IMG/VR virus record: IMGVR_UViG_3300021375_000014
Coordinates: 31,950 to 95,949 of that record
DNA: 64,000 nt
Strand: one strand, 5' to 3'
Source: a virus
The stretch's first letter is position 1; each line of letters opens with the position of its first letter. This document shows positions 1-64,000 of this stretch, piece after piece. A model generated the notes under the pieces. That model ran no database searches. It saw only the letters and a program-made list of their open reading frames with translations, and was not told the DNA's origin. Position numbers and translations under genes: made by a program.

Positions 1-25
1 TGTATAAGTTAGATAGGAAATCATC

Positions 26-223
26 ATGCACAAGAAAAACAGTTATTTCTTCAAAACAAAAGAAGAGGCTCTTTCGTATATCAAAGGTTTCAATACAAAA
101 GAAACTGGGCGGCCAGACCGCGACACATACATCCGTGGACCATTTGCGCACGATAGTGGCCATGACGCTGACGATCCAAATCGTCAAGTTGGATTTGTTG
201 TTCATGTAGAAAAATATAGTTGA
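26..223 (+). CDS. Small hypothetical phage protein (65 aa)
   Basis: I do not recognise this protein. It is soluble-looking and rich in charged residues, with a histidine/aspartate-rich patch around residues 42-50 (AHDSGHDADD). A GGAAA ribosome-binding site lies a few bases before the ATG. The 25 bases before it (tgtataagttagatag) nearly repeat the leader that follows the promoter at 673-701, so its own promoter probably lies just outside the window. It is the first of a run of small, closely spaced plus-strand genes, typical of early regions of T4-like phages. Confidence 0.6.
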   Translation: MHKKNSYFFKTKEEALSYIKGFNTKETGRPDRDTYIRGPFAHDSGHDADDPNRQVGFVVHVEKYS

Positions 224-234
224 AGACGGGTTTT

Positions 235-396
235 ATGATTTATACTTGGCAAATATTCTACAATGATATCTTTCTTGGATATCAATATGCAATGACTGAA
301 TACTCAGCCCGAGAAAAGGCATTTATGACGGGTGGCAGTGCTAGTAAATATACTGGCGCCAATTTAGATAATATAAAAGTAGTGAGAATAAATTAA
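235..396 (+). CDS. Small hypothetical phage protein (53 aa)
   Basis: A short frame runs from ATG at 235 to TAA at 394-396 and encodes a 53-residue protein beginning MIYTWQIFYN. It lies 11 bases after the previous stop with an AAGACGGG stretch just upstream that can serve as a weak ribosome-binding site. The product is aromatic-rich at its N-terminus and has a Gly/Ser-rich centre. It has no recognisable domain. Support is tight spacing and strand consistency with its neighbours; function is unknown. Confidence 0.45.
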   Translation: MIYTWQIFYNDIFLGYQYAMTEYSAREKAFMTGGSASKYTGANLDNIKVVRIN

Positions 397-414
397 TGTC
401 ATTGAAAAAGAATA

Positions 415-443
415 TTGACAACCCCGACGAATCACTTTATACT
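415..443 (+). promoter_or_regulatory. Early-type promoter, TTGACA-N17-TATACT
   Basis: The -35 hexamer TTGACA is at 415-420 and the -10 hexamer TATACT at 438-443, with a 17-base spacer. It lies directly before the gene at 475. The spacer contains GACGAATCACT, almost identical to the spacer of the promoter at 673-701, so the two belong to one promoter family. Confidence 0.8.
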
Positions 444-474
444 AGTTAAGTAATCAAAAGAAAGAGAAGATAAT

Positions 475-669
475 ATGAATATTATAGATTTCACAAAAGT
501 AACTGATATTGAATTTGAAGGCGTTGACATGGCAGACTATCCTAAGTTCTGCGATGCGTATATTGAATCTGCTGTTATCAATGGCGTTGAAGCCACAGAA
601 GAAGAACTTGACGTAATCAACAATGACTATTCGTTTGTTTACGAAAAACTACAGGAATGGTTGTATTAA
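475..669 (+). CDS. Small acidic phage protein (64 aa)
   Basis: This small acidic protein has the pattern DMADYPKFCDAYIESA followed by an acidic helix and a C-terminal FVYEKLQEWLY. That arrangement resembles a family of short conserved proteins I recall from marine and other tailed phages, whose function is unknown. An AGAAAGAGAAG purine stretch provides the ribosome-binding site, and the promoter at 415-443 is 32 bases upstream. A second promoter follows the gene, so it is probably transcribed on its own as well as with its neighbours. Confidence 0.7.
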   Translation: MNIIDFTKVTDIEFEGVDMADYPKFCDAYIESAVINGVEATEEELDVINNDYSFVYEKLQEWLY

Positions 670-672
670 ATC

Positions 673-701
673 TTGACAATCATTACGAATCACTATATAA
701 A
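673..701 (+). promoter_or_regulatory. Early-type promoter, TTGACA-N17-TATAAA
   Basis: TTGACA at 673-678 and TATAAA at 696-701 are 17 bases apart. The spacer shares ACGAATCACT with the promoter at 415. The leader that follows (gcataagttagatag, 706-720) matches the first 16 bases of the window. It drives the overlapping genes at 735, 887 and 1081. Confidence 0.8.
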
Positions 702-734
702 GAGTGCATAAGTTAGATAGTTAAGGAGAACATT

Positions 735-887
735 ATGTGGTCAGTAGCAGCGAAGAACTTTGGTGAAAATGCAGACAGTATGCATGTCAGTGGGTTAACA
801 TATGAAAATGCACGTGCATTACATTCCAGTCTTAGTAACAGTGGTGAATGGGCTGAAGTTCGTAGTTACAAAGTGGAGGCAGTATAA
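735..887 (+). CDS. Small hypothetical phage protein (50 aa)
   Basis: The frame runs from ATG at 735 to TAA at 885-887 and starts MWSVAAKNFG. A good ribosome-binding site (AAGGAG) lies 9 bases before the start. Its stop overlaps the next start as TAATG, the usual sign of translational coupling. The sequence SGLTYENARALHSSL resembles short phage proteins with a single helix followed by a strand, but I cannot name a family. It is the first gene after the promoter at 673. Confidence 0.6.
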   Translation: MWSVAAKNFGENADSMHVSGLTYENARALHSSLSNSGEWAEVRSYKVEAV

Positions 888-1084
888 TGGATGCTACATT
901 CGCTTGGTTTTGCAATGATATGATTAATCTAACCTATAGATCAGAAAACAAAAAAGAAAGCGGTGAAATTGATTGGAATTTTGTCGATAGCGATCTTTTC
1001 GAAAAGTGGCAAGTTCTCTTAGACGGAGAAACATATTCTGAATATTTTGATCGTGCGGCTGATATGGTGGAGAATATACAATGA
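887..1084 (+). CDS. Small hypothetical phage protein (65 aa)
   Basis: This acidic 65-residue protein is translationally coupled to both neighbours: its ATG overlaps the preceding stop (TAATG) and its end overlaps the next start (ATGA at 1081). It has no signal peptide or membrane segment and no motif I recognise. Aromatic residues are frequent (FAWFCNDM, IDWNFVDSD, SEYFDRAADM). The tight coupling suggests its product is made in step with the 247-residue protein that follows. Confidence 0.6.
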   Translation: MDATFAWFCNDMINLTYRSENKKESGEIDWNFVDSDLFEKWQVLLDGETYSEYFDRAADMVENIQ

Positions 1085-1824
1085 TTGATCCTATTAAATT
1101 TTGTAATCCCGAATTAAAAGAAAATGGTGCTTATATTAAACCAAAAACAAAACAAGAAGTTCTTGCTTTGGCAATTGCAGCACAACGTATTAACGGCGAA
1201 TATTTAAAACGTGGCGGAAAGTCAGACTTTGTTACTAGAATCGAAGATGGTGAAAAAGTCCAACGATACACACGTATTAAAGAAAGCAATCGACATGTTA
1301 TTCAAACATTAGAAGAGGTAGTTCCAAATATTCTAGAAGATACTGAGTTATTGAATGCCGCACAATCAATGCTTGATAATCTGAATATGGAATTTATGTT
1401 CAAAGTTCTCGGTGATAATATGAACGATTTTGAAACCAGTATTCATGAATTTTTGGCAGAAAATGATGATGAATTATATATTCAAAAGCATATGGGTATT
1501 ATCGCTTTTATTCCTGAATATGTAAAACGTGATACTAATAAAAAGAATTTAGAAGAACGTTCGGTTGGGTCTGAATACGTTGGAAGTAAAGGTGATAAAG
1601 TTACTATAGATATTGAGATTGTTTCCAAACGTCAGGCAACTGCCTGGGCTGGATGGAATGTAAATGCTATTACTTCCGATGGTAATCGCGTTTCATTCTT
1701 TACTACTAAAGATGATTTATCAGAAATGACTGGAATTTTTAGTATCACTGCAAAAGTTAAAGATTGCGGCACTGTTTGGGGCAATTCTGATATTAAAGAG
1801 ACCAGATTGAATTACGTGAAGTAA
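1081..1824 (+). CDS. Phage protein with a C-terminal OB-like domain (247 aa)
   Basis: The N-terminal 155 residues are helical and unrecognised. From about residue 160 the chain reads as a beta-rich module: a start near GSKGDKVTIDIEI, a central ITSDGNRVSFFTT and an ending VKDCGTVWGNSDIKETRLNYVK. This layout (strand, a DGN-aromatic-T turn, then a VK...T.L..VK end) matches an OB-like module that I know as a C-terminal add-on in many tailed-phage proteins, including nucleic-acid enzymes. The function is therefore uncertain, perhaps nucleic-acid linked. It is the last gene of the coupled early group and ends 7 bases from the convergent gene at 1832. Confidence 0.6.
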   Translation: MIDPIKFCNPELKENGAYIKPKTKQEVLALAIAAQRINGEYLKRGGKSDFVTRIEDGEKVQRYTRIKESNRHVIQTLEEVVPNILEDTELLNAAQSMLDNLNMEFMFKVLGDNMNDFETSIHEFLAENDDELYIQKHMGIIAFIPEYVKRDTNKKNLEERSVGSEYVGSKGDKVTIDIEIVSKRQATAWAGWNVNAITSDGNRVSFFTTKDDLSEMTGIFSITAKVKDCGTVWGNSDIKETRLNYVK

Positions 1825-1831
1825 TAAGAAT

Positions 1832-2806
1832 TTATAAATCAATACAATTAGAAAAATGATGCGCTATCTTTTTATGATAGACAGGACTAGGATGTAAAAC
1901 CCAATTATTAAAGTCATGATATATATTTTCATTATCTGGTAAAAATATATCATTGATTGATATATCTGATTTTAAATTCAAAGGAGCCAAATCTCTGCCA
2001 GCCCCATATTTACAAAAAGGTTCACTAGCGTCAATAAACCATGGCTTTTCTATATTATAGTTAATATTATAATTCCTGCATATATCTTTTATACTATTAT
2101 GATAAAAATCATACTTGTCAGATTCTTGTAGTAGGTACGTTTGAATTTCTTTAAAAGAATATCCATGTTCACTTATTTTAAATTTCAGTGTTCCCAAATC
2201 ATTATTGCGTTTCTTTAGATCATCCAATGTATCGATCATTAATGGTCTATAAAAAGTATTCCCATCATACGTTCTTTTATGTTCCGCTCTTCCCTCAAAG
2301 AATCCAAGATTTATAATATCACTAGGAGGGTAATCAACATGTTTTATCCAATTTAATAAAATTCTATAAGCAGTGTTTATACCAGTACCACTAAGTCCAT
2401 AATTAATTACTTTTCGTTCCGTATAGTTCTGTAATTGATTTGTCCATCTTCTATTTTCGGGTACCCCTATACCTTCAGTAAAACTACAACCAAAGCACCA
2501 TATTTCATTTTGTGTATTATTTTTTGTATAATCGAAACTGCTTCGGAAGTCATAATTATTGTAACTATATTTCCATTTACAAAATTCATCTACAGTGTAG
2601 TTGTCAATGCCAATTGTAAAAATTTCTTTCAATTTATCTTTATATGATTGTTCATGTTTTAGAACTGATTCGATAGTTCTCTCTTCGTCATTTCTATTAT
2701 TACTGAATTTACCGTGCGATGTCTTTTGTTCTATTAATATATCTTTGCTCGTTACTTTTCTTCCAAAATCTGGATATATTCCACGTGCGTACAGTTCAAA
2801 CTTCAT
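1832..2806 (-). CDS. SGNH/GDSL-type hydrolase (acyl- or acetyl-esterase-like)
   Basis: The SGNH signature is clear: block I at about residue 106 (GCSFTEG, with the Ser as nucleophile), block II as NYGLSGTG, block III as NLGFFEGR, and a C-terminal HPSPVYHKKIA supplying the catalytic His. Members remove or transfer acyl groups on sugars, lipids or glycans in the cytoplasm or envelope. Block III lacks the usual GxND asparagine, so the oxyanion hole is altered. I start at ATG 2806; a GTG at 2815 in the same frame is possible. It is the last gene of the long minus-strand unit with the sulfotransferase and cytidylyltransferase-like genes, which suggests it trims or loads O-acyl groups on the same product. 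Confidence 0.75.
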   Translation of the reverse strand: MKFELYARGIYPDFGRKVTSKDILIEQKTSHGKFSNNRNDEERTIESVLKHEQSYKDKLKEIFTIGIDNYTVDEFCKWKYSYNNYDFRSSFDYTKNNTQNEIWCFGCSFTEGIGVPENRRWTNQLQNYTERKVINYGLSGTGINTAYRILLNWIKHVDYPPSDIINLGFFEGRAEHKRTYDGNTFYRPLMIDTLDDLKKRNNDLGTLKFKISEHGYSFKEIQTYLLQESDKYDFYHNSIKDICRNYNINYNIEKPWFIDASEPFCKYGAGRDLAPLNLKSDISINDIFLPDNENIYHDFNNWVLHPSPVYHKKIAHHFSNCIDL

Positions 2807-2858
2807 TTCTAACACTTTCGCTGGTAAAAATATAGGTTTCTAAGTTTTTTTCTAAAAT

Positions 2859-3656
2859 TCATATATCTATCAACAAATTTTTATTTTTTTCATTAACAGG
2901 TAGATTAGTTATTCGTAATAATTCATCAATATGAATGTTTTTACTTTTTAGCATTTCATCGAACATCTCATACTCACTTAGTTTTGTAACTTTTTTGGAA
3001 TCCAAATTTGAATTATCCAGGAGGGTATTTGCATCATATTGTTCATGTAAATTGTCATAATCCAATCCAAAAATTTCCAAGTCTTTTGTTGTAAATATTA
3101 AGTCTTCGTACCAAATATTAGTTACTTCATATTTTTTTGTTAAATTGTACCAATGACTAATTAATTTACAGATATAAATTATATCTTTTACTTCTACACT
3201 GAGATGGTCAAATTCTTGTATATCAATTTCGTGTATAACATTCCATACTCCTGTCTGTTTACTTTTTAAAAATGAAATTACTGTATGTTTCCAATTTTTT
3301 CTACCAATAGAAAATAAATTAGTAGTGTCACGTATAGTTTGATAGTCCATTTCAAACATTAAGTCATTTATTATTATTTTCCAAACAGTATATATATCTT
3401 TTTCGTTATAATCATATAAACTCTTTACTACAGTGTTAGTAGTAGTCACATCTCTATAATTTTTTACTTCTCCTGGATTCCAATCTACATCTGTAATTAA
3501 GTCGTTAGTAAACACAAAGTTGCCACCAAAATCAGGTCCGCTGTGGCGAAATCTAGGATAAAATCGCATGTTAAAATAACGCTGTAACAAATACATCAAA
3601 TACGTTGATCCAGATCTTGGATGTGCTAATAGAACAAATTGTTTATAATTCTTCAT
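2859..3656 (-). CDS. Sulfotransferase-like protein
   Basis: Residues 11-20 (AHPRSGSTYL) form the 5'-phosphosulfate-binding loop typical of PAPS-dependent sulfotransferases. The length (265 aa) fits the family. These enzymes move a sulfate from PAPS to a hydroxyl or amine of a sugar, lipid or other acceptor. The second PAPS-binding motif (3'-phosphate loop) should lie in the middle third; KQTGVWNVIHEIDIQEFDHLSVE and the region after it are not a textbook match. Its start overlaps the stop of the cytidylyltransferase-like gene by 4 bases. Sulfotransferases occur in some marine T4-like phages, where their acceptors are unknown. Confidence 0.78.
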   Translation of the reverse strand: MKNYKQFVLLAHPRSGSTYLMYLLQRYFNMRFYPRFRHSGPDFGGNFVFTNDLITDVDWNPGEVKNYRDVTTTNTVVKSLYDYNEKDIYTVWKIIINDLMFEMDYQTIRDTTNLFSIGRKNWKHTVISFLKSKQTGVWNVIHEIDIQEFDHLSVEVKDIIYICKLISHWYNLTKKYEVTNIWYEDLIFTTKDLEIFGLDYDNLHEQYDANTLLDNSNLDSKKVTKLSEYEMFDEMLKSKNIHIDELLRITNLPVNEKNKNLLIDI

Positions 3657-4297
3657 TTGTAATACCTATATAAAGTCTGTGCTAATTCAAATTCTTCACG
3701 CACATCAATGTCAATTGCTTCAAATTGGTTCATAGTAAAATATTCAAACTCCAGAGGTATCATATATTTAGCTTCACGCAAGTCTTGCATTTTACACACT
3801 GTCCCTGCATAAGGGAACATATATACTGGATCAATGCCCTGGCTATATGGGTGCCATAAACCGAATGAAAAGTTAATAGGACGCTTATTCACATCCAAAT
3901 AATAATGAGTACTTGCATGTACTGCTATTTGATTTTTACCACTATATATATAGGCATCATATAATTCTTTATAACGATTAAATAATGGACAACACACAAA
4001 AGTATAAACAACATCTTGGTTATCGTCAACTGGAACATCATTATATATTTGCTCTAGTACATATGAAAATCTTGTAACATTATTACAATACTTCGCATCT
4101 CGGTGAATATAAGTTACATTTTCAGTATCTGAAACTTCTTTATCATCTGTACTTATGTAAACGTGTTCTGCTCCTGCTGCGAATAATTGTTCTAGTTTAA
4201 TGTCTACCAGTGTTTTGTCACCATCAAATATATTGTGATGCTTACCTGGTAGTCGATCACTTGTCTTTTTGTAATTTGTTACTCCTACAAATCCCAT
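3653..4297 (-). CDS. Cytidylyltransferase-like nucleotidyltransferase (NeuA/KdsB type)
   Basis: The N-terminus has a K-x-x-S-x-RLPGKH motif (residues 11-19), close to the RxxSxRLPGKN nucleotide-binding loop of CMP-sialic acid and CMP-Kdo synthetases. The C-terminus reads EAIDIDVREEFELAQTLY, matching the IDIDxxxDFxxAE ending of that family. The product probably activates an acidic or rare sugar with CTP. At 214 residues it is slightly short for the family. It overlaps the sulfotransferase gene (ATGA) and follows the unknown gene at 4299 by a single base, so the three are co-translated. An alternative is another NDP-sugar pyrophosphorylase-like activity. Confidence 0.7.
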   Translation of the reverse strand: MGFVGVTNYKKTSDRLPGKHHNIFDGDKTLVDIKLEQLFAAGAEHVYISTDDKEVSDTENVTYIHRDAKYCNNVTRFSYVLEQIYNDVPVDDNQDVVYTFVCCPLFNRYKELYDAYIYSGKNQIAVHASTHYYLDVNKRPINFSFGLWHPYSQGIDPVYMFPYAGTVCKMQDLREAKYMIPLEFEYFTMNQFEAIDIDVREEFELAQTLYRYYK

Positions 4298-4298
4298 T

Positions 4299-5186
4299 TT
4301 AATATCTTTCTATAAAACAATTATTGTTACCATATTCTAATAATCTGCGAACCAATATCGGGTCATCCGTTATTTTAAATTTTGTTTCTTTTTTCATACC
4401 AGGGAATGTGACACGTACTGTATCACTATCATCCGGTAATATGACATTGCAATTTTCTGCAAATCGTACTAAGTCAAAGTCCGGATCTCTTACATATCCT
4501 CGCTGATCAGGCTGACTCCAACCATCATGATAACTATAAAGATGCAAATGAGATACTAACCCTTCGATTTTTTCAATGAATCCCAACAGTTTTCCATCAT
4601 AACTAGATTCTAGTTGTGATATGGTAGTTATATATTTATTAACATCAATAGTATTAATTGGTATGTTAATACGACTATTATCTTTGGGTATCATTACTAT
4701 AACTCGTAGCGGCTTATCTATTATCTGGTGTGCTTGTGCTAACGTACTGCCTGGATGAATAGTGTTATGGACAATATTACTCAAGACTGGTGGCGACTTG
4801 ACTTCGGTATTAACTAATTCAGATGCTAACAATACAAGTCTTAAAAAACGACTGAATAGATTATTGTAATCTTCCTGGTCGAGGGTATCAATTATTTCAA
4901 GGTCTTTAAGAAAACTTAATCCAGTTAACACTCCATTACCACTAGGTATACTATGATACTTTTCTTGAAGATTACCCAAATTCCACAAGTAACTCATATT
5001 ATATTTCCTTGCATCAATAAAACAATCTAGTAAGGTAAATTCATCCAATACCTGTAGCCAATCTGCGTATGTTGGCTGTGCTACAGTTCTCCAACTATGC
5101 GAGGGATGAGATAATAATGCATAATCTACATCATCATCTCTTCTGTTTAGAAAAATATCATTAAATAATTTATTTTCATCATTCAT
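4299..5186 (-). CDS. Unknown protein of the radical SAM/glycan operon (295 aa)
   Basis: I do not recognise this protein. I place the start at the ATG at 5184-5186 (MNDENKLFND), which overlaps the upstream stop in ATGAATGA; the open frame extends 16 codons further but only inside the neighbour's coding sequence. It is soluble, mostly helical in the first half, with a strand-rich second half (VIVMIPKDNSRINIP). A His-rich stretch (VSHLHLYSYHDGW) near residue 225 could bind metal or substrate. Its position between the B12-type radical SAM protein and the nucleotidyltransferase suggests a role in the same pathway. Confidence 0.6.
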   Translation of the reverse strand: MNDENKLFNDIFLNRRDDDVDYALLSHPSHSWRTVAQPTYADWLQVLDEFTLLDCFIDARKYNMSYLWNLGNLQEKYHSIPSGNGVLTGLSFLKDLEIIDTLDQEDYNNLFSRFLRLVLLASELVNTEVKSPPVLSNIVHNTIHPGSTLAQAHQIIDKPLRVIVMIPKDNSRINIPINTIDVNKYITTISQLESSYDGKLLGFIEKIEGLVSHLHLYSYHDGWSQPDQRGYVRDPDFDLVRFAENCNVILPDDSDTVRVTFPGMKKETKFKITDDPILVRRLLEYGNNNCFIERY

Positions 5187-7323
5187 TATGTAGAGTAATC
5201 CCATCAAATTCTGATATATTACCAGATGCTTCAAATACTTGTTTTTCGAATGACATGTCTTCTCTTTTTATTTCATAATGTTCTATCGTTTTATCATCAT
5301 TCTGTGCAACGTGTTCAAACTTATACCAGCATTTAAATTCATAATCTCCGTTGTCATTGACATTCCATGATGCTTCACCCGATAACATTGTGGCAAGGTT
5401 CATACCAAATTCTTCCATATCTAATTCTGGATCCCATATCATTTTAAAACTATGACCACCAAACGCTTTATACATAATCCACATATGAGGTAGATTTTCG
5501 TTTGCTAAACTTGCAGCAAATTGAACTTGTATGTGGTCATGCTTGAATTTATTAAAATCTTGCTTGTCCTGTTGCGGAATATAATCTACATATTTTCCTG
5601 GATTATTCCATTTAAAATCTACAAACTTATCAAATCCGGGGCGGCTCTGGGCATTGATTACTGAGCCTTCTGCTTCATTAACACACATAGATAGCCATTG
5701 GTTCACGTATTTTAATCTAATTGCACGATGCAGGACGGTATTTTCATATCCATGGGTATACCAATTACTCATAAATTTATTATCCCACGGCTTTTCATTC
5801 CATGCTATATTATAGTCTTTCCAATTCTTATTCATATCACTAAGAGGTGCATCGCCACAAGTCATACCAGGGCTAATAACAGTTACCCAATTTCTAGTAT
5901 TATATAATACATGTAGGCTATGACACCAATCGGCAGTAGTTTCAGTAGGAAAACCTATTACCCAGTTTACATGATTTTCAATATTTGCAATTCTGGCGTC
6001 ACGCAGATTGTCTTCTATTTCCCAAACTTTAATTTTCTTCTTCATTTCGTCTAATACTTTTTCGCTTCCACTTTCAACTCCAAAACTTAATAGACTACAG
6101 CCACTTGCTTTAATTTTATGAAAGAAATCCAAATCCATTCTACCGTCACACCTTGCATAACTATTCCATCGTATATCCATTTTTCTTTCAATGATTTGGT
6201 CCACTAAGTCTCTAAAACTTTTCAAGTTGCCGTTAACTAAACTATCAACAAACCAAAATCTATTTGTTCCATATGTATCAATTTGATGCTGCATTTCATC
6301 AATAACATTATGACTGTCACGTGATCGAAATTTCCAAAAATGCGTCTCACTGCAGAAACTACACAATGCAATACAACCTCTGCTAGTTTCTATACTTACT
6401 CCACCCTGCGTAGTATATTCATTGAGATTATAGTCACTGTAATCTGGAAATGGCAGTTGATTAAGGTCTAATCTGCTTTTGACCCCGCCAAAATCATAAG
6501 GGCCTTCTGCTATTGGATAGTCACGATGATTGTCTAAAAAGCCTAAAAGCATTTCTTCTCCTTCGCCTATAATACGAACATCAAATGAATTTATTATATC
6601 AACCAAATGCTCGAGGTGACGATGCTCGGGATTAGGATCTCTATCATCTAGCCAGTCTTGAAAGGATTCTGGACCACCTATTATTATGCATATCTCAGGT
6701 GCTAATCTTTTTAATTCTTTCATCATATATGAGGTAGGTAGAAGATTGGTTGCATACATACTAAATCCAACAAATTGAGAACCATCAGCAATTATCTGCT
6801 GTATAGTTTCATCAAGTAACGGTTTGAGTGCATCTCTAATATAATTATCATAATTAGGGACCTGCCAATGATCCCAATAAATTGCATCCCACGGATCATA
6901 ATTTAACATTCTTTTAAGATGATGATATGCTTTTATATTTGTATCATGTACATTAACTTCATATCCGTTATGTCGAAGCAACGCAGATAATCGTGCAGCA
7001 TTATATGGGGGGAAGACAACACCCCATGCAGGACATACAACAAATGATATTTTACTATCAGCAAGTGGTTTGTTTAGGGAACTCCAATATTGATATTTAA
7101 TATCTGATTCGTGTTGTAGTGACCACGGTATATATTTCTTTTCAACATCCGGATTGTCTAGTTTGCCAAGATGACTATTAGCATGCCGCATTTCTTCTTC
7201 ATGCTGAATAACACTCAGAACAATTTGATCTCTATCTTCACTATCAAAATTAAATTTTGTGCGCTTTAGATTTTTTGTTGGAGTAGTCTGCAAGTTTTGT
7301 TCTTTGTTTTCTTTGTTCGGCAT
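5179..7323 (-). CDS. B12-binding-type radical SAM protein (714 aa)
   Basis: Residues about 95-270 look like a cobalamin-binding Rossmann domain (FVVCPAWGVVFPPYNAARL, VGFSMYATN, IIIGGPES, IIGEGEE), the normal N-terminal domain of class B-like radical SAM enzymes. The [4Fe-4S] motif C-x3-C-x2-C is at Cys317, Cys321 and Cys324 (SRGCIALCSFCSE). Such enzymes methylate or rearrange unactivated carbons. The usual DxHxxG cobalamin motif is not obvious (VHDTNIKAYHH is the corresponding stretch), so B12 may be bound base-on or not at all. Its C-terminal 200 residues are unrecognised. The start overlaps the upstream gene by 74 bases; a later start is possible. It is the second of four radical SAM genes from the 3' end of the unit. 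Confidence 0.85.
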   Translation of the reverse strand: MPNKENKEQNLQTTPTKNLKRTKFNFDSEDRDQIVLSVIQHEEEMRHANSHLGKLDNPDVEKKYIPWSLQHESDIKYQYWSSLNKPLADSKISFVVCPAWGVVFPPYNAARLSALLRHNGYEVNVHDTNIKAYHHLKRMLNYDPWDAIYWDHWQVPNYDNYIRDALKPLLDETIQQIIADGSQFVGFSMYATNLLPTSYMMKELKRLAPEICIIIGGPESFQDWLDDRDPNPEHRHLEHLVDIINSFDVRIIGEGEEMLLGFLDNHRDYPIAEGPYDFGGVKSRLDLNQLPFPDYSDYNLNEYTTQGGVSIETSRGCIALCSFCSETHFWKFRSRDSHNVIDEMQHQIDTYGTNRFWFVDSLVNGNLKSFRDLVDQIIERKMDIRWNSYARCDGRMDLDFFHKIKASGCSLLSFGVESGSEKVLDEMKKKIKVWEIEDNLRDARIANIENHVNWVIGFPTETTADWCHSLHVLYNTRNWVTVISPGMTCGDAPLSDMNKNWKDYNIAWNEKPWDNKFMSNWYTHGYENTVLHRAIRLKYVNQWLSMCVNEAEGSVINAQSRPGFDKFVDFKWNNPGKYVDYIPQQDKQDFNKFKHDHIQVQFAASLANENLPHMWIMYKAFGGHSFKMIWDPELDMEEFGMNLATMLSGEASWNVNDNGDYEFKCWYKFEHVAQNDDKTIEHYEIKREDMSFEKQVFEASGNISEFDGITLHNE

Positions 7324-8986
7324 TATTCATTCTCTCTATGGCGCCTGCTAGGTCAGGTAAACTTTCTTTCCAATCTTCGTTTCGTAACTTATCTAATTTT
7401 ATAGTTGTTTCTTTAAATTTATTCCAAATTTTACTATCTGGTTCTTTACTCCACATTTGCGCTAATACTTGACGTAATGAATGTTCAGTAATTTCACACC
7501 ATAACATACCATGCGTAGTACATCTTGCATCAGGCCAACGTTTCCATATATGACTGATAAATCTATTATATAATTCATCAACCTCTTGCTTTAGCCTGTC
7601 GGGTAAATGGTGTATACTATATTCTTCAGGTCCGTAAACCAAATGTACATGAATTTCATTGTTAAGTCTAGTATAATTTTGTTCCTTCATCCAATACATA
7701 AAATCCGGTAAATGAAATACATTCATTACACTACATGTAAGAGTTATTTTGCCTGTTAAGTTGTCTAGTCCTGTCGCAGTATCAATCTCATTGAGAATGC
7801 GTTCAGTTTTATTCCACTTACCAGGATGTCGGATATATTCAAAATGACTATACATCCCGTCTAAACTAAGTCCCAATGAAACATCTTTAAATTGTTTCCA
7901 TAATTTAAAATAACTTTTAGTACTTGCTGCTGCATTAGTGTTATATTCTAAGGTAACATTCTTGGAATGTCCAGCATCTATTATATTTTCTAAAAGTTCT
8001 TTATGTTTATGATTGATGGTAGGTTCGCCACCAGTAAAGTAAATTCGTTTAATATCAGTAATATTATTATTAATATCGCTCCATAATCTAGAATCTTCGT
8101 ACCAACTTTTCATATGTGGTATTTCAAGTTGTCCTTTTTTATTTGTTATAATTGCAGCTTTTTCGCCGTCTAAATCAATTATAATATTAGTGTTGCCATC
8201 GTCTTCTTGAATAGATTTATAATCTTTATACCACAAGTCACTATTTGATGGGCCACAAGTTCTACATTTTAGATTACACTTATTGCCAAATCTCAAATCC
8301 CACCATTCAATAGGAAAGTCAGCATGGGATATCGTACCGTCTTCATCTGTCATATCAAGTGCTTTTGCCATTGTATCTGGAAATGATTGATTGGCATATG
8401 CGCGCCTAGAAGACGGTATATTTGTATCGGATGAATCTTCTTCTTCCCAACATAGTTTACAAACAGAACTTCGTTTTCCTTTAAGCATGTCACTTCTGAC
8501 TGTTTTCCACAACTTTGCATTACGATGCTCCGAAATGTTGTCATTGTAGTTTAGTAATCTACCGTCATCTTTTTTTATCAATCCTACATTTGATAGTGAA
8601 TCATTAAAAATCATTTGGCAACACGCTCTGATTGTACCGTTTGCATTTGTTCCAGCATGAACCCAAGGAATACTACAAAATGTTTTATGCATTGGGTGGG
8701 ATTTATCTACTTGTTTAGGTTTAGAAGCCTCTAATTTTTTAAATTCTTTTAACCATGCAGCAAAATCAATATTACTATTTTTATATATCAATTTTTCTAT
8801 ATCATCATTGCAACGATCAGTATTCAACACAGCATATAATACTATCGGATCCGTGTCAAACTGAGCAACTGATTCTAACACATTTAGTGGACAATCTTCA
8901 TGTTCTACCATAGCAATACGTTCGGCTGCAGTACGTCTTATACTACTATCTAAATTAAACATGTTTTTATTAATTAAATCTACCAT
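7250..8986 (-). CDS. Radical SAM protein with N-terminal SPASM/twitch-like domain (578 aa)
   Basis: The radical SAM cluster motif C-x3-C-x2-C is at Cys237, Cys241 and Cys244 (NKCNLKCRTCGP), followed by a TGGEPT motif near residue 315 that contacts SAM. Before it, residues 100-180 hold a second cysteine group (FCSIPWVH, GTIRACCQ, CKLCW), the pattern of twitch/SPASM-type auxiliary cluster domains. Residues 1-75 look like a short helical repeat (RRTAAERIAMVEHEDCP...VLESVAQFDTD). Proteins of this layout are frequent in marine T4-like phages; their substrates are unknown. It ends 74 bases inside the next gene and starts one base after the gene at 8987 stops. Confidence 0.85.
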   Translation of the reverse strand: MVDLINKNMFNLDSSIRRTAAERIAMVEHEDCPLNVLESVAQFDTDPIVLYAVLNTDRCNDDIEKLIYKNSNIDFAAWLKEFKKLEASKPKQVDKSHPMHKTFCSIPWVHAGTNANGTIRACCQMIFNDSLSNVGLIKKDDGRLLNYNDNISEHRNAKLWKTVRSDMLKGKRSSVCKLCWEEEDSSDTNIPSSRRAYANQSFPDTMAKALDMTDEDGTISHADFPIEWWDLRFGNKCNLKCRTCGPSNSDLWYKDYKSIQEDDGNTNIIIDLDGEKAAIITNKKGQLEIPHMKSWYEDSRLWSDINNNITDIKRIYFTGGEPTINHKHKELLENIIDAGHSKNVTLEYNTNAAASTKSYFKLWKQFKDVSLGLSLDGMYSHFEYIRHPGKWNKTERILNEIDTATGLDNLTGKITLTCSVMNVFHLPDFMYWMKEQNYTRLNNEIHVHLVYGPEEYSIHHLPDRLKQEVDELYNRFISHIWKRWPDARCTTHGMLWCEITEHSLRQVLAQMWSKEPDSKIWNKFKETTIKLDKLRNEDWKESLPDLAGAIERMNNAEQRKQRTKLADYSNKKSKAHKI

Positions 8987-10366
8987 CTACTGTTCCTTAA
9001 AAAATTCTATTTCATTATCACTGTAATTTACAAGAGATTCCGAATTATTTATATCACGAATAGGAACTAAACTAAGTGAGCCCTTCATGCGTCCGTTTGC
9101 ACCAGGCGTATGCCACTGTGAAATATTGAGTATTTTATCACGCATTGTTTCTGCTCTTTCTAGAAATCCTGGTGGGGTCATTAGTTTTATCTCAAGCCAA
9201 TTATCTTCGTCAACTTTATCATGATGATCCATAATTATTTTACAATTTTCAATGAATCTTTCTTCGTTGCCTCGGTATAGATCCATACTAGCAAAATGTG
9301 CACTCATATTAACACTATTAATATATTTTATTGCTTCACTCCAGAATTTTGTACTTCGACTGCCATTTGTAGTTACCAATATCCATTGATTTCGAGACTT
9401 TAAATATTTTAAAATGTCAATGAATTGCGGATGCATTGTAGGTTCACCTCCACCAAAATTCCATCTGATTTGTTCGCCGTTGCCCCAATTATCGATAATC
9501 ATATCGATAGTATTTATAACAGTTTCATATGATGGAAACTTTTCAGTATTACTATGAACTGCCGGCCAACAATAGTCACATGCATAATTACATCGTCTTC
9601 CAATGTCCCATAAGATTTGATATGGAATAGGAAAGTTCATTTCTACTCCAACGCTTTCATCTATATTATCAGTGAGATAATTCTTGCCACCACGTTTAGT
9701 GCCATCATATTGATTATGTGTCACATCCAGTAACTTCATATGTTCTACGGTTTTTGCTTTACTTAAAATTACATCCGCACCGCAGCCACAACTCTTAAAA
9801 GGACAAACTGTATAATTTTCAGGTATATCAATACCTTCACGAATATTGCCTAACAACCCCCAATTTTTCGGTATGTCATCTAATGTACTTTCCCATTTCC
9901 ATGCACTTGCAGTTGTATCAATATTATCTGTTTGTATATTCTTTCCTAAATTCTTGAAAAAAGTTTCTTCTGCTTCTTTTAATGCATCTTGTAGTTTAAT
10001 ATGTTGTTCGCATGTTTCCCAACCGTTCTTAGGCAACGGCCAACCACCTATTGTATTTTCATTATACCATTCAATATGCGGATAAGAACCAAATATTCTT
10101 TCACGCTCAACCCTCCATCCTTCTACAGTTGTATCATGATGTGCAGTACTATTTCTATGACTACTGGCACAGTTGCCATTCCATATATTACCATCATAAT
10201 CTATATAAAGTCCACGCACTCCGGCACTACACTGCCATCCCTTCCATTTGTTATGTTCTCTTGCAATAGCCTCATCCACACTCATTCTAATAAACTTACC
10301 ATTCGTATCATACACACGTAGTTGTTTATTATCTAATGGAATCCGAGGATCTGATTTAATCGGCAT
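8987..10366 (-). CDS. Radical SAM protein with N-terminal SPASM-like domain (459 aa)
   Basis: The SAM-cluster motif is at Cys259, Cys263 and Cys266 (GRRCNYACDYCWP) and the SAM-contact motif is GGGEPT near residue 305. Residues 44-200 precede it and hold a second cysteine set: WQCSAGVRGLYIDYDGN, WNGNC and VCPFKSCGCGAD. The same block is found at the C-terminus of the neighbouring radical SAM protein (10356-11363), so the domain order is swapped between the two. The gene overlaps that neighbour by 11 bases. The reaction is unknown; peptide or sugar modification are both plausible for this family. Confidence 0.85.
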   Translation of the reverse strand: MPIKSDPRIPLDNKQLRVYDTNGKFIRMSVDEAIAREHNKWKGWQCSAGVRGLYIDYDGNIWNGNCASSHRNSTAHHDTTVEGWRVERERIFGSYPHIEWYNENTIGGWPLPKNGWETCEQHIKLQDALKEAEETFFKNLGKNIQTDNIDTTASAWKWESTLDDIPKNWGLLGNIREGIDIPENYTVCPFKSCGCGADVILSKAKTVEHMKLLDVTHNQYDGTKRGGKNYLTDNIDESVGVEMNFPIPYQILWDIGRRCNYACDYCWPAVHSNTEKFPSYETVINTIDMIIDNWGNGEQIRWNFGGGEPTMHPQFIDILKYLKSRNQWILVTTNGSRSTKFWSEAIKYINSVNMSAHFASMDLYRGNEERFIENCKIIMDHHDKVDEDNWLEIKLMTPPGFLERAETMRDKILNISQWHTPGANGRMKGSLSLVPIRDINNSESLVNYSDNEIEFFKEQ

Positions 10367-11363
10367 CTTCTAAGACCTCATATCTATTTTTAGGAAGTAA
10401 TTTTTTACTCATAATATCAAAGTTACAATGACACATACTTTTTGTGCACATTACAGGCTTAGTTGGCCATTTGATATTCTTTGGTAACTTCATATTACCA
10501 AGAGTTCCGCCCACTCTACACCAGCCAATCATTACACTACCATCAAAGTCTACTACAATCTGTTCTATTCCACTCCAACACAACCAACCTTTCCAGTTGT
10601 TTGTCTTATCATTAATAAAACGATGTGCACTGCTATTTTCACTTAAATTATTAACATCATCGTGCATTTGCATACTACCACGATATATAGGCCAAGACTT
10701 TGTATGTTCTATATTACTTGCTAGATCATGCCATTGTCTATCAATGTATCCTATTTGTGCATCAGTATAAGTATAAAGTGTTTCACCAAAATCTATAATT
10801 AACGGTTGCAAAGCAAGGCTAATATTTGGAATACTAATAACGGTTTCAGCAAGGTCTTGACAGATTGGCCATATTTCAGGATCATAATGCATCATTATGT
10901 TTACATGGGTACGACATTGTTCACTCATAATCTTAACTACGTTAAGAAAATGTTCGGCATCGCCTTCTTCTGGATGAAAGCTTAAGCAAACATGATCGAA
11001 TTTCTCTTTGTTCTTTTCCCACCACCGTACGGTACGACTTCCATTACTGATAAATCCAATGTCGTGTCCAATAGATTTAATATATTCAGCACACTTAATA
11101 AAATCTTTCCATAAGGTTACTTCTCCTCCAGTAAATTCGAAATATACTTTACGAGGGGAATAATGTTCTACAGTGGCATCAATGAATTCATGAATAATTT
11201 TAAAATCATTCCATCCAAAACTACCATCATTTAGTATACTAGGACAATATGAACAAGTAAAATTGCACATATTACCCAAATTCCAATTCACAACTACCCA
11301 ATCTTTACACTCACTGTGATGATGATCTAGTCGATTATAAAAGTCTTGTGGTCCTAAGGGCAT
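10356..11363 (-). CDS. Radical SAM/SPASM protein (335 aa)
   Basis: The canonical order is seen here: a radical SAM domain with Cys33, Cys37 and Cys40 (NMCNFTCSYCPS) and a TGGEVT motif near residue 78, followed by a SPASM-like cysteine domain (WLCWSGIEQIVVDFDGS, IGWCRVGG, MCTKSMCHCNFD). SPASM enzymes carry extra iron-sulfur clusters and usually act on peptides or proteins. The glutamate of the usual GGEP motif is kept but the proline is Val. The start codon directly abuts the stop of the 59-residue peptide gene, so the two are translationally coupled. Confidence 0.87.
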   Translation of the reverse strand: MPLGPQDFYNRLDHHHSECKDWVVVNWNLGNMCNFTCSYCPSILNDGSFGWNDFKIIHEFIDATVEHYSPRKVYFEFTGGEVTLWKDFIKCAEYIKSIGHDIGFISNGSRTVRWWEKNKEKFDHVCLSFHPEEGDAEHFLNVVKIMSEQCRTHVNIMMHYDPEIWPICQDLAETVISIPNISLALQPLIIDFGETLYTYTDAQIGYIDRQWHDLASNIEHTKSWPIYRGSMQMHDDVNNLSENSSAHRFINDKTNNWKGWLCWSGIEQIVVDFDGSVMIGWCRVGGTLGNMKLPKNIKWPTKPVMCTKSMCHCNFDIMSKKLLPKNRYEVLEDAD

Positions 11364-11543
11364 CTACTTATCTTTGTCCATTTTATTATTCATTTGTTCT
11401 TCCAAACGTTGCACAGATTGTAATATTTCCCATAGTTTCCAATCCATAGTTTTTGCTAATTCTAAAATTTCAGCATTAAATTCATTGTTATTTTCTTTGA
11501 CTTCATCAATTGGTGCATCCAATAGTCTTATTTTCTTAACCAT
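11364..11543 (-). CDS. Small charged protein directly before the radical SAM genes (59 aa)
   Basis: ATG at 11541-11543 is preceded by a strong AGGAG ribosome-binding site 7 bases away, and the TAG stop touches the ATG of the radical SAM/SPASM gene. The 59-residue product begins MVKKIRLLDAPIDEVK and is a probable helical hairpin or coiled coil (ILELAKTMDWKLWEILQSVQRLEEQMNNK). It contains no Cys and few Ser/Thr. It could be a cofactor-like partner, a recognition element or a peptide substrate of the radical SAM enzymes, or simply a small structural protein. Function unknown. Confidence 0.7.
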   Translation of the reverse strand: MVKKIRLLDAPIDEVKENNNEFNAEILELAKTMDWKLWEILQSVQRLEEQMNNKMDKDK

Positions 11544-11571
11544 AATTATCTCCTAGGTTATAATTTTATTT

Positions 11572-12528
11572 TTATCTATCCCAACCGGTTGATTTTTCAG
11601 TTGCCAGTGGATTTCCTACACGCTTGGGATTTATGTAAACTAATTTAAAAAAGTTTGACATTTCTGCTGTTGGATCACATAATTCCATTCCTAGCATTTC
11701 TGATAATTTATCACCTAATTCTAATGATTTATCATATAACAAGTCTTCATCGAATTCAGAATTGTCTGACAAAAATTCTGGATATATATCATCATGAAAA
11801 TAAGATTTGAACCAATCATAATCACTAATACTTTCAGTGATAAAGGTTTCATCGAAGTTGACACGATAACATCCCAGACGCGCACCATATATTGCCCATA
11901 AACCATTTTCTATATCTGCACCAATATTACACCAGGTAAGTAATCGATGATAATTCTTTGGCCAAACTTTAGTTTTAAATTTAGAAGGTTCAATAATTTT
12001 GCCTTCATCCAACGACATTTTAACACCTTCACGAAAACCACTACGAAATGCTTGAAATGGTGATCCACTATTAAATATCATTGAATATGTATTATTCATT
12101 TGCTTGTAATCTAAATCCCAACAAAAGTCAAGTTTTTTAGTTTCATTATCTGCATTCTCATGAGTCCGCATATCTAACACAAGTTGTACAGGCCAGCATT
12201 TAATGCCACCATTGCCATATACTAATCCATTTGTTATGTTCTTTGCGCCCCAGGATATTACACTTTTACTTATATCAATGTTGGTAGGAAAATTCAATAC
12301 AAGATCAAAGAATTTTTCATCAACGATATTATCACCATCAATAGTTATAAATCTATCTGATTTACTTTCACGCGCACAAGCCTTATGTGCATTATCAAAT
12401 CCTTTTACGCCATCAATACGTTTTGCGTGTGGATACTTCTTCAATAAATCGACATAATGCTCTTCTTTGTTAGGTTCATCATAACTAAGATAAAAAATAT
12501 CTAAGTCTTTAATTGTAATTGTAGTCAT
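11572..12528 (-). CDS. Phage glycosyltransferase-like protein (GT-A fold)
   Basis: The N-terminal half has the GT-A pattern: an FYLSYDEPN start, PHAKRIDGVKGFDNAHKAC, then the metal-binding DxD as ITIDGDN at Asp64-Gly65-Asp66. I recall close relatives in T4-like phages of marine bacteria, annotated as glycosyltransferases of unknown target. An NDP-sugar is the likely donor. The family usually modifies DNA bases, virion proteins or a host glycan. It begins inside the last codons of the gene at 12525 (4-base overlap) and is separated from the 59-residue peptide gene by 28 bases. Confidence 0.72.
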   Translation of the reverse strand: MTTITIKDLDIFYLSYDEPNKEEHYVDLLKKYPHAKRIDGVKGFDNAHKACARESKSDRFITIDGDNIVDEKFFDLVLNFPTNIDISKSVISWGAKNITNGLVYGNGGIKCWPVQLVLDMRTHENADNETKKLDFCWDLDYKQMNNTYSMIFNSGSPFQAFRSGFREGVKMSLDEGKIIEPSKFKTKVWPKNYHRLLTWCNIGADIENGLWAIYGARLGCYRVNFDETFITESISDYDWFKSYFHDDIYPEFLSDNSEFDEDLLYDKSLELGDKLSEMLGMELCDPTAEMSNFFKLVYINPKRVGNPLATEKSTGWDR

Positions 12529-13097
12529 AATAATCTTTTATCCTTTATTGAATAAGTTTCTAGTATCTCTTCAGTTATATACATACTTATGTCATCGTAT
12601 TTATGTATGTAGTTAATTGTATATTTTTCACCAGAAATTAACTTTTCATAATTTAAATTTACAGCATCAATTATAAAATCAGGCTCGTCTTTTAATGTAA
12701 TATAGAAATTTTGATTTAACTTAGCAAGCAATGTGGTGTCTACCGATATATCTTTTGCTAACTGAAATGAAAATCCTGTGTCAATAATATCAATAATAAT
12801 TGTCGGATTAAACATTGTTTTCAATTTTTGTATATTATTTTTTATATGTATAGGTTTTTTTCTATCTTTTTGAACAATATAATAACTCACTGTATCATTT
12901 TTGTAAATGACATGGAAATCATCAATTTTTCGTGTGCCATCTAATAAAATACTAATATCAGAAGTTTTAAAGTATGCATATGTATTATTACTATCAGAAC
13001 ACACACGGTTTTCAAATGATTCGATTGTGCCATTATCGTCAAAATAAACTATCTTGTAATCATCAGAGTCCTTTATATTTTTTATACACTCGAACAT
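12525..13097 (-). CDS. Unknown protein between two glycosyltransferase-like genes (190 aa)
   Basis: I do not recognise this 190-residue protein. It is beta-rich and Ile/Asp-rich, with no Cys motif, signal peptide or membrane segment. The central stretch PTIIIDIIDTGFSFQLAKDIS and the C-terminal ISMYITEEILETYSI suggest a compact mixed alpha/beta domain. Its first codons overlap the end of the gene at 13082, and its end overlaps the start of the glycosyltransferase at 12528, so it is translated as part of the same unit. It may be an accessory subunit or acceptor-specificity factor. Confidence 0.6.
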   Translation of the reverse strand: MFECIKNIKDSDDYKIVYFDDNGTIESFENRVCSDSNNTYAYFKTSDISILLDGTRKIDDFHVIYKNDTVSYYIVQKDRKKPIHIKNNIQKLKTMFNPTIIIDIIDTGFSFQLAKDISVDTTLLAKLNQNFYITLKDEPDFIIDAVNLNYEKLISGEKYTINYIHKYDDISMYITEEILETYSIKDKRLL

Positions 13098-13942
13098 AAT
13101 ACTACATCCTCATATTTTTCAATAATTGAATCTGTGAGCCAATCTTTTTCTACATAATGAAATGGCATTATTATTTCTTGATTATTAACAACAATTCTCA
13201 AATCATCAGTTACATAACTTGGCAATGTTTTATTCCAAGCAGAAGATATACTTCTATTTGGTATATTCTGTACGTGACTTTTCATATGTACAAATTTGGG
13301 AACAACTGAGTTGATAGTAATAGAACTATTTGATGGGAACAACTTTGCAGCCAGAGAGAATGCAATATCAGCACTTATCCAATCTTGCCCTTCATCATCC
13401 AAGTATGCATTATAGTAATAATCCCAATTTTCCATAATATCTTGAACTAATCTAAAGTATTGAAATGATTTTTTAGATTTATTAAAGTAAGTAAAATTAC
13501 TGTATATGTCAGGAAGTTCACAACTTGTAAATTTTTTACGATAATAATCACTTGTTACTGGTTTATCTCTAAATGTTCTGGCATTGGAACATAAGCATAC
13601 ATCCGATGAGGCTAGAATGTCCCACCAATGATCGACTGACGCAGTAAACAACTGGTCAGAATCGAGTATAATAGTTTGGTCGAATGGAGACATATGAATA
13701 TATTTCCATTTATTTTCTATTTTCCATGTCGAAGATGCCGCATTATCTTTCCAGGGTATATCAATTATGTGGTCAAATATATCGATATGCTTTTGTTCTA
13801 ATCTATCGCCAGTCTTGTTATCAACACAAAGACAAACTAAATTTTCTTCTTGTGTTGCTTTTATACTCAGCGCCAACGCATATGACAATCGCAAGTGGTC
13901 AACATCTGAATTTTGAGCAATTATAATGTAACCTCTACTCAA
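13082..13942 (-). CDS. GT-A glycosyltransferase-like protein (286 aa)
   Basis: The first 100 residues follow the GT-A/GT8-like plan: a YIIIAQNSDVDHLRLSYALALSIK start, a middle substrate-contact strand, and the DxD as IILDSDQLF at Asp94 and Asp96. The neighbour at 13939 has the same length and the same plan, so the two are probably paralogues. The only start at the right place is a TTG at 13940-13942 that overlaps the upstream stop (TTGA); this is unusual but fits coupled translation. It should transfer a sugar from an NDP-sugar; donor and acceptor are unknown. Confidence 0.68.
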   Translation of the reverse strand: MSRGYIIIAQNSDVDHLRLSYALALSIKATQEENLVCLCVDNKTGDRLEQKHIDIFDHIIDIPWKDNAASSTWKIENKWKYIHMSPFDQTIILDSDQLFTASVDHWWDILASSDVCLCSNARTFRDKPVTSDYYRKKFTSCELPDIYSNFTYFNKSKKSFQYFRLVQDIMENWDYYYNAYLDDEGQDWISADIAFSLAAKLFPSNSSITINSVVPKFVHMKSHVQNIPNRSISSAWNKTLPSYVTDDLRIVVNNQEIIMPFHYVEKDWLTDSIIEKYEDVVLCSSV

Positions 13943-14799
13943 TTTGCCATACCATATTCAAAGAAACTGTCTATATTTTTCATAATGCTTCCCTTGTTCA
14001 TTATGTGCAAATCAGTATTCTGAATCCTAACCATATTGCCACTTTTTTTATTCATCTTAGTAAGCATTAAAATATTAGTCGGACTATCAATTCTAAAGAT
14101 TCTATCTGTATCAAAACTATTCATCAAGCAATTTATAGGCAATTTAGGAACAATATCATTCATACCATTTGTAATAATATGAAGTGCAATTGAAAACGTA
14201 TGGTCATTACGATATAATTTTATATCACAGGAATACTTTTTATAATACCACTTCCAATTATTTTTTATGATATCAACCATACTAAATAACATTGAAGTAA
14301 ATTCACTCTTTCTAAAATAAAGTAACGTTGCCCAATACATGTCAATGCTGGTGTTAGATATTTTAATAACGCTATCTAAATTATTGTTAGAAATATCAGA
14401 ATAGTTTTTAGTAATCATGAAATCGTTTTTACTTCCCCATACACCATCCAATACATCAGACATTATAAAATAATCACAATCAATTACTAGAGTTTCATCA
14501 TACGGTGATAAGTTATAAACATTTCCTCTATTAGTATTAATAAATTTCGCATTTACTGAATCACTATAAGTATCATGATATTTACGAGTAGTGGCATCAG
14601 TGGGAACTGGTACTATGATGGTTCTATCAAAATACATATTAACTAATTCTTCATTGCCAGATAATGATTCTTTATCTGTAACTAAACATATTTCATGAAA
14701 TCCAGACAAGTTTCTTCTTGCATAGCCTGCACTTGCACATGCTATCATAACATAATCTATATACTTATTATTATGGGAAAATATTATTATACCATTCAT
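13939..14799 (-). CDS. GT-A glycosyltransferase-like protein, paralogue (286 aa)
   Basis: The protein begins MNGIIIFSHNNKYIDYVMIACASAGYARR and carries a DxD as ETLVIDCDYFI at Asp107 and Asp109. Length and order of elements match the gene that follows, which points to a local duplication. The C-terminal third has a DxH-containing HTFSIALHIITNG segment that may complete the metal site. Its ATG overlaps the preceding stop (TAATG). It is the second gene after the promoter at 15175-15203. Confidence 0.66.
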   Translation of the reverse strand: MNGIIIFSHNNKYIDYVMIACASAGYARRNLSGFHEICLVTDKESLSGNEELVNMYFDRTIIVPVPTDATTRKYHDTYSDSVNAKFINTNRGNVYNLSPYDETLVIDCDYFIMSDVLDGVWGSKNDFMITKNYSDISNNNLDSVIKISNTSIDMYWATLLYFRKSEFTSMLFSMVDIIKNNWKWYYKKYSCDIKLYRNDHTFSIALHIITNGMNDIVPKLPINCLMNSFDTDRIFRIDSPTNILMLTKMNKKSGNMVRIQNTDLHIMNKGSIMKNIDSFFEYGMAN

Positions 14800-15143
14800 T
14801 ATATTTCTAATGCTATTTCAATTTTTGATGAACTACGCAACTGTTCATACTGCATATAAAAATCATTCACAACTTCAAAATATTTACAAGAGACAGTTTC
14901 TAATAGTTCGACAATATCATTTATTCTAATAGGCAAATTATTTCTATCTAGAATGACAATGGTTTTCTTATTATTTTGTACAGCATAATTCAAGAATCCA
15001 ATAAATTCTTGAGTTATATCAAACGATCCACCATTTTCATGATGTATTAGAGCAGTTGAAACTTTATCTTGCATAATCTTTTTATTAAGATTAAATGTAC
15101 ACAATGTGTTTCTATAGGATAAAATATCTTGTAAATCTTCCAT
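14799..15143 (-). CDS. First gene of the radical SAM/glycan operon, unknown (114 aa)
   Basis: I do not recognise this protein. I choose ATG 15143 (MEDLQDILSYRN) because a TGGA ribosome-binding site lies 9-12 bases upstream, and because the longer frame from 15206 would begin inside the -35 box of the promoter at 15175-15203. The middle reads like a Rossmann-type strand (KKTIVILDRNNLPIRINDIVELL), so it may bind a nucleotide or form an alpha/beta accessory domain. As the promoter-proximal gene, it may have a regulatory or early role in the pathway. Confidence 0.6.
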   Translation of the reverse strand: MEDLQDILSYRNTLCTFNLNKKIMQDKVSTALIHHENGGSFDITQEFIGFLNYAVQNNKKTIVILDRNNLPIRINDIVELLETVSCKYFEVVNDFYMQYEQLRSSSKIEIALEI

Positions 15144-15174
15144 TATAATAATTCCACTAATATTAATCTCTTCT

Positions 15175-15203
15175 ACTATATCATAGCAAGACCAATATGT
15201 CAA
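15175..15203 (-). promoter_or_regulatory. Early-type promoter for the radical SAM/glycan unit
   Basis: Read on the minus strand, TTGACA lies at 15203-15198 and TATAGT at 15180-15175, with a 17-base spacer. The next start on that strand is ATG 15143, about 30 bases downstream. The thirteen genes down to 1832 follow with overlaps or short gaps (largest 52 bases) and no terminator that I can see, so one long transcript is likely. No late-type GATAAATAC box is present here. Confidence 0.78.
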
Positions 15204-15223
15204 CATAAATTATTAATAATTTA

Positions 15224-16267
15224 TTAATCTGATATTTCTGAAATATCAGATATTATATTATAAATTGGCATTTCAGTGATAACGCCAAGACTACTACTAT
15301 CAGAATCATCAGCACGTTTCTGTGATAATTTAATTGATAAATCTCCAATAACATAATCTCCATTTGTAGTTCCAATTGGATCTGTTGGCAATACACCATC
15401 ACCACAGTAATAACCGCCATAGCTAAGTTCGGTTGAAGTGTCACAATTTGTCATTGTTACATTAATTTCTATATTAGCATCGCCAGAAAGTTTAGCGTAA
15501 ACAGTTACTGAATTTCCATTAAAACTTGGATTTTCTAACGCAGAATACACACGATTATAAATCTGTTGCCAGTCTGCAGTTAGACTTGTAAATCCAGGTC
15601 CAGACGTGCCAATTCCAGTTGATGAAACGGTTTGGGAATGTCCAATAATTATAACACCGATTGAATCAAATAGATTACTCCATGCGATACTAGGAATATA
15701 TAATGGAGCACTATCTATTAATAAGTCGGCAGTAATTCTAATATCGCCGCCAGCATTAAAGTGCCACCGTCTTGCATCTTCACTTGCAAATTTAGTATTA
15801 AATATTATATTCTTACCTATATTCGAAGTTTTCCATAACTCATCTGGATCATTTGTTTCTAAATTATCAACATATGTTTGCTGCACACTAGAAACATTGT
15901 TTTGAACTGACATTTTTCCTAAATTAGAAGTTAATTTATTTGTTCTAATAGATTCTATATCTGTACGAATCGTATCGATATGATATATTATATCATCTAA
16001 AGAATCAAAATCGCCTTCGAATATATTACTAAGCGTAGTGAGTGTTGTTCCTTGATGCGATGCAGAAAAAGTCATTGCATAAAAAAGTTCCATCCAGTTC
16101 TTTTTAAGTAATCTCTGCCCTTTATTAACATGATTAACAAAAAGTTGGTCTTGTCCATATCCAGAATCACCTGCGCCTATACCAACAATTTCATTTATAT
16201 CGTTTGCTAATAAATTAAAATCATCAGATGTGAATTGACTACTTATGGGATAACTTTGCGGGGACAT
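15224..16267 (-). CDS. Virion structural protein, baseplate/tail periphery (347 aa)
   Basis: The protein starts MSPQSYPISSQFTSDDFN and has a helical N-terminal third followed by a beta-rich domain that contains RRWHFNAGGDIRITADL. That FNAGGxIR phrase recurs in structural proteins of many marine phages. Its location after the giant wedge gene and the gene at 16278 corresponds to the gp8-gp12 part of the T4 baseplate cluster, but I cannot assign a specific T4 number. The last codons form a perfect 10-base stem around a 3-base loop (15228-15250), which may act as a transcript end. Confidence 0.65.
   Translation of the reverse strand: MSPQSYPISSQFTSDDFNLLANDINEIVGIGAGDSGYGQDQLFVNHVNKGQRLLKKNWMELFYAMTFSASHQGTTLTTLSNIFEGDFDSLDDIIYHIDTIRTDIESIRTNKLTSNLGKMSVQNNVSSVQQTYVDNLETNDPDELWKTSNIGKNIIFNTKFASEDARRWHFNAGGDIRITADLLIDSAPLYIPSIAWSNLFDSIGVIIIGHSQTVSSTGIGTSGPGFTSLTADWQQIYNRVYSALENPSFNGNSVTVYAKLSGDANIEINVTMTNCDTSTELSYGGYYCGDGVLPTDPIGTTNGDYVIGDLSIKLSQKRADDSDSSSLGVITEMPIYNIISDISEISD
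15228..15250 (-). terminator. Hairpin at the end of the virion operon
   Basis: TCTGATATTT and AAATATCAGA form a perfect 10-base stem around CTG, inside the last codons of the 347-residue virion gene. On the minus strand it is followed by AT-rich sequence without a true U-run, so it may be a weak terminator or an mRNA 3' end stabiliser. It separates the late virion transcript from the early-type promoter at 15175. Confidence 0.4.
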
Positions 16268-16277
16268 TCACCACTCC

Positions 16278-16952
16278 TTAATTTACTTGAATCGTTATGG
16301 TATAGTCAATAATAATTGTTCTATTTGCTGACAACAATACCGGATGGAATGTGACATGAGTCAACATTGTTGTTTTTGATTCATCCATGTCGCCATTAGT
16401 AGTTACTCCAGCCATTAGTCCTATTTCATCAATTGTAAACGCATTCACACTTAGTGTATCTGGCGAACTATCTGTTTCTGGTAAATTTAAACTGGGATCA
16501 ACTATTTTAACTGCATCTTCATATGCGGTGTGGTTAACTTCAACAGAACATACAATCTTAGCAGTATTTGCGGGAACGGATTCATTACTATCCATCTCCT
16601 CACCTGCATAATAAACTGTATTAACTGTCTCCTGTTCATACACCTTTGCATAAAGCGTTGAATTACTTGCAGTTATGGGAAGTTGATCATAATTTCCAAA
16701 AACTCTAGGTGCACGATATTCTAATGTAGTGGTAGAGTTACTACCACCATTGCCGAAAGCCATCCAATTAACTATGGGAGGCGCGCCAGCAGAGTTAACG
16801 CTTGTAGGTTTACCTGCTAGTGCGGATGCAAGAACATAAGCCATATTACCTGGATGTATCGCATTCTTTTTTTCCAAGAGTACCTTTCCAGTATCTTTAT
16901 CATATATTTTAACTTTACCAACTATCTGGGATGTCACTTCATCATTAAACAT
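16278..16952 (-). CDS. Virion structural protein, probable baseplate component (224 aa)
   Basis: The N-terminus reads KVKIYDKDTGKVLLEKKNAIHPGNMAYVLASALAG, a pattern seen in phage tail and baseplate proteins that begin with a small beta hairpin and an AIHxGN motif. The C-terminal half has FTIDEIGLMAG and THVTFHPVLLSANRTIIIDY, which looks like a beta-sandwich. A late-type promoter element (16988-16997) lies 36 bases upstream. It is transcribed away from the giant gene's 3' end in the same direction and is followed after 10 bases by the gene at 15224. Confidence 0.65.
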   Translation of the reverse strand: MFNDEVTSQIVGKVKIYDKDTGKVLLEKKNAIHPGNMAYVLASALAGKPTSVNSAGAPPIVNWMAFGNGGSNSTTTLEYRAPRVFGNYDQLPITASNSTLYAKVYEQETVNTVYYAGEEMDSNESVPANTAKIVCSVEVNHTAYEDAVKIVDPSLNLPETDSSPDTLSVNAFTIDEIGLMAGVTTNGDMDESKTTMLTHVTFHPVLLSANRTIIIDYTITIQVN

Positions 16953-16987
16953 TTCGGTCTCTCTTCTTTGTTATATCAGAACTTAAA

Positions 16988-16997
16988 GTATTTATCA
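16988..16997 (-). promoter_or_regulatory. Late-type promoter element, TGATAAATAC
   Basis: Minus-strand TGATAAATAC, close to the T4 late box TATAAATA read by gp55, is 36 bases before the start at 16952. The same ten bases occur at 31043, 40615, 48354 and 56564 next to other virion genes. Confidence 0.65.
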
Positions 16998-17014
16998 TTT
17001 TAGTTATATACATA

Positions 17015-20000
17015 TTATATTATGTGCTTATCTACTTGTTCTGCCATAAACTGTATTGTTTCGATGTTTGATACTATATGTACAGTATCACCAACTTGAA
17101 TATCTAGGCATGTGCCGTTAAATAATCCACGTTCATTAATTTGTAATACGCTTCCATCTTTTTTATTATAGTGCATAAACTCTAATTTATTTTCGGCATT
17201 TTCAACTATTATTAGATAAACAGTGTTTGCAATTGCGTGTTTAAACTTTGTTTCATCTGCAATCTCGATATTTCTATAACCGTGGTCATTTGTTACTGCT
17301 ACTACTGTATCGGTATCAATACTATGCATAAAGTGTCCACGTCCAAGTCTATCATACACTATAAATGAACGCTTGTCAATTACTGCAGTACCAATACCGC
17401 CCACAATACTTGAATCATATTCATCCACTCTTACAATTGCAGACTCTAAAATTCTACTATCTACTAGTCCAGTATCTATACCACCTTTCGTCGCAGTAAC
17501 TTCGTATGGATGACGTAATAATGCACCTTGCTCGTAGCTACCATCTGCTATATTTGGATGGTCATCATCTGGTGCAATACCACCATCATATGTATTATAA
17601 TCGTACCTACTATAATCGCCACCCAAATCAATTTTTAAATTCATATGATGTGAACTATCTACATCAGCATTAACAGTTTCACTTAGCGGATAAATTCTGT
17701 CAGTGTTTCTAAGTTTAACATGATATGGTTTTGCTTCCAATACATACTCAATTGTATCATCAAATGTATCGTTCTGATATATTGCATATTGTCTTAATGG
17801 TTTGTTCATTAAGATTAAGTCAATATAACTCGTTTTGAACAACCACTCAGGATGTTCTCTTTCAGTATACATGTATGATAACATATCAAAAAATAAATCT
17901 TTAATAACTTTATTTTCTGAATAAGAATAAAGCATATTAATAAATTCGTGCACTTGTACATTAATAACATTAGTGTAATATTGTGAAATAGTATTAGCAT
18001 TTCCTGTCTGACCAGGTATTGCAATATTATTAAAATCTATATTAAGCGCACCGTTAATCTTGTTAACCATAGTGATTTCTTCAGGTGAACCATAACCAAA
18101 GTAAACTTCTTCATACTCAGGATTTACTACACCAAAAGAACGTATACCAGAATTAAACATACTAATCATATCAATATCTCGGGTATTACTCAGATATTCA
18201 AATTGAGTTATTTCTTTGTAATCTGGATGTTTATACCAATCAATTGAATTGAAAATGTAGTGGTTTAATTTAATGTAATCTTTGTAAAATGGATATTCGG
18301 TTTCTATTAACACAGTGCCTAACATCGTGTTTACAACTGTTGAAAAATTATTTCTAGCATTTGTCAGGTTTTTATACCAAGAGTTGGAGATTGCGCCGAC
18401 TTGATAAACTCTGACAACATCACCTACTATAACATTGAATGTGTTATTAATTCTTAATTCGGTGCCATTTAAGTTAAAGTTTGTAAGTTCTAAGAACTCA
18501 TTATTAACTGAAATTGCAAGATTTTCGGGCGACAAGTCAAGCAAGAAATCAATTGAAAGTAATGCGCCATCATTGTCTAAATTTGGGTAATCGATTATAA
18601 TTTGTTTTAAATTTTCAATTTTAGAATCTGCAATACTATTTTTAAAATCTTCTAAATATTTGGACATTATAGGCTTTGTAGATTCTCTTGATAATAGTTC
18701 CCAGTCATCGTGCCTGCCTTGATTATTAGATGCAATGCTATATTCAGTTGTCACTGTTATTGTACTATTTAATGACCGAGAGTTATAATTTAAGATTATA
18801 GTATTATTATCAATTGGTATAAATTTATGTTTAATTTGTCCAGTCTCAATAATCATTTTAATTTCATCAGTACTATATTCTTTTTCGTATCTAGGCAATG
18901 TACCAATTGAAGTCCAATAATAATATGTTGTTACTTCTTTATTCTTAACTGGATCCCATTCTTTTTCTTGATTGAACCAAGTAATACCAACAGGAAGTAC
19001 ATTGTTCTTAACCCATTGCTTGATCTCTACTACCGAACCGTCAACAATTTTACCCCAGTTACGCATTGCATACTCAACCGAGATATTGCCATTGGCATCA
19101 CCATAATCATTGTATCTATAAAAACGTGTGCTAGTAGTATCCCACCAAATTTCACCTAAATGTTCTTCTAACCACAAATCGTTACTTAGATATTCATCAT
19201 ACTTAGCAGGATCATTCCAATCTACATAATCAATATCTTTCATGACTTTGCCAGGTAATTTTAAGTTTAGCGGATCATACAATGTATGAATTATATGTTC
19301 TTCTCCATCTGTTACGATAACTCTGTTAACATTGCTAACATCTACTTCATTTGCTTTTCTATTAACAATTTCAATATTACCAATCGCGGTTCTATTCAGT
19401 ACTGCCCAATCGTTTAGACCGGGATATGAGTCTGCCCATATTTTACTAGCAGTATTTAATCCTAAATCATTATAGAATTCATCAAATGTCGCACCATTAT
19501 ATCCTGGAGTAAATCTAACTGATTTCCATCTCATAACTTTAAAGTTTGCATTACTGGTAACACTGGTATATTCTGTGTAAAACCCTATCTTGTCTAACAA
19601 ATTTTGAGAAGTGCCAGCAAAAGATAATTGTAATGCCGGACTTGTTATAATGAAACGTCCATCAGATGATATACTTGCTGTTAACGTAGATGATTGTTGA
19701 TTAATTATATCTCTAAATGTAAGAAGTGATGAATTTGCTAGACCCGAAGTTAAATATTCCCCTTCGGATATTCCTAAATCATCTAGTGGATTACCAGTTA
19801 CATCAGAAATAATTACCTTAAATTCATCACCTGATATCAATAATCGATCAACAAATGCTATACTAGCAACTAAATTAGTTTCAAGTGATAGTATAGAATT
19901 TATATCATCTACAATATTATCCAACATGTTAGAAGTTATCGTATTAGAAGTGAATCCTAGACGCACCATTGATCCATTATTCAAAGGATCAGATACCACC

Positions 20001-23000
20001 AACGTAGAACCTATAGAAATAATTTTTAATTTACCAGTTTCAACTGTTGCATTAACATCTGGTATACTCAAGTCATTTATTTGCTGTGCAATACTTGCGG
20101 CAGTAGGCGGCAATTCGGATTGATATGTAGTACTAGGAAAACCAAACAAACTAAATTCGTTTCCACCTAGTGTCATAGTAGGCAACAATGTGGATATAAC
20201 CAATTTATCAACATTAATGTTAGCAGTAACATCATCCTGTAAATTTATCTGTTCTGCCAAATTACCTAATTTAGTTTCTGTATATGGCGTTGCAGTAATT
20301 AAACCTAACTCGATTGCTGCTTGTCCTTGAATTGTCACCGAAGGTGCAGACGAAGTTAAAACTAATACGTTTCCAATATCTTGTGCACTCACATCTGCAG
20401 ATGCTATATTAATAGTATCTACTATATCAGTTAATGTTATAGTAGTACCACTGTAAACAAATGCTATTGTTTGTCCGTTAATTTGAATAGATTTAGTTTC
20501 ATCAAAAGTTGGTGACACAACTGTACCCGTTACTGTAATATCCTGTATTACATAACTTGATGATGCAGCACTGCCTACCTGTACAGACAATTCAGAACCT
20601 GAACTTATGTTATCTTCTGTAGTAAGTGTTGATGTTGCTTCAATCGTACCATTATCTGTTGCTTCCACAACAAGGGCAACATCATTAATAGTAATGCTAT
20701 CGCCGTCATTTGAGGTGACGTTATTAGTTGCGTGGATGCTGTTTCCAGAAAATGTTATTAATGTGTTTGTATTTTTTATAATATCATTTTGATCATAAAC
20801 AATTATAGATATCTGCTCTCCCGATGTTACGATTGGATTAGATGTAGCATCTGCACCGCCAATTGTTATATCAGTAGTAGAAATCGTATCTTCTATATAT
20901 GTATAACTATTACCATCAATAACTAAAACTTCACCTTCAATAATCTGTACATTTGAATTCAGACTGATTGCTTCAACGCCAGCATTTTCACTGGTAGGTA
21001 CAAATATACTATTCTGGGAACTTGCGTCGATTTCAACTGTAACCGGTTCAAAATCAGTATCAAATACCAGATATTTGTAAACAGTTATACCGTCGAATGA
21101 TTCAGTGCCATCGTCTACAATGTTATAATATCCGTTTAATTCTGGATCAATTTCTTCATTAATTATTCGCAAATAAACTGTTTCTGTAGTATCAATAGAC
21201 GAAGTGACAACAATGTATAATTGAGAATCCTCTGTTTCACCGATATAAGATATTTCAGATACTTCACTGAGTTTTCTTACATCCCAATCTCTAAGATTAT
21301 CGAATTGTATCCAAGCCAAATCACCTTCATAATAATTTTCACTTACCGTTGTTTCTAATATTGTTGAGTTTCTAACAATATAATTCACATCTTTGCTATC
21401 TACGTATCCTGTCGTTTTTATAGGTGTAGTTCTTCTAGTTGTTTTGTATTCAAATAAATTTTGATTATCATATGTAATAGAGAACGGATCACGGTATATC
21501 AACGCAGTATTAATATTTTTACTAACCGATGCATTTCTATTTAAGTTTCCATACTCGCCTAATTTAAATGCCCATACGTCATTTGAACTTACCTCACTGA
21601 AATTAGAATTGGTATTAACAATTTTATTTAAACTACCAGGCGTTCCTTTATCACTGATAAAACCTTTATAAAATTCTAATTGAGATTCGCGTTCCATTAA
21701 ATGATTTGACAGATATGCTCGTGGCGTAAATCCTATATGACTTGCTTTAATGAGATTAACGTTTGATAAACTTTGGTCTACAATCGTGTCTCTGTGGAAC
21801 TTGGTATCCGCTACCATGGTCTCAAAATTTGGTATTAATGTGTTTTGATAAACTATATAACCGTCAGTACTTAGTGTTCCATCCCAGTCGCTAGTTCTGT
21901 TACAATCAATAATCATGCGCAAGTTTCTATTGTGTGAGATTGGATCATATATTATATCTCCATAGTTGTCAACACGATCAACAACGTAGGCGTGTTCAAC
22001 ATCAACAATATCAATTTTCATTCCATAAACTGGAATTGTCGATTCCCACATTATAGCATCGCCATCGGAATAGAATGTTATTGCTGTATTAGATATTTGT
22101 CTACCAGCACTATCAAGTACTCTATAGAAATTCTTATTTGTTTCACGCTGTACACTTGCAACACCGTATGGTGCAGAGAAACGACCAGACAATAATATTG
22201 GAGTTAGAGTAATAAATTCACCTACATCATGATTTTCTGCACTCCAATCTAGAAATTTAACTAATAAGTTTTCAAAATCTACATTTTCGCCCAACTCATT
22301 TGTATCTGTGAAACTCCAACCCACCGCATTTAAATAATCTTGATACCCAATCAACAGTTGTGCAATTTCATCAAGTGAGTAAAGTACATCGCCATAATTG
22401 TGGGTACGAATTTGATCTGGTAATGTTTCCTTGTATCCGGTTGCAGTCACTTGATTGACTCTGGGCCATGATACCAACCGTTTCCAATAATCATCCAGGT
22501 CATCATTAAACGCTGCAGAACCGGTGTGATCCGAGAGAGAAATATAAGGTACCCCATCATAAACAGTGTAAGAATCTAGCGTGTAAAATGAACCTGCTTG
22601 CCAATCATTAATGATTGCTTCATCTCCTAGTGTGCTCCACGATTTGGCCGGTGATGTGGTATCCCAGTTCATACTATAAAATTGTGGATTAAATTCATCA
22701 TATCCATTAATTCTATATCCGTAATTTTTGACTTGTGGTTGAGATATCAATGTCCACGCATTGTAATCAAAATTAATCACAGTAGATAATTCTTTATCTG
22801 TTGGTTGAACTATTTTTCTTTTATAATATCTATTATCAGAAGAATTATAAACAACATCACCCTGACGATAAGATTGTATATCTGATAAACTATATATCGG
22901 ATATGATACATCTAGCGATACTTTTTCTATTACAATAGCACTAAAACTCTCACTGCGATTTGGTTCACCTGTATGGATGAACAAGTCATAGTTGTCTTTT

Positions 23001-26000
23001 GGTATTTCAGTATATCTAGAATTAGATAATGCTGAATTTTCACTGCTTAATGTGAAGTTATTAACAAACCCACCTAACTTAGATCCTAATTTGAATTCAT
23101 AACCGTTTTGTTCGTTTGTAATCGTATCAGTATTAATTCCTTCTACTTTGTGATATATTCTAATAATACCGTTTAATTCACTTGCATATAGATCAATAAT
23201 TTCGAATGGCTTAGTAATCATTGACAATAAAAATTCAATGAACGGATATTCACTGCTACGTCTCCACGCTTGTTCGATTGGCGAGCCGTCTCCGAATTCC
23301 CAGTCCTGATCCATCTTTGCAGTATCATCAGCCGATAATTGAGAATTGAAAAATAAATCATTGACATTTTTTAAATTACCAAAGTTGTCTATTGGAATTG
23401 GCCATGTTGTAGAATAAGTTGTTTTTAAATCATTCCAGAATTCTAGTTCAGTGTAACGTGCTGGATTAGTTTCAAAGCCATCGGGTATAGTACTATATCC
23501 AACCGTGACCCAGGGTTCTAATAATGGCATGTCTGTGCCGTAAGCATATTGGAATATACCTCTCCAATATCCAGGAGAAAGATCGTTGCTCACACGATAA
23601 TTCCAAGTCTTATAGTCAACAACATCAAAATCAGTGTTATAAAGATTGTCGATATTATTTCTCAGCATCCATTTCTTAAAAAATGGATACATTGTAAACT
23701 TCTTTTCATTTAATGAATATTCAGTAGTACTGTCTCTGTACATACCATATTTTGTATTACCGAGAGTTGTATTTTTAGTATTTTGTTCTATACGATTATA
23801 AACTAATTTCTCAAACAATAATAAAATAGAATCTGTTCTATCGCCCCAACATAATGTTTTAGAGCCATCGTGTCCTACTATCATTGTTTGTGGGGTATTA
23901 AATTCTTGATCAATAATATATCTAGGCTTATAAACAGCAGATATACCAAGTTTTGCCGCGCTAGGTGGAATAAATGTTTCTTGTATTAATTTAAAATATC
24001 TAACTTCAATAACATCTCCATCTGAAATTACAGTATCACCAAATGAAATTTCAACACCGTTAATTAAATTAACATCAGTATTAAGTACTCCGTTGACATA
24101 TACTGATATATTATTTTCGTCTACTATTTCAGTGGATATACTTGCAGGTATAAATTGCGTTGTTGATCCTGGAACAACTGGATCAATGTTCGCAGTTATA
24201 TAATGTGTTGGAAAACTACCATAATTTATCATACGACTACCAGTAAACACACTAATGTTTTCTCTCTTGACTAGCGCAATTGCTGCAATTGCTTCTTCAA
24301 GAATAAAATCATCAGATTTAGATGTACTTGCAGCATCAGATAGAATATTCTGTATCGTTGTTATTAATTTATTTTTATAATTATTATACGACACTGAAAG
24401 ATATTCAACCGCAGCAAATGGATTATAATCGTCCCGAGTTATTGAAAAATAAGCATTCTTAATATCAATACTATTGCGAACCATAACAGAGCCATACTTA
24501 TTATTGCGCATTTTATCTGTGTTGTCGCCAATATTACGATAATTATTCACAGCATTTGGATTTCCTGTTAATCCTATTGTAGTTGATAACTGGCGCAACA
24601 TATGTTCATAGACTGTAGAAAATGTAAAGTTTCTATTATTATGAAATAAATTATCTGGATTATACTCAAGTGATGGATCAACACGTTGCCACGCTCCGTC
24701 TCCATCAACAAAAACATTATCTTTTGTCGTGAAATCAACATAAACATAACCTGTCACCGGCTCAGAAAATGAAATTCTATTAGAATCATAAACATAGTTG
24801 CCTATTTGTTTAATACCATCTACATATACATCTATTGTTTCAGAAGATTTTGGTTCTTGTAATAACTCCAACTGCGTGTGTGTTGCAGATCCATATTCAT
24901 GTCGTAAATTTCTATAATCAAATTCTGATTTAATATAAAGTTGTTGATATGATGTTCCAGATTTAAAACTGGTATTATCCGGCATATCAATATTAAATGT
25001 GAATTCACTGGCATAATCACCAGGTGTTAATAATGCACGAATTGATAAGAACATATCTATAATACTATCTTCATCTTCTACATAATGAAATATCTTATAA
25101 TCATTTAGATAATTTAATTCAGCATCATACATTTTAAATGTTGGTACAGACCAGGCATCGGCTGCACTACTAATATCACTTAGTTCTAAATTCTTATCAA
25201 ATTCAATAATTGGTCTTTTTGCTTGTTTAACATAAGGCAAACTATCATCATTAATATACATACGAATGTCTTCATAATGATACCATGAATTTCTATCACT
25301 CCACCAATTTGTTTTGGTTGCTCTATCAGTATTTTTATCGATTGTTATATAATGTGTGTCGTTACTATTTCCTAAATTAAATACAAATTCTTCACCGTCA
25401 TATAATTCCCAATCAGGTGTACTAGACTGTGAATTGGCTCTGTATTCTATTAAACTTAGTAATCCGACTGATGTATCAGAAAATCTTAGTGCATAAGGAT
25501 TAACATCAATATTCCATCTATCATAGATAGTGTCTTTAAGGACAAAAGTTTGATTATTTTTTAATAATGTAATACGTAGTTCATTTGTATTTACATATGT
25601 ATCGCCTATGGTGGGCGATATAGGTCTTTGGTCTGTTGCATTAAATGCTGAAGCGCCGGGATCATCAGAACCAACACGTGCCCATCCTTCAATACTATCC
25701 TTTTTCCAATAAACTAGACTTGACTGTTGTATTACAATAGCATAATCACCATCTTCACCAAACGAAGAATTAGGCAAATACTCGGCTAATAGATATTCAG
25801 AATTACTTTTCAGTACATATGGTTTTTGTTTTATCCAACCTGTTAGTCCTGCTTCATATTCTTTAAATTCATATAGAGCATATTCACTAGTAAATCCATT
25901 ATCTATCCAATAATATAATTCCCAATTAATAAACTTATCAATGTCAACTGGTAGGTTAATAGTATATACATCCGATTTAAATAATCTTCTGTGATCATTT

Positions 26001-26302
26001 GTAAGTGCGCCTTTATTATACAGTGAGTTTAATAAATCGTCATAAAATACATTGTCTCCTATAGCAGTATTTGAGAATACTGGTTCAAAACCGTAATTGT
26101 CTCTTTGAAATAGATGCTCTGGAAATGATACATATGCATCGGTTTCACTATACACGCCACGTTCTTTTCTGCCAATAAACGCTTTAGTTTTTTCTATATT
26201 ACCCTTAGAAAATGCTCTTTCTAATGTAGAGTCAAAAATTGTTTCCAATTCTTTATTCTGCAGGTGCACTGGTAAGAGATTATAAATTTTATTATTTGCC
26301 AT
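17015..26302 (-). CDS. Giant baseplate wedge/tail-fibre-like virion protein (3095 aa), gp7 position
   Basis: The gene directly follows gp6 on the same strand, the place of gene 7 in T4, but its product is about three times the length of T4 gp7 (about 1030 residues). The N-terminus (LPVHLQNKELETIFDSTLERAFSK and SFPEHLFQRDNYGFEPVF) fits large wedge proteins of marine T4-like phages as I recall them. Repeated beta units of the form VNG...I.F...GDVI.V occur near residues 500, 740 and 2600. Residues about 1750-2300 are Ser/Thr/Ile-rich, repetitive and strand-rich, like adhesin or fibre stalk. It probably combines wedge assembly with an extended host-facing arm. There is no frameshift or internal stop over 9.3 kb. 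Confidence 0.72.
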   Translation of the reverse strand: MANNKIYNLLPVHLQNKELETIFDSTLERAFSKGNIEKTKAFIGRKERGVYSETDAYVSFPEHLFQRDNYGFEPVFSNTAIGDNVFYDDLLNSLYNKGALTNDHRRLFKSDVYTINLPVDIDKFINWELYYWIDNGFTSEYALYEFKEYEAGLTGWIKQKPYVLKSNSEYLLAEYLPNSSFGEDGDYAIVIQQSSLVYWKKDSIEGWARVGSDDPGASAFNATDQRPISPTIGDTYVNTNELRITLLKNNQTFVLKDTIYDRWNIDVNPYALRFSDTSVGLLSLIEYRANSQSSTPDWELYDGEEFVFNLGNSNDTHYITIDKNTDRATKTNWWSDRNSWYHYEDIRMYINDDSLPYVKQAKRPIIEFDKNLELSDISSAADAWSVPTFKMYDAELNYLNDYKIFHYVEDEDSIIDMFLSIRALLTPGDYASEFTFNIDMPDNTSFKSGTSYQQLYIKSEFDYRNLRHEYGSATHTQLELLQEPKSSETIDVYVDGIKQIGNYVYDSNRISFSEPVTGYVYVDFTTKDNVFVDGDGAWQRVDPSLEYNPDNLFHNNRNFTFSTVYEHMLRQLSTTIGLTGNPNAVNNYRNIGDNTDKMRNNKYGSVMVRNSIDIKNAYFSITRDDYNPFAAVEYLSVSYNNYKNKLITTIQNILSDAASTSKSDDFILEEAIAAIALVKRENISVFTGSRMINYGSFPTHYITANIDPVVPGSTTQFIPASISTEIVDENNISVYVNGVLNTDVNLINGVEISFGDTVISDGDVIEVRYFKLIQETFIPPSAAKLGISAVYKPRYIIDQEFNTPQTMIVGHDGSKTLCWGDRTDSILLLFEKLVYNRIEQNTKNTTLGNTKYGMYRDSTTEYSLNEKKFTMYPFFKKWMLRNNIDNLYNTDFDVVDYKTWNYRVSNDLSPGYWRGIFQYAYGTDMPLLEPWVTVGYSTIPDGFETNPARYTELEFWNDLKTTYSTTWPIPIDNFGNLKNVNDLFFNSQLSADDTAKMDQDWEFGDGSPIEQAWRRSSEYPFIEFLLSMITKPFEIIDLYASELNGIIRIYHKVEGINTDTITNEQNGYEFKLGSKLGGFVNNFTLSSENSALSNSRYTEIPKDNYDLFIHTGEPNRSESFSAIVIEKVSLDVSYPIYSLSDIQSYRQGDVVYNSSDNRYYKRKIVQPTDKELSTVINFDYNAWTLISQPQVKNYGYRINGYDEFNPQFYSMNWDTTSPAKSWSTLGDEAIINDWQAGSFYTLDSYTVYDGVPYISLSDHTGSAAFNDDLDDYWKRLVSWPRVNQVTATGYKETLPDQIRTHNYGDVLYSLDEIAQLLIGYQDYLNAVGWSFTDTNELGENVDFENLLVKFLDWSAENHDVGEFITLTPILLSGRFSAPYGVASVQRETNKNFYRVLDSAGRQISNTAITFYSDGDAIMWESTIPVYGMKIDIVDVEHAYVVDRVDNYGDIIYDPISHNRNLRMIIDCNRTSDWDGTLSTDGYIVYQNTLIPNFETMVADTKFHRDTIVDQSLSNVNLIKASHIGFTPRAYLSNHLMERESQLEFYKGFISDKGTPGSLNKIVNTNSNFSEVSSNDVWAFKLGEYGNLNRNASVSKNINTALIYRDPFSITYDNQNLFEYKTTRRTTPIKTTGYVDSKDVNYIVRNSTILETTVSENYYEGDLAWIQFDNLRDWDVRKLSEVSEISYIGETEDSQLYIVVTSSIDTTETVYLRIINEEIDPELNGYYNIVDDGTESFDGITVYKYLVFDTDFEPVTVEIDASSQNSIFVPTSENAGVEAISLNSNVQIIEGEVLVIDGNSYTYIEDTISTTDITIGGADATSNPIVTSGEQISIIVYDQNDIIKNTNTLITFSGNSIHATNNVTSNDGDSITINDVALVVEATDNGTIEATSTLTTEDNISSGSELSVQVGSAASSSYVIQDITVTGTVVSPTFDETKSIQINGQTIAFVYSGTTITLTDIVDTINIASADVSAQDIGNVLVLTSSAPSVTIQGQAAIELGLITATPYTETKLGNLAEQINLQDDVTANINVDKLVISTLLPTMTLGGNEFSLFGFPSTTYQSELPPTAASIAQQINDLSIPDVNATVETGKLKIISIGSTLVVSDPLNNGSMVRLGFTSNTITSNMLDNIVDDINSILSLETNLVASIAFVDRLLISGDEFKVIISDVTGNPLDDLGISEGEYLTSGLANSSLLTFRDIINQQSSTLTASISSDGRFIITSPALQLSFAGTSQNLLDKIGFYTEYTSVTSNANFKVMRWKSVRFTPGYNGATFDEFYNDLGLNTASKIWADSYPGLNDWAVLNRTAIGNIEIVNRKANEVDVSNVNRVIVTDGEEHIIHTLYDPLNLKLPGKVMKDIDYVDWNDPAKYDEYLSNDLWLEEHLGEIWWDTTSTRFYRYNDYGDANGNISVEYAMRNWGKIVDGSVVEIKQWVKNNVLPVGITWFNQEKEWDPVKNKEVTTYYYWTSIGTLPRYEKEYSTDEIKMIIETGQIKHKFIPIDNNTIILNYNSRSLNSTITVTTEYSIASNNQGRHDDWELLSRESTKPIMSKYLEDFKNSIADSKIENLKQIIIDYPNLDNDGALLSIDFLLDLSPENLAISVNNEFLELTNFNLNGTELRINNTFNVIVGDVVRVYQVGAISNSWYKNLTNARNNFSTVVNTMLGTVLIETEYPFYKDYIKLNHYIFNSIDWYKHPDYKEITQFEYLSNTRDIDMISMFNSGIRSFGVVNPEYEEVYFGYGSPEEITMVNKINGALNIDFNNIAIPGQTGNANTISQYYTNVINVQVHEFINMLYSYSENKVIKDLFFDMLSYMYTEREHPEWLFKTSYIDLILMNKPLRQYAIYQNDTFDDTIEYVLEAKPYHVKLRNTDRIYPLSETVNADVDSSHHMNLKIDLGGDYSRYDYNTYDGGIAPDDDHPNIADGSYEQGALLRHPYEVTATKGGIDTGLVDSRILESAIVRVDEYDSSIVGGIGTAVIDKRSFIVYDRLGRGHFMHSIDTDTVVAVTNDHGYRNIEIADETKFKHAIANTVYLIIVENAENKLEFMHYNKKDGSVLQINERGLFNGTCLDIQVGDTVHIVSNIETIQFMAEQVDKHII

Positions 26303-26305
26303 TTT

Positions 26306-29300
26306 TTATTCGCCCAATAATTCTGATGCTACTATACTGGATATAATTTTAACATCTGAAGATGTTGTTATACTCAAGAATATTTCTGTAGGTTCACTAG
26401 TAATACTTAGCAAGTTTGCAAACTCGCTTGTTTGATATTTTGGTGTAATTACAACTGAAGAAATATGATTAGGTAATGATGTGTGAATGTAAGATGCTAA
26501 TTCCGAGAAGTAGAATGTTTCGCCAAAATCCCAATTGTCTATATCAAAGAAAGTATTAACTGCATTTGCTACTGCAGTTTTTATTTCACTATCGCTATAC
26601 GATGTGCCTGATTTTTTAACAACTTTGAACACTGTTTGGTTTTCGGGTGCTGCAAAAGAGCCAAAGAGATATTTAAACTTAACCGGTATATAACTTATAT
26701 GATCTGATATACTTGCTTTGGAATTAATACCTTTCATGATATTAGTTAGTTCATAATTATTGGGAGGCAAAGGAACTACATCTGAGAATCCGCCATCTAT
26801 CCAAGCATTTACTCTTCTGACATAATCTGTACTTAATATATACATATCAATGATATTACTTGTACTTGGATCAATTCTCTTATCGATATCAGCATAGTGA
26901 TCCCATCTGAATGTCATGAATTTATCTTCGACATAACTTCTACCTATAACAATTCTATATTGATTGCCAGCATAAATTATTTTATCCTTTTCGGGTGAGT
27001 TTACTAGTGTATATTGATTGGCGGGTAGTTCTTCCCATCCTTCGCCAGATCGTCTTTGCCACTCACCTTCATTAATATCAAGATCATTACTTTCTATATA
27101 GAATCTTATTATTGCGGTTTCAGGTATTCTATCTGACTGCGCTTGATTTGTAGCTACAATTCGATCACTAACACGTTCATATTGAATGCCATCAACATCA
27201 GTATATTGTTCTAAAACGATGTGAGAGAATTCAACTTCTGATGTATCTCCCAATTCAGGATTATCGACATTATCAATATTAGTAAATACTTGCAGCATAC
27301 CATGTGGATTACGATCAATATCAACACTCGTTAATTTAACTTTTGTATAGTCAACGTAGCCAGCGGGTGTTAAATATGAATCATATACATATGACTCTAC
27401 ATCCGCATATGCTTGTAGTCTATCAGAACCTTTTGGCGATAGAGTGCGCTCTACCCGTACTAAGAAATCTGAAATTTCAGCAGTGCCGCCAATACTTCTA
27501 ATATTAATAATTGAACCTACTCCTGGATCAACTGTCCAGAAAATAATTTTATAAGATCCATTATTCTGTATTACTTCACAGTCAGTTAAATTAATTTGAT
27601 TGTTATTAACATCGGTCAATATTAAATTATTTAAATTAATATTATCTGCTGGAAAGTTTATTTCGCCGAATGCGAATTGTTTCCAATATACATCATCATC
27701 TGGATTATCCGGATCGGTTCCATCTAGATTATGATTTCTTATTGACCAGCCACTAGCAGTCATATCTGTAAAAGTAAATTCATAATTAGCGCCGTCAAAT
27801 GATCTACCGAACTCAGTTTGTACACCAGTATCACCTGATTCTGCGGTGTCTATTGTTTTACCAGATGGCAATTCGGATGTGTCTACCCACGCAAAATTAT
27901 TAGGATATGCAAGATCAAAATATGCATTAGTTAGGTTGCCTTTAAAACCTTGGTTTTCAAATTCAAGTGGTGTATAGGTACTGGTGTATGTAAAACCGTC
28001 AGGAATATTACCACTATCATCAATTGTCACAATCGTAGTTGAATATACATATTCATCACTATTTTCTACATCACTATTGTCATCATAATCATTTAGAGTT
28101 AATAAGTCACTCAGATTATCTTTATCATAACTAACTGTGTATTCAGGTGTTTCACCGATAACAGTATCAGATGACGGGGCAACTGGAGCAATTGGATATT
28201 CAACGCCTAAAGGTGATATAAGTTTATGTTGCGTACTATTAACGGTATACATTTCAGAATTATTAACAAAGTCATGTGTAATAACTGCTCCAGTTGAAGA
28301 AAAATCTGCATCAAATGTAACAGTATTATCGCCGGGCACTACTATATTACTAAGTTGTGCAGTACCTATATTAATTAATTCATCAAGTCCTGACGAACTG
28401 TCATTTGCTAGGGTAGTATAATATTTCAAAAATAGTTTATCTCGTTCTGCAAGACTAGTTTCATTATCTACAACCAATTTGTTATTATTATAAAAGAATT
28501 TTACTTGTTTTTTACTATCAAAAACTATTTTCTTACCTGTAAATCTAGCAACATATTCTGCTTCATTTTCTCTGACGCCTGGAATATATGTGAATTCTAT
28601 ATATACATCTTTTCCTTCAACTAATGCAACATCATTTACTTCATCGTGTAATTTCCATTCCCAAACAGATGTATTACTTTTAGGTACATACTTTATGATA
28701 AAGCTCTGAATTGACAAGTCTTCTATTTTATTAATTTTAATATTTTTAATTTCATCTGCTTCGAAACGTGATCTATATGCACGTACTATTTTTTCAATAC
28801 TACCAGCAGTTTCGGGTAGAAGATTTTCAATAAAATATGAATCAACTGCTGATCCAGCAACGCTACTTTCAATATTTTTAATTTTAGTCCAGGATAATTC
28901 TTTTTCATTCGCACTCTGGGTTAAAATATGATCACCAGGATATAGAAATACTGTGCCTAATGTGTTCGATGATACTGTATCAATTATACTAGCATTAGTA
29001 CTACGCACTGTAAAATTCAATGATGGTGTTAATATGGTAGATGCTGGATTATACATATTTTCGAAATAATATAGATTCATCAGACTAGGATGCTTTAATA
29101 CTTCAGTAATTTTGTTTCTAATGAAATTATCAATTTGTCCATTCTGTCGATTAAAACTTAGATTCATTGAAATAATATCATCTTCCAAGAATATACTACC
29201 ATCTGTGCCAGTCGCACTTAGATTACTGTGATTCCCAGTAACATCGTCCATTTCAAAGAAACGGGATTTGCCAGAGAATGTAGTATTAATTGCTTTTGAT

Positions 29301-30649
29301 TTTGATATAACATTTGCACCAAGAGTAAGAGGATATATATTATAATCCTGTGCGTTTACCATTCTGTCTTGTGCGTAATATGCTCTTGGTGCAATACGTC
29401 TAACACTTTCAAATGTTTCAGCGGCATAGTTTTCACTAAAGTCACTTGTTGTGGTCATTGTTATTGTTAGATCATATGGACGGTCATCACCGCCAATATA
29501 TGGTATAGTAATTGCAACTTCTGATATATCGTTTGCATTAACCGTGAAATTTACATTTTCTGTTTGTCTGTACCAAATACGATAATTTCCATATGCAGCA
29601 TTACCAAATATACCATCGGGAAAATTAATTGCGATACTATTGTCAATATTGGTAGTAACACTTGCTAGATCGCCACTACCGGTTCTTAATGAATTATATA
29701 TAGCAGTTTCTCTACTATCATTATCGACTTTTGTTACAGTGGATGTATAATTTCTATTGCTATCTGTACGTTGAATCCAAACGTCTGTGTTCGATATATC
29801 AATAACATCAATATTTTGTGTTCTATTAGATAATTTCAAATCATATGTATAATCATTAAAGTTCATTTCACCGGCTTTTGCATATACAAAAAATCCAGTT
29901 CGGTCACTGGCTGGTCCTAGATTATCATTACGATTAATAATTGTGAAGTTTTTAGAAGATCTGGGTTCTGCTTCGCCAATAATTTCATCTACTATCTCTA
30001 CTTTAGTAGTTTCGAATTTTCTATTACTGCCAGCAATGGTTGCATTAAAAGGATAATTAAAACGTTTAACCTGTGGATTTTCATTAATTTCATATATATT
30101 ATTTTCGATGTTTAGAATATTTAGAGTTGCTATTGGGTCTTGAATTTTAGAATTTTTAGAAAACGATGAGTCTAATATTGTTATAAAGTTTTCATACCAA
30201 TCAGCGTTATTTGCATCATTCCAATTGACTGTGGTATTTGCTAAAGAATTGCCTTCATTATCTGCTACATCTTGATTTGTGGTGACACTAGTAATTTTCA
30301 TATAACCACGTGCATTGATAGGCCGAGTTTTAATATAACCTAAATTCTTTGCCATTCGAAGAATTGATTCACGGCGTTCTGCAGTATCTAAGAAATTTTC
30401 ACGGGTATTCATATCCAATCTAAAAGATAATGAATGACCTAGATAAGCAACCAAGTCTAAGATTGCAATAAACTCAGAACTAGCAATAAAATCATTGAAT
30501 TTATCAGGGTATGTTTGCTGTACATAAGCAAGTAATGCTTCACGTATTGTATCAAAATCATATGCTTTGAGACTAATATTACTATAGGCAGTATAAACTG
30601 CACTCCAACTTTCACTGGCGAATAAGTTATCAACTCTTTCTTGGCTCAT
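26306..30649 (-). CDS. 6: Baseplate wedge protein gp6 (long form, 1447 aa)
   Basis: The N-terminal 120 residues carry the gp6/gpJ signature: FDTIREALLAYVQQTYPDKFNDF, SEFIAILDLVAYLGHSLSFRLDMNTRENFLDTAERRES and MAKNLGYIKTRPINARGY. gp6 dimers form the inner ring of the contractile baseplate and bind gp25 and gp53. T4 gp6 is 660 residues; this one is more than twice as long, with the extra beta-rich sequence in the middle (about residues 550-1200). The C-terminal part (FKVVKKSGTSYSDSEIKTAVANAVNTFFDIDNWDFGETF and YIHTSLPNHISSVVITPKY) is again typical. It begins one base after gp25 ends and stops 3 bases before the giant wedge gene. Confidence 0.9.
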   Translation of the reverse strand: MSQERVDNLFASESWSAVYTAYSNISLKAYDFDTIREALLAYVQQTYPDKFNDFIASSEFIAILDLVAYLGHSLSFRLDMNTRENFLDTAERRESILRMAKNLGYIKTRPINARGYMKITSVTTNQDVADNEGNSLANTTVNWNDANNADWYENFITILDSSFSKNSKIQDPIATLNILNIENNIYEINENPQVKRFNYPFNATIAGSNRKFETTKVEIVDEIIGEAEPRSSKNFTIINRNDNLGPASDRTGFFVYAKAGEMNFNDYTYDLKLSNRTQNIDVIDISNTDVWIQRTDSNRNYTSTVTKVDNDSRETAIYNSLRTGSGDLASVTTNIDNSIAINFPDGIFGNAAYGNYRIWYRQTENVNFTVNANDISEVAITIPYIGGDDRPYDLTITMTTTSDFSENYAAETFESVRRIAPRAYYAQDRMVNAQDYNIYPLTLGANVISKSKAINTTFSGKSRFFEMDDVTGNHSNLSATGTDGSIFLEDDIISMNLSFNRQNGQIDNFIRNKITEVLKHPSLMNLYYFENMYNPASTILTPSLNFTVRSTNASIIDTVSSNTLGTVFLYPGDHILTQSANEKELSWTKIKNIESSVAGSAVDSYFIENLLPETAGSIEKIVRAYRSRFEADEIKNIKINKIEDLSIQSFIIKYVPKSNTSVWEWKLHDEVNDVALVEGKDVYIEFTYIPGVRENEAEYVARFTGKKIVFDSKKQVKFFYNNNKLVVDNETSLAERDKLFLKYYTTLANDSSSGLDELINIGTAQLSNIVVPGDNTVTFDADFSSTGAVITHDFVNNSEMYTVNSTQHKLISPLGVEYPIAPVAPSSDTVIGETPEYTVSYDKDNLSDLLTLNDYDDNSDVENSDEYVYSTTIVTIDDSGNIPDGFTYTSTYTPLEFENQGFKGNLTNAYFDLAYPNNFAWVDTSELPSGKTIDTAESGDTGVQTEFGRSFDGANYEFTFTDMTASGWSIRNHNLDGTDPDNPDDDVYWKQFAFGEINFPADNINLNNLILTDVNNNQINLTDCEVIQNNGSYKIIFWTVDPGVGSIINIRSIGGTAEISDFLVRVERTLSPKGSDRLQAYADVESYVYDSYLTPAGYVDYTKVKLTSVDIDRNPHGMLQVFTNIDNVDNPELGDTSEVEFSHIVLEQYTDVDGIQYERVSDRIVATNQAQSDRIPETAIIRFYIESNDLDINEGEWQRRSGEGWEELPANQYTLVNSPEKDKIIYAGNQYRIVIGRSYVEDKFMTFRWDHYADIDKRIDPSTSNIIDMYILSTDYVRRVNAWIDGGFSDVVPLPPNNYELTNIMKGINSKASISDHISYIPVKFKYLFGSFAAPENQTVFKVVKKSGTSYSDSEIKTAVANAVNTFFDIDNWDFGETFYFSELASYIHTSLPNHISSVVITPKYQTSEFANLLSITSEPTEIFLSITTSSDVKIISSIVASELLGE

Positions 30650-30650
30650 T

Positions 30651-31010
30651 TTATTCTCTTTCTAAATTTACTGTAAGTTCAACTTGTTCACCAGTTGGAA
30701 TAATAGAAACTGATAATTTTATGTTTAAACTGTGGTCATCGTCTGTTATATTAAGAGTGTTAATCATTACTCTAGGATCTTCATCTATTATAGAATTTAT
30801 ATCAATGTCAATCAAATCTTTAATTTCCGGCGTCAATGGTTCAAAAATTAAATCATGAATGATACTGCCATATGTTGGCATCATAACACGCTCGCCTTTG
30901 CGCGTCATTAAATGATTCATTAAATCTTCAATAATCAAATCTTTGCCATAAAGATTATGATTTATTGCTTTTTTATTTTTTGTACTAAATCCTGCAAAAT
31001 TAACTGCCAT
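30651..31010 (-). CDS. 25: Baseplate wedge protein gp25 (GPW/gp25 family)
   Basis: The protein has the compact gp25 fold: KDLIIEDLMNHLMTRKGERVMMPTYGSIIHDLIFEPLTPE is the conserved core, with the EPR-type loop represented by RKGERVM and the acidic helix DLIDIDINSIIDEDPR. gp25 sits at the sheath-baseplate contact and triggers sheath assembly. I choose the ATG at 31008-31010 because GAGAG lies 7 bases upstream; a TTG at 31022 is also open. Length (119 aa) is close to T4 gp25 (132). A late promoter element lies 33 bases upstream. Confidence 0.9.
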   Translation of the reverse strand: MAVNFAGFSTKNKKAINHNLYGKDLIIEDLMNHLMTRKGERVMMPTYGSIIHDLIFEPLTPEIKDLIDIDINSIIDEDPRVMINTLNITDDDHSLNIKLSVSIIPTGEQVELTVNLERE

Positions 31011-31041
31011 TGGTTCTCTCAATTTTTAATATTTCGTTAAG

Positions 31042-31077
31042 AGTATTTATCATCGTATAAACTACGTATATTTAGAA
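31042..31077. repeat. Direct repeat A of a strand-switch promoter element (copy 1)
   Basis: The sequence agtatttatca-NN-gtataaactacgtatattt followed by an A-run is repeated at 40614-40649 with only a few differences. Each copy lies between a minus-strand virion gene and a plus-strand TTGACA promoter. It includes the minus-strand late box and a TACGTA palindrome about 20 bases upstream of that box. Confidence 0.75.
31043..31052 (-). promoter_or_regulatory. Late-type promoter element before gp25
   Basis: TGATAAATAC on the minus strand is 33 bases before the gp25 start and would transcribe gp25, gp6 and the giant wedge gene. Confidence 0.68.
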
Positions 31078-31084
31078 AAAGTAC

Positions 31085-31113
31085 TTGACAATTAATAATT
31101 TTTACTATACTAT
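31085..31113 (+). promoter_or_regulatory. Early-type promoter before the coiled-coil gene and clpP
   Basis: TTGACA is at 31085-31090. The best -10 is either TACTAT at 31108-31113 (17-base spacer) or TATACT at 31106-31111 (15-base spacer). It drives the genes at 31136 and 31349 and is divergent from the late promoter before gp25. Confidence 0.6.
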
Positions 31114-31135
31114 GAATATAATAGGAGTATTATCG

Positions 31136-31345
31136 ATGACTGATAAAAATAAAATAATACCACTTAATATTTTTAAGAAAAGTAAAGATCGTGATGTATC
31201 ATTAATGCAAACAATAACTACAGAAGAAATGTTTCGATTGGAAATAAATGAACTTCAGAAAAATTTATATGCAGCCTATGATCGAATTACAGAACTAAAT
31301 GAAGAAATACGAAAACTTAAATCTACAAAAACAAACAAGGAATAA
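31136..31345 (+). CDS. Small coiled-coil protein upstream of ClpP (69 aa)
   Basis: I start at ATG 31136 (MTDKNKIIPLNIF) because AGGAG lies 8 bases upstream; the longer open frame would start inside the promoter. Residues 28-65 form a clear heptad-like helix (MFRLEINELQKNLYAAYDRITELNEEIRKLK). The stop is 3 bases before the clpP start, so the two are co-translated. A role as an adaptor or stability factor for ClpP is possible, but this is inference from position alone. Confidence 0.68.
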   Translation: MTDKNKIIPLNIFKKSKDRDVSLMQTITTEEMFRLEINELQKNLYAAYDRITELNEEIRKLKSTKTNKE

Positions 31346-31348
31346 TTA

Positions 31349-31945
31349 ATGCCAAATCTAGTACCAATGGTTGTAGACCAATCTGCGAATGGTGAACGAA
31401 GTTATGATATCTTTTCACGGCTTCTTAAGGAACGTGTACTGTTTTTAACAGGAGAAGTCAATGACTATCAAGCAGATTTACTTTGTGCACAATTTCTATT
31501 TTTAGAAAGCGAAAATCCAGAAAAAGATATTCACTTTTACATCAACTCTCCTGGCGGAGTAGTGACTGCTGGCATGGCGATTTATGATACTATGCAATTT
31601 ATTAAGCCAGATGTTAGTACAACGGTCATGGGACAAGCGTGTTCAATGGGATCACTATTAGCGACTGCTGGTGCACCAGGAAAAAGATATATTCTGCCTA
31701 ATGCAAGACATATGATTCATCAACCCAGTGGCGGGGCAGGTGGTCAAGCAACTGATATGGAAATTCAAGTTAAAGAAATCTTGAAAATGAAACGTTCACT
31801 AACTGAAATTTATGTTAAACATAATAGTTCTGGAAAAACACTTGATGAAATGCTGGCAGCAATGGAACGTGATAATTTTATGGATCCACAAGAGGCACTA
31901 GCGTATGGTTTGGTAGACCAAGTTATAGAACAACGACCCGTTTAG
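31349..31945 (+). CDS. clpP: ClpP-type ATP-dependent protease subunit
   Basis: This is a full-length ClpP-like serine protease (198 aa). The catalytic Ser is Ser99 in [11 protein letters not shown], the His is His124 in [11 protein letters not shown], and the Asp is probably Asp175 in [11 protein letters not shown]. The oxyanion glycine motif [11 protein letters not shown] is present. ClpP forms a two-ring chamber that degrades unfolded proteins fed by ClpX or ClpA; no such ATPase is in this window, so it probably works with host Clp ATPases or in place of host ClpP. It is not fused to head genes, and the separate T4-type head protease (gp21) is present at 53540, so a role outside head maturation is likely. 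Confidence 0.93.
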
Positions 31946-32580
31946 CTAAATCCAGGAACGTAACTAAACATTTTTGCAGTCTGAATTCTTAAAGCGGCAA
32001 GTCGGTGATCGACTTTGCCGTTTTTTCTTTTAATATTACTCTGTATTTCATCAGTCACATCAAACCATTTTTCATTATTAATTAATTTAATAATATTATG
32101 ATCGGGTATTTTACTTACTCCTTCATAATAAAAATAATGAAGCAATGCATCGTATTGAGGTTGTCCCAATGGTTGTGTCACGAATTGTTCTAACACATTT
32201 CCAATAGCACGTAATTGTTTTTCTAAAATTATCTGTGCTGACTGTTTTGTTATTTTTTGACTTTCAATGGAAACTCTTTTTGAAGATGATGTGATATACC
32301 CATATCTAAATTCTACATCAGGTATCTGATAATTATAACCTATGATACCATTTTTTATTTCTAATGTAGGAATAACATCATTAATGATGGCGTTCTTACT
32401 TAAATTAGAAAATACTAGTTCATTCACTGCAAATGATGTAACACGTGTATACGATAGTATATATGTAGGATTACCACTGGTATCATATCCAGTTCCCAAA
32501 TATGTTCCATATGGAGTTATAGTATGTAGTGGCAATTGAATATAATTCAATAATGAGCCTTTTCTTTTATCATATATCAT
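31942..32580 (-). CDS. GH24-like (phage lysozyme) protein lacking a clear catalytic half (212 aa)
   Basis: Residues from about 105 onward match the C-terminal lobe of T4-type lysozymes: an [22 protein letters not shown] helix, [16 protein letters not shown] (the QxQxDALxxFxxNxG block) and a [13 protein letters not shown] ending. The N-terminal 100 residues do not show the E-x8-D-x5-T catalytic pattern of GH24; instead they look like a small beta-rich domain. In T4 the lysozyme domain is part of gp5, and here it is a separate gene directly after gp5. It may be an inactive structural relic, or cleave with a different catalytic residue set. Confidence 0.6.
31995..32027 (+). terminator. Plus-strand terminator after clpP, inside the convergent gene
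   Basis: CGGCAAGTCG and CGACTTTGCCG pair in a GC-rich stem with one bulged T and a GTGAT loop, followed by TTTTTT. It begins 50 bases after the clpP stop and lies within the last codons of the lysozyme-like gene on the other strand. Confidence 0.75.
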
Positions 32581-34608
32581 TTATGCTCTCCAACCGCCTT
32601 CATCTCTCGCCTGCTTTAGCCAGCCCGGCGCAGATGCATATCCATGTGTTGATCCCCACATGCCTTGATCCGATTTGTATGTTGCAACATCCACATGCAC
32701 ACCAACATCGTTCATATAACCTGGGCCGACACCAACTGCATTTGCCCCAGCAGAATAACATGCTTTTGCAAATTTCTTTATTATTGGTATATCAGCATTT
32801 GATCTAGAACTTAATTTACCTGCGCCACTGTATAACCAAACGTCAGCAGCAAAACCATTATCGTGTCTAGTACTTCCTGTACGTCTTGCTCCCGGTCCAG
32901 CAGGATCCTGTCCTCCCGAGAATATAACTACATCAACTCCGGCAGATGCAGCCGCCTGTTCTAAAATACTAAACAAATCATTTCTGATGATTTTATTTCG
33001 TGTTCTTCCAGCAAAGTCACTAACATATGTTACTAGTCCGTTGCCATTACCAACTTGATCTTGAATTGCTTCATCATTTATTTTTTGTTGTTCCGGATCA
33101 TCAGTACTGTCATTTATAGCAACACTATTCGGATCTTCAGCAGTTGCAGGCACAGTGCCTCCATTCACTGTATTACTTTCGTCTGAACGTGAACTAGTAT
33201 TAGCAGGTTCTGCCTTATTTCGTATCATTGGCTCATGTGATACCATAGTAGATAAGATACTATCTTCTATTTTTGTAGATTCTAAATTCTGAATATCATT
33301 GTGTGAAACTGTATTAATTCCCGGTGATATCGCAGCGGTTGGACCATTTAAATGTAATATACCTCCAGTTGTCACATACATATTACTGCCGACTTTAGTA
33401 TGATTGCTGCCAGCACTATCAAAGAATTGTGAACCTTCACTTTTCAAATGTATCTGATCTCCACTATTTACTTGAAAATCATCACCAGATTTAATGTTTA
33501 TTTTTTCAACAGCCTCTATATTAATATTTCGATCTGCACGTAAGTTGAAATCTTTTTCGGTTCTCATACTCATAGAACCCTGTGCATATATCATTACTTC
33601 GCCACCAGACCCAATTTCTATCCAACCCGAACCTGTACTATTAATCATATATATTAAATCATTTGTTCCATCTAATATAACACTCGCACCCGATCCTGTT
33701 TGAAGACGTATTTGATTTGGATGTACGAAACCATTATCATCAACACTGCCATCATCCATTGTAAGAGCTGTTGAGCCTGGAGTTTTTAAACCAAATACTG
33801 TATTTGGTTTAGGTTCTTTATAACTTGCATTGCGTAATGGTGAAGCAGTTGTTTGTCCTCTTACACCATCCGCATATATACCCTGTCTCGCAGTATTAAT
33901 ATTTCTTGGATGATTTTCTGGTACCTGATCTCTTTTCCGTGGATCATTTCTATTATTAGATGCATTGCGTTGATTTCTACCTGTGATTACCTCGTCTGCT
34001 GGATCTTCACCATCTTCAGTAACTTTAATTAATCCGTCCTTGTCATTCAATTTAGGAGTTAATCCACTGTCTGTAATATCAGTAGCAACTTCGATATTTG
34101 TTGGAGTAACGCTAATTGATGATGTGTTAGCACCTTGTAATTTTGATAATTCAGTATTATTTATTTTTGCGCTAGGTTGATCTTTAAATACACCTTCACC
34201 TTGACCAGAACCATCGATCTTAGGAGGACCACTAGCCCCTCCAGATGCAATGTCTGGTATCTCTTGTGCTACTGCAAACCAATAACCTTCGCTCAACTCG
34301 CCATTATCAGCAAAGAACACTAGTATCGTAATATATTCGGATGGTGGCACTGCGTGTAGTCCATAACTTCCCATGGCATTTGAACCACCAAAAGGAGTAG
34401 CATATTGAAAATACAAAGGATTTTCTGGATTCCCGCCCAATTTAGGAACATATGCAGCCAATCTGCCTCTGCCTTCAGGATCTATACCAGGAACAGTAAT
34501 AGCATGGTATATACCACTTTGTATATTTTTTAAGGCAGGATTAAGATTTGATTGTTTATCTTTTCGTAAAGCGCCGGCTAAACTATTTGAATTCTCATCT
34601 TTTAACAT
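32581..34608 (-). CDS. 5: Baseplate hub spike protein gp5-like with C-terminal M15-type peptidase domain (675 aa)
   Basis: The N-terminus carries the gp5/VgrG OB domain (GIYHAITVPGIDPEGRGRLAAYVP, FQYATPFGG), and the middle has repeating short strands (GSGASVILDGTND, GSMSMRTEKDFNLRADRNINIEAVEKINIKSGDDFQVNSGDQIHLK) typical of the spike beta-helix. T4 gp5 has a lysozyme domain inside; here the last 150 residues instead show the D-Ala-D-Ala-peptidase zinc pattern: His582-x6-Asp589 (STRHDNGFAADVW) and His638-x-Asp640 (GVHVDV). The spike would pierce the outer membrane and this domain would cut peptide cross-links. Confidence 0.85.
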   Translation of the reverse strand: MLKDENSNSLAGALRKDKQSNLNPALKNIQSGIYHAITVPGIDPEGRGRLAAYVPKLGGNPENPLYFQYATPFGGSNAMGSYGLHAVPPSEYITILVFFADNGELSEGYWFAVAQEIPDIASGGASGPPKIDGSGQGEGVFKDQPSAKINNTELSKLQGANTSSISVTPTNIEVATDITDSGLTPKLNDKDGLIKVTEDGEDPADEVITGRNQRNASNNRNDPRKRDQVPENHPRNINTARQGIYADGVRGQTTASPLRNASYKEPKPNTVFGLKTPGSTALTMDDGSVDDNGFVHPNQIRLQTGSGASVILDGTNDLIYMINSTGSGWIEIGSGGEVMIYAQGSMSMRTEKDFNLRADRNINIEAVEKINIKSGDDFQVNSGDQIHLKSEGSQFFDSAGSNHTKVGSNMYVTTGGILHLNGPTAAISPGINTVSHNDIQNLESTKIEDSILSTMVSHEPMIRNKAEPANTSSRSDESNTVNGGTVPATAEDPNSVAINDSTDDPEQQKINDEAIQDQVGNGNGLVTYVSDFAGRTRNKIIRNDLFSILEQAAASAGVDVVIFSGGQDPAGPGARRTGSTRHDNGFAADVWLYSGAGKLSSRSNADIPIIKKFAKACYSAGANAVGVGPGYMNDVGVHVDVATYKSDQGMWGSTHGYASAPGWLKQARDEGGWRA

Positions 34609-34611
34609 ATT

Positions 34612-37600
34612 TTATTCCCCTTGCCCTTCTAATAATACGAAATCATTAATAGCTATATCCAGTTTAATTTCTGTAGAATCTTTTGTAGAAACCACGTCTT
34701 GCGAATTCGACTTCATAGTAAGTACAGTTGTTACAAGTGGAAGTTCACTAGCAATCTGATTTCTAATCATATCTAAGTTTGACGTATTCCATTGTGAGTA
34801 TCTTGGATCATCTGATGCAATCACCTCTCCCTCTTGTAACGGTGTAGTATCTATCCCATATCTTTGCGCAAGTTCAGGATTTTCAAAGTTAGTAAGCACA
34901 TTTGATTCAAATGTGCCTATTGCAGGATTACTATCAACTATGGTAACATTTACTCTTTCACCTTTTCTAAAATCATTCCAATTATTTTCTGCCAATTCGT
35001 ATTGTGCTAAATGCTCATCTGTTATTTCAAACTCATTTTCACTTAAATAATCTATTGGCAGCAAAAATCCATCTGATGGTTTAGTTGGAAGAACTGACAT
35101 ATCTTTCATAATATTTACACTGCCAGTATTATCTACTATCACTCTATCTGCAATAGGAGTAGAGTATGCATTATCCAAATTTGAAATATTCTCTAATACT
35201 GTAGTTTCTAATTGTTCTTTTTCTTCTGCTTCTTCTTCATTCCAACTCCATTCACTGTCGCCACCTGACAATCTATCATTGTATATTCTGATAGATTTAT
35301 CTAACTCATCATTAATTTTAAGTAGTTTAGACTCATTGCGAATGGGATCCAATTGTGCGGCTTCATCAATCGCATCATACGCATCACTCAAATTTTCGTA
35401 ATGACGTTTTTCATCAGCAGATAAATCATTATAACTTCCGCCTGCTTCTGCTATCATTTGTGTCTGGGCATCTTCAATTCTTGCTTGTATAATTGCCTCT
35501 CTGGGTGTTTTTAAAGGAGTTGCTGCTATCGTTGCAATAGTTGGTGCATCATATGGCAATGTTTTAACTACATACGGGCTATCGATAGAATTTAATAATT
35601 CTGCTTGATCTTGTGGTAGACTATCAATATACTTTCTAACCTTAATACCATTTCGTGTAGAAGCAGCATCTTTGTATCCACTAACTACATCATCGGGCAA
35701 ATCTAATGCTTCTAATTGTGTTATATTATAATCCAATATTGGACGTGTCGGATCGGTATAACTTTCTGTAGATAATAATGGAAGTGAACCGTCTAACATC
35801 ATGTTTGCATTTTCTAATTCAATCAGGGTAGGAGGAGTATTATTTATAGAAACAGTATCAACTACTGGAGTCATGAAGTCAGATGGTCTAACTGATATCT
35901 CATCTACACTACTTGTATTTAACCTATTATAATTTTCAATCTCACTCATAGCATCAACAACAGCAGATGGATCAACTCCTATAGGATTAGTGACAGTTTC
36001 ACCATCATACACTTGAGTATTTAACAACGCTATCAATTCTGGAGATACTGTTTCTCCGCTATCTTCTAACTCTTGTAGAATTATACTTGCCTCAGCAGGA
36101 GTACCAAAAGTATCTTGCATTAATGATTTTACATTTTCAACAGATTCAGTTGCACTAGTAGAACCATAATTACTAGCCATTTGTGCTTCATTTAATAACG
36201 AAGTTAACCTTGAAGCCTGTGTAGCAGTCGGCATAGAAGATTCAGATATAGTAGTAGCAAGGGTTGATAAACTGCCTGACATTGTATTAAAAGCATTTTC
36301 TGCCACTATTCTAGGATCCAGTGCTCCGCTCCTACCAGATTCAGGACCAGTAGTATTACTTCCAATTCCAGTTATATCATTTTCACCTGTGCCGAACGGA
36401 TCACCAAATACACTAGGATCACTTCCTCTACCGCCACCTATACGATTGACAATGCCTCCAAACTCCCCATTTGGTCCAAAAGTAGATACAGATGTGCCAC
36501 TAGGGCCACCAGATCCGTCGCCTTCTACCGTACCTCTTCGAACTTCAATTGATTTAAAGTTCGAGGGTATAGGCTGTCTAACACAGTGTAATGTTTGGGT
36601 GAATTGTCCTCGACTAAAGGTACTATTAATTTTTTTAACCATATATAAAAATATATCTAAATTATCAATTTTTATATTATCAAATTCATCTACACCATCT
36701 GCTTTGTTAACAATTAACATCAGGTAATTCGTGCCATTCACATTTCCGTTGTGTCCTCTAATATCATCAATAGTATTATTGTTTCCAAACTTCTCTTCTT
36801 TTGTTTGTTCTGTAACATAATATTCAACCCAGAATGGATCACCTTTAATAGTCATATCAAGTTTTTGCATACTTAGATCAGCATTCAGAGATTCATTAAA
36901 TTTACTTCTTGCCAATGATATATTACTCTGATCAGTTGAACTAAATGATGAAACAACCGTACCATTGCGCATGTTAGATAATATGTCACGCTCAAATGTG
37001 ATACCATTCAGTGAAATTGCGTCCATCATTGATTGATATTCGATATTATCTAATTTATTAGAGTCCATGAGAACATCAGCACCAAGTTCTTCTGCTAGTG
37101 ATATTCCATTTATTGGCGCCAATAATTCAGATCGAACATTTTTATTAAACTCTTGTCTTTCTTTATTGGCTTCATCCAATCTATTAACTTCAACACCAAT
37201 TTGCGCTTTTATTATATTTTCAAGTTCTTCTAATTGTTTTTTATTATTACTAATACTTGATACAGTATCTTCAATTTTACCTTCGAGATTATCAAGTGTG
37301 GCTTTTTTAAGTCCTACTAATCTTTGATAGGCGGATGCAATTTGTTCCCTCTGGACAGTTGCAAATAAATCTGGATTTAGTCTTTGTAATTCAGCCATAC
37401 CAAAGTTACTGTCATCAATATTCTGATATCGATCCATAACTTGTGCAGCATCTTGTGTTCCACCAATTTCGCCATTAATCATTAAATTACGTGTACGTTG
37501 AAATACTTCGTTTTGTTGTTTTAACAAATCCGATCTTTTTTGTTCTAAATCAGTACTTTGTTTCGATAACGTATTATCAAGTTTATTAGCTATACCATTG

Positions 37601-39585
37601 AGTTCATTATATCTGGCAAATTGTTCTGCACTTAGTAACTTACTTAAATCAGTCCCACCTTTTAAAAACCTATGCCAGGAATATTCATCGCCTGGCGCAC
37701 TGTAACTTTTTACAAGTTGCCGGTCTAACGATATTTTTAAATCTAGGATTTGGTCATTAAGACCTGTATATTCGTAGTTATATAATTTTCTACATCTACC
37801 TTTATCAAATATTTCAGATAGTAATTTTCGTGTTTGGGCAGTTTTTGTACCCTGGTCGAAAATATCTTGAATTATTATTTCACGATGCATAGTAACATAA
37901 TATGTAATATCATACGCAGATTTATTTGTAATAATATTATACTTTTTTTGAACAACTCTGGGCACAATACGAATTGCGTATGAAAAGCCTGGATTTTTAG
38001 CTAAAAGTTCATTTTTAACCAACGTTGCTTGAATACAAATATCATAAAGTAGATGAATAATACTAATTCCAGCAGTTGCTTGTCCAATTTGCTGCGCAAT
38101 ATTAAATCCGTTTGCGGCGCGGCGACCAATTTCAGTACTTGCTGAACTTTTATTTGCTAGTTCACTATTCATTTTAGATTGTGCAAATCGTTCTTTGAAA
38201 TCTTTACTAAATTCAATACTATAATTATTTAAATATCCAGTTTGAGATTCTTTATATCCAGTACCTAAGGATGAAGTTTTATTTAATTCCGTGACAAACG
38301 AATTTAATGTTTCATTTAATGTAGGTTTAATATCAAAGGTTAAGTCGTGTTTTGTTGTGTTCACTGTATGTGTAGCAGAAATATAATTTACAGCAGTACC
38401 GGTCAAACTAGTTGTAGTTCCAGTAGCGTTTGTTGTGGTATTGATCTGATTGTAACTAGTAATTAAGAATGGAATAACTTTCACAATCGGTAAAGGTGTT
38501 GAGTTTGTAGGATTGTCGTTGTCATATCCTTTATATGAAATCTTAATAAAATATACTGCAGTACCAATATCTGAATATCCCATAAGATTGGCAAATGTGT
38601 GCAATGTATCATTTAGATCAGTATTGCCGATTTGAATAATATCAAATGAAAGATGTGTATCTATTCCTACCATCTTGGCAACATTTCCATCACCTGTACC
38701 TAAATTCTCCAAAACTAAATTTTCTATGTTAAATTCGGTAGATGTTGCTGTTTGTGCTATAGTTACTTTATCTACATCATTTGCCGGCCATCCGCCTCTT
38801 ATTGTTGTTTCGAAATCTGTTGTATCTCTTGATTCATTAAACTTATTGGCTTCATCTTTTGGAACAATGAATAGTTCTATATGATATGAATAATTTTCAT
38901 AATTATCAAGTTCATTATCCCAAAATATTTCTTGTTCTTCGCCAGCGTTCACCACATCCTTCAATGTAGAGAATTCACCTGCACTAAAGAATCCTTTTTG
39001 GTTTCTTAATTGTTCTATTTCACTTTTTTTAGTATCTGTTTTTATTATGTTAGCACGTTCTTGGTCTACAGGAATGGAATCTGGTCCTAACAAACTACTT
39101 GGTATTGTATCTATTTCGGACGGCTTGCCCAGAGGAGGAGTTGTAATATTGCTAACTGTTACTGGCGCAGCGCCGGCTAGAGATATACCTTTAGTTACAA
39201 TCGCATCATTGAAATAATCAGGCACATCGGCATCACCTTCAAATCTAATAATCGCATTTACTAGTTTTTTACTAATGGCTTGATTGTTCTTTAAATCACC
39301 AAGATCATGATCTGGATCAACACCCATTCGCTGTGAAACAAAATCAATATATGCACCTGTATCATTTTCGCCATACGGCGCCCATCGTGATATTATTTCT
39401 CTTACAGTAGATAAATTATGTTTATCTTGATATGTAATTAAAGTTTTCATCATGGCACGTACTCCCATCTCAGGAGAAGCAAAATTTACAAATTTACCAT
39501 CAGACGGTATCTGCCCATCCCAATTGGTGGCACTTTTTTTTATATTGCCTGGATTATTATTTCTAATACTTAGTACATTAGACAT
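34612..39585 (-). CDS. Giant baseplate hub protein with N-terminal P5-like muralytic domain (1657 aa)
   Basis: The first 120 residues (IRNNNPGNIKKSATNWDG, FVNFASPEMGVRAMMKTLITYQ, TVREIISRWAPYGENDTGAYIDFVSQRMG) match the PRD1 P5-like lytic domain that I know from many phage structural proteins. The remainder is unrecognised: beta-rich parts near 200-450, long helices near 690-860 (QRTRNLMINGE, KKQLEELENIIKAQI), and Ser/Thr/Pro-rich linkers beyond residue 1050. Its place between gp53 and gp5 suggests it takes over roles of T4 hub proteins such as gp27, which I do not see in the window. Confidence 0.6.
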   Translation of the reverse strand: MSNVLSIRNNNPGNIKKSATNWDGQIPSDGKFVNFASPEMGVRAMMKTLITYQDKHNLSTVREIISRWAPYGENDTGAYIDFVSQRMGVDPDHDLGDLKNNQAISKKLVNAIIRFEGDADVPDYFNDAIVTKGISLAGAAPVTVSNITTPPLGKPSEIDTIPSSLLGPDSIPVDQERANIIKTDTKKSEIEQLRNQKGFFSAGEFSTLKDVVNAGEEQEIFWDNELDNYENYSYHIELFIVPKDEANKFNESRDTTDFETTIRGGWPANDVDKVTIAQTATSTEFNIENLVLENLGTGDGNVAKMVGIDTHLSFDIIQIGNTDLNDTLHTFANLMGYSDIGTAVYFIKISYKGYDNDNPTNSTPLPIVKVIPFLITSYNQINTTTNATGTTTSLTGTAVNYISATHTVNTTKHDLTFDIKPTLNETLNSFVTELNKTSSLGTGYKESQTGYLNNYSIEFSKDFKERFAQSKMNSELANKSSASTEIGRRAANGFNIAQQIGQATAGISIIHLLYDICIQATLVKNELLAKNPGFSYAIRIVPRVVQKKYNIITNKSAYDITYYVTMHREIIIQDIFDQGTKTAQTRKLLSEIFDKGRCRKLYNYEYTGLNDQILDLKISLDRQLVKSYSAPGDEYSWHRFLKGGTDLSKLLSAEQFARYNELNGIANKLDNTLSKQSTDLEQKRSDLLKQQNEVFQRTRNLMINGEIGGTQDAAQVMDRYQNIDDSNFGMAELQRLNPDLFATVQREQIASAYQRLVGLKKATLDNLEGKIEDTVSSISNNKKQLEELENIIKAQIGVEVNRLDEANKERQEFNKNVRSELLAPINGISLAEELGADVLMDSNKLDNIEYQSMMDAISLNGITFERDILSNMRNGTVVSSFSSTDQSNISLARSKFNESLNADLSMQKLDMTIKGDPFWVEYYVTEQTKEEKFGNNNTIDDIRGHNGNVNGTNYLMLIVNKADGVDEFDNIKIDNLDIFLYMVKKINSTFSRGQFTQTLHCVRQPIPSNFKSIEVRRGTVEGDGSGGPSGTSVSTFGPNGEFGGIVNRIGGGRGSDPSVFGDPFGTGENDITGIGSNTTGPESGRSGALDPRIVAENAFNTMSGSLSTLATTISESSMPTATQASRLTSLLNEAQMASNYGSTSATESVENVKSLMQDTFGTPAEASIILQELEDSGETVSPELIALLNTQVYDGETVTNPIGVDPSAVVDAMSEIENYNRLNTSSVDEISVRPSDFMTPVVDTVSINNTPPTLIELENANMMLDGSLPLLSTESYTDPTRPILDYNITQLEALDLPDDVVSGYKDAASTRNGIKVRKYIDSLPQDQAELLNSIDSPYVVKTLPYDAPTIATIAATPLKTPREAIIQARIEDAQTQMIAEAGGSYNDLSADEKRHYENLSDAYDAIDEAAQLDPIRNESKLLKINDELDKSIRIYNDRLSGGDSEWSWNEEEAEEKEQLETTVLENISNLDNAYSTPIADRVIVDNTGSVNIMKDMSVLPTKPSDGFLLPIDYLSENEFEITDEHLAQYELAENNWNDFRKGERVNVTIVDSNPAIGTFESNVLTNFENPELAQRYGIDTTPLQEGEVIASDDPRYSQWNTSNLDMIRNQIASELPLVTTVLTMKSNSQDVVSTKDSTEIKLDIAINDFVLLEGQGE

Positions 39586-39587
39586 TT

Positions 39588-39878
39588 TTAGCCCATTCTA
39601 TCTATGTTAGTTTTTTTAGGAATACGTATGACTTTACCCGCGATAAAGTCATTAATTGGATCCTGAAGAGTATCTGGATTACGTAGTGCAAATATCCACC
39701 AATATTTAGATGTGCCATATGTCTCAAAACTTAAAAGATCCGGTCTGTTATCCAATCTTTGTGGAATAGTATACTCAATGTCCATAGGATCTTTAATTAT
39801 ATATCTAGGCTTTTGTATGTCTAAAATTTTATTAAATAGTATTGGAGTATTTCTCCATGGTGATCTATTATCATACAT
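39588..39878 (-). CDS. 53: Baseplate wedge protein gp53-like (96 aa)
   Basis: The sequence RPDLLSFETYGTSKYWWIFALRNPDTLQDPINDFIAGKVIRIP is the conserved core of gp53 relatives, with the paired Trp (YWWIFALRNP) and the DPIxDFxxG end. gp53 links the wedge core to gp6 and gp25. It is about half the length of T4 gp53 (196 aa), the usual state in marine T4-like phages. It overlaps the tube gene upstream by 8 bases and ends 2 bases before the giant hub gene. Confidence 0.82.
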   Translation of the reverse strand: MYDNRSPWRNTPILFNKILDIQKPRYIIKDPMDIEYTIPQRLDNRPDLLSFETYGTSKYWWIFALRNPDTLQDPINDFIAGKVIRIPKKTNIDRMG

Positions 39879-40590
39879 AGCCTTTACCTCTCAAATTTCC
39901 TTTTAAATATTCATCTAATGTAAAATTCTCTCTTATACTTTTAGGAGAATATGTAGACATCAATGAAAATACAAATGTTCCACTTACTGGCATTCTAATT
40001 GTGCCATTTGATGTATTAGTGGTTGCTGGACTTAGTTTCCCTTCAGCCGTCATAACACCGTCTTCTACTTGTCGCTGCTCCATTCTTTCTAACACATCAG
40101 CCATATCCATCTGCGCAACGCCGCCTAATTTTGAATTTCCAGTATTTTCATTTTCTATTTCGATATAAGATACATCAGCATCCAAGTTGTATGTAAAATC
40201 AGTTAACACAACAGGAACATTTTGAAATATACCGTGTGCATTAAATCTAAGAACCGGTGGTGGTAATCCTCTATTTTTATCCATTTTACCAAATCTCATT
40301 TTCATCGAACCTCTAAAAAAATCTAACGCCTGTAAAATGTAAGACGCTTGGGTTTTATTCTCAATTAGTATAGGAGCAGTAACGGAAAAAGATGCATTAC
40401 TACTAGATTCAAAAAATGCTTGTTGAAAATTGGAATGTGTTGTGGCCGCTTGTGAATAATTTGTATTAATAATATTAGAAATTGTAGGCGTATAAGGAAA
40501 GTAAAACTTAGTTATTCCACTCTCTTTCAAACGACCACTTGGGTCAATGATATTCACCGGTTGCTGTTCACTGTATGGATTATACGCCAT
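39871..40590 (-). CDS. Baseplate tail-tube initiator, gp48/gp54 type (239 aa)
   Basis: The core (KFYFPYTPTISNIINTNY, THSNFQQAFFESSSNASFSVTAPILIENKTQASYILQALDFFRGSMKMRFG, GLPPPVLRFNAHGIFQNVPVVLTDFTY) has the features of tube-like proteins that sit on the hub and start tube growth. I cannot separate gp48 from gp54 by eye, hence no symbol. It is first in the hub transcript; a late promoter element (40615-40624) lies 25 bases upstream and a CCTAGGAGAAATAG ribosome-binding region precedes the ATG. Confidence 0.78.
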   Translation of the reverse strand: MAYNPYSEQQPVNIIDPSGRLKESGITKFYFPYTPTISNIINTNYSQAATTHSNFQQAFFESSSNASFSVTAPILIENKTQASYILQALDFFRGSMKMRFGKMDKNRGLPPPVLRFNAHGIFQNVPVVLTDFTYNLDADVSYIEIENENTGNSKLGGVAQMDMADVLERMEQRQVEDGVMTAEGKLSPATTNTSNGTIRMPVSGTFVFSLMSTYSPKSIRENFTLDEYLKGNLRGKGYV

Positions 40591-40613
40591 AACTATTTCT
40601 CCTAGATTACATC

Positions 40614-40649
40614 AGTATTTATCACTGTATAAACTACGTATATTTGAAA
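40614..40649. repeat. Direct repeat A of the strand-switch promoter element (copy 2)
   Basis: This is the second copy of the element at 31042-31077: agtatttatca-NN-gtataaactacgtatattt and an A-run. As at copy 1, it carries a minus-strand late box and is followed by a plus-strand TTGACA promoter. Confidence 0.75.
40615..40624 (-). promoter_or_regulatory. Late-type promoter element before the hub operon
   Basis: Minus-strand TGATAAATAC lies 25 bases before the start of the tube-initiator gene at 40590. Confidence 0.68.
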
Positions 40650-40662
40650 AATATAATATAGG

Positions 40663-40691
40663 TTGACAAATATATAAAAAACGTGTATAAT
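40663..40691 (+). promoter_or_regulatory. Consensus promoter TTGACA-N17-TATAAT before gp55
   Basis: TTGACA at 40663-40668 and TATAAT at 40686-40691 with a 17-base spacer form a perfect sigma70 consensus. The gp55 ATG is 27 bases beyond the -10 box, with TTAGGAGAT as ribosome-binding site. Host polymerase should therefore express the late sigma factor early. Confidence 0.9.
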
Positions 40692-40718
40692 AGTAATAAT
40701 TATTAGGAGATTACAAAA

Positions 40719-41609
40719 ATGGCCAGACGGCAGAACTATTTAAACAATCGAGATATGCTAAAGCAAATTCATATTTCAAAATCTAATTTTTCGTGGTTTG
40801 AAGATCGTGATCTATATAATCAATTCGATGTTATCATTGATAATATTTCAGGTGAATTAGATTTAAAAACAGAAATAAATTCATTAATTGATGTTGCAAG
40901 ACAAACAAAAGCAGATCGTATTCAAAAGACAGCGTGGGATTTGAATACCGATAAAAAGAAAAAACAAATTGATTTTGCTGTAGATAAAAATTCATTTAAT
41001 GAAGAAGAATTAGTATTTCGTGTTATGACATTTGAGCATATACCAGATGCACCAGGTAGAAAACTAAATCCCAAGACAGTAGCGGATCATAAAGTTAAAT
41101 TAAACTTTCCACCATTCAAGCATTATATTCTAAGAAATGGCGAAATTGCTGAGGTGGGCATATCACATTTCAATAAAGATAAAGAATTTGACTTGACATC
41201 TGGCAAGATTACTGCTACGTTAGCAAATATGTATATCAAACTGGTAGAACGCTATTCGCAGCGTGGCAACTGGCGTGGCTATACATATATTGATGAAATG
41301 AGAGGACAAGCCCTGCTACAGTTGACACAGATTGGACTACAGTTTAATGAAGCAAAATCGGATAATCCATTTGCCTATTATACTGCTGCAGTTAATAATT
41401 CATTCACACGTGTTCTTAATATTGAAAAGAAAAATCAAGGTATCCGTGATGATCTATTAGAGAAATCAGGACAGGCACCCAGTTGGACTAGACAACTTGA
41501 ACATGAAATGAAGTCACAGGAACGATGGAAGAAAATTATTAGAACTAATATCACCGACGATCAAATACCAACAGAAACTATTAAAGAGATTTACGCAGAC
41601 GATGAATGA
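40719..41609 (+). CDS. 55: Late transcription sigma factor gp55
   Basis: The central block (YIKLVERYSQRGNWRGYTYIDEMRGQALLQLTQIGLQFNEAKSDNPFAYYTAAVNNSFTRVLNIEKKNQGIRDD) matches the sigma region 2-like domain of gp55, including the aromatic GNWRGYTY that contacts the late box. gp55 directs host RNA polymerase to TATAAATA boxes. At 296 residues it is longer than T4 gp55 (185) because of about 100 extra N-terminal residues. The C-terminus ends in acidic residues but lacks an obvious copy of the T4 clamp-binding tail, so coupling to the sliding clamp may differ. It overlaps gp47 by 8 bases. Confidence 0.92.
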   Translation: MARRQNYLNNRDMLKQIHISKSNFSWFEDRDLYNQFDVIIDNISGELDLKTEINSLIDVARQTKADRIQKTAWDLNTDKKKKQIDFAVDKNSFNEEELVFRVMTFEHIPDAPGRKLNPKTVADHKVKLNFPPFKHYILRNGEIAEVGISHFNKDKEFDLTSGKITATLANMYIKLVERYSQRGNWRGYTYIDEMRGQALLQLTQIGLQFNEAKSDNPFAYYTAAVNNSFTRVLNIEKKNQGIRDDLLEKSGQAPSWTRQLEHEMKSQERWKKIIRTNITDDQIPTETIKEIYADDE

Positions 41610-42615
41610 TAATTTATTCAAGAAATTAGCATACTTTACAGATATACATTTTGGAATGCGAAACAATGCACAGCAACACAATAAAGATTGCAGTGATTTT
41701 GTTGACTGGTTTATTATAGAAGCAAAAGAACGTGGATGCGAAACTTGTATATTCGGAGGTGATTGGCATCACAATCGTGCTAGTTTAAATATATCAACTA
41801 TGAAATATTCAATTGAGAGTTTACGCAAACTCAATAATGCATTTGAAAATGTTTATTTCATCAAAGGCAATCATGATTTATTTTATCGTGAAAGTCGTGA
41901 GGTTAGCAGTGTGGAGTTTGCTAAAGAATTTGAAAATATCACAGTAGTTGATAATACAATTATTAAGGGCGATGTGGCTCTAGTGAGTTGGTTGGTAGGC
42001 GACGAATGGAAGCGTGTTCCTAATATTAAATCCAAGTATATGTTTGGACACTTTGAACTACCTACATTCAAATTAAACGCAATGGTCGAAATGCCAGATC
42101 ACGGTGGTCTGAAGCGTGAAATGTTTGCAAATCAAGACTATGTATTTACTGGTCACTTCCATCAGCGACAAGTTAAAGATAACATCATCTATACTGGTAA
42201 TGCATTTCCACATAATTTTTCTGATGCGTGGGACGATGATCGTGGATGGATGTATTTGGAATGGAATGGTGAACCGGAATTTTTTACTTGGAAAGATGCA
42301 CCAAAATATAAAACTATCAAATTATCACAGTTACTTGATAATCCTACAAAATATCTATTGCCCAAATCAACAATTAAGATTTCATTAGATATCGATATTT
42401 CATATGAAGAAGCAAACTTTATCAAAGATACATTTATTGATACATATTCACTACGTGATGTAACTCTTGTTCCTGTTAAAACAAATGAACATGAAGAAGA
42501 TATGGGAGCAGAAATACACTTTGAAACTATTGACCAAATTGTATTGTCCCAGTTAGCATCACTTGATGGCAGTTTTAATAAGAATGTTCTGATAGAGATT
42601 TATAATGACCTATAA
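41602..42615 (+). CDS. 47: Recombination endonuclease subunit gp47 (Mre11/SbcD type)
   Basis: The metallophosphoesterase motifs are all present in order: DIHFG (residue 12 on), GGDWH, GNHD, GHFE and GHFHQ. With gp46 it forms the nuclease that resects DNA ends for recombination-dependent replication, and in T4 it helps degrade host DNA. Length (337 aa) equals the T4 protein (339). It starts within the end of gp55 and overlaps the SDR-like gene by 11 bases, so the four genes 55-47-SDR-46 are one translated unit. Confidence 0.95.
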   Translation: MNDNLFKKLAYFTDIHFGMRNNAQQHNKDCSDFVDWFIIEAKERGCETCIFGGDWHHNRASLNISTMKYSIESLRKLNNAFENVYFIKGNHDLFYRESREVSSVEFAKEFENITVVDNTIIKGDVALVSWLVGDEWKRVPNIKSKYMFGHFELPTFKLNAMVEMPDHGGLKREMFANQDYVFTGHFHQRQVKDNIIYTGNAFPHNFSDAWDDDRGWMYLEWNGEPEFFTWKDAPKYKTIKLSQLLDNPTKYLLPKSTIKISLDIDISYEEANFIKDTFIDTYSLRDVTLVPVKTNEHEEDMGAEIHFETIDQIVLSQLASLDGSFNKNVLIEIYNDL

Positions 42616-43207
42616 AAAAGTATTAATAACAGGTAATAAAGATTATGGACTTTGTAAAGAAATATGTCATATTTTTGATAGTGTGGATAATATTGATTAT
42701 ACTACTGCTTCTAGGTCAAATGACTGGGAATTAACAAATCAGTCAAATCAAAACAATCTCGCTGATTTTTTTATTTCAGAAGGTTATAATGTATTCATAA
42801 ACAGTTCTGCGATGTGGAAATTTCAGCAGACATTGTTAGCAGAAACAATGTACACACGTGTGGTTGAGGCAAATATTCCTGCATATTTTATACATATAGG
42901 AAGTACAGCAGATACCGGTGTCAAGGGAAGAACATGGAAATATCCAACTGAGAAAAAAGCATTGAAAAACTATAATAGAGATTTATCGTATATGGCAATA
43001 GGCGGTTCTAATGTTAAAACAACATTGTTATCTCCTGGCAGTTTAACTACTCCAAATGTTATTAAAAAACATCCAGATAGAAAACTAATTGATACTAGAT
43101 ACATTGCTGAAATTATTTTATGGTTGCTTTCTCAGCCGGAATATGTTAATATAAATGAGATTAGTTTAGATCCAATCCAATCAGGAACATTTGCAAGAGA
43201 GAGGTAG
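42605..43207 (+). CDS. SDR-like (short-chain dehydrogenase fold) protein between gp47 and gp46
   Basis: This is a 200-residue Rossmann-like protein. It starts with a KVLITGNKDYGLCKEI nucleotide loop, in which the usual GxxxGxG is degenerate. It has a candidate catalytic Ser100 (IHIGS) and a YxxxK pair at Tyr113/Lys117 (YPTEK), followed by LLSPGSLTTP, the normal position of the SDR PG motif. The order and spacing fit SDR enzymes, so NAD(P)-dependent reduction of a sugar or small molecule is likely. I know no gene here in T4. It is co-translated with the recombination genes. Confidence 0.72.
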   Translation: MTYKKVLITGNKDYGLCKEICHIFDSVDNIDYTTASRSNDWELTNQSNQNNLADFFISEGYNVFINSSAMWKFQQTLLAETMYTRVVEANIPAYFIHIGSTADTGVKGRTWKYPTEKKALKNYNRDLSYMAIGGSNVKTTLLSPGSLTTPNVIKKHPDRKLIDTRYIAEIILWLLSQPEYVNINEISLDPIQSGTFARER

Positions 43208-43214
43208 ATTACTT

Positions 43215-45011
43215 TTGCTAAAAATTAAAAATATAACTATCCGAAACTTTATGAGTGTTGGTAATGTAACACAAGCAATTGATTTAGAACGAGATTCACT
43301 ATCATTGGTTTTAGGTAATAACCTAGACTTAGGAGGTGATGGTTCACGTAATGGCACCGGCAAGACCACACTAATTAATGCACTATCATATGGACTATAT
43401 GGCAATGCATTAACGAATATCAAAAAGAACAACCTTATCAATAAGACAAACAGTAAAGGAATGCTTGTTACTGTTGACTTTGAATTCAATGGCAGCGATT
43501 ATCGTATTGAACGTGGTCGCTCACCCAATGTATTCAGATTGAAACGTGATGGTATTGATCTAAATGAAGTAGAGGATGAAGCACAAGGTGAAATGCGTCA
43601 AACACAGGTAGAAGTAGATTCTATCATTGGCATTTCTCACTCTATGTTTAAACATATTGTTGCATTGAATACATACACAGATCCATTCTTATCATTGAGA
43701 GCAGGTGACCAAAGAGAAATTATTGAAGAATTATTAGGCATTACAGAACTATCACGTAAGGCAGATATACTTAAAGATAATATTAAAATAACAAAAGAAA
43801 AGATCAAAGACGAGGAATATCGTCTAAAATCTATTGAAGATGCAAATCAACGTATTCTAAAATCTATTAAAGATATTGAACGGCGCCAACGAGTATGGAC
43901 AGAAAAGCATAAAAGCGAAATTAGTGATCTTGAAAGTGGATTAAATTCACTATCACATATTAATATTGACGAAGAGATTAAAAATCATACGCTAACTTTG
44001 GAATACAATGAAAAGAAAACTCGTTTAGATGAATCTAAACGTTGGATTACAAGTATTAATACAGATGATGCAAAGCAAGAAAAAGTTATTGCTAAACTAA
44101 AAAACGAAATCAAGTTACTAAAAGAACATACTTGTTATGCTTGTGGTCAAGAAATGCACGATGACAAACAAGAAAGCATTCTTGCATCAAAAGAAGAACA
44201 AAAGCAAGAAGCCACTATGCAATTGCTTGCCAATAATACACAACTACAGGAACACGAATCTGTTATTGCAAGCATTGGAGAACTTGGTACTAAGCCTGTA
44301 GTATTCTATAAAACAGTAAATGATGCATATGAACATCAAAACTCAGTTAGATTACTAGAAGAACAAATTGAACAAAAGAAACTTATGGAAGATCCATACG
44401 AAGATCAAATCAATGAAATGAGAGATAGTGCACTTGAAGAATTGGACTATACAAATATGAACACATTGGTTTCATATCGTGAACACCAAGAGTTTCTTAT
44501 AAAATTATTGACAAATAAAGATAGTTTCATTCGTAAGAAGATTATCGACCAAAATTTAAGTTTTCTAAATACAAGACTACAAACATATTTGGACAAGTTA
44601 GGACTTCCACACGAAGTTCGGTTCCAAAGTGATCTAACTGTAGAGATTACAGAATTAGGTAGAGATTTAGATTTTGATAATTTATCACGAGGAGAGCGTA
44701 ATAGACTTATTCTAGGTTTATCTTGGGCATTCCGTGATATATTCGAATCACTGTATAGCACTATCAATGTATTATTCATTGATGAACTTATCGACAGTGG
44801 AATGGACACCAATGGTGTTGAAGCGTCACTTGCTGTTCTTAAAAAGATGGTCAGAGAAAGTGGACGTTCATTATTCTTGGTATCACACCGAGATGAACTT
44901 GTAGGACGTGTAAGTGATGTATTAAATGTAGTAAAAGAAAATGGGTTCACTACATTTTCACAAGAAACAGAAACACTAGAACCCGGTGTTGAACTAGATA
45001 CAGTCATATAG
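43215..45011 (+). CDS. 46: Recombination endonuclease subunit gp46 (Rad50/SbcC type ATPase)
   Basis: The Walker A loop GSRNGTGKTT, the zinc hook CYACGQ in the middle of two coiled coils, an ABC signature LSRGERNR and a Walker B NVLFIDELIDSGMD are all visible. I choose TTG 43215 (LLKIKNITIRNFMSVGN) because GAGAGAGG precedes it at a normal distance and T4 gp46 aligns from there; the frame stays open upstream to another TTG at 43191, which would overlap the SDR-like gene. No ATG is available nearby. The product works with gp47 on DNA ends. Confidence 0.94.
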   Translation: MLKIKNITIRNFMSVGNVTQAIDLERDSLSLVLGNNLDLGGDGSRNGTGKTTLINALSYGLYGNALTNIKKNNLINKTNSKGMLVTVDFEFNGSDYRIERGRSPNVFRLKRDGIDLNEVEDEAQGEMRQTQVEVDSIIGISHSMFKHIVALNTYTDPFLSLRAGDQREIIEELLGITELSRKADILKDNIKITKEKIKDEEYRLKSIEDANQRILKSIKDIERRQRVWTEKHKSEISDLESGLNSLSHINIDEEIKNHTLTLEYNEKKTRLDESKRWITSINTDDAKQEKVIAKLKNEIKLLKEHTCYACGQEMHDDKQESILASKEEQKQEATMQLLANNTQLQEHESVIASIGELGTKPVVFYKTVNDAYEHQNSVRLLEEQIEQKKLMEDPYEDQINEMRDSALEELDYTNMNTLVSYREHQEFLIKLLTNKDSFIRKKIIDQNLSFLNTRLQTYLDKLGLPHEVRFQSDLTVEITELGRDLDFDNLSRGERNRLILGLSWAFRDIFESLYSTINVLFIDELIDSGMDTNGVEASLAVLKKMVRESGRSLFLVSHRDELVGRVSDVLNVVKENGFTTFSQETETLEPGVELDTVI

Positions 45012-45020
45012 GAGAAAATA

Positions 45021-45197
45021 ATGACAAATCATGATCAAATTTTAGAGCAACTTGAAGTATATGTAAAAGAACATACTGCATTCGAAGAAAAGGGTGTTAA
45101 AGCAGCGGCTGCACGTGCCAGAAAAGCACTTGGTGAAATTGGTAAACTAACCAAATCTCGCAGAGCAGAAATTCAAGAAAAGAAAAACAATATGTAA
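45021..45197 (+). CDS. Small histone H1-like (Hc1-like) protein (58 aa)
   Basis: ATG 45021 follows a GGAG site and the gp46 stop by 9 bases; the stop is TAA 45195-45197. The core FEEKGVKAAAARARKALGEIGKLTKSRRAEIQEKK is rich in Ala, Lys and Arg and resembles bacterial/chlamydial Hc1-type histone-H1-like proteins and similar short proteins of large phages. It is likely to bind DNA. It is the last gene of the recombination group. Confidence 0.6.
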   Translation: MTNHDQILEQLEVYVKEHTAFEEKGVKAAAARARKALGEIGKLTKSRRAEIQEKKNNM

Positions 45198-45204
45198 AAG
45201 ATAG

Positions 45205-45233
45205 TTGACATACAAATAAGTATATGATATACT
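45205..45233 (+). promoter_or_regulatory. Promoter TTGACA-N17-TATACT of a small RNA
   Basis: TTGACA at 45205-45210 and TATACT at 45228-45233, 17 bases apart, start just after the Hc1-like stop. About 110 bases further on is a strong terminator with no coding sequence between, so the product is probably a small RNA. Confidence 0.82.
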
Positions 45234-45239
45234 TAACTC

Positions 45240-45351
45240 ATACATAAAAAGATAGATTGTTACCCTCTCAACTCTCATTACAACTACTTTTTATGTCATT
45301 CTCTGTGTAACAGAGAGATAAAACCCAGTACTAATTAGTACTGGGTTTTTA
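45240..45351 (+). ncRNA. Probable phage small RNA (about 110 nt)
   Basis: The interval is bounded by a near-consensus promoter (45205-45233) and an intrinsic terminator (45321-45351). It has no plausible reading frame. It holds an unpaired pyrimidine-rich stretch (taccctctcaactctc, 45261-45276), which looks like an anti-ribosome-binding-site sequence, and a small hairpin CTCTGT-gta-ACAGAG at 45301-45315. This arrangement is the classic layout of a base-pairing small RNA. Another possibility is a processed leader for the gene at 45415, but the terminator and the separate promoter at 45353 argue against that. Confidence 0.62.
45321..45351 (+). terminator. Intrinsic terminator of the small RNA
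   Basis: AAACCCAGTACTAATTAGTACTGGGTTTTT is a perfect stem (AACCCAGTACTAA with its complement) followed by T residues. It also closes read-through from gp46. Confidence 0.9.
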
Positions 45352-45352
45352 T

Positions 45353-45381
45353 TTGACAATTTTTATATATTATGCTATGAT
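45353..45381 (+). promoter_or_regulatory. Promoter TTGACA-N17-TATGAT, overlapping a late-type box
   Basis: TTGACA at 45353-45358 and TATGAT at 45376-45381 are 17 bases apart. A TGATAAATAT late-type box (45378-45387) overlaps the -10 region and is 28 bases before the ATG at 45415, so this gene may be read both early and late. Confidence 0.75.
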
Positions 45382-45414
45382 AAATATATAATAAAACTAG
45401 TAGAGGAAAAATTT

Positions 45415-45603
45415 ATGAGTATCACACGACAAACTACCGAAAAGTCAACAAAAGATCGTAATGATGCAGAAATTGCATTTAAAGAATTTTTGAAAAATGG
45501 TGGAAAAATTGAAACTATTCCTGAAGGTTTAGGCACTGATGCCGCAGATATGAAATATAAATTTAGAAAACCACCAAAAAGAAAAATCCCAAAAGAAGAC
45601 TAA
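45415..45603 (+). CDS. Small basic hypothetical protein (62 aa)
   Basis: This 62-residue protein is Lys-rich at both ends, with a middle FKEFLKNGGKIETIPEGLGT and a basic tail YKFRKPPKRKIPKED. The GGxIxxxPxG phrase recurs in small phage proteins of unknown role. The ribosome-binding site is AGAGGAAAA. Its stop overlaps the next start (TAATG), so the membrane protein that follows is co-translated. Confidence 0.65.
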   Translation: MSITRQTTEKSTKDRNDAEIAFKEFLKNGGKIETIPEGLGTDAADMKYKFRKPPKRKIPKED

Positions 45604-45935
45604 TGGAATTTATACTTAAATCAATGATTGGTGGTATTATTATCGCCAGTGTAGTCACTGTTGCTCAACGTGGAAATCCTACGTTGGGCGCTTTGATTCT
45701 AGGTATACCATTAACTAGTGTAGTTAGTATACTCTTTATGTATTATTCGGAAGTTGATATTGCTGTATTCTCACAATTAGCAAAAGAGACAATTATATTC
45801 GTCTTAGTGAGTTTAGTATTCTTTCCGTTGTTTGTACTTTTGGTTAAAAATATTGCATTCTTACCTGCACTATCGATAAGCTTATTTTTAACTATGACAT
45901 GTTTATATATTTTAAAGATTTATCTAGAAAGTTAA
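45603..45935 (+). CDS. Small inner-membrane protein, GlpM/DUF3147-like (110 aa)
   Basis: Four hydrophobic segments are visible at about residues 5-23, 28-47, 58-80 and 85-107. The pattern KSMIGGIIIASVVTVAQRGNPTLGALILGIPLTS resembles the GlpM/DUF3147 family of small membrane proteins, whose members also occur in marine phages. The function of the family is not established. It is not an obvious holin, but a role in membrane change or lysis timing cannot be excluded. Its stop overlaps the convergent nuclease gene by 4 bases. Confidence 0.65.
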   Translation: MEFILKSMIGGIIIASVVTVAQRGNPTLGALILGIPLTSVVSILFMYYSEVDIAVFSQLAKETIIFVLVSLVFFPLFVLLVKNIAFLPALSISLFLTMTCLYILKIYLES

Positions 45936-46501
45936 TAAAAAGAATTTTTGTCAAATCCATTGACACATGCTTCTTTAATCTTATCTGTATTCTTCATCCA
46001 AAATGGATCCCACGCAGCAAAAATCCATTTGCCATGCTTTGCACTTTCATATATCGTATAATTAGTTGTTGTAAATCCTGCTAGATACATGTGTTCTGGA
46101 TAGCACACAAATTGACCTTTGCGTGTAATTTTAATGAACATTATATTTACATCGTTATCTTCTGCAACATCAAGACACTGTCCGATCCATTCATCTAAGA
46201 TTGGTATATGTTTATTCATAAAAAAATGATGAAATGTAAAGTCGGCATAATTTTTACATTCACAATTAAAATACTTCCAATCATCTGGTGGGACAATATC
46301 TCCTTTAAAACTACGTATTTGGCCTTCGCTTAGATGTTGTGCACGATGGAAGTTACTACCGCCTATATATGCACCACTATTAGGAACACGTACAAAACTG
46401 TCGCCATATATCTCACTTAGAAATTTAGCTACATCACGTTCATAACTACTTCCTTTTGTTTTACTTTTACTTGCCATCCATGTCTGTCCATTTCTATACA
46501 A
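45932..46501 (-). CDS. PD-(D/E)XK nuclease, Holliday-junction-resolvase-like
   Basis: The motif order is E21 (GSSYERD), then VPNSGA, Asp68 (FKGDIVPP) and Glu81-x-Lys83 (FNCECKN), the E...GD...ExK catalytic layout of PD-(D/E)XK nucleases such as archaeal Hjc-type resolvases. It could cut branched DNA during recombination or packaging, a role filled by gp49 in T4. A second possible start is ATG 46477 (MASKSKTKG), which has GGACAG upstream, whereas 46501 has no visible ribosome-binding site. It is the only gene on its strand between two plus-strand groups. Confidence 0.75.
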   Translation of the reverse strand: MYRNGQTWMASKSKTKGSSYERDVAKFLSEIYGDSFVRVPNSGAYIGGSNFHRAQHLSEGQIRSFKGDIVPPDDWKYFNCECKNYADFTFHHFFMNKHIPILDEWIGQCLDVAEDNDVNIMFIKITRKGQFVCYPEHMYLAGFTTTNYTIYESAKHGKWIFAAWDPFWMKNTDKIKEACVNGFDKNSFY

Positions 46502-46889
46502 TTATTTTACTATCTATTTAACTATAGTAGAACTATAGTAGATATGTTATGTAGTTATCTTTAAAGGTCTAAAGACCTAATACTTTCGTTAATTTCATTC
46601 GTTTCACTCATTCAATTAACTCAGTATTTGTTTTTTTAAATAATTAATATTTAAATATTATTAATAAAATATTATAAATTATAATATATTCTGTCCTGTG
46701 AAGTGCCCACAATTGCCCTGTTGCCAGGACAATTGTAAAAATTTTTGTACAGATAATATCTGTCCATCGTTTGTACCTAATGTGTTCGAACTAGCTGCCA
46801 GATACAGCGGGGTCGGTTGACGATTCCCCCATAAGTCGATATTGCTCCTTTCGGATCAACGGCACCTCATAATTTATACACATTAAAAA
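46502..46889. other. Gene-free segment with inverted repeats
   Basis: No convincing gene is seen. The segment holds a tandem pair of aactatagtag (46520-46541), a hairpin AGGTCT-aa-AGACCT (46565-46578), a long-range stem GTCCTG/CAGGAC (46693-46698 with 46725-46730) flanked by two CAATTG copies, and a perfect stem ACAGAT-aat-ATCTGT (46749-46763). A compact GC-richer island follows (separate entry). This looks like noncoding, structure-rich sequence. Confidence 0.5.
46785..46872. ncRNA. Structure-rich island, possible noncoding RNA or cis-element
   Basis: This 88-base island is GC-richer than its surroundings. Read on the minus strand, it offers a UCC-GAAA-GGA hairpin with a GNRA loop, enclosed by GUUGA/UCGAC, then a GGGG/CCCC stem around 14 bases. 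GUUGA can also pair with the UCAAC inside that second loop, so alternative folds or a pseudoknot are possible. A 61-codon minus-strand frame covers it but lacks a ribosome-binding site. I do not recognise a known RNA family. Confidence 0.35.
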
Positions 46890-46918
46890 TTGAATTATGA
46901 AGTCGATAGTGCTATAAT
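46890..46918 (+). promoter_or_regulatory. Promoter TTGAAT-N17-TATAAT of a noncoding transcript
   Basis: TTGAAT at 46890-46895 and a perfect TATAAT at 46913-46918 are 17 bases apart. No plausible gene follows on this strand before the terminator at 47244. Confidence 0.7.
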
Positions 46919-47178
46919 AGCCTATCATCGGTTTGTGCAAAATGCACGTGTGCAAAATGCACATAATACTGGTCATCCAAAACCTTTAGAGTTGAGGATG
47001 TTGTGTACTATGAATACTTGTATGTGTGGTTAACGAGAAGATTGTAGGAATTCATCCCCACTAGTCCAACGGCAACAGTATCTTTAAATACTGGCAGATT
47101 CAATCCCGGATTGGCAACCCAATCAACAGTTCCACTATGCTATGCTTTATATTAGTCATTATAATTTCCCATTATTAG

Positions 47179-47211
47179 ATTTATATTAGATTTATATTAG
47201 ATTTATATTAG
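47179..47211. repeat. Three tandem copies of an 11-base repeat
   Basis: Three perfect head-to-tail copies of atttatattag lie in the noncoding segment, just before the plus-strand terminator. Confidence 0.85.
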
Positions 47212-47243
47212 CATTGTGTTATTAATATTGAGTATACACTATT

Positions 47244-47273
47244 TTTAACACAATATCAAGTGTTAAATTTTTT
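47244..47273 (+). terminator. Intrinsic terminator (plus strand)
   Basis: TTTAACAC and GTGTTAAA form an 8-base perfect stem around aatatcaa, followed by TTTTTT on the plus strand. On the minus strand the same stem could end the gp26/gp51 transcript, with a shorter U-run. Confidence 0.7.
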
Positions 47274-47278
47274 AATTT

Positions 47279-47509
47279 TTATAGTATTGGCACTCCTGCT
47301 TGTTTACTAAGTTCGAAATTGCTTTCAACAATTGATGTAATATGAGATATATGGGTCGCTTCCATATCATATAATTCTGATATACTTACTCCCCCTCTCA
47401 TATACCATGTTAACTTTAACATATCTTTATGAAACTTGTCAAGCTCTATTTCGTATTTTTTTGATTTTTCTATAATTTCCTGCTGACTTGCTGATACTAG
47501 CCAGCTTCT
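47279..47509 (-). CDS. 51: gp51-like C-terminal extension made by -1 frameshift from gp26 (76 codons)
   Basis: In the -1 frame relative to gp26, an open frame continues past the gp26 stop for 76 codons (RSWLVSASQQEIIEKSKKYE to AGVPIL). It contains LTWYMRGGVSISELYDM, the sequence core of gp51-type baseplate hub assembly proteins of T4-like phages. No ATG, GTG or TTG occurs between the upstream in-frame stop and Met30, so ordinary initiation would lose the conserved first third. It begins exactly after a U-UUU-UUA slippery heptamer (47509-47515), implying a gp26-gp51 fusion of about 352 residues. Read alone from Met30 it would be 47 residues. Confidence 0.75.
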   Translation of the reverse strand, partial: RSWLVSASQQEIIEKSKKYEIELDKFHKDMLKLTWYMRGGVSISELYDMEATHISHITSIVESNFELSKQAGVPIL

Positions 47510-48336
47510 AAAAAATTTATAGGATTAATCTCCATATAAATATCATCTACATTACCGCAACCTTCGCATTTGAATTGCATTTTGTTTATGTCTTTGGGTT
47601 TTTCAGCGATCTTTTCAATTGAACGATTCAATTGATGTACTACAGTTGTAGGTACATTTTGTAGAAACTCGGATATCATCATAGTATCTGTTACTACAGC
47701 CTCAGGTGATTCGATTCTACTAATGGCATTTGCAAGCATATCTACATTGAATGTTGCGATTTTTTTAAAACTTGTATAAAATTTACTTGCAATATCCATG
47801 TCTGAAGTATCATCATCTACTTTTTGCAAATTTTGTATGATTTTTTTCTGTTCTAACTCTATTAGAGCCATACGTGTTACATTTTCTAACGTTGGTGGTC
47901 TAATGTGAATATTCACATCTTCAAAAAGAATTGGATCTATATAGTCTATGTCGGGAAAACGATTGAGTATTTCATTAACGTCTATTTTGTATTCTGCTAT
48001 TTCTTTACAGTTTTCGCACGTATGTTCGTGTGTTAGATCATTTCCATACGTAGCATATTGGATCGCCAAGAATAATGCTTCTATGTCAATATTACATAAT
48101 TTCATAGGATCGCCAACCGTCGGCACACAACTTTCGATAACACTTTTAATCGCTTCTCCATTAAGTAGTGATTCTGGATTTCTTAGTGAAATTTCATCAA
48201 TTGCAGACATTGCACTTACCCCTACTTCATCAAGTAATGTCGTTTTTAATTCTGGATTAAATCTGCCACCGGTTGGTAATGTAACATATATCTTTGGCTT
48301 TCTAAAATATTTATTTAATGGATTTTCTTGATTCAT
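47497..48336 (-). CDS. 26: Baseplate hub/tail assembly protein gp26 (279 aa)
   Basis: The sequence matches the T4 gp26 family (T4 baseplate protein): PLNKYFRKPKIYVTLPTGGRFNPE at the N-terminus, INLRNPESLLNGEAIKSVIESCVP in the body, and two zinc-type Cys pairs (HTCENCKE near residue 127 and FKCEGCGN near 261). I choose ATG 48336 because AAAGGAAA lies 5-8 bases upstream; the longer frame has no ribosome-binding site. T4 gp26 is 208 residues. The last codons before the stop contain the slippery heptamer that gives access to gp51. It is divergent from the tape measure gene. Confidence 0.87.
   Translation of the reverse strand: MNQENPLNKYFRKPKIYVTLPTGGRFNPELKTTLLDEVGVSAMSAIDEISLRNPESLLNGEAIKSVIESCVPTVGDPMKLCNIDIEALFLAIQYATYGNDLTHEHTCENCKEIAEYKIDVNEILNRFPDIDYIDPILFEDVNIHIRPPTLENVTRMALIELEQKKIIQNLQKVDDDTSDMDIASKFYTSFKKIATFNVDMLANAISRIESPEAVVTDTMMISEFLQNVPTTVVHQLNRSIEKIAEKPKDINKMQFKCEGCGNVDDIYMEINPINFLEAG
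47509..47515 (-). promoter_or_regulatory. -1 ribosomal frameshift site U-UUU-UUA
   Basis: On the minus strand the gp26 codons AAT-TTT-TTA contain T TTT TTA in the correct register for a -1 slip. This is the same heptamer as in HIV-1 gag-pol. Three bases downstream, GCTGGC can pair with GTCAGC (6 bp) or with a nearer TCAGC, a candidate stimulating stem. The gp26 stop is only three codons further on. Confidence 0.72.
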
Positions 48337-48353
48337 TGTATTTCCTTTACTGA

Positions 48354-48363
48354 TGATAAATAC
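48354..48363 (+). promoter_or_regulatory. Late-type promoter element before the tape measure gene
   Basis: TGATAAATAC on the plus strand is 78 bases before the ATG at 48441. A weaker minus-strand match, TAATAAATA (48375-48383), lies 39 bases before the gp26 start, so the two late units may diverge here. Confidence 0.55.
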
Positions 48364-48440
48364 ACTTGATAACTTATTTATTATAATAGTATTTAACACT
48401 ATTATTATATGCTAATATAACTAAAAAAGAGAGAAAGTTT

Positions 48441-50519
48441 ATGGCAGAAGATGTATATATTGCAGGTTTGGGGGCTGGCGTACCAGAGTGGAGCAACGAA
48501 GCAACACAGCAGCAGGTATTAAATGCTCTAAATTCTGGATTTAGTAGTAATGTCCAAGTTAACAGACAAATAATGACTGTATTATCTAAACTGTCAACCG
48601 GCGAAACTAAATCATCAAATTTACTTGCCGATCTAGTAATCAGTACAAAAGAAACTGCGGATGCAGTAAAAAAAGGTAGTGCAACCAATGCAAGTATTGT
48701 TACAAAACAAACTGGATTTCTTGCATCACTAACTAATATATTAAGTGATACAAATAGAACTGCTAAAAAACAATTAGATGTTGCCAATCGTATAGCAGAG
48801 TATGAAAAGCTAGGATTGACAACTGCTGAAGCAAATTTACGTGCTAACATAGAATCTTCTGCGCACCAGGCTGGTGGGTTATGGGGTGATATAAAAACTT
48901 TGGCTGCTACGATTGGAACGGCTGTGGGCTTTATTAATACTGCAAATTCTAAAACAATTGAAGGTGCCACATCTAGGTACGACATGGCACAAGAAATGAG
49001 ACAATCTGGTCTACTTGCAGGTATGGATTCTGCAGGAGCGGGTTTAATAGGATTATCAAAAACTATATCACGTTCTAATTTTACCTTTGGAGAAGCAGCA
49101 GAATTCACAAGGCAATTTTCTCAAGCAGTCGGTATTACTGGGGTTAAGGCATCTATGGAGTTTGCGAATCGTTTGGCAAAATCAGGCGAAGGTAATTCCG
49201 ACATGATGCGACGATTTGGTATGGAATTTAGTGAGGTTGCTGAAATTGCAGGATCATATATGGAATCTGTACGTTCAATTGGGCAATTGGATAAATTGTC
49301 AGATAATCAGATGCGTATGGGCATGGATAATTTTATGGACACAGTGGTTTCCACTTCAAATGTTATGAAAATAAATCTACAAGATGCTGCTAATATGATT
49401 GCTGACACGTTAAAACAAGATCAATTTGCATCGCAACTGGCACTAATGGAACCTGAAATGCGAAAAAATGTAGAAGCAATGGTTGGCCGTTTTGGCGGAG
49501 AGGGAACTATATTGGGTACGGGTATTGCAACTGCCATGGCAGCAGGTAGTACACAGGACTTTTTACAGACCGATGTTGCGCAGCAGTTACAAGGTGACGT
49601 AATTGGTCAAAAACTTTTACCCCTTATAACACAAATGGCAGAGACTGCCAGAACACAAGGACCAGAAGCTGCAAATGCATTATATGCAACCATGGGACCA
49701 CAATTTGATGCGATAATACAATTTGCAAGAGACAACAAAGGATTAGTAAATTTAAATGAAGGTATGATACAGGCTCTCATTACGCAGATTGCAGCAATGA
49801 GACAGACAGTTGGGGATGCTGACAAGGGCGAAGTACCGTTATCTAAAGAAGATAAAGCGATAATTAATTATAGAGAAGCAGAAAGATATTCTAAGATTGT
49901 ATCAGAGGCAAATGAGACACTAGTGTTAAATGCAACCGATTTAAGTCGCTCATTGAACCAGCTGGTACAATCATCATTAATATTAACACGCGAAGTTGCA
50001 AATTTAGGTGCTGGGACAGCTTCGGCTCGGGGTGAGGTGAGAAAATTCGAATTAGCTGCTCGTACCGTAGTGAATATGACAGCGGCTGGCGGAGTACAAT
50101 TCGCAGATCTGACCTTGACAAATCCCAACATGGGGTTTGCTGCGGAAGAAAGCACTGATGTCTCAGGGGCCCTGGAACTAAAGAATCAAACTATAATTGG
50201 TCAAGGTGGGACCCCTTCAGCCAGGGATACAAATAATGTAGTGAAATTAGAGGGCTTACAGGCAATAAGATCGCTGGCTGATCAACTGACTGATCCACTA
50301 GATGTTATTAAAGCGATGCAAGAAATGGAAAAACAATTAGATATATCAGACGATCCAGAAAAATTTGCAAGAGCAATTATACACGCTTTGGGTGAAAAGA
50401 AGCAAGATGATTCATATTTACCTGGCAACTATTGGAATAGTGATGTGGTACAGGCACATAATGCAGGAATTGATAAGTTAATAACTAGTGTCAACGAATT
50501 AACGAATGCTTTAAAATAA
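48441..50519 (+). CDS. Tail tape measure protein (gp29-like, 692 aa)
   Basis: The protein is long, almost wholly helical and rich in Ala, Gln, Thr and Ser, with few Cys or Pro residues. It has repeated amphipathic segments (LLADLVISTKETADAVKKGS, QTGFLASLTNILSDTNRTAKKQLD) and a hydrophobic patch near residues 145-165 (GLWGDIKTLAATIGTAVGFINTA). These are tape measure traits. It sits next to gp26/gp51, as tape measure genes sit next to frameshifted tail chaperone genes in many phages. T4 gp29 is 590 residues. The identification rests on composition and context, not on a strong sequence motif. Confidence 0.65.
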   Translation: MAEDVYIAGLGAGVPEWSNEATQQQVLNALNSGFSSNVQVNRQIMTVLSKLSTGETKSSNLLADLVISTKETADAVKKGSATNASIVTKQTGFLASLTNILSDTNRTAKKQLDVANRIAEYEKLGLTTAEANLRANIESSAHQAGGLWGDIKTLAATIGTAVGFINTANSKTIEGATSRYDMAQEMRQSGLLAGMDSAGAGLIGLSKTISRSNFTFGEAAEFTRQFSQAVGITGVKASMEFANRLAKSGEGNSDMMRRFGMEFSEVAEIAGSYMESVRSIGQLDKLSDNQMRMGMDNFMDTVVSTSNVMKINLQDAANMIADTLKQDQFASQLALMEPEMRKNVEAMVGRFGGEGTILGTGIATAMAAGSTQDFLQTDVAQQLQGDVIGQKLLPLITQMAETARTQGPEAANALYATMGPQFDAIIQFARDNKGLVNLNEGMIQALITQIAAMRQTVGDADKGEVPLSKEDKAIINYREAERYSKIVSEANETLVLNATDLSRSLNQLVQSSLILTREVANLGAGTASARGEVRKFELAARTVVNMTAAGGVQFADLTLTNPNMGFAAEESTDVSGALELKNQTIIGQGGTPSARDTNNVVKLEGLQAIRSLADQLTDPLDVIKAMQEMEKQLDISDDPEKFARAIIHALGEKKQDDSYLPGNYWNSDVVQAHNAGIDKLITSVNELTNALK

Positions 50520-50545
50520 TGAAAACGTAATAAATTAATATTATA

Positions 50546-50577
50546 TTGACTTTTGTTAAATAATATGTTAGTATAAG
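50546..50577 (+). promoter_or_regulatory. Possible promoter before gp20
   Basis: TTGACT (50546-50551) is followed by TAGTAT (50569-50574, 17-base spacer) or TATAAG (50572-50577, 20-base spacer). The gp20 ATG is 18-23 bases downstream, so the leader would be short. Confidence 0.4.
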
Positions 50578-50594
50578 ACTTATAGGAATTAAAT

Positions 50595-52274
50595 ATGGCA
50601 ACTTGGAAAAAATATTTTAAAACGTATGATGGTTTACCGCAGCGGTCACCGAGTACAAACACTGATAACGGAAGTGAAGCTTCCAACAAACGTTATAGTA
50701 GTTGGTTACCTGAAGTTTATCAAGGACAGCCTAATCGTGTACAGCGGTATGGCCAATATGATCAAATGGACTTAGATAGTGAGGTTAATGCTGCACTTGA
50801 TGTTATTGCGGAATTTTCTACACTAAGAGATGAACAGAATAATATTCCTTTTGAAATAAATTTTAGTAGTGAACCTACTGAAAGTGAAAGTGATGTTATT
50901 AATCGTACACTTAAACAATGGGTAAGTCTTAATAAATTAAACAAACGTATATTCCGTATATTTCGAAATGCTATCAAATATGGTGATCAAATGTTTGTCA
51001 GAGATCCGGAAACATATAAATTATATTGGGTTGATCCTGCAAAAGTTGATAAAGTAATTGTAAACGAAGGCAAAGGCAAGAAGATAGAAGCATACTATAT
51101 TAAAGATATGGATATCAATATTGAAAGTATGAATGTTACAGCAGATCAAAGTAAATTAACAAATCATGGTGTAGGTTCAATGGGAGCACCATCATTGAAT
51201 GGCAACACGATGCAGGGATATAATAGCGGTGCAGGTGCCAAGTTTGCAAATGAACAGAAATCCACACCCGTGGATGCCAATCATGTAATTCATATTTCAC
51301 TGAATGAGGGCGTTGATGGTTTCTGGCCTTTCGGTAACTCTATTTTAGAGCCTATCTTTAAAGTTTATAAGCAAAAAGAATTATTAGAAGATGCTATTCT
51401 TATCTATCGTGTGCAACGTGCACCAGAACGCCGTGTATTTTACATTGATGTTGGATCTATGCCAACACATAAGGCCCGTGCACATTTAGAACGTATTAAA
51501 GGCGAAATTCATCAAAGACGCATTCCATCCAAAACTGGAGGTGGACAGACAGTAACTGATAGCGCATATAATCCTTTATCGATAATGGAAGACTATTTCT
51601 TTGCACAAACAGCAGAGGGACGTGGATCTAAAGTTGAAACTCTTCCTGGTGGCGAGAACTTAGGGCAGATTGATGATTTGAAATATTTCAATGATAAGTT
51701 AATGCGTGGATTGCGTGTACCTACGTCATATCTTGGTCAAGGTGGGGATAGTGGAATTTACAACGATGGTCGTGTTGGTACTGCAATGATCGAAGAATTT
51801 AGATTTACTAAGTTTTGTGAGCGTATTCAATCATTAATTGTTGATGAGTTTGACAGAGAATTTAAGATGTTTTTAAAGCATCGTGGAGTTCAAGTTGAAA
51901 GTTCATTATTTGATATTAAATTCAATGATCCACAAAATTTTGGTAAGTTCCGTCAGTCTGAAGTTGATGCGGTTGCAATGAATGTATTTTCTAGTATTGA
52001 AGGTGCTGATTATATTAGTAAAAGATTTGCGCTTGAACGTTTCTTAGGCTTATCAAAAGATGAAATACTTGAAAATGAAAGAATGTGGCGAGAAGAAAAT
52101 GATATCTCTTCAAAAAATGAAGAAACGTTTGGCATGAAAGATATTGGTTCTGCCCCATCGGATTCTGATTTTGGTGGTGGTGATTTTGATTTTGATGAAA
52201 CTGATACTGACGATGCAGAAGATGGTTCAGTGATTGATGGTTCAGAAAATGCAGAAACTGACCAGGAAGTATAA
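50595..52274 (+). CDS. 20: Portal protein gp20
   Basis: This is a full-length T4-type portal (559 aa; T4 gp20 524). Typical blocks are DLDSEVNAALDVIAEFST, EPIFKVYKQKELLEDAILIYRVQRAPERRVFYIDVGSMPTHKARAHLERIKGEIHQRRIPS and GLRVPTSYLGQGG. Twelve copies form the channel at the unique capsid vertex through which DNA is packaged and to which the neck attaches. The C-terminal 60 residues are Asp-rich and variable. It starts the head gene run 20-67-68-21-22-23. Confidence 0.96.
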   Translation: MATWKKYFKTYDGLPQRSPSTNTDNGSEASNKRYSSWLPEVYQGQPNRVQRYGQYDQMDLDSEVNAALDVIAEFSTLRDEQNNIPFEINFSSEPTESESDVINRTLKQWVSLNKLNKRIFRIFRNAIKYGDQMFVRDPETYKLYWVDPAKVDKVIVNEGKGKKIEAYYIKDMDINIESMNVTADQSKLTNHGVGSMGAPSLNGNTMQGYNSGAGAKFANEQKSTPVDANHVIHISLNEGVDGFWPFGNSILEPIFKVYKQKELLEDAILIYRVQRAPERRVFYIDVGSMPTHKARAHLERIKGEIHQRRIPSKTGGGQTVTDSAYNPLSIMEDYFFAQTAEGRGSKVETLPGGENLGQIDDLKYFNDKLMRGLRVPTSYLGQGGDSGIYNDGRVGTAMIEEFRFTKFCERIQSLIVDEFDREFKMFLKHRGVQVESSLFDIKFNDPQNFGKFRQSEVDAVAMNVFSSIEGADYISKRFALERFLGLSKDEILENERMWREENDISSKNEETFGMKDIGSAPSDSDFGGGDFDFDETDTDDAEDGSVIDGSENAETDQEV

Positions 52275-52282
52275 ATACTAGT

Positions 52283-52498
52283 ATGAGATATTCAGAATTA
52301 AAAGAAAATTATGATCCTACTGAAGATAAGTCGGTAGTTGCAAGTTTAGACGATACCAGAAAGGTTCGTTTAACTTTGCGGCATTTATCCAAACTTAGAA
52401 AAATACGTGATTATCGTAATTATGAAAAAAGTTTAAAGAGTGAACAGTTAAAAACACAATATGGTAGTTCATCTGATTCATCTGCTACTGAGATGTAA
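52283..52498 (+). CDS. Small prohead core protein, gp67-like (71 aa)
   Basis: This short basic protein lies between portal and the acidic core gene, where T4 has gene 67. The centre (KVRLTLRHLSKLRKIRDYRNYEKSLKSEQLKTQYG) has the Lys/Arg-rich helix and YG end that I associate with gp67-like core proteins of marine T4-like phages. A TATAAATAC box overlaps the gp20 stop just before the ATG, but is too close to the start to be a normal promoter. Confidence 0.65.
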   Translation: MRYSELKENYDPTEDKSVVASLDDTRKVRLTLRHLSKLRKIRDYRNYEKSLKSEQLKTQYGSSSDSSATEM

Positions 52499-52567
52499 AA
52501 TATATTTAATATTTTAATTATATTGTATGTTTTAACTATATTAAGTGGACTAAATATCTCTACGACT

Positions 52568-52596
52568 AAAAAAACAGATAAAATAGCTGTTTTTTT
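52568..52596 (+). terminator. Intrinsic terminator after the gp67-like gene
   Basis: AAAAAAACAG and CTGTTTTTTT pair around ATAAAATAG, ending in a run of T residues. It would end or lower read-through from gp20 before the core, protease, scaffold and capsid genes, which have their own late box at 52625. Confidence 0.7.
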
Positions 52597-52624
52597 GCTA
52601 TTTCCCAATCAATTAAAAATTTAC

Positions 52625-52634
52625 TTATAAATAC
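52625..52634 (+). promoter_or_regulatory. Late-type promoter element TTATAAATAC
   Basis: This box matches the T4 late consensus TATAAATA exactly. It lies 78 bases before the core protein ATG at 52712 and downstream of the terminator at 52568, and should drive the core, protease, scaffold and major capsid genes. Confidence 0.75.
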
Positions 52635-52711
52635 TTTTGAAACAAGAGTGTTTCTACAACCTTGCCACTATTATTTTGGCGTGGCTTTAACTTTAGATAA
52701 GGAGACATAAT

Positions 52712-53515
52712 ATGTCAAGAAGCAAACTAGAACAGGTACTAGAACTTCTTATCAACGAAGAACGTGCAGCAGCAGAAGAGCTACTACATGATTTTATCGT
52801 AGAGAACGCTCGTCAAATCCACGAGGAACTTTTGAACGAAAGTGATGAAGTTGTAGAAGAAGACCTTGAGGATCTAGACGAGTCAGAAGAAGAACTAGAA
52901 GAAGGCGAACTTTCACTAGAATCAGATGATGATGATGATGCTGCAGAATTAGAAGCAGATGCTGCAGAAATTGAATCAGAAGAATTCTATGACGAAGACG
53001 AGATGGAAGATGATGAAGCATTAGATGACCTAGAAATGGGTGATATGGATGATGATTCTGAAGATGATGTTGAAACACGTGTAGATGATTTAGAGTCAGC
53101 ATTAGCAGAACTAGAAGCCGAATTTGAAAAAATTATGGCAGGCGACGATGAAGACGAAATGGACATGGAAGATGATGCAGAAGATGATGCAGAAGATGAA
53201 ATGGATATGGACGAATCAATCGATCTAGAACTAGAAGAATCAGACGATGAAGACTTAGAAGAGTCAGCAGACGACGAAGAGTTGAATGAATATGTAACAC
53301 CGGTATCAGCATCAGAAGGTGATGATGGCGATAATGTAGCATCAACAGTCAATGCAAACGCAAAGCGTCCCGGCGATGATTCAAATGCAGCACCAGTAAA
53401 AACAAATGATGGTAACACATCAGGCGGCACAGGTGAAGCAGCAAAAGATATGAATACAGGCAACGTTAATGTGTCAGGTAATAAATCTGCACCAGCAATG
53501 AAACCTGCAAAGTAA
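52712..53515 (+). CDS. Highly acidic prohead core protein, gp68-like position (267 aa)
   Basis: The first 35 residues are an ordinary amphipathic helix (LEQVLELLINEERAAAEELLHDFIVENARQIHEELL). After that, most of the chain is runs of Asp and Glu. The last 60 residues are Gly/Asn/Thr-rich and end in a basic MKPAK. Position and composition fit an internal prohead core protein that is degraded by gp21 before packaging, as gp67/gp68 in T4, but it is almost twice the length of T4 gp68 (141). The strong low-complexity makes sequence matching unreliable. AAGGAG precedes the start. Confidence 0.7.
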   Translation: MSRSKLEQVLELLINEERAAAEELLHDFIVENARQIHEELLNESDEVVEEDLEDLDESEEELEEGELSLESDDDDDAAELEADAAEIESEEFYDEDEMEDDEALDDLEMGDMDDDSEDDVETRVDDLESALAELEAEFEKIMAGDDEDEMDMEDDAEDDAEDEMDMDESIDLELEESDDEDLEESADDEELNEYVTPVSASEGDDGDNVASTVNANAKRPGDDSNAAPVKTNDGNTSGGTGEAAKDMNTGNVNVSGNKSAPAMKPAK

Positions 53516-53539
53516 TCCACAGAGATCAGGAGAAATACA

Positions 53540-54169
53540 ATGACAATACTTATTGAAACGCTATCTCATAATCAAGCGGGCGTACAATCACGTATCGTTG
53601 AGAATGAAAATGGTGAAAAGAGTATGTTCATGGAAGGTATTTTCGTCCAAGGCGGCGTTAAAAATGCTAACCAGCGTGTTTATCCAGTTTCTGAAATCTC
53701 AAGAGCAGTGGAAAGTGTCCAGAAGAAAATTTCTGAAGGCTTTCCAGTTCTTGGAGAATGCGACCACCCGCCAGAGTTAACAGTAAATGTTGACCGTGTA
53801 TCTCATATGATTGAGAACATGTGGATGGATGGTCCCAACGGCTATGGCAAATTGAAAATTGTTCCTACACCCATGGGTAACATCATTAGAACATTAATCG
53901 AATCAGGCGCTACATTAGGTGTCTCATCAAGAGGTTCTGGTGAAGTTGATAACAGTGGAAATGTGAAAAACTTCGAAATTGTCACAGTAGATATCGTAGC
54001 GCAACCGAGTGCACCTGATGCGTACCCGAAAGCAATCTACGAGGGATTGATGAACATGAAAGGCGGTTACCAAGCTTGGAAACTTGCACAACATGCACAC
54101 AGTGATAAGGCTGCACAACAGCACTTATCAGAACAAATAGTTAAATTCATTCGTGAATTAAAACTTTAA
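53540..54169 (+). CDS. 21: Prohead maturation protease gp21
   Basis: The protease core is plain: FVQGGVKNANQRVYP, FPVLGECDHPPELTVNVDRVSHMI (catalytic His in CDHP) and SGATLGVSSRGSGEV (catalytic Ser). It cleaves the scaffold and the capsid protein after Ile/Leu-x-Glu sites to trigger capsid expansion. Length is 209 residues (T4 gp21 212). It is followed after 14 bases by the scaffold gene. Confidence 0.95.
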   Translation: MTILIETLSHNQAGVQSRIVENENGEKSMFMEGIFVQGGVKNANQRVYPVSEISRAVESVQKKISEGFPVLGECDHPPELTVNVDRVSHMIENMWMDGPNGYGKLKIVPTPMGNIIRTLIESGATLGVSSRGSGEVDNSGNVKNFEIVTVDIVAQPSAPDAYPKAIYEGLMNMKGGYQAWKLAQHAHSDKAAQQHLSEQIVKFIRELKL

Positions 54170-54183
54170 CAGGAGAAGCAACA

Positions 54184-55296
54184 ATGGCAAACGAAATCCT
54201 TGCTAACCTTCTAGAGTCCGGCGCACTATCCGAAGAGGCTGGTGCTGCTATCACAGAGGCTATGGAAGCAAAACTAAATGAAGCAAGAGAGGAAATTACA
54301 GCCGAGTTGCGTGAAGAGTTCGCTCAAAAATTCGAACACGATAAAGGTGTTATCGTTGAAGCTATGGATAATATGTTGGAAACAGCAATCCGTGCTGAGA
54401 TGGAAGAATTCAAAACTGATCGCGAATCTCTAATCGCAGAACGAGTTGCGTATAAGAAAGCAATTTCTGAACACGCTAAAATCCTTGAAAAATTCATTAC
54501 TTCTCAACTTGCAACCGAAGTCAAAGAACTACGTGACGACCGTGTGAAAGTATCAGAGAACTTAGATAAAACTAAGCAATTCGTTACAAAACAATTAGCA
54601 CGTGAACTTGCAGAGTTCCATAATGACAAACGTGAATTAGTAGAAACTAAAGTACGTATGGTAGCAGAAGGCAAAGAACTACTTTTGAAAACAAAAGAGT
54701 CTTTTGTTAAACGTTCAGCAGAGTTAGTAGAAAGTACAATTTCTAACGCTCTACGTTCAGAATTAACTGCACTTAAAGAGGACATCACAGCAGCCAAAGA
54801 AAATGAATTTGGTCGCAAGTTGTTCGAAGCATTTGCAGGTGAATTTATGTCTTCGCAATTAAATGAAGGCACTGAAGTCGCAAAAATGAACGGCAAACTA
54901 AACGAATCTGCGCAAAAAGTTGCAGAACTAGAAGAAATGATTGCTGATAAAGAAGCAGCTATTATTGAAGCATCACGCAAGCAGCGTGTAATGGAAGATC
55001 GCATGTCTCGTAAAACCGAGATGGATTCTCTATTATCACCACTAGCAGGCGAGAAACGCAGAGTAATGTCTGATTTATTAGAATCAGTAAAAACTTCAAA
55101 ATTAAAGGCTGCTTTTAAGAAATATCTACCAGCAGTTTTAAATGAAAATGTTACTGCGCATGCAGAAACAAAAACAACCCTAACTGAAAGCAAAGTTACA
55201 GAACGTACTGGTGACCGCGAAGTATCTGTTGATACATCCAGATCATCAAGTGACGATGCTAATATTGTTGTGCTAAAGAAATTAGCAGGACTATAA
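54184..55296 (+). CDS. 22: Prohead scaffolding core protein gp22
   Basis: The protein is a long, highly charged helical rod (Glu, Lys and Ala-rich) with the typical order of a T4-type scaffold: ILANLLESGALSEEAGAAITEAMEAKL, coiled-coil, and a conserved C-terminal block (RKQRVMEDRMSRKTEMDSLLSPLAGEKRRVMSDLLESVKTSKLKAAFKKYLPAVLNE). T4 gp22 is 269 residues; this is 370. gp21 digests it to small peptides before DNA entry. It lies between gp21 and gp23. Confidence 0.93.
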   Translation: MANEILANLLESGALSEEAGAAITEAMEAKLNEAREEITAELREEFAQKFEHDKGVIVEAMDNMLETAIRAEMEEFKTDRESLIAERVAYKKAISEHAKILEKFITSQLATEVKELRDDRVKVSENLDKTKQFVTKQLARELAEFHNDKRELVETKVRMVAEGKELLLKTKESFVKRSAELVESTISNALRSELTALKEDITAAKENEFGRKLFEAFAGEFMSSQLNEGTEVAKMNGKLNESAQKVAELEEMIADKEAAIIEASRKQRVMEDRMSRKTEMDSLLSPLAGEKRRVMSDLLESVKTSKLKAAFKKYLPAVLNENVTAHAETKTTLTESKVTERTGDREVSVDTSRSSSDDANIVVLKKLAGL

Positions 55297-55320
55297 ACAC
55301 TTATTACAGGAGATAAAAAG

Positions 55321-56478
55321 ATGGAAAATCTTTTTGAAGGTAACAACTGGGATACAACACGTGAAGCACTTCTAGAAGGTCTAGAAGGAACAAAACGCGA
55401 TGTAATGTCATCAGTTCTAGAAAATACAAAAGTTGCTCTTAACGAGTCAGCAACAGCAGGCGCAACACAGTCAGGTAACATTGCGACACTAAACAAAGTG
55501 ATCCTACCAGTTATCCGTCGCGTTATGCCAACAGTTATTGCAAACGAAATCATCGGCGTTCAGCCAATGACAGGTCCAGTAGGTCAAATCCACACGCTAC
55601 GTGTTCGTTATTCAGACACAGCAGCAGGCGTAACAGCAGGTGCGGAAGCTCTATCACCATTTGAGATTGCTAAGAACTACTCAGGTGACGCAAATGGCGC
55701 ACCAGCAGCAACAGCATCAATGGAAGGTACTGCGGGTAACCGTATGTCAATCCAAGTCCTAAAGCAGACAGTAGAAGCAAAAACACGCAAACTATCAGCA
55801 CGTTGGACATTCGAAGCGGCACAAGACGCAAACGCAATGCACGGTCTAGACATCGAAGCAGAAATCATGGCAGCACTTGCTATGGAAATCACTGCTGAAA
55901 TCGACCAAGAAGTTCTAGGTTCACTAGAAAATCTAGCGACACAAGGCGCATCATTTGACATGTCACAGACATTCACTGGTACACCAACATTCGTAGGTGA
56001 CAAGCATGCAGTTCTAGCAACGCTAATCAACCAGCAGGCTAACCTAGTAGCACAGCGCACTCGTCGCGGTGCAGCAAACTGGGCAGTTGTTTCACCGTCA
56101 GCACTAACAGTGCTACAGTCAGCAACTACATCAGCATTTGCACGTACAACAGAAGGCACATTCGAAGCACCAACAAATACAAAATTCGTTGGTACTCTAA
56201 ATGGCACAATGCGTATCTATGTAAACACATATGCAGCAGACGATGCACCAGTACTTCTAGGCTACAAAGGTCAAGGCGAAATCGATGCAGCAGCATTCTA
56301 TTGCCCATATGTACCTCTAATGTCATCAGGCGTTGTTGTTGATCCAGCATCATTCGAGCCAGTAGTATCATTCATGACACGCTACGGTTACGTTGAGCTA
56401 ACAAACACAGCATCATCACTAGGCAACGCAGCAGATTACGTTTCAAAAATCGCTGTATCAAACCTAGCATTCGTATAA
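55321..56478 (+). CDS. 23: Major capsid protein gp23 (short form, 385 aa)
   Basis: The HK97-fold T4-type capsid protein is evident: PVIRRVMPTVIANEIIGVQPMTGPVGQIHTLRVRY, the E-loop region, RKLSARWTFEAAQDANAMHGLDIEAEIMAALAMEITAEIDQEVL and a YVPLMSSGVVVDPASFEP end. A gp21-type site L-x-E is at Leu40-Asn41-Glu42 (ALNE|SATAG), giving a mature chain of about 343 residues. It is much shorter than T4 gp23 (521), so the insertion domain is missing. Codon choice is narrow (mostly CTA/CTT for Leu, TCA, ACA, GCA), as expected for the most expressed gene. A strong terminator follows. Confidence 0.95.
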   Translation: MENLFEGNNWDTTREALLEGLEGTKRDVMSSVLENTKVALNESATAGATQSGNIATLNKVILPVIRRVMPTVIANEIIGVQPMTGPVGQIHTLRVRYSDTAAGVTAGAEALSPFEIAKNYSGDANGAPAATASMEGTAGNRMSIQVLKQTVEAKTRKLSARWTFEAAQDANAMHGLDIEAEIMAALAMEITAEIDQEVLGSLENLATQGASFDMSQTFTGTPTFVGDKHAVLATLINQQANLVAQRTRRGAANWAVVSPSALTVLQSATTSAFARTTEGTFEAPTNTKFVGTLNGTMRIYVNTYAADDAPVLLGYKGQGEIDAAAFYCPYVPLMSSGVVVDPASFEPVVSFMTRYGYVELTNTASSLGNAADYVSKIAVSNLAFV

Positions 56479-56504
56479 GTTTTACTTAAACGACTAAAAT
56501 AATT

Positions 56505-56533
56505 AAACCCGGGAGAATTCTCCCGGGTTTTTT
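56505..56533 (+). terminator. Strong terminator after gp23
   Basis: AAACCCGGGAGAATTCTCCCGGGTTT is a perfect palindromic stem followed by more T residues. It ends the head gene transcript. Confidence 0.95.
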
Positions 56534-56563
56534 GGTGTCTGTATTATGTATATATTATATAAC

Positions 56564-56573
56564 TGATAAATAC
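56564..56573 (+). promoter_or_regulatory. Late-type promoter element before the fibre genes
   Basis: TGATAAATAC lies 33 bases before the ATG at 56606, directly after the gp23 terminator, and should drive the fibre locus. Confidence 0.72.
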
Positions 56574-56605
56574 AATTATATAAAACATTGTATTAGGAAG
56601 TAAAG

Positions 56606-59600
56606 ATGGCAGAACAAATTAAATTTGGCGACAGACTGTTTTTGAGCGGTGAAAGAGTTATTGCACAAGAAGATGTGCAAATCAATAGAGATTTAAAAGT
56701 TAATAGAGATGTAGTAATTCAAGGTAATCTAGATGTTAACGGAACAGTAACTACAATTGATACAACTGACTTATTCATAGCAGATCCTATCGTAGGTATG
56801 AATTATGACCATACCGGTGTTCCTACAGAAGATGTAGGATTTGAAATATTTCGTGGCGATGAAGATAATGTATTTTATGTTTGGGATGAAACTATCGATA
56901 GTTGGAGTACACGTGGCACTGATTTAGTTGTACGAAATTTTCATGCAACCGGTGATACTCTTATTAATGGCACATTACATGTTGATGGACAGTCAACATT
57001 GGCAAGTGTCAATGTAGAAGATTTAACTGATAATAGAATTGTTATTGTTGGTGTCGATGGCGAGATAGAAGATGATGCAAATTTTACATTTGATGCAACC
57101 GAATTTAATATAGGACAAGGTAGCTTTACTGTACAGCAGTCTAGTGGAAATACACAAATACTAGGAACATTGGATGTTGACAGCCAATCAACATTAGCAA
57201 GTGTTAATGTAGAAGATTTAACTGATAATAGAATTGTTATTGTTGGCGTTAATGGCGAATTAGAAGATGATGCCAACTTTACTATGGACGCAAGCACATT
57301 TAACATCGGCCAGGGTAATTTTACAGTAGATGTTGCGACTGGTAATATGCATACATCGGGAGACTTTGATGTAGATGGTCAATCTTCTATGGCATCTGCT
57401 AATGTAGAAGATTTAACAGACAATAGAATTGTTATTGCTGGAATAAATGGCGAATTAGAAGATGATGCTAATTTTACATTTAATGGCACTACATTTGATA
57501 TAGGTCAAGGCAACTTCACTGTAGTACAGAGTAGTGGCACTACGCAAATAGCAGGTAGTACTGATATTGATGGTCAACTAACCGCAGCAAGTACAAACAT
57601 CGAAGATTTAACAGACAATAGAATTGTTATTGCTGGAATAAATGGTGAATTAGAAGATGATGTTAATTTTACATTTGATAGCACTACATTTGATATAGGC
57701 CAAGGCAAATTTACTGTAGATGTTTCTTCTGGAATTACGACTATCCAAGATTATACTAGTATAATTAGTACTAATGCGTTGAGATTGCCAGTTGGTACTA
57801 GTGCACAGAGACCAGGAGAAGTTGGAGTTCCTATAGCAGTTGCACAAGGACAAATTAGATACAATACTGGAGATCAAACATTTGAAGGATATGACGGAAA
57901 TAATTGGGGAAGTCTAGGTGGTGTTAAAGACGTTGACCAAAATACTTACATTATTTCAGAAACATCGCCTGGCGCTGACAATAATCAATTAGATTTTTTC
58001 ACTGAAGCAGTACATCGGATGCGTATAGATGTTAATGGTGATATATTAATAGGTGATAATTTAGATAAGTTCACAATTGATTATCTTACTGGTGATACTA
58101 TAACGTTGGGCGATCTTACTGTAGCACAGAATACAACTATCAATGGCAATTTAACTGTAAATGGTACAACTACAACTGTGGACACAGAAACTATATTATT
58201 GGCAGATAATATTATTACTTTAAATAGTAACTACACTGGTTCAATTCCATCTGAGAATTCTGGAATCGAGATAAATCGAGGATCTTTGTTTACTCCTGCG
58301 ATTAGATGGAACGAAACTAGTGATATATGGGAATTCACAAACGATGAATCAAACTATCGTCCTATACCTTACACAACTAATGACTTAACTGAGGGCACAA
58401 ATAATCTTTACTTTACTACGCAGCGGGCAAGAGACTCTATCGCTATTGGCGCAGACAGTTCGGAATTAGAATGGGATCCATCAACTGGACTGTTAACATA
58501 TGTTGGTGCTGCTGTTACTCTTTCTGATAATGCTCCGACATCGCCTGCTCCAAAAGAAGGAGATATATGGTTTGATACTTTGAACACTGGCAGAGCGTAT
58601 GTATATGCTGGACCAGTGGAAGCCTGGATAGACTTATCACCTGGAATCGTTGGTCCAGACGGATTAAGTGCTTATCAAGTTGCAATTGCAGAAGGATTTA
58701 ATGGAACAGTAACTGAATGGTTAGATTCATTACAAGGTGAACAGGGCATACAAGGACCAAAGGGCGATACCGGTGATCAAGGACCTCAAGGTATCCAAGG
58801 TATTCAAGGAATACAAGGTGAACAGGGTATACAAGGTATCGGTGCAATTGTTTCCACTTCTGCTCCATCAACCCCAGATTTGGGAGACGCATGGTATGAT
58901 ATCTCTGCTCCTGACCAAGGCTTATATGTCTGGGATGGAGCCACATGGTTAAATAGTATGGGACCTAATATAGATACCACCGCCACAGGCGTAGACATCA
59001 CGGGTACTTTGACCAGCGATGGGCTGGGAGTGTCTGGTTTAGTTACTCTTGATGACTATAGCGGAAACTCTGGCAGGGGTCGCATAAATATTGGTAACTC
59101 TGGTCAGCAATACATTGAAGGATATGATACTGGAAATGCTGGGTCAGGCTCTTACCTAAGTTTTGGTCAAGGTGTATCAGAACATATGAGGCTGGATACC
59201 AGCGGTAACTTGCTGGTGGGTAAGACTGCCACAGACAGCGGAACTGTTGGCTTTGAAGCGGCACAAGATGGTCATGTTTATGTTACTGTAAACGACACGC
59301 TGCCCCTTTATATCAACCGTCAATCAGGCAGTGAACTACAAAGGTTTGCTTCTAACGGCGCCACTGTGGGGAGTATTTCTACAGTTGGGACTAATCTACA
59401 TATAGGTAAGGTCAGCGGCCTATCTTTCCAAAACAACGATGTAATTCGTCCTGTAAAAAATGATGTAAGAACCGATGCTGTTATAGACTTAGGAGACAGT
59501 GGCGGTCGCTTCAAAGACGGCTACTTCAGCGGCACAGTCAACGCAGCCAACTTCAACACCACCTCAGACGCCACACTCAAGACCAACGTAGAGACGCTCA

Positions 59601-59839
59601 CAGGCTCTCTGGATGCCGTTAAGTCTCTGCGTGGTGTCTCATTCGATTGGATCGAGAATGGCAACTCAGAGGTCGGCGTAATCGCTCAGGAAGTGGAAGA
59701 TGTACTGCCGGATGTAGTCAGCACAAATGACCAAGGCATCAAGTCAGTTAAATACGGAAATATGGTGGCTCTCTTGATTGAAGCCATTAAGGAACAACAG
59801 GCTCAGATTGACGAGCTTAAAGCACAACTTAACAGATAA
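56606..59839 (+). CDS. Long tail fibre with 65-residue repeats, collagen-like stretch and S74 chaperone end (1077 aa)
   Basis: The N-terminal 110 residues (QVIIQGNLDVNGTVTTIDTTDLFIADP) are of a type widespread in fibres of marine T4-like phages. Four tandem 65-residue units follow (DNA period exactly 195 bases; VEDLTDNRIVI starts at 57014, 57209, 57404 and 57599). A collagen-like Gly-x-x run lies at about 58737-58850. The last 90 residues are an intramolecular chaperone of endosialidase type (peptidase S74): SDATLKTNVETLTGSLDAVKSLRGVSFDW and GVIAQEVEDVLPDVV. That domain trimerises the fibre and then cuts itself off. From about 58,980 on the DNA is visibly GC-richer than before. Confidence 0.85.
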   Translation: MAEQIKFGDRLFLSGERVIAQEDVQINRDLKVNRDVVIQGNLDVNGTVTTIDTTDLFIADPIVGMNYDHTGVPTEDVGFEIFRGDEDNVFYVWDETIDSWSTRGTDLVVRNFHATGDTLINGTLHVDGQSTLASVNVEDLTDNRIVIVGVDGEIEDDANFTFDATEFNIGQGSFTVQQSSGNTQILGTLDVDSQSTLASVNVEDLTDNRIVIVGVNGELEDDANFTMDASTFNIGQGNFTVDVATGNMHTSGDFDVDGQSSMASANVEDLTDNRIVIAGINGELEDDANFTFNGTTFDIGQGNFTVVQSSGTTQIAGSTDIDGQLTAASTNIEDLTDNRIVIAGINGELEDDVNFTFDSTTFDIGQGKFTVDVSSGITTIQDYTSIISTNALRLPVGTSAQRPGEVGVPIAVAQGQIRYNTGDQTFEGYDGNNWGSLGGVKDVDQNTYIISETSPGADNNQLDFFTEAVHRMRIDVNGDILIGDNLDKFTIDYLTGDTITLGDLTVAQNTTINGNLTVNGTTTTVDTETILLADNIITLNSNYTGSIPSENSGIEINRGSLFTPAIRWNETSDIWEFTNDESNYRPIPYTTNDLTEGTNNLYFTTQRARDSIAIGADSSELEWDPSTGLLTYVGAAVTLSDNAPTSPAPKEGDIWFDTLNTGRAYVYAGPVEAWIDLSPGIVGPDGLSAYQVAIAEGFNGTVTEWLDSLQGEQGIQGPKGDTGDQGPQGIQGIQGIQGEQGIQGIGAIVSTSAPSTPDLGDAWYDISAPDQGLYVWDGATWLNSMGPNIDTTATGVDITGTLTSDGLGVSGLVTLDDYSGNSGRGRINIGNSGQQYIEGYDTGNAGSGSYLSFGQGVSEHMRLDTSGNLLVGKTATDSGTVGFEAAQDGHVYVTVNDTLPLYINRQSGSELQRFASNGATVGSISTVGTNLHIGKVSGLSFQNNDVIRPVKNDVRTDAVIDLGDSGGRFKDGYFSGTVNAANFNTTSDATLKTNVETLTGSLDAVKSLRGVSFDWIENGNSEVGVIAQEVEDVLPDVVSTNDQGIKSVKYGNMVALLIEAIKEQQAQIDELKAQLNR
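56966..57745 (+). repeat. Four tandem 195-base repeats in the tail fibre gene
   Basis: The repeats are in frame and encode LTDNRIVI(V/A)G(V/I)NGE(L/I)EDDANFT units separated by exactly 195 bases. Copies 3 and 4 are closest to each other. Boundaries are approximate; the count can change by slippage or recombination and so alter fibre length. Confidence 0.85.
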
Positions 59840-59857
59840 TAGTGGAGGAACACGAAG

Positions 59858-60145
59858 ATGGCGATTAAAGTTAATGGTACTACGGTTATTGATGACAGTA
59901 GGAACCTTGTAAATATTGCAAGTGGGGCGGGTGGTAGTACAACCGCTGGTGCTGTTGGGACTTATGGGCTTTTAGTGACGGCATTAAACTATGGCGAATA
60001 CTTCCCCGGAGATACAATTGCAGGCTCAAATTTAAGGTGGACCAATACTTCAAGGCAGCAGAACGGAACCCCTTCCGGCACTTGGCAGATGATGGGATAT
60101 TCTGTTGCCAGTGATACCCCAACGGTTTGGCAGAGGATTTCATAA
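59858..60145 (+). CDS. Small fibre-tip-like protein (95 aa)
   Basis: The protein begins MAIKVNGTTVIDDSRNLVNI, a start that recurs in short fibre-related proteins of marine phages, followed by a Gly/Ala/Thr-rich stretch and an ending GSNLRWTNT...GTPSGTWQMMGY that resembles fibre tip domains. It may be a receptor-contact tip or a capping protein for the long fibre. It overlaps the next start (TAATG), so it is made together with the chaperone-like protein. It lies inside the GC-richer patch. Confidence 0.6.
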   Translation: MAIKVNGTTVIDDSRNLVNIASGAGGSTTAGAVGTYGLLVTALNYGEYFPGDTIAGSNLRWTNTSRQQNGTPSGTWQMMGYSVASDTPTVWQRIS

Positions 60146-60561
60146 TGACTGTAACAATAACACAAGTCCGTAATGCGGCATCACTACAGTCTGACAATTT
60201 GCGCATGGACGTAGAGATTAACCACCCTAAGTTTGGCTGGATACCATATACTCTTGACCCTGCTGACACCGACACTACCATCGACAATGATGCAGTCATG
60301 GCGCTGATCGGCACAGACTTCGCAGCATATGTTCCGCCTACTCAGGCAGAGATAGATGCAGCCGCGGCTGCACAGGTTCGTGCAGAGCGTGACAGTATTT
60401 TAACCGGAGTAGTTGATCCTATCGCGTCTAATGCTTTACGCTGGGCTGATATGACAACTGAGCAGCAAAATGCGTGGTCACAGTACCGCACGGATTTGCT
60501 TAATGTACCACAGCAGAATGGCTTTCCATATAATATTGTGTGGCCCATCAAACCAGAATAA
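60145..60561 (+). CDS. Tail fibre assembly chaperone-like protein (138 aa)
   Basis: I choose ATG 60145, which overlaps the previous stop; the open frame runs 6 codons further up. The C-terminal half (AQVRAERDSILTGVVDPIASNALRWADMTTEQQNAWSQYRTDLLNVPQQNGFPYNIVWPIKPE) matches the phage tail assembly chaperone pattern (RxxRxxxL...WxxYRxxLxxxPxQxxFP...WPxxP). Such proteins fold or attach fibre tips. It is the last gene of the GC-richer patch; AT-rich sequence returns after its stop. Confidence 0.78.
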   Translation: MTVTITQVRNAASLQSDNLRMDVEINHPKFGWIPYTLDPADTDTTIDNDAVMALIGTDFAAYVPPTQAEIDAAAAAQVRAERDSILTGVVDPIASNALRWADMTTEQQNAWSQYRTDLLNVPQQNGFPYNIVWPIKPE

Positions 60562-60582
60562 TATAAATTAATTTAACGGATA

Positions 60583-60596
60583 ATCAACATGTTGAT
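60583..60596. repeat. Perfect 14-base palindrome
   Basis: ATCAACATGTTGAT is a perfect inverted repeat in the 73-base gap before the next fibre gene, followed by two copies of aacaaggat (60611-60628). It may be an operator or a recombination point at the edge of the GC-richer patch. Confidence 0.6.
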
Positions 60597-60634
60597 AATA
60601 TGCCGCTAGTAACAAGGATAACAAGGATATAATC

Positions 60635-61630
60635 ATGACTAATAATTCAATGAATTTTCCAAAAAATGCTGCACAAAATGCAAAACATCAAAAATATGGA
60701 TATGAATATACATACGATACTGTGAATGATAGATGGATAGCAGAAGAGCATCCAATGATAATAAGAGATTATTCAAGAATATTACCCAAAGATTTTGAAC
60801 CTGTTATTAGAGATAATGGTGAAGCATTACAAAATGGCGATACATATTATAATATAACAACCGATACTACATTTACGTGGGATGAAGATGCTGGATATTG
60901 GAGAAGAACATCCGCTGGTGTTGTGATATCAGATACAATGCCAGTTGATTTATATGACGGACTTTTATGGCAAGATACTGTTGGCGGCGGTACATTTATA
61001 TATAATCAAGTTGGCGACACGTGGATCGAAGCAGGTGGCTCAGGTGGTGTTGCTACATTTGATTCATTGGCAAATAAACCAACAACTATTGCTGGATATG
61101 GTATCACTGATGCGTTCAACGGAGCATACTCAAGTCTTTCTGGAAAACCAACTATTCCAACGAATGTAAGTGAACTAACAAACGATGCAGAATATATTAC
61201 ATCAACAGTCGCAACTTCTATGACAATAACAGGAAATCTTGGAATTGGAATTGATCCTGCAGTTGAAAAATTACATGTTAATGGTAATATTGCTGCAACT
61301 GGTGATATAACTGCATTCTACTCTGATGAAAGATTGAAAGATTTTGACGGCAAAATAGATGGTGCATTGGACAAATTAGATAAAATTAACGGATATTACT
61401 ATAAAGGAAATGATATAGCGGCTGAATTTGGATATAACACAGATGAAAGACAAGTAGGCGTTAGTGCACAGGAAGTAGAAGCGATACTTCCAGAAGTGGT
61501 TAAAACTGCCCCTATTAGTTTAAATGGTGAAACTGACTATAAAACTGTACAATATGAAAAAATGGTACCGCTTCTAATTGAAGCAATCAAGGAATTGAAA
61601 GCAGAAATTGAAGAACTTAAAAAAAAGTAA
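60635..61630 (+). CDS. Short tail fibre with S74 chaperone end (331 aa)
   Basis: The N-terminal adapter (NFPKNAAQNAKHQKYGYEYTYDTVNDRWIAEE) shares a Y-x-Y...N-x-W pattern with the next fibre genes. The middle contains beta-rich segments and SNKPTTIAGYGITDAFNGAYSSLSGKPTIPTNVSELTNDAEY, a fibre phrase widespread in phages. The end is a second S74-type chaperone (SDERLKDFDGKIDGALDKLDKINGYYYKG and VGVSAQEVEAILPEVV). AT-rich codon use contrasts with the GC-richer genes before it. AAGGATATAATC precedes the ATG. Confidence 0.82.
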   Translation: MTNNSMNFPKNAAQNAKHQKYGYEYTYDTVNDRWIAEEHPMIIRDYSRILPKDFEPVIRDNGEALQNGDTYYNITTDTTFTWDEDAGYWRRTSAGVVISDTMPVDLYDGLLWQDTVGGGTFIYNQVGDTWIEAGGSGGVATFDSLANKPTTIAGYGITDAFNGAYSSLSGKPTIPTNVSELTNDAEYITSTVATSMTITGNLGIGIDPAVEKLHVNGNIAATGDITAFYSDERLKDFDGKIDGALDKLDKINGYYYKGNDIAAEFGYNTDERQVGVSAQEVEAILPEVVKTAPISLNGETDYKTVQYEKMVPLLIEAIKELKAEIEELKKK

Positions 61631-61665
61631 TAATTATGAAATGAAAATCGTAAGGCTCACACGAC

Positions 61666-62631
61666 ATGACAAAAAATAAATTTATAAATGGTGTAGCAGA
61701 TCAAACCACTGTACGAACAAATGACAGTTTGTATAAGTATAATGCTGAAAAAAATATTTGGTTAATAAATCGACTTAGTAAAACGGTTGATATATCTGAT
61801 TACAAAGATGATATTATTAATGATATAGAAAATAAACTTGGCACTGTTACCGCATCATCATTGGGTTTATTTGAAGGTGATGCATTATTGGTACCTGAAG
61901 ATTTTTGGGTATGGTCAGATTATACTGGCGGAGCCGCAATTAATATGGATGTTGGAAATACTATATTATTTAATTATGGTACCATTATAGGAAAAGGCGG
62001 CGCTGGCGGTGTTGGCCATCATGGCGAACCTGGTGGTCATGCCGTCAATATAACGGCAGACTTTGTTCAAGTAGAAAATTATTCCACTGGAATTATAGCT
62101 GGTGGTGGCGGCGGAGGCGCCGGCTCTGCTTATACATCAGGTGGTGGCGGCGCCGGGGGCGGTCATGGCGGTGGATCAGGTGGCTTCTACGGCGATGAAC
62201 AGGGCCCATACTATGGTGGTATTGGCGGATCTTTAAATCGGGCAGGCACTAATGGCACAGGTCTCTCGGACAGACTTGGCTACGGCGGTGGCGCTGGCGG
62301 CGGAGGAGGCGGGTGCGCTGACACTGGATCAAAGAGTAATGATCCTAGTGGTGCTGGTGGCGGTGGCGGTCGAATAATACCCGGTGTGGGTGGCATAGGT
62401 ACTATACGAGGGGAAGCTGGAGCAGGTGGTTCTGGTGGTAATGCAGGTGGCAACTCTACTGGCGGCTACTGGTGGGCCGGCGGTGGCGGTGGCTGGGGAG
62501 CACCTGGTGGTGCCGGTGGTATTGGCACAAATACATATCGTGTTGGCGGCGCTGCGGGCCTTGCAATTAATTGGAATGGTAGAACTTCAACAGTACTGGA
62601 TGAAGGTACTATATATGGAGGATACACATAA
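61666..62631 (+). CDS. Glycine-rich adhesin/fibre tip-like protein (321 aa)
   Basis: After an N-terminal adapter (VRTNDSLYKYNAEKNIWLINRLSK) and a short beta region, residues about 110-300 contain repeated Gly-rich runs (AGGGGGGAGSAYTSGGGGAGGGHGGGSGG, GGGAGGGGGGC). Such runs form polyglycine II sandwich tips in T2/S16-type gp38 adhesins and in other phage fibre tips. A role in receptor binding is therefore likely. The codon use stays AT-rich except where Gly codons force GGN. Its stop overlaps the next start. Confidence 0.68.
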   Translation: MTKNKFINGVADQTTVRTNDSLYKYNAEKNIWLINRLSKTVDISDYKDDIINDIENKLGTVTASSLGLFEGDALLVPEDFWVWSDYTGGAAINMDVGNTILFNYGTIIGKGGAGGVGHHGEPGGHAVNITADFVQVENYSTGIIAGGGGGGAGSAYTSGGGGAGGGHGGGSGGFYGDEQGPYYGGIGGSLNRAGTNGTGLSDRLGYGGGAGGGGGGCADTGSKSNDPSGAGGGGGRIIPGVGGIGTIRGEAGAGGSGGNAGGNSTGGYWWAGGGGGWGAPGGAGGIGTNTYRVGGAAGLAINWNGRTSTVLDEGTIYGGYT

Positions 62632-63140
62632 TGAATGTAGATAAAGTAATTGCAAAGTTACGAGATTATGATTATGTGTGCGAAGAAGCAATCGTATATT
62701 TGCAAAATGAATGTTACGGTAAAGGATATACATTCAAGAAAATAATTAAAAAAATTGTAGAGGATCCAAATTTATCTGAACAAGATAAGAAAAATTGGGT
62801 TAAAATTGGCAGACGTTTAAATTCAGATGAAACTGCAATTAAATTAGGTATAGAAATAGTAGAAACTGATACATATAGAGTTGTAATAAATGGCATGAAA
62901 GTTAAACAGGGTTCCTTGTCTGAATGTAATAAGTTTAGAAATAATTATGAATGGGTAAAATTTATAAATATAATAGACGGTAAAATTGAACCAGGTGATA
63001 TTGATAATTTTAATAGAGCCGAAACAGTTATGGGTAATACTTATACAGCAAAGGAAGAAATAATATCTTTAAACGTTAAAATTGAACATTTAATAAAAGA
63101 TATTTCGAATGAATATTCAATTTGGAAGGAAGTTAAGTAA
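62631..63140 (+). CDS. Unknown protein of the fibre locus (169 aa)
   Basis: I do not recognise this protein. It is soluble, Lys-rich and mostly helical, with IAKLRDYDYVCEEAIVYLQNECYGKGYTFKKIIKKIVEDPNLSEQDKKNW at the N-terminus. Its ATG overlaps the stop of the adhesin gene (TAATG) and its stop overlaps the next ATG in the same way. That coupling, plus the lack of fibre-like sequence, suggests an assembly helper for the adhesin rather than a virion part. Confidence 0.6.
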   Translation: MNVDKVIAKLRDYDYVCEEAIVYLQNECYGKGYTFKKIIKKIVEDPNLSEQDKKNWVKIGRRLNSDETAIKLGIEIVETDTYRVVINGMKVKQGSLSECNKFRNNYEWVKFINIIDGKIEPGDIDNFNRAETVMGNTYTAKEEIISLNVKIEHLIKDISNEYSIWKEVK

Positions 63141-63256
63141 TGGCAAATTTTCCAAAAAACGTGCCGGATGGTACTAAAATAACCCTGCGTTCATATGTTT
63201 ATATTTATTATGCAGCATCTAATAAATGGAAACTTGAAAGACTAGAGACCGAGTAA
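63140..63256 (+). CDS. Tiny fibre-adapter-like protein (38 aa)
   Basis: ATG 63140 overlaps the preceding stop and TAA 63254-63256 overlaps the following ATG. The 38-residue product (MANFPKNVPDGTKITLRSYV, then YIYYAASNKWKLER) is almost nothing but the adapter motif found at the N-terminus of the neighbouring fibre genes. It may be a free-standing docking peptide or the remnant of a fibre gene that lost its distal part. Confidence 0.5.
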   Translation: MANFPKNVPDGTKITLRSYVYIYYAASNKWKLERLETE

Positions 63257-64000
63257 TGTCAAAAAATGATTATACAAGAGAAGTGGAAAATGCCACTCAA
63301 CAAATTACTGAACGTTATGACTATATATACGAATCAGAATATAACAGATGGCGGTTGGGATTATTAGAAGTTCCAGTAGATGGCAATATTCGTCCGATTG
63401 TTTCTAATCCAATTGCTGACATATCAATATATGAAGATGCAGCCTTTACATTTCAATTTGCAGATAATGTATTTACTGATGCAAATCCTGATGATATTAT
63501 TACATACACTGCTACCAGATCAACCGGCCAATCTTTGCCGTCTTGGTTATCATTTAATGCAAATACTAGAACATTTTCTGGTACTCCGAGAAACGATGAT
63601 GTAGGAATTCTTGCAATTAAGATAGTTGCGACTGATAGTAGTCTTGCCAACGTAACTAATAAATTTAATTTAACAGTTATTAATACCAATGATGTTCCAG
63701 ATTCCCCCGACGTTCCGATTAATCAGTCAATGGAAGAAGATAGTACTATTAGTTTTATTATTTCTGATGCAACTTTCAAAGATCCTGATATTGGTGATTT
63801 TATAGTTACTTATGAGATGGCATTAATTGATGGTACTCCTCTTCCATCCTGGATGACATTTGATTCTACTACGAGAGAATTTTCAGCATCTCCGCTGAAT
63901 GAACATGTAGGAACACATGGAATTGGTATTATTGGGTACGATAATTATGGAGCAAGCGCAGTTGCCACATTATATCTGACAGTAACCAATGTAAATGATG
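63256..64000 (+). CDS. Fibre with Ig/cadherin-like repeats, 5' part (at least 248 aa, runs off window)
   Basis: The frame starts at ATG 63256 and stays open to the window end. The N-terminus has the shared adapter (RYDYIYESEYNRWRLGLLEV). From residue 50 on, two copies of a roughly 95-residue beta-sandwich are visible (ISIYEDAAFTFQF...DDIITYTA...LPSWLSFNANTRTFSGTP, then EEDSTISFIISDATFKDPDIGDF...LPSWMTFDSTTREFSASP), the dystroglycan-type/He_PIG cadherin-like pattern, each ending in a VxNxND linker. Such domains make up the shafts of adhesins. More repeats are expected downstream. Confidence 0.78.
   Translation, partial: MSKNDYTREVENATQQITERYDYIYESEYNRWRLGLLEVPVDGNIRPIVSNPIADISIYEDAAFTFQFADNVFTDANPDDIITYTATRSTGQSLPSWLSFNANTRTFSGTPRNDDVGILAIKIVATDSSLANVTNKFNLTVINTNDVPDSPDVPINQSMEEDSTISFIISDATFKDPDIGDFIVTYEMALIDGTPLPSWMTFDSTTREFSASPLNEHVGTHGIGIIGYDNYGASAVATLYLTVTNVND

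Follow-up and report, generated by a model that had tools for sequence, protein, structure and literature searches.

Serotype-converting gtr operons and O-antigen cassettes are known instances of phage-encoded glycan change, in which cassettes are exchanged between conserved borders. In pelagimyophages and cyanomyophages, a host recognition cluster has been described in which cassettes of glycosyltransferases and radical SAM enzymes lie by the tail fibres, and modification of the O-chain has been proposed as their role (PMC7029224). A T4-like environmental genome, TARA_ERS488813_N000010, has furthermore been reported to contain 12 radical SAM genes, presented there as part of an account of iron-sulfur cluster proteins (PMC5332604). 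The statement in the preliminary description that no such phage system had been described was therefore too strong, since both radical-SAM-rich T4-like genomes and tail-adjacent islands of glycosyltransferases and radical SAM enzymes figure in these reports. The locus considered here lies in a window of 64,000 nucleotides, by which we mean the whole stretch of DNA that was analysed (bases 31950-95949 of a virus record of 95,949 bases, 96 kb). Its source is a large uncultivated bacterial virus of marine type, the record being a fragment of a T4-like phage, probably of jumbo size. The capsid protein (55321-56478 in the window) shares 70% identity with that of PA5oct and 66-69% with the capsid proteins of further T4-like jumbo phages, among them GAP32 and SCTP-2. 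Judging from the 284-470 kb records of the T4-like jumbo phages with the closest capsids, the record probably covers at most one third of the whole genome.

Fourteen minus-strand genes, from g14 to g01, fill the interval from 15143 down to 1832 (Table 1). Nearly all of them overlap or abut, with spacings between successive genes, counted from g01 to g14, of 43, -4, 1, -8, -74, 0, -11, 0, 28, -4, -16, -4 and -1 bp. ORF calls placed all of the genes named earlier at the claimed positions and on the claimed strand, so that the original observation holds as a whole; only its count of thirteen needs correction to fourteen, the number to which its own list sums. The promoter required closer scrutiny, because sites selected by consensus are barely more frequent than expected by chance (120 found versus 98.7 expected), and a consensus match alone was discarded as evidence until its conservation had been checked. 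In that test, a site had to match at least 10 of 12 consensus positions, with a 17-bp spacer, within 120 bp upstream of g14. Such a site was present in 31 of 62 non-redundant relatives, mostly 48-58 bp from the g14 start, as compared with 82 of 1625 background tiles (5%), and in all 14 near relatives inspected a site with the 17-bp spacer stood at the same distance from g14. Upstream of the 14 genes, only the g14 promoter reaches 11 of 12. Owing to this conserved position and exact spacer, the promoter proposed at 15175-15203 can be regarded as real, and its location indicates that g14 starts at ATG 15143 and not at the long-ORF start, 15206. A promoter of the host type suggests early expression, and a single early transcript would span all 14 genes.

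Table 1. Features of the operon and its borders (positions in the window)
Feature	Position	Strand	Basis and remarks
3095-aa tail-region structural ORF, VrlC-like position	17015..26302	-	ORF call; syntenic in relatives; far side of head module
Sigma-70-type promoter, TTGACA-N17-TATAGT, extended TG	15203-15175	-	Consensus 11/12; position and 17-bp spacer kept in relatives
g14, 114-aa small protein, ATG 15143, head module	14799..15143	-	ORF call; family alignment; in 53/57 non-redundant loci
g13, GT8-like glycosyltransferase	13939..14799	-	Invariant DxD and C-terminal His; glycogenin profile match
g12, GT8-like glycosyltransferase, paralogue of g13, TTG start	13082..13942	-	Alignments; profile match
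g11, all-beta protein	12525..13097	-	Model pLDDT 88.9
g10, GT-A-like protein, last head gene	11572..12528	-	Invariant DxD (D64, D66); model pLDDT 90.9
g09, 59-aa small protein	11364..11543	-	Six loci, near lineages only; not in second lineage
g08, radical SAM, SPASM-like Cys at C-terminus	10356..11363	-	Radical_SAM above cut-off
g07, radical SAM, SPASM-like Cys domain at N-terminus	8987..10366	-	Permuted paralogue of g08
g06, N_Twi_rSAM: twitch/SPASM-like domain at N-terminus, ahead of radical SAM core	7250..8986	-	NF033640
g05, B12-binding (class B) radical SAM	5179..7323	-	Domain matches
g04, ATG 5186	4299..5186	-	Seen only together with g05/g03; no Pfam match
g03, CMP-sugar (KdsB-like) synthetase fold	3653..4297	-	CTP_transf_3; profile
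g02, Stf0-type sulfotransferase	2859..3656	-	PF09037; not in second lineage
g01, SGNH/GDSL-like protein, GTG start, cassette end	1832..2815	-	Weak GDSL_2 match, E 1.4e-4, below cut-off
w1, 247-aa protein, border of cassette exchange	1081..1824	+	94-96% identical in L052/L040, where cassette differs

The possibility that these genes are never inherited together, raised in the preliminary description, is refuted by the comparison of gene neighbourhoods, in which two diverged lineages, with protein identities of 33-97%, retain the order. The nearest relative (L012) has all genes in the same order at 65-97% protein identity, and a second lineage (L013, L014 and L017) keeps the order at 33-83% identity, without g02 and g09. 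A search baited with g10 matched at least 569 stretches of viral sequence. The locus comparison was carried out on 62 non-redundant loci, 57 of which had enough flank for the head genes; the downstream count covered 49. Genes g14, g12/g13 and g11 were present in 53 of the 57 loci, and N_Twi radical SAM genes lay downstream of this head in 42 of the 49 and upstream in 4 of the 57. Tail-region genes flank the other side of the head in relatives. By sequence comparison, the operon is a composite of a conserved, tail-adjacent head of five genes (g14-g10) and an exchangeable cassette of nine (g09-g01), as the borders observed in three relatives imply. In L052, DNA similarity extends from the tail genes to the g10 stop (window 11571) and resumes at the w1 stop (window 1821); in between, a 7.2-kb set of other genes has cleanly taken the place of the cassette, bringing two N_Twi-like enzymes of its own. 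L040 shares both the backbone and the alternative set with L052; in L039 the change starts after g08. The sets g08-g07-g06-g05 and g05-g04-g03-g01 are retained in diverged lineages. Among records of isolated phages, searches with g12, g10 and g03 revealed no detectable homologue, those with the homologues of g13 and g14 from G007 returned nothing, and no cultured phage with this gene set was encountered in the collection searched.

The head genes point to sugar transfer. In g12/g13, D94, D96 and H262, which correspond to the DxD motif and the C-terminal metal-binding histidine, are invariant across 40 aligned sequences, and the joint profile matches glycogenin (E 1.7e-7, residues 4-109); neither protein has a Pfam GT8 match above cut-off. 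For the g10 model, the top Foldseek matches are GT-A enzymes at TM-scores of only 0.2-0.3, which are poor, and we therefore call the protein GT-A-like; its sequence search against the PDB yielded chance matches only. The structure prediction suggested earlier for the unknown genes gave a model for g11, which proved to be all-beta and found no relative in the PDB, its good structural matches being exclusively proteins of uncultured Caudovirales, that is, of phages.

In the cassette, all four radical SAM proteins (g05-g08) match Radical_SAM above cut-off and retain the CxxxCxxC motif. The protein g06 belongs to the N_Twi_rSAM family (NF033640; 341 bits, cut-off 170), with an invariant N-terminal set of cysteines preceding the CxxxCxxC core, and g05 is a class B enzyme with matches to both PF02310 (B12-binding; 32.8 bits, cut-off 32.1) and PF04055 (51.7 bits). 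The proteins g07 and g08 have the core and the SPASM-like cysteine domain in common, in reversed order. The match of g03 to CTP_transf_3 (23.9 bits, cut-off 22.6) covers its first third only, and its profile matches in the PDB, remote as they are (best E 0.005), are exclusively CMP-Kdo synthetases (KdsB); a search of cellular sequences found no homologue of g03. The assignment of g02 to the Stf0 family (PF09037; 24.7 bits, cut-off 22) is marginal. Sulfation, which formed part of the sugar product proposed earlier, is not a fixed step, given that g02 is missing from the second lineage. The alternative proposal of a modified peptide is weakened, as the 59-residue g09 product is not credible as a universal substrate: its gene is not conserved, the second lineage doing without it and most loci having no homologue. 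Clustering of small ORFs across the loci disclosed no universal peptide and none that is constant across cassettes, and Pfam searches with the small peptides gave nothing informative. The earlier interpretation stands in three respects: the genes are inherited as a unit that has a promoter of host type, they share a theme of sugar activation and transfer, and the radical SAM enzymes are intact. It is revised as regards gene count, composite structure, sulfation and peptide product.

The operon has a larger companion. At a distance of 1.8 kb, to the left of the window (15389-31864 of the contig), lies a second block with eight more radical SAM ORFs, which brings the number of such enzymes across the record to about 12. 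It also contains two QueC-like PP-loop proteins, two methyltransferase-like paralogues, a paralogue of g10, a NodU-type carbamoyltransferase and an SGNH-like protein, and the thymidylate synthase gene at its border is an ordinary full-length match. A deazaguanine DNA pathway was considered for the QueC-like genes and set aside for want of partners. A family of 74-aa proteins is conserved in 15 loci and adjoins the a09 radical SAM gene where inspected, and a 37-aa peptide ending in DPFIYK adjoins NodU in the contigs examined. Families a01, a05, a09, a11 and a13 of the block cluster again in chromosomes of Bdellovibrionota (57-61% for a05, 58-70% for a01), in a neighbourhood with 13 GT2 matches among 99 ORFs and with an epimerase and an acyltransferase nearby. 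N_Twi matches numbered 15-30 per genome in nine of the 11 bacterial genomes examined and seven in the other two; none of 14 control genomes had one above cut-off. No N_Twi radical SAM enzyme with a characterised function came to light in our search.

The neighbours of homologues elsewhere are those of sugar and lipid A metabolism. In G008, a g03 homologue lies beside KdsA, KdsB, a UDP-sugar dehydrogenase and an epimerase, and in the 246-kb relative G020 the same island contains a DegT aminotransferase, a C-methyltransferase, an epimerase and a UDP-sugar dehydrogenase. The isolated Vibrio phages K566 and K567 match the N_Twi enzymes; in K566 these are accompanied by two GT8 genes and a GT4-like gene, with LpxC and PagP a few kilobases off. 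These three independent neighbourhoods favour synthesis or remodelling of a host surface glycoconjugate. We would give a probability of about 50% to the reading that the tail-adjacent operon serves to build or remodel a surface glycan of unusual structure, carried most probably by the host envelope. The operon would be driven by its host-type promoter, and the head would supply two GT8-like transferases, one GT-A-like transferase and two accessory proteins. Tailoring would be contributed by the cassette, with four radical SAM enzymes and activation of an acid sugar resembling Kdo as its CMP derivative, to which sulfation and acyl handling may be added as options. The second block, with its radical SAM, PP-loop and carbamoyltransferase proteins, may work together with the operon. 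Whether glycan or glycolipid, the unusual product would most likely sit on the infected cell's envelope, where it could benefit the phage by masking or changing the receptor that competing phages use. A swapped cassette would then yield a different glycan structure, which is also the effect of serotype cassettes in bacteria. Several points speak against the surface-glycan reading. Neither a polymerase nor a flippase nor a lipid-linked transferase could be recognised among the operon genes; the matches of g12/g13 and g03 are remote, and the fold match of g10 is poor; no characterised N_Twi enzyme was found to anchor the chemistry; and tail adjacency fits modification of the virion equally well.

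Indeed, because the module borders tail genes, the main rival is glycosylation of the virion itself. The glycosyltransferases would decorate the neighbouring tail or tail-fibre proteins with a donor sugar made by the radical SAM set, thereby shielding the virion or adjusting adsorption. The head adjoins tail genes in relative after relative, g12/g13 resemble glycogenin, which is a protein glycosyltransferase, and the all-beta g11 has good structural matches to phage proteins only. Against such a role speak the block's own promoter of host sigma-70 type, the company of LpxC and PagP in K566 and of KdsA and KdsB in G008, which points to lipid A and LPS, and bacterial chromosomes that carry an orthologous radical SAM set and no evident phage tail genes in the loci inspected. 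We consider it unlikely, though deserving of attention.

Alternatively, the SPASM/twitch enzymes may act on a small peptide, which would subsequently be glycosylated or sulfated in a RiPP-like pathway. Enzymes of the SPASM type are classic peptide maturases, the class B matches include RiPP C-methyltransferases, and both the 74-aa family and the DPFIYK peptide by NodU could be seen as candidate substrates. We regard this as improbable, since g09 is not conserved as a precursor, being lost from a second lineage that keeps g05-g08, none of the small ORFs recurs throughout the cassettes, and neither a peptidase nor a transporter was recognised. More improbable still is that the genes are unrelated cargo gathered in a hypervariable region, with no shared product. 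Cassette content does differ strongly among relatives, with g02 and g09 present in some lineages and missing from others; yet the order of the head and the two retained gene sets persist in diverged lineages, and the five families of the second block are found clustered again in bacteria. The least likely explanation is hypermodification of nucleic acid, in which bases of phage DNA or tRNA would be modified by PP-loop proteins resembling QueC and radical SAM proteins resembling QueE, and would receive a sugar from the glycosyltransferases: the QueC-domain proteins and the adjoining thymidylate synthase gene would fit, but the former lie outside the operon with scores near cut-off, the latter is unexceptional, and the set is accompanied by sugar-nucleotide and lipid A genes instead.

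Returning to the surface-glycan reading, one may tentatively speculate, with more doubt than confidence, that the operon represents a widespread class of phage operons producing glycans by radical chemistry. Paired SPASM/twitch enzymes, some of them domain-permuted, would tailor a CMP-activated sugar or glycolipid together with a B12 radical SAM enzyme; cassettes would be swapped like bacterial serotypes, and the pathway would be partly common to Bdellovibrionota and marine bacteria. N_Twi radical SAM enzymes occur in several to many copies in these phages, and the operon ties the family to sugar transfer and activation. It also names a minimal conserved set and directs attention to a cultured pair of Vibrio phages, K566 and K567, in which the function is open to experiment. 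If the reading is correct, lytic phages carry swappable surface-remodelling programmes, with a chemistry unseen in known serotype conversion.

How, then, does the locus relate to known systems? It resembles gtr operons and O-antigen cassettes in the proposed glycan change and in cassette exchange between conserved borders; it differs in that no operon gene has a Pfam match to the GtrA flippase or the GtrB bactoprenol glucosyltransferase, and in that gtr systems have nothing to match its radical SAM chemistry. The N_Twi islands of Bdellovibrionota and other bacteria contain orthologues of a01, a05, a09, a11, a13/g10 and g06 with GT2 genes, but are chromosomal, and the loci inspected showed no g14, g13 or g12. 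The environmental genome TARA_ERS488813_N000010 is also T4-like and marine and has a similar number of radical SAM genes; the likeness is one of description, and what is described of it includes no glycan context (PMC5332604). With its variable island of glycosyltransferases by tail genes, the locus has the layout of a T4-like host recognition cluster, and it shares with the cluster outlined in PMC7029224 a hypervariable island by a large tail-region gene, GT8-type glycosyltransferases and radical SAM cassettes. It departs from that outline in its fixed five-gene head, promoter, B12 radical SAM enzyme, permuted SPASM enzymes and exchangeable nine-gene cassette, and in a capsid nearest to those of T4-like jumbo phages. 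Compared with what these two reports describe, the defined head is new, together with its promoter and its inheritance alongside N_Twi enzymes in many relatives; so are the clean exchange of the cassette, the permuted SPASM pair, and the link to Bdellovibrionota islands and to a cultured phage.

The start of the NodU carbamoyltransferase gene, which belongs to a second radical SAM block to the left of the window, is overlapped by a gene for a 37-aa basic peptide. Homologues of this peptide adjoin NodU in six relatives (G003, G007, G008, G020, G026 and G027), and a further one is held by the marine bacterial locus L127; a Pfam search with the peptide gave nothing above the cut-off. Besides NodU, the block comprises eight radical SAM ORFs beyond those of the operon, together with PP-loop proteins and SGNH, and its a05 family gene is preceded upstream by a perfect TTGACA-17-TATAAT promoter.

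A 74-aa family is present in 15 loci, both phage and marine bacterial. In the loci inspected, its gene is adjoined by a radical SAM gene of the a09 type, a family of the second block, and the 74-aa protein is a candidate substrate or partner of radical SAM.

Coordinates of the small proteins and radical SAM loci ('contig' being the whole virus record)
Feature	Position	Strand
74-aa conserved family, core ATNNN..FNKxAHHNSQxWY	L033:6166-6354; L074:12632-12856; L127:8669-8893	
37-aa basic peptide, C-terminal RKRDPFIYK	contig 30482-30628 = L010:11483-11629	minus
Second radical SAM block	L009/L010, contig 15389-31864	minus
Vibrio phage K566 locus	L011, OZ196521.1 161548-178915	

The two radical SAM blocks are separated by short plus-strand genes (window 1-1824), among them w1 (1081-1824, plus), which is retained at 55-96% identity and forms the border of the cassette exchange. 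Elsewhere in the window, amid baseplate and tail genes, a plus-strand ORF (31349-31945) has the look of a ClpP protease and is a candidate for one.

Distant relatives of the N_Twi radical SAM family, to which g06 of the operon belongs, are carried by L176, L163 and L182. Those of Paenibacillus and Sphingomonas adjoin ORFs that, from the start of the sequence alone, resemble acyl-carrier and ketosynthase genes. That of Synechocystis is part of a very long ORF whose beginning resembles a sulfotransferase. The cultured Vibrio phage K566 possesses five N_Twi-like radical SAM genes in addition to GT8s, LpxC and PagP, all within about 18 kb, and is a tractable model.
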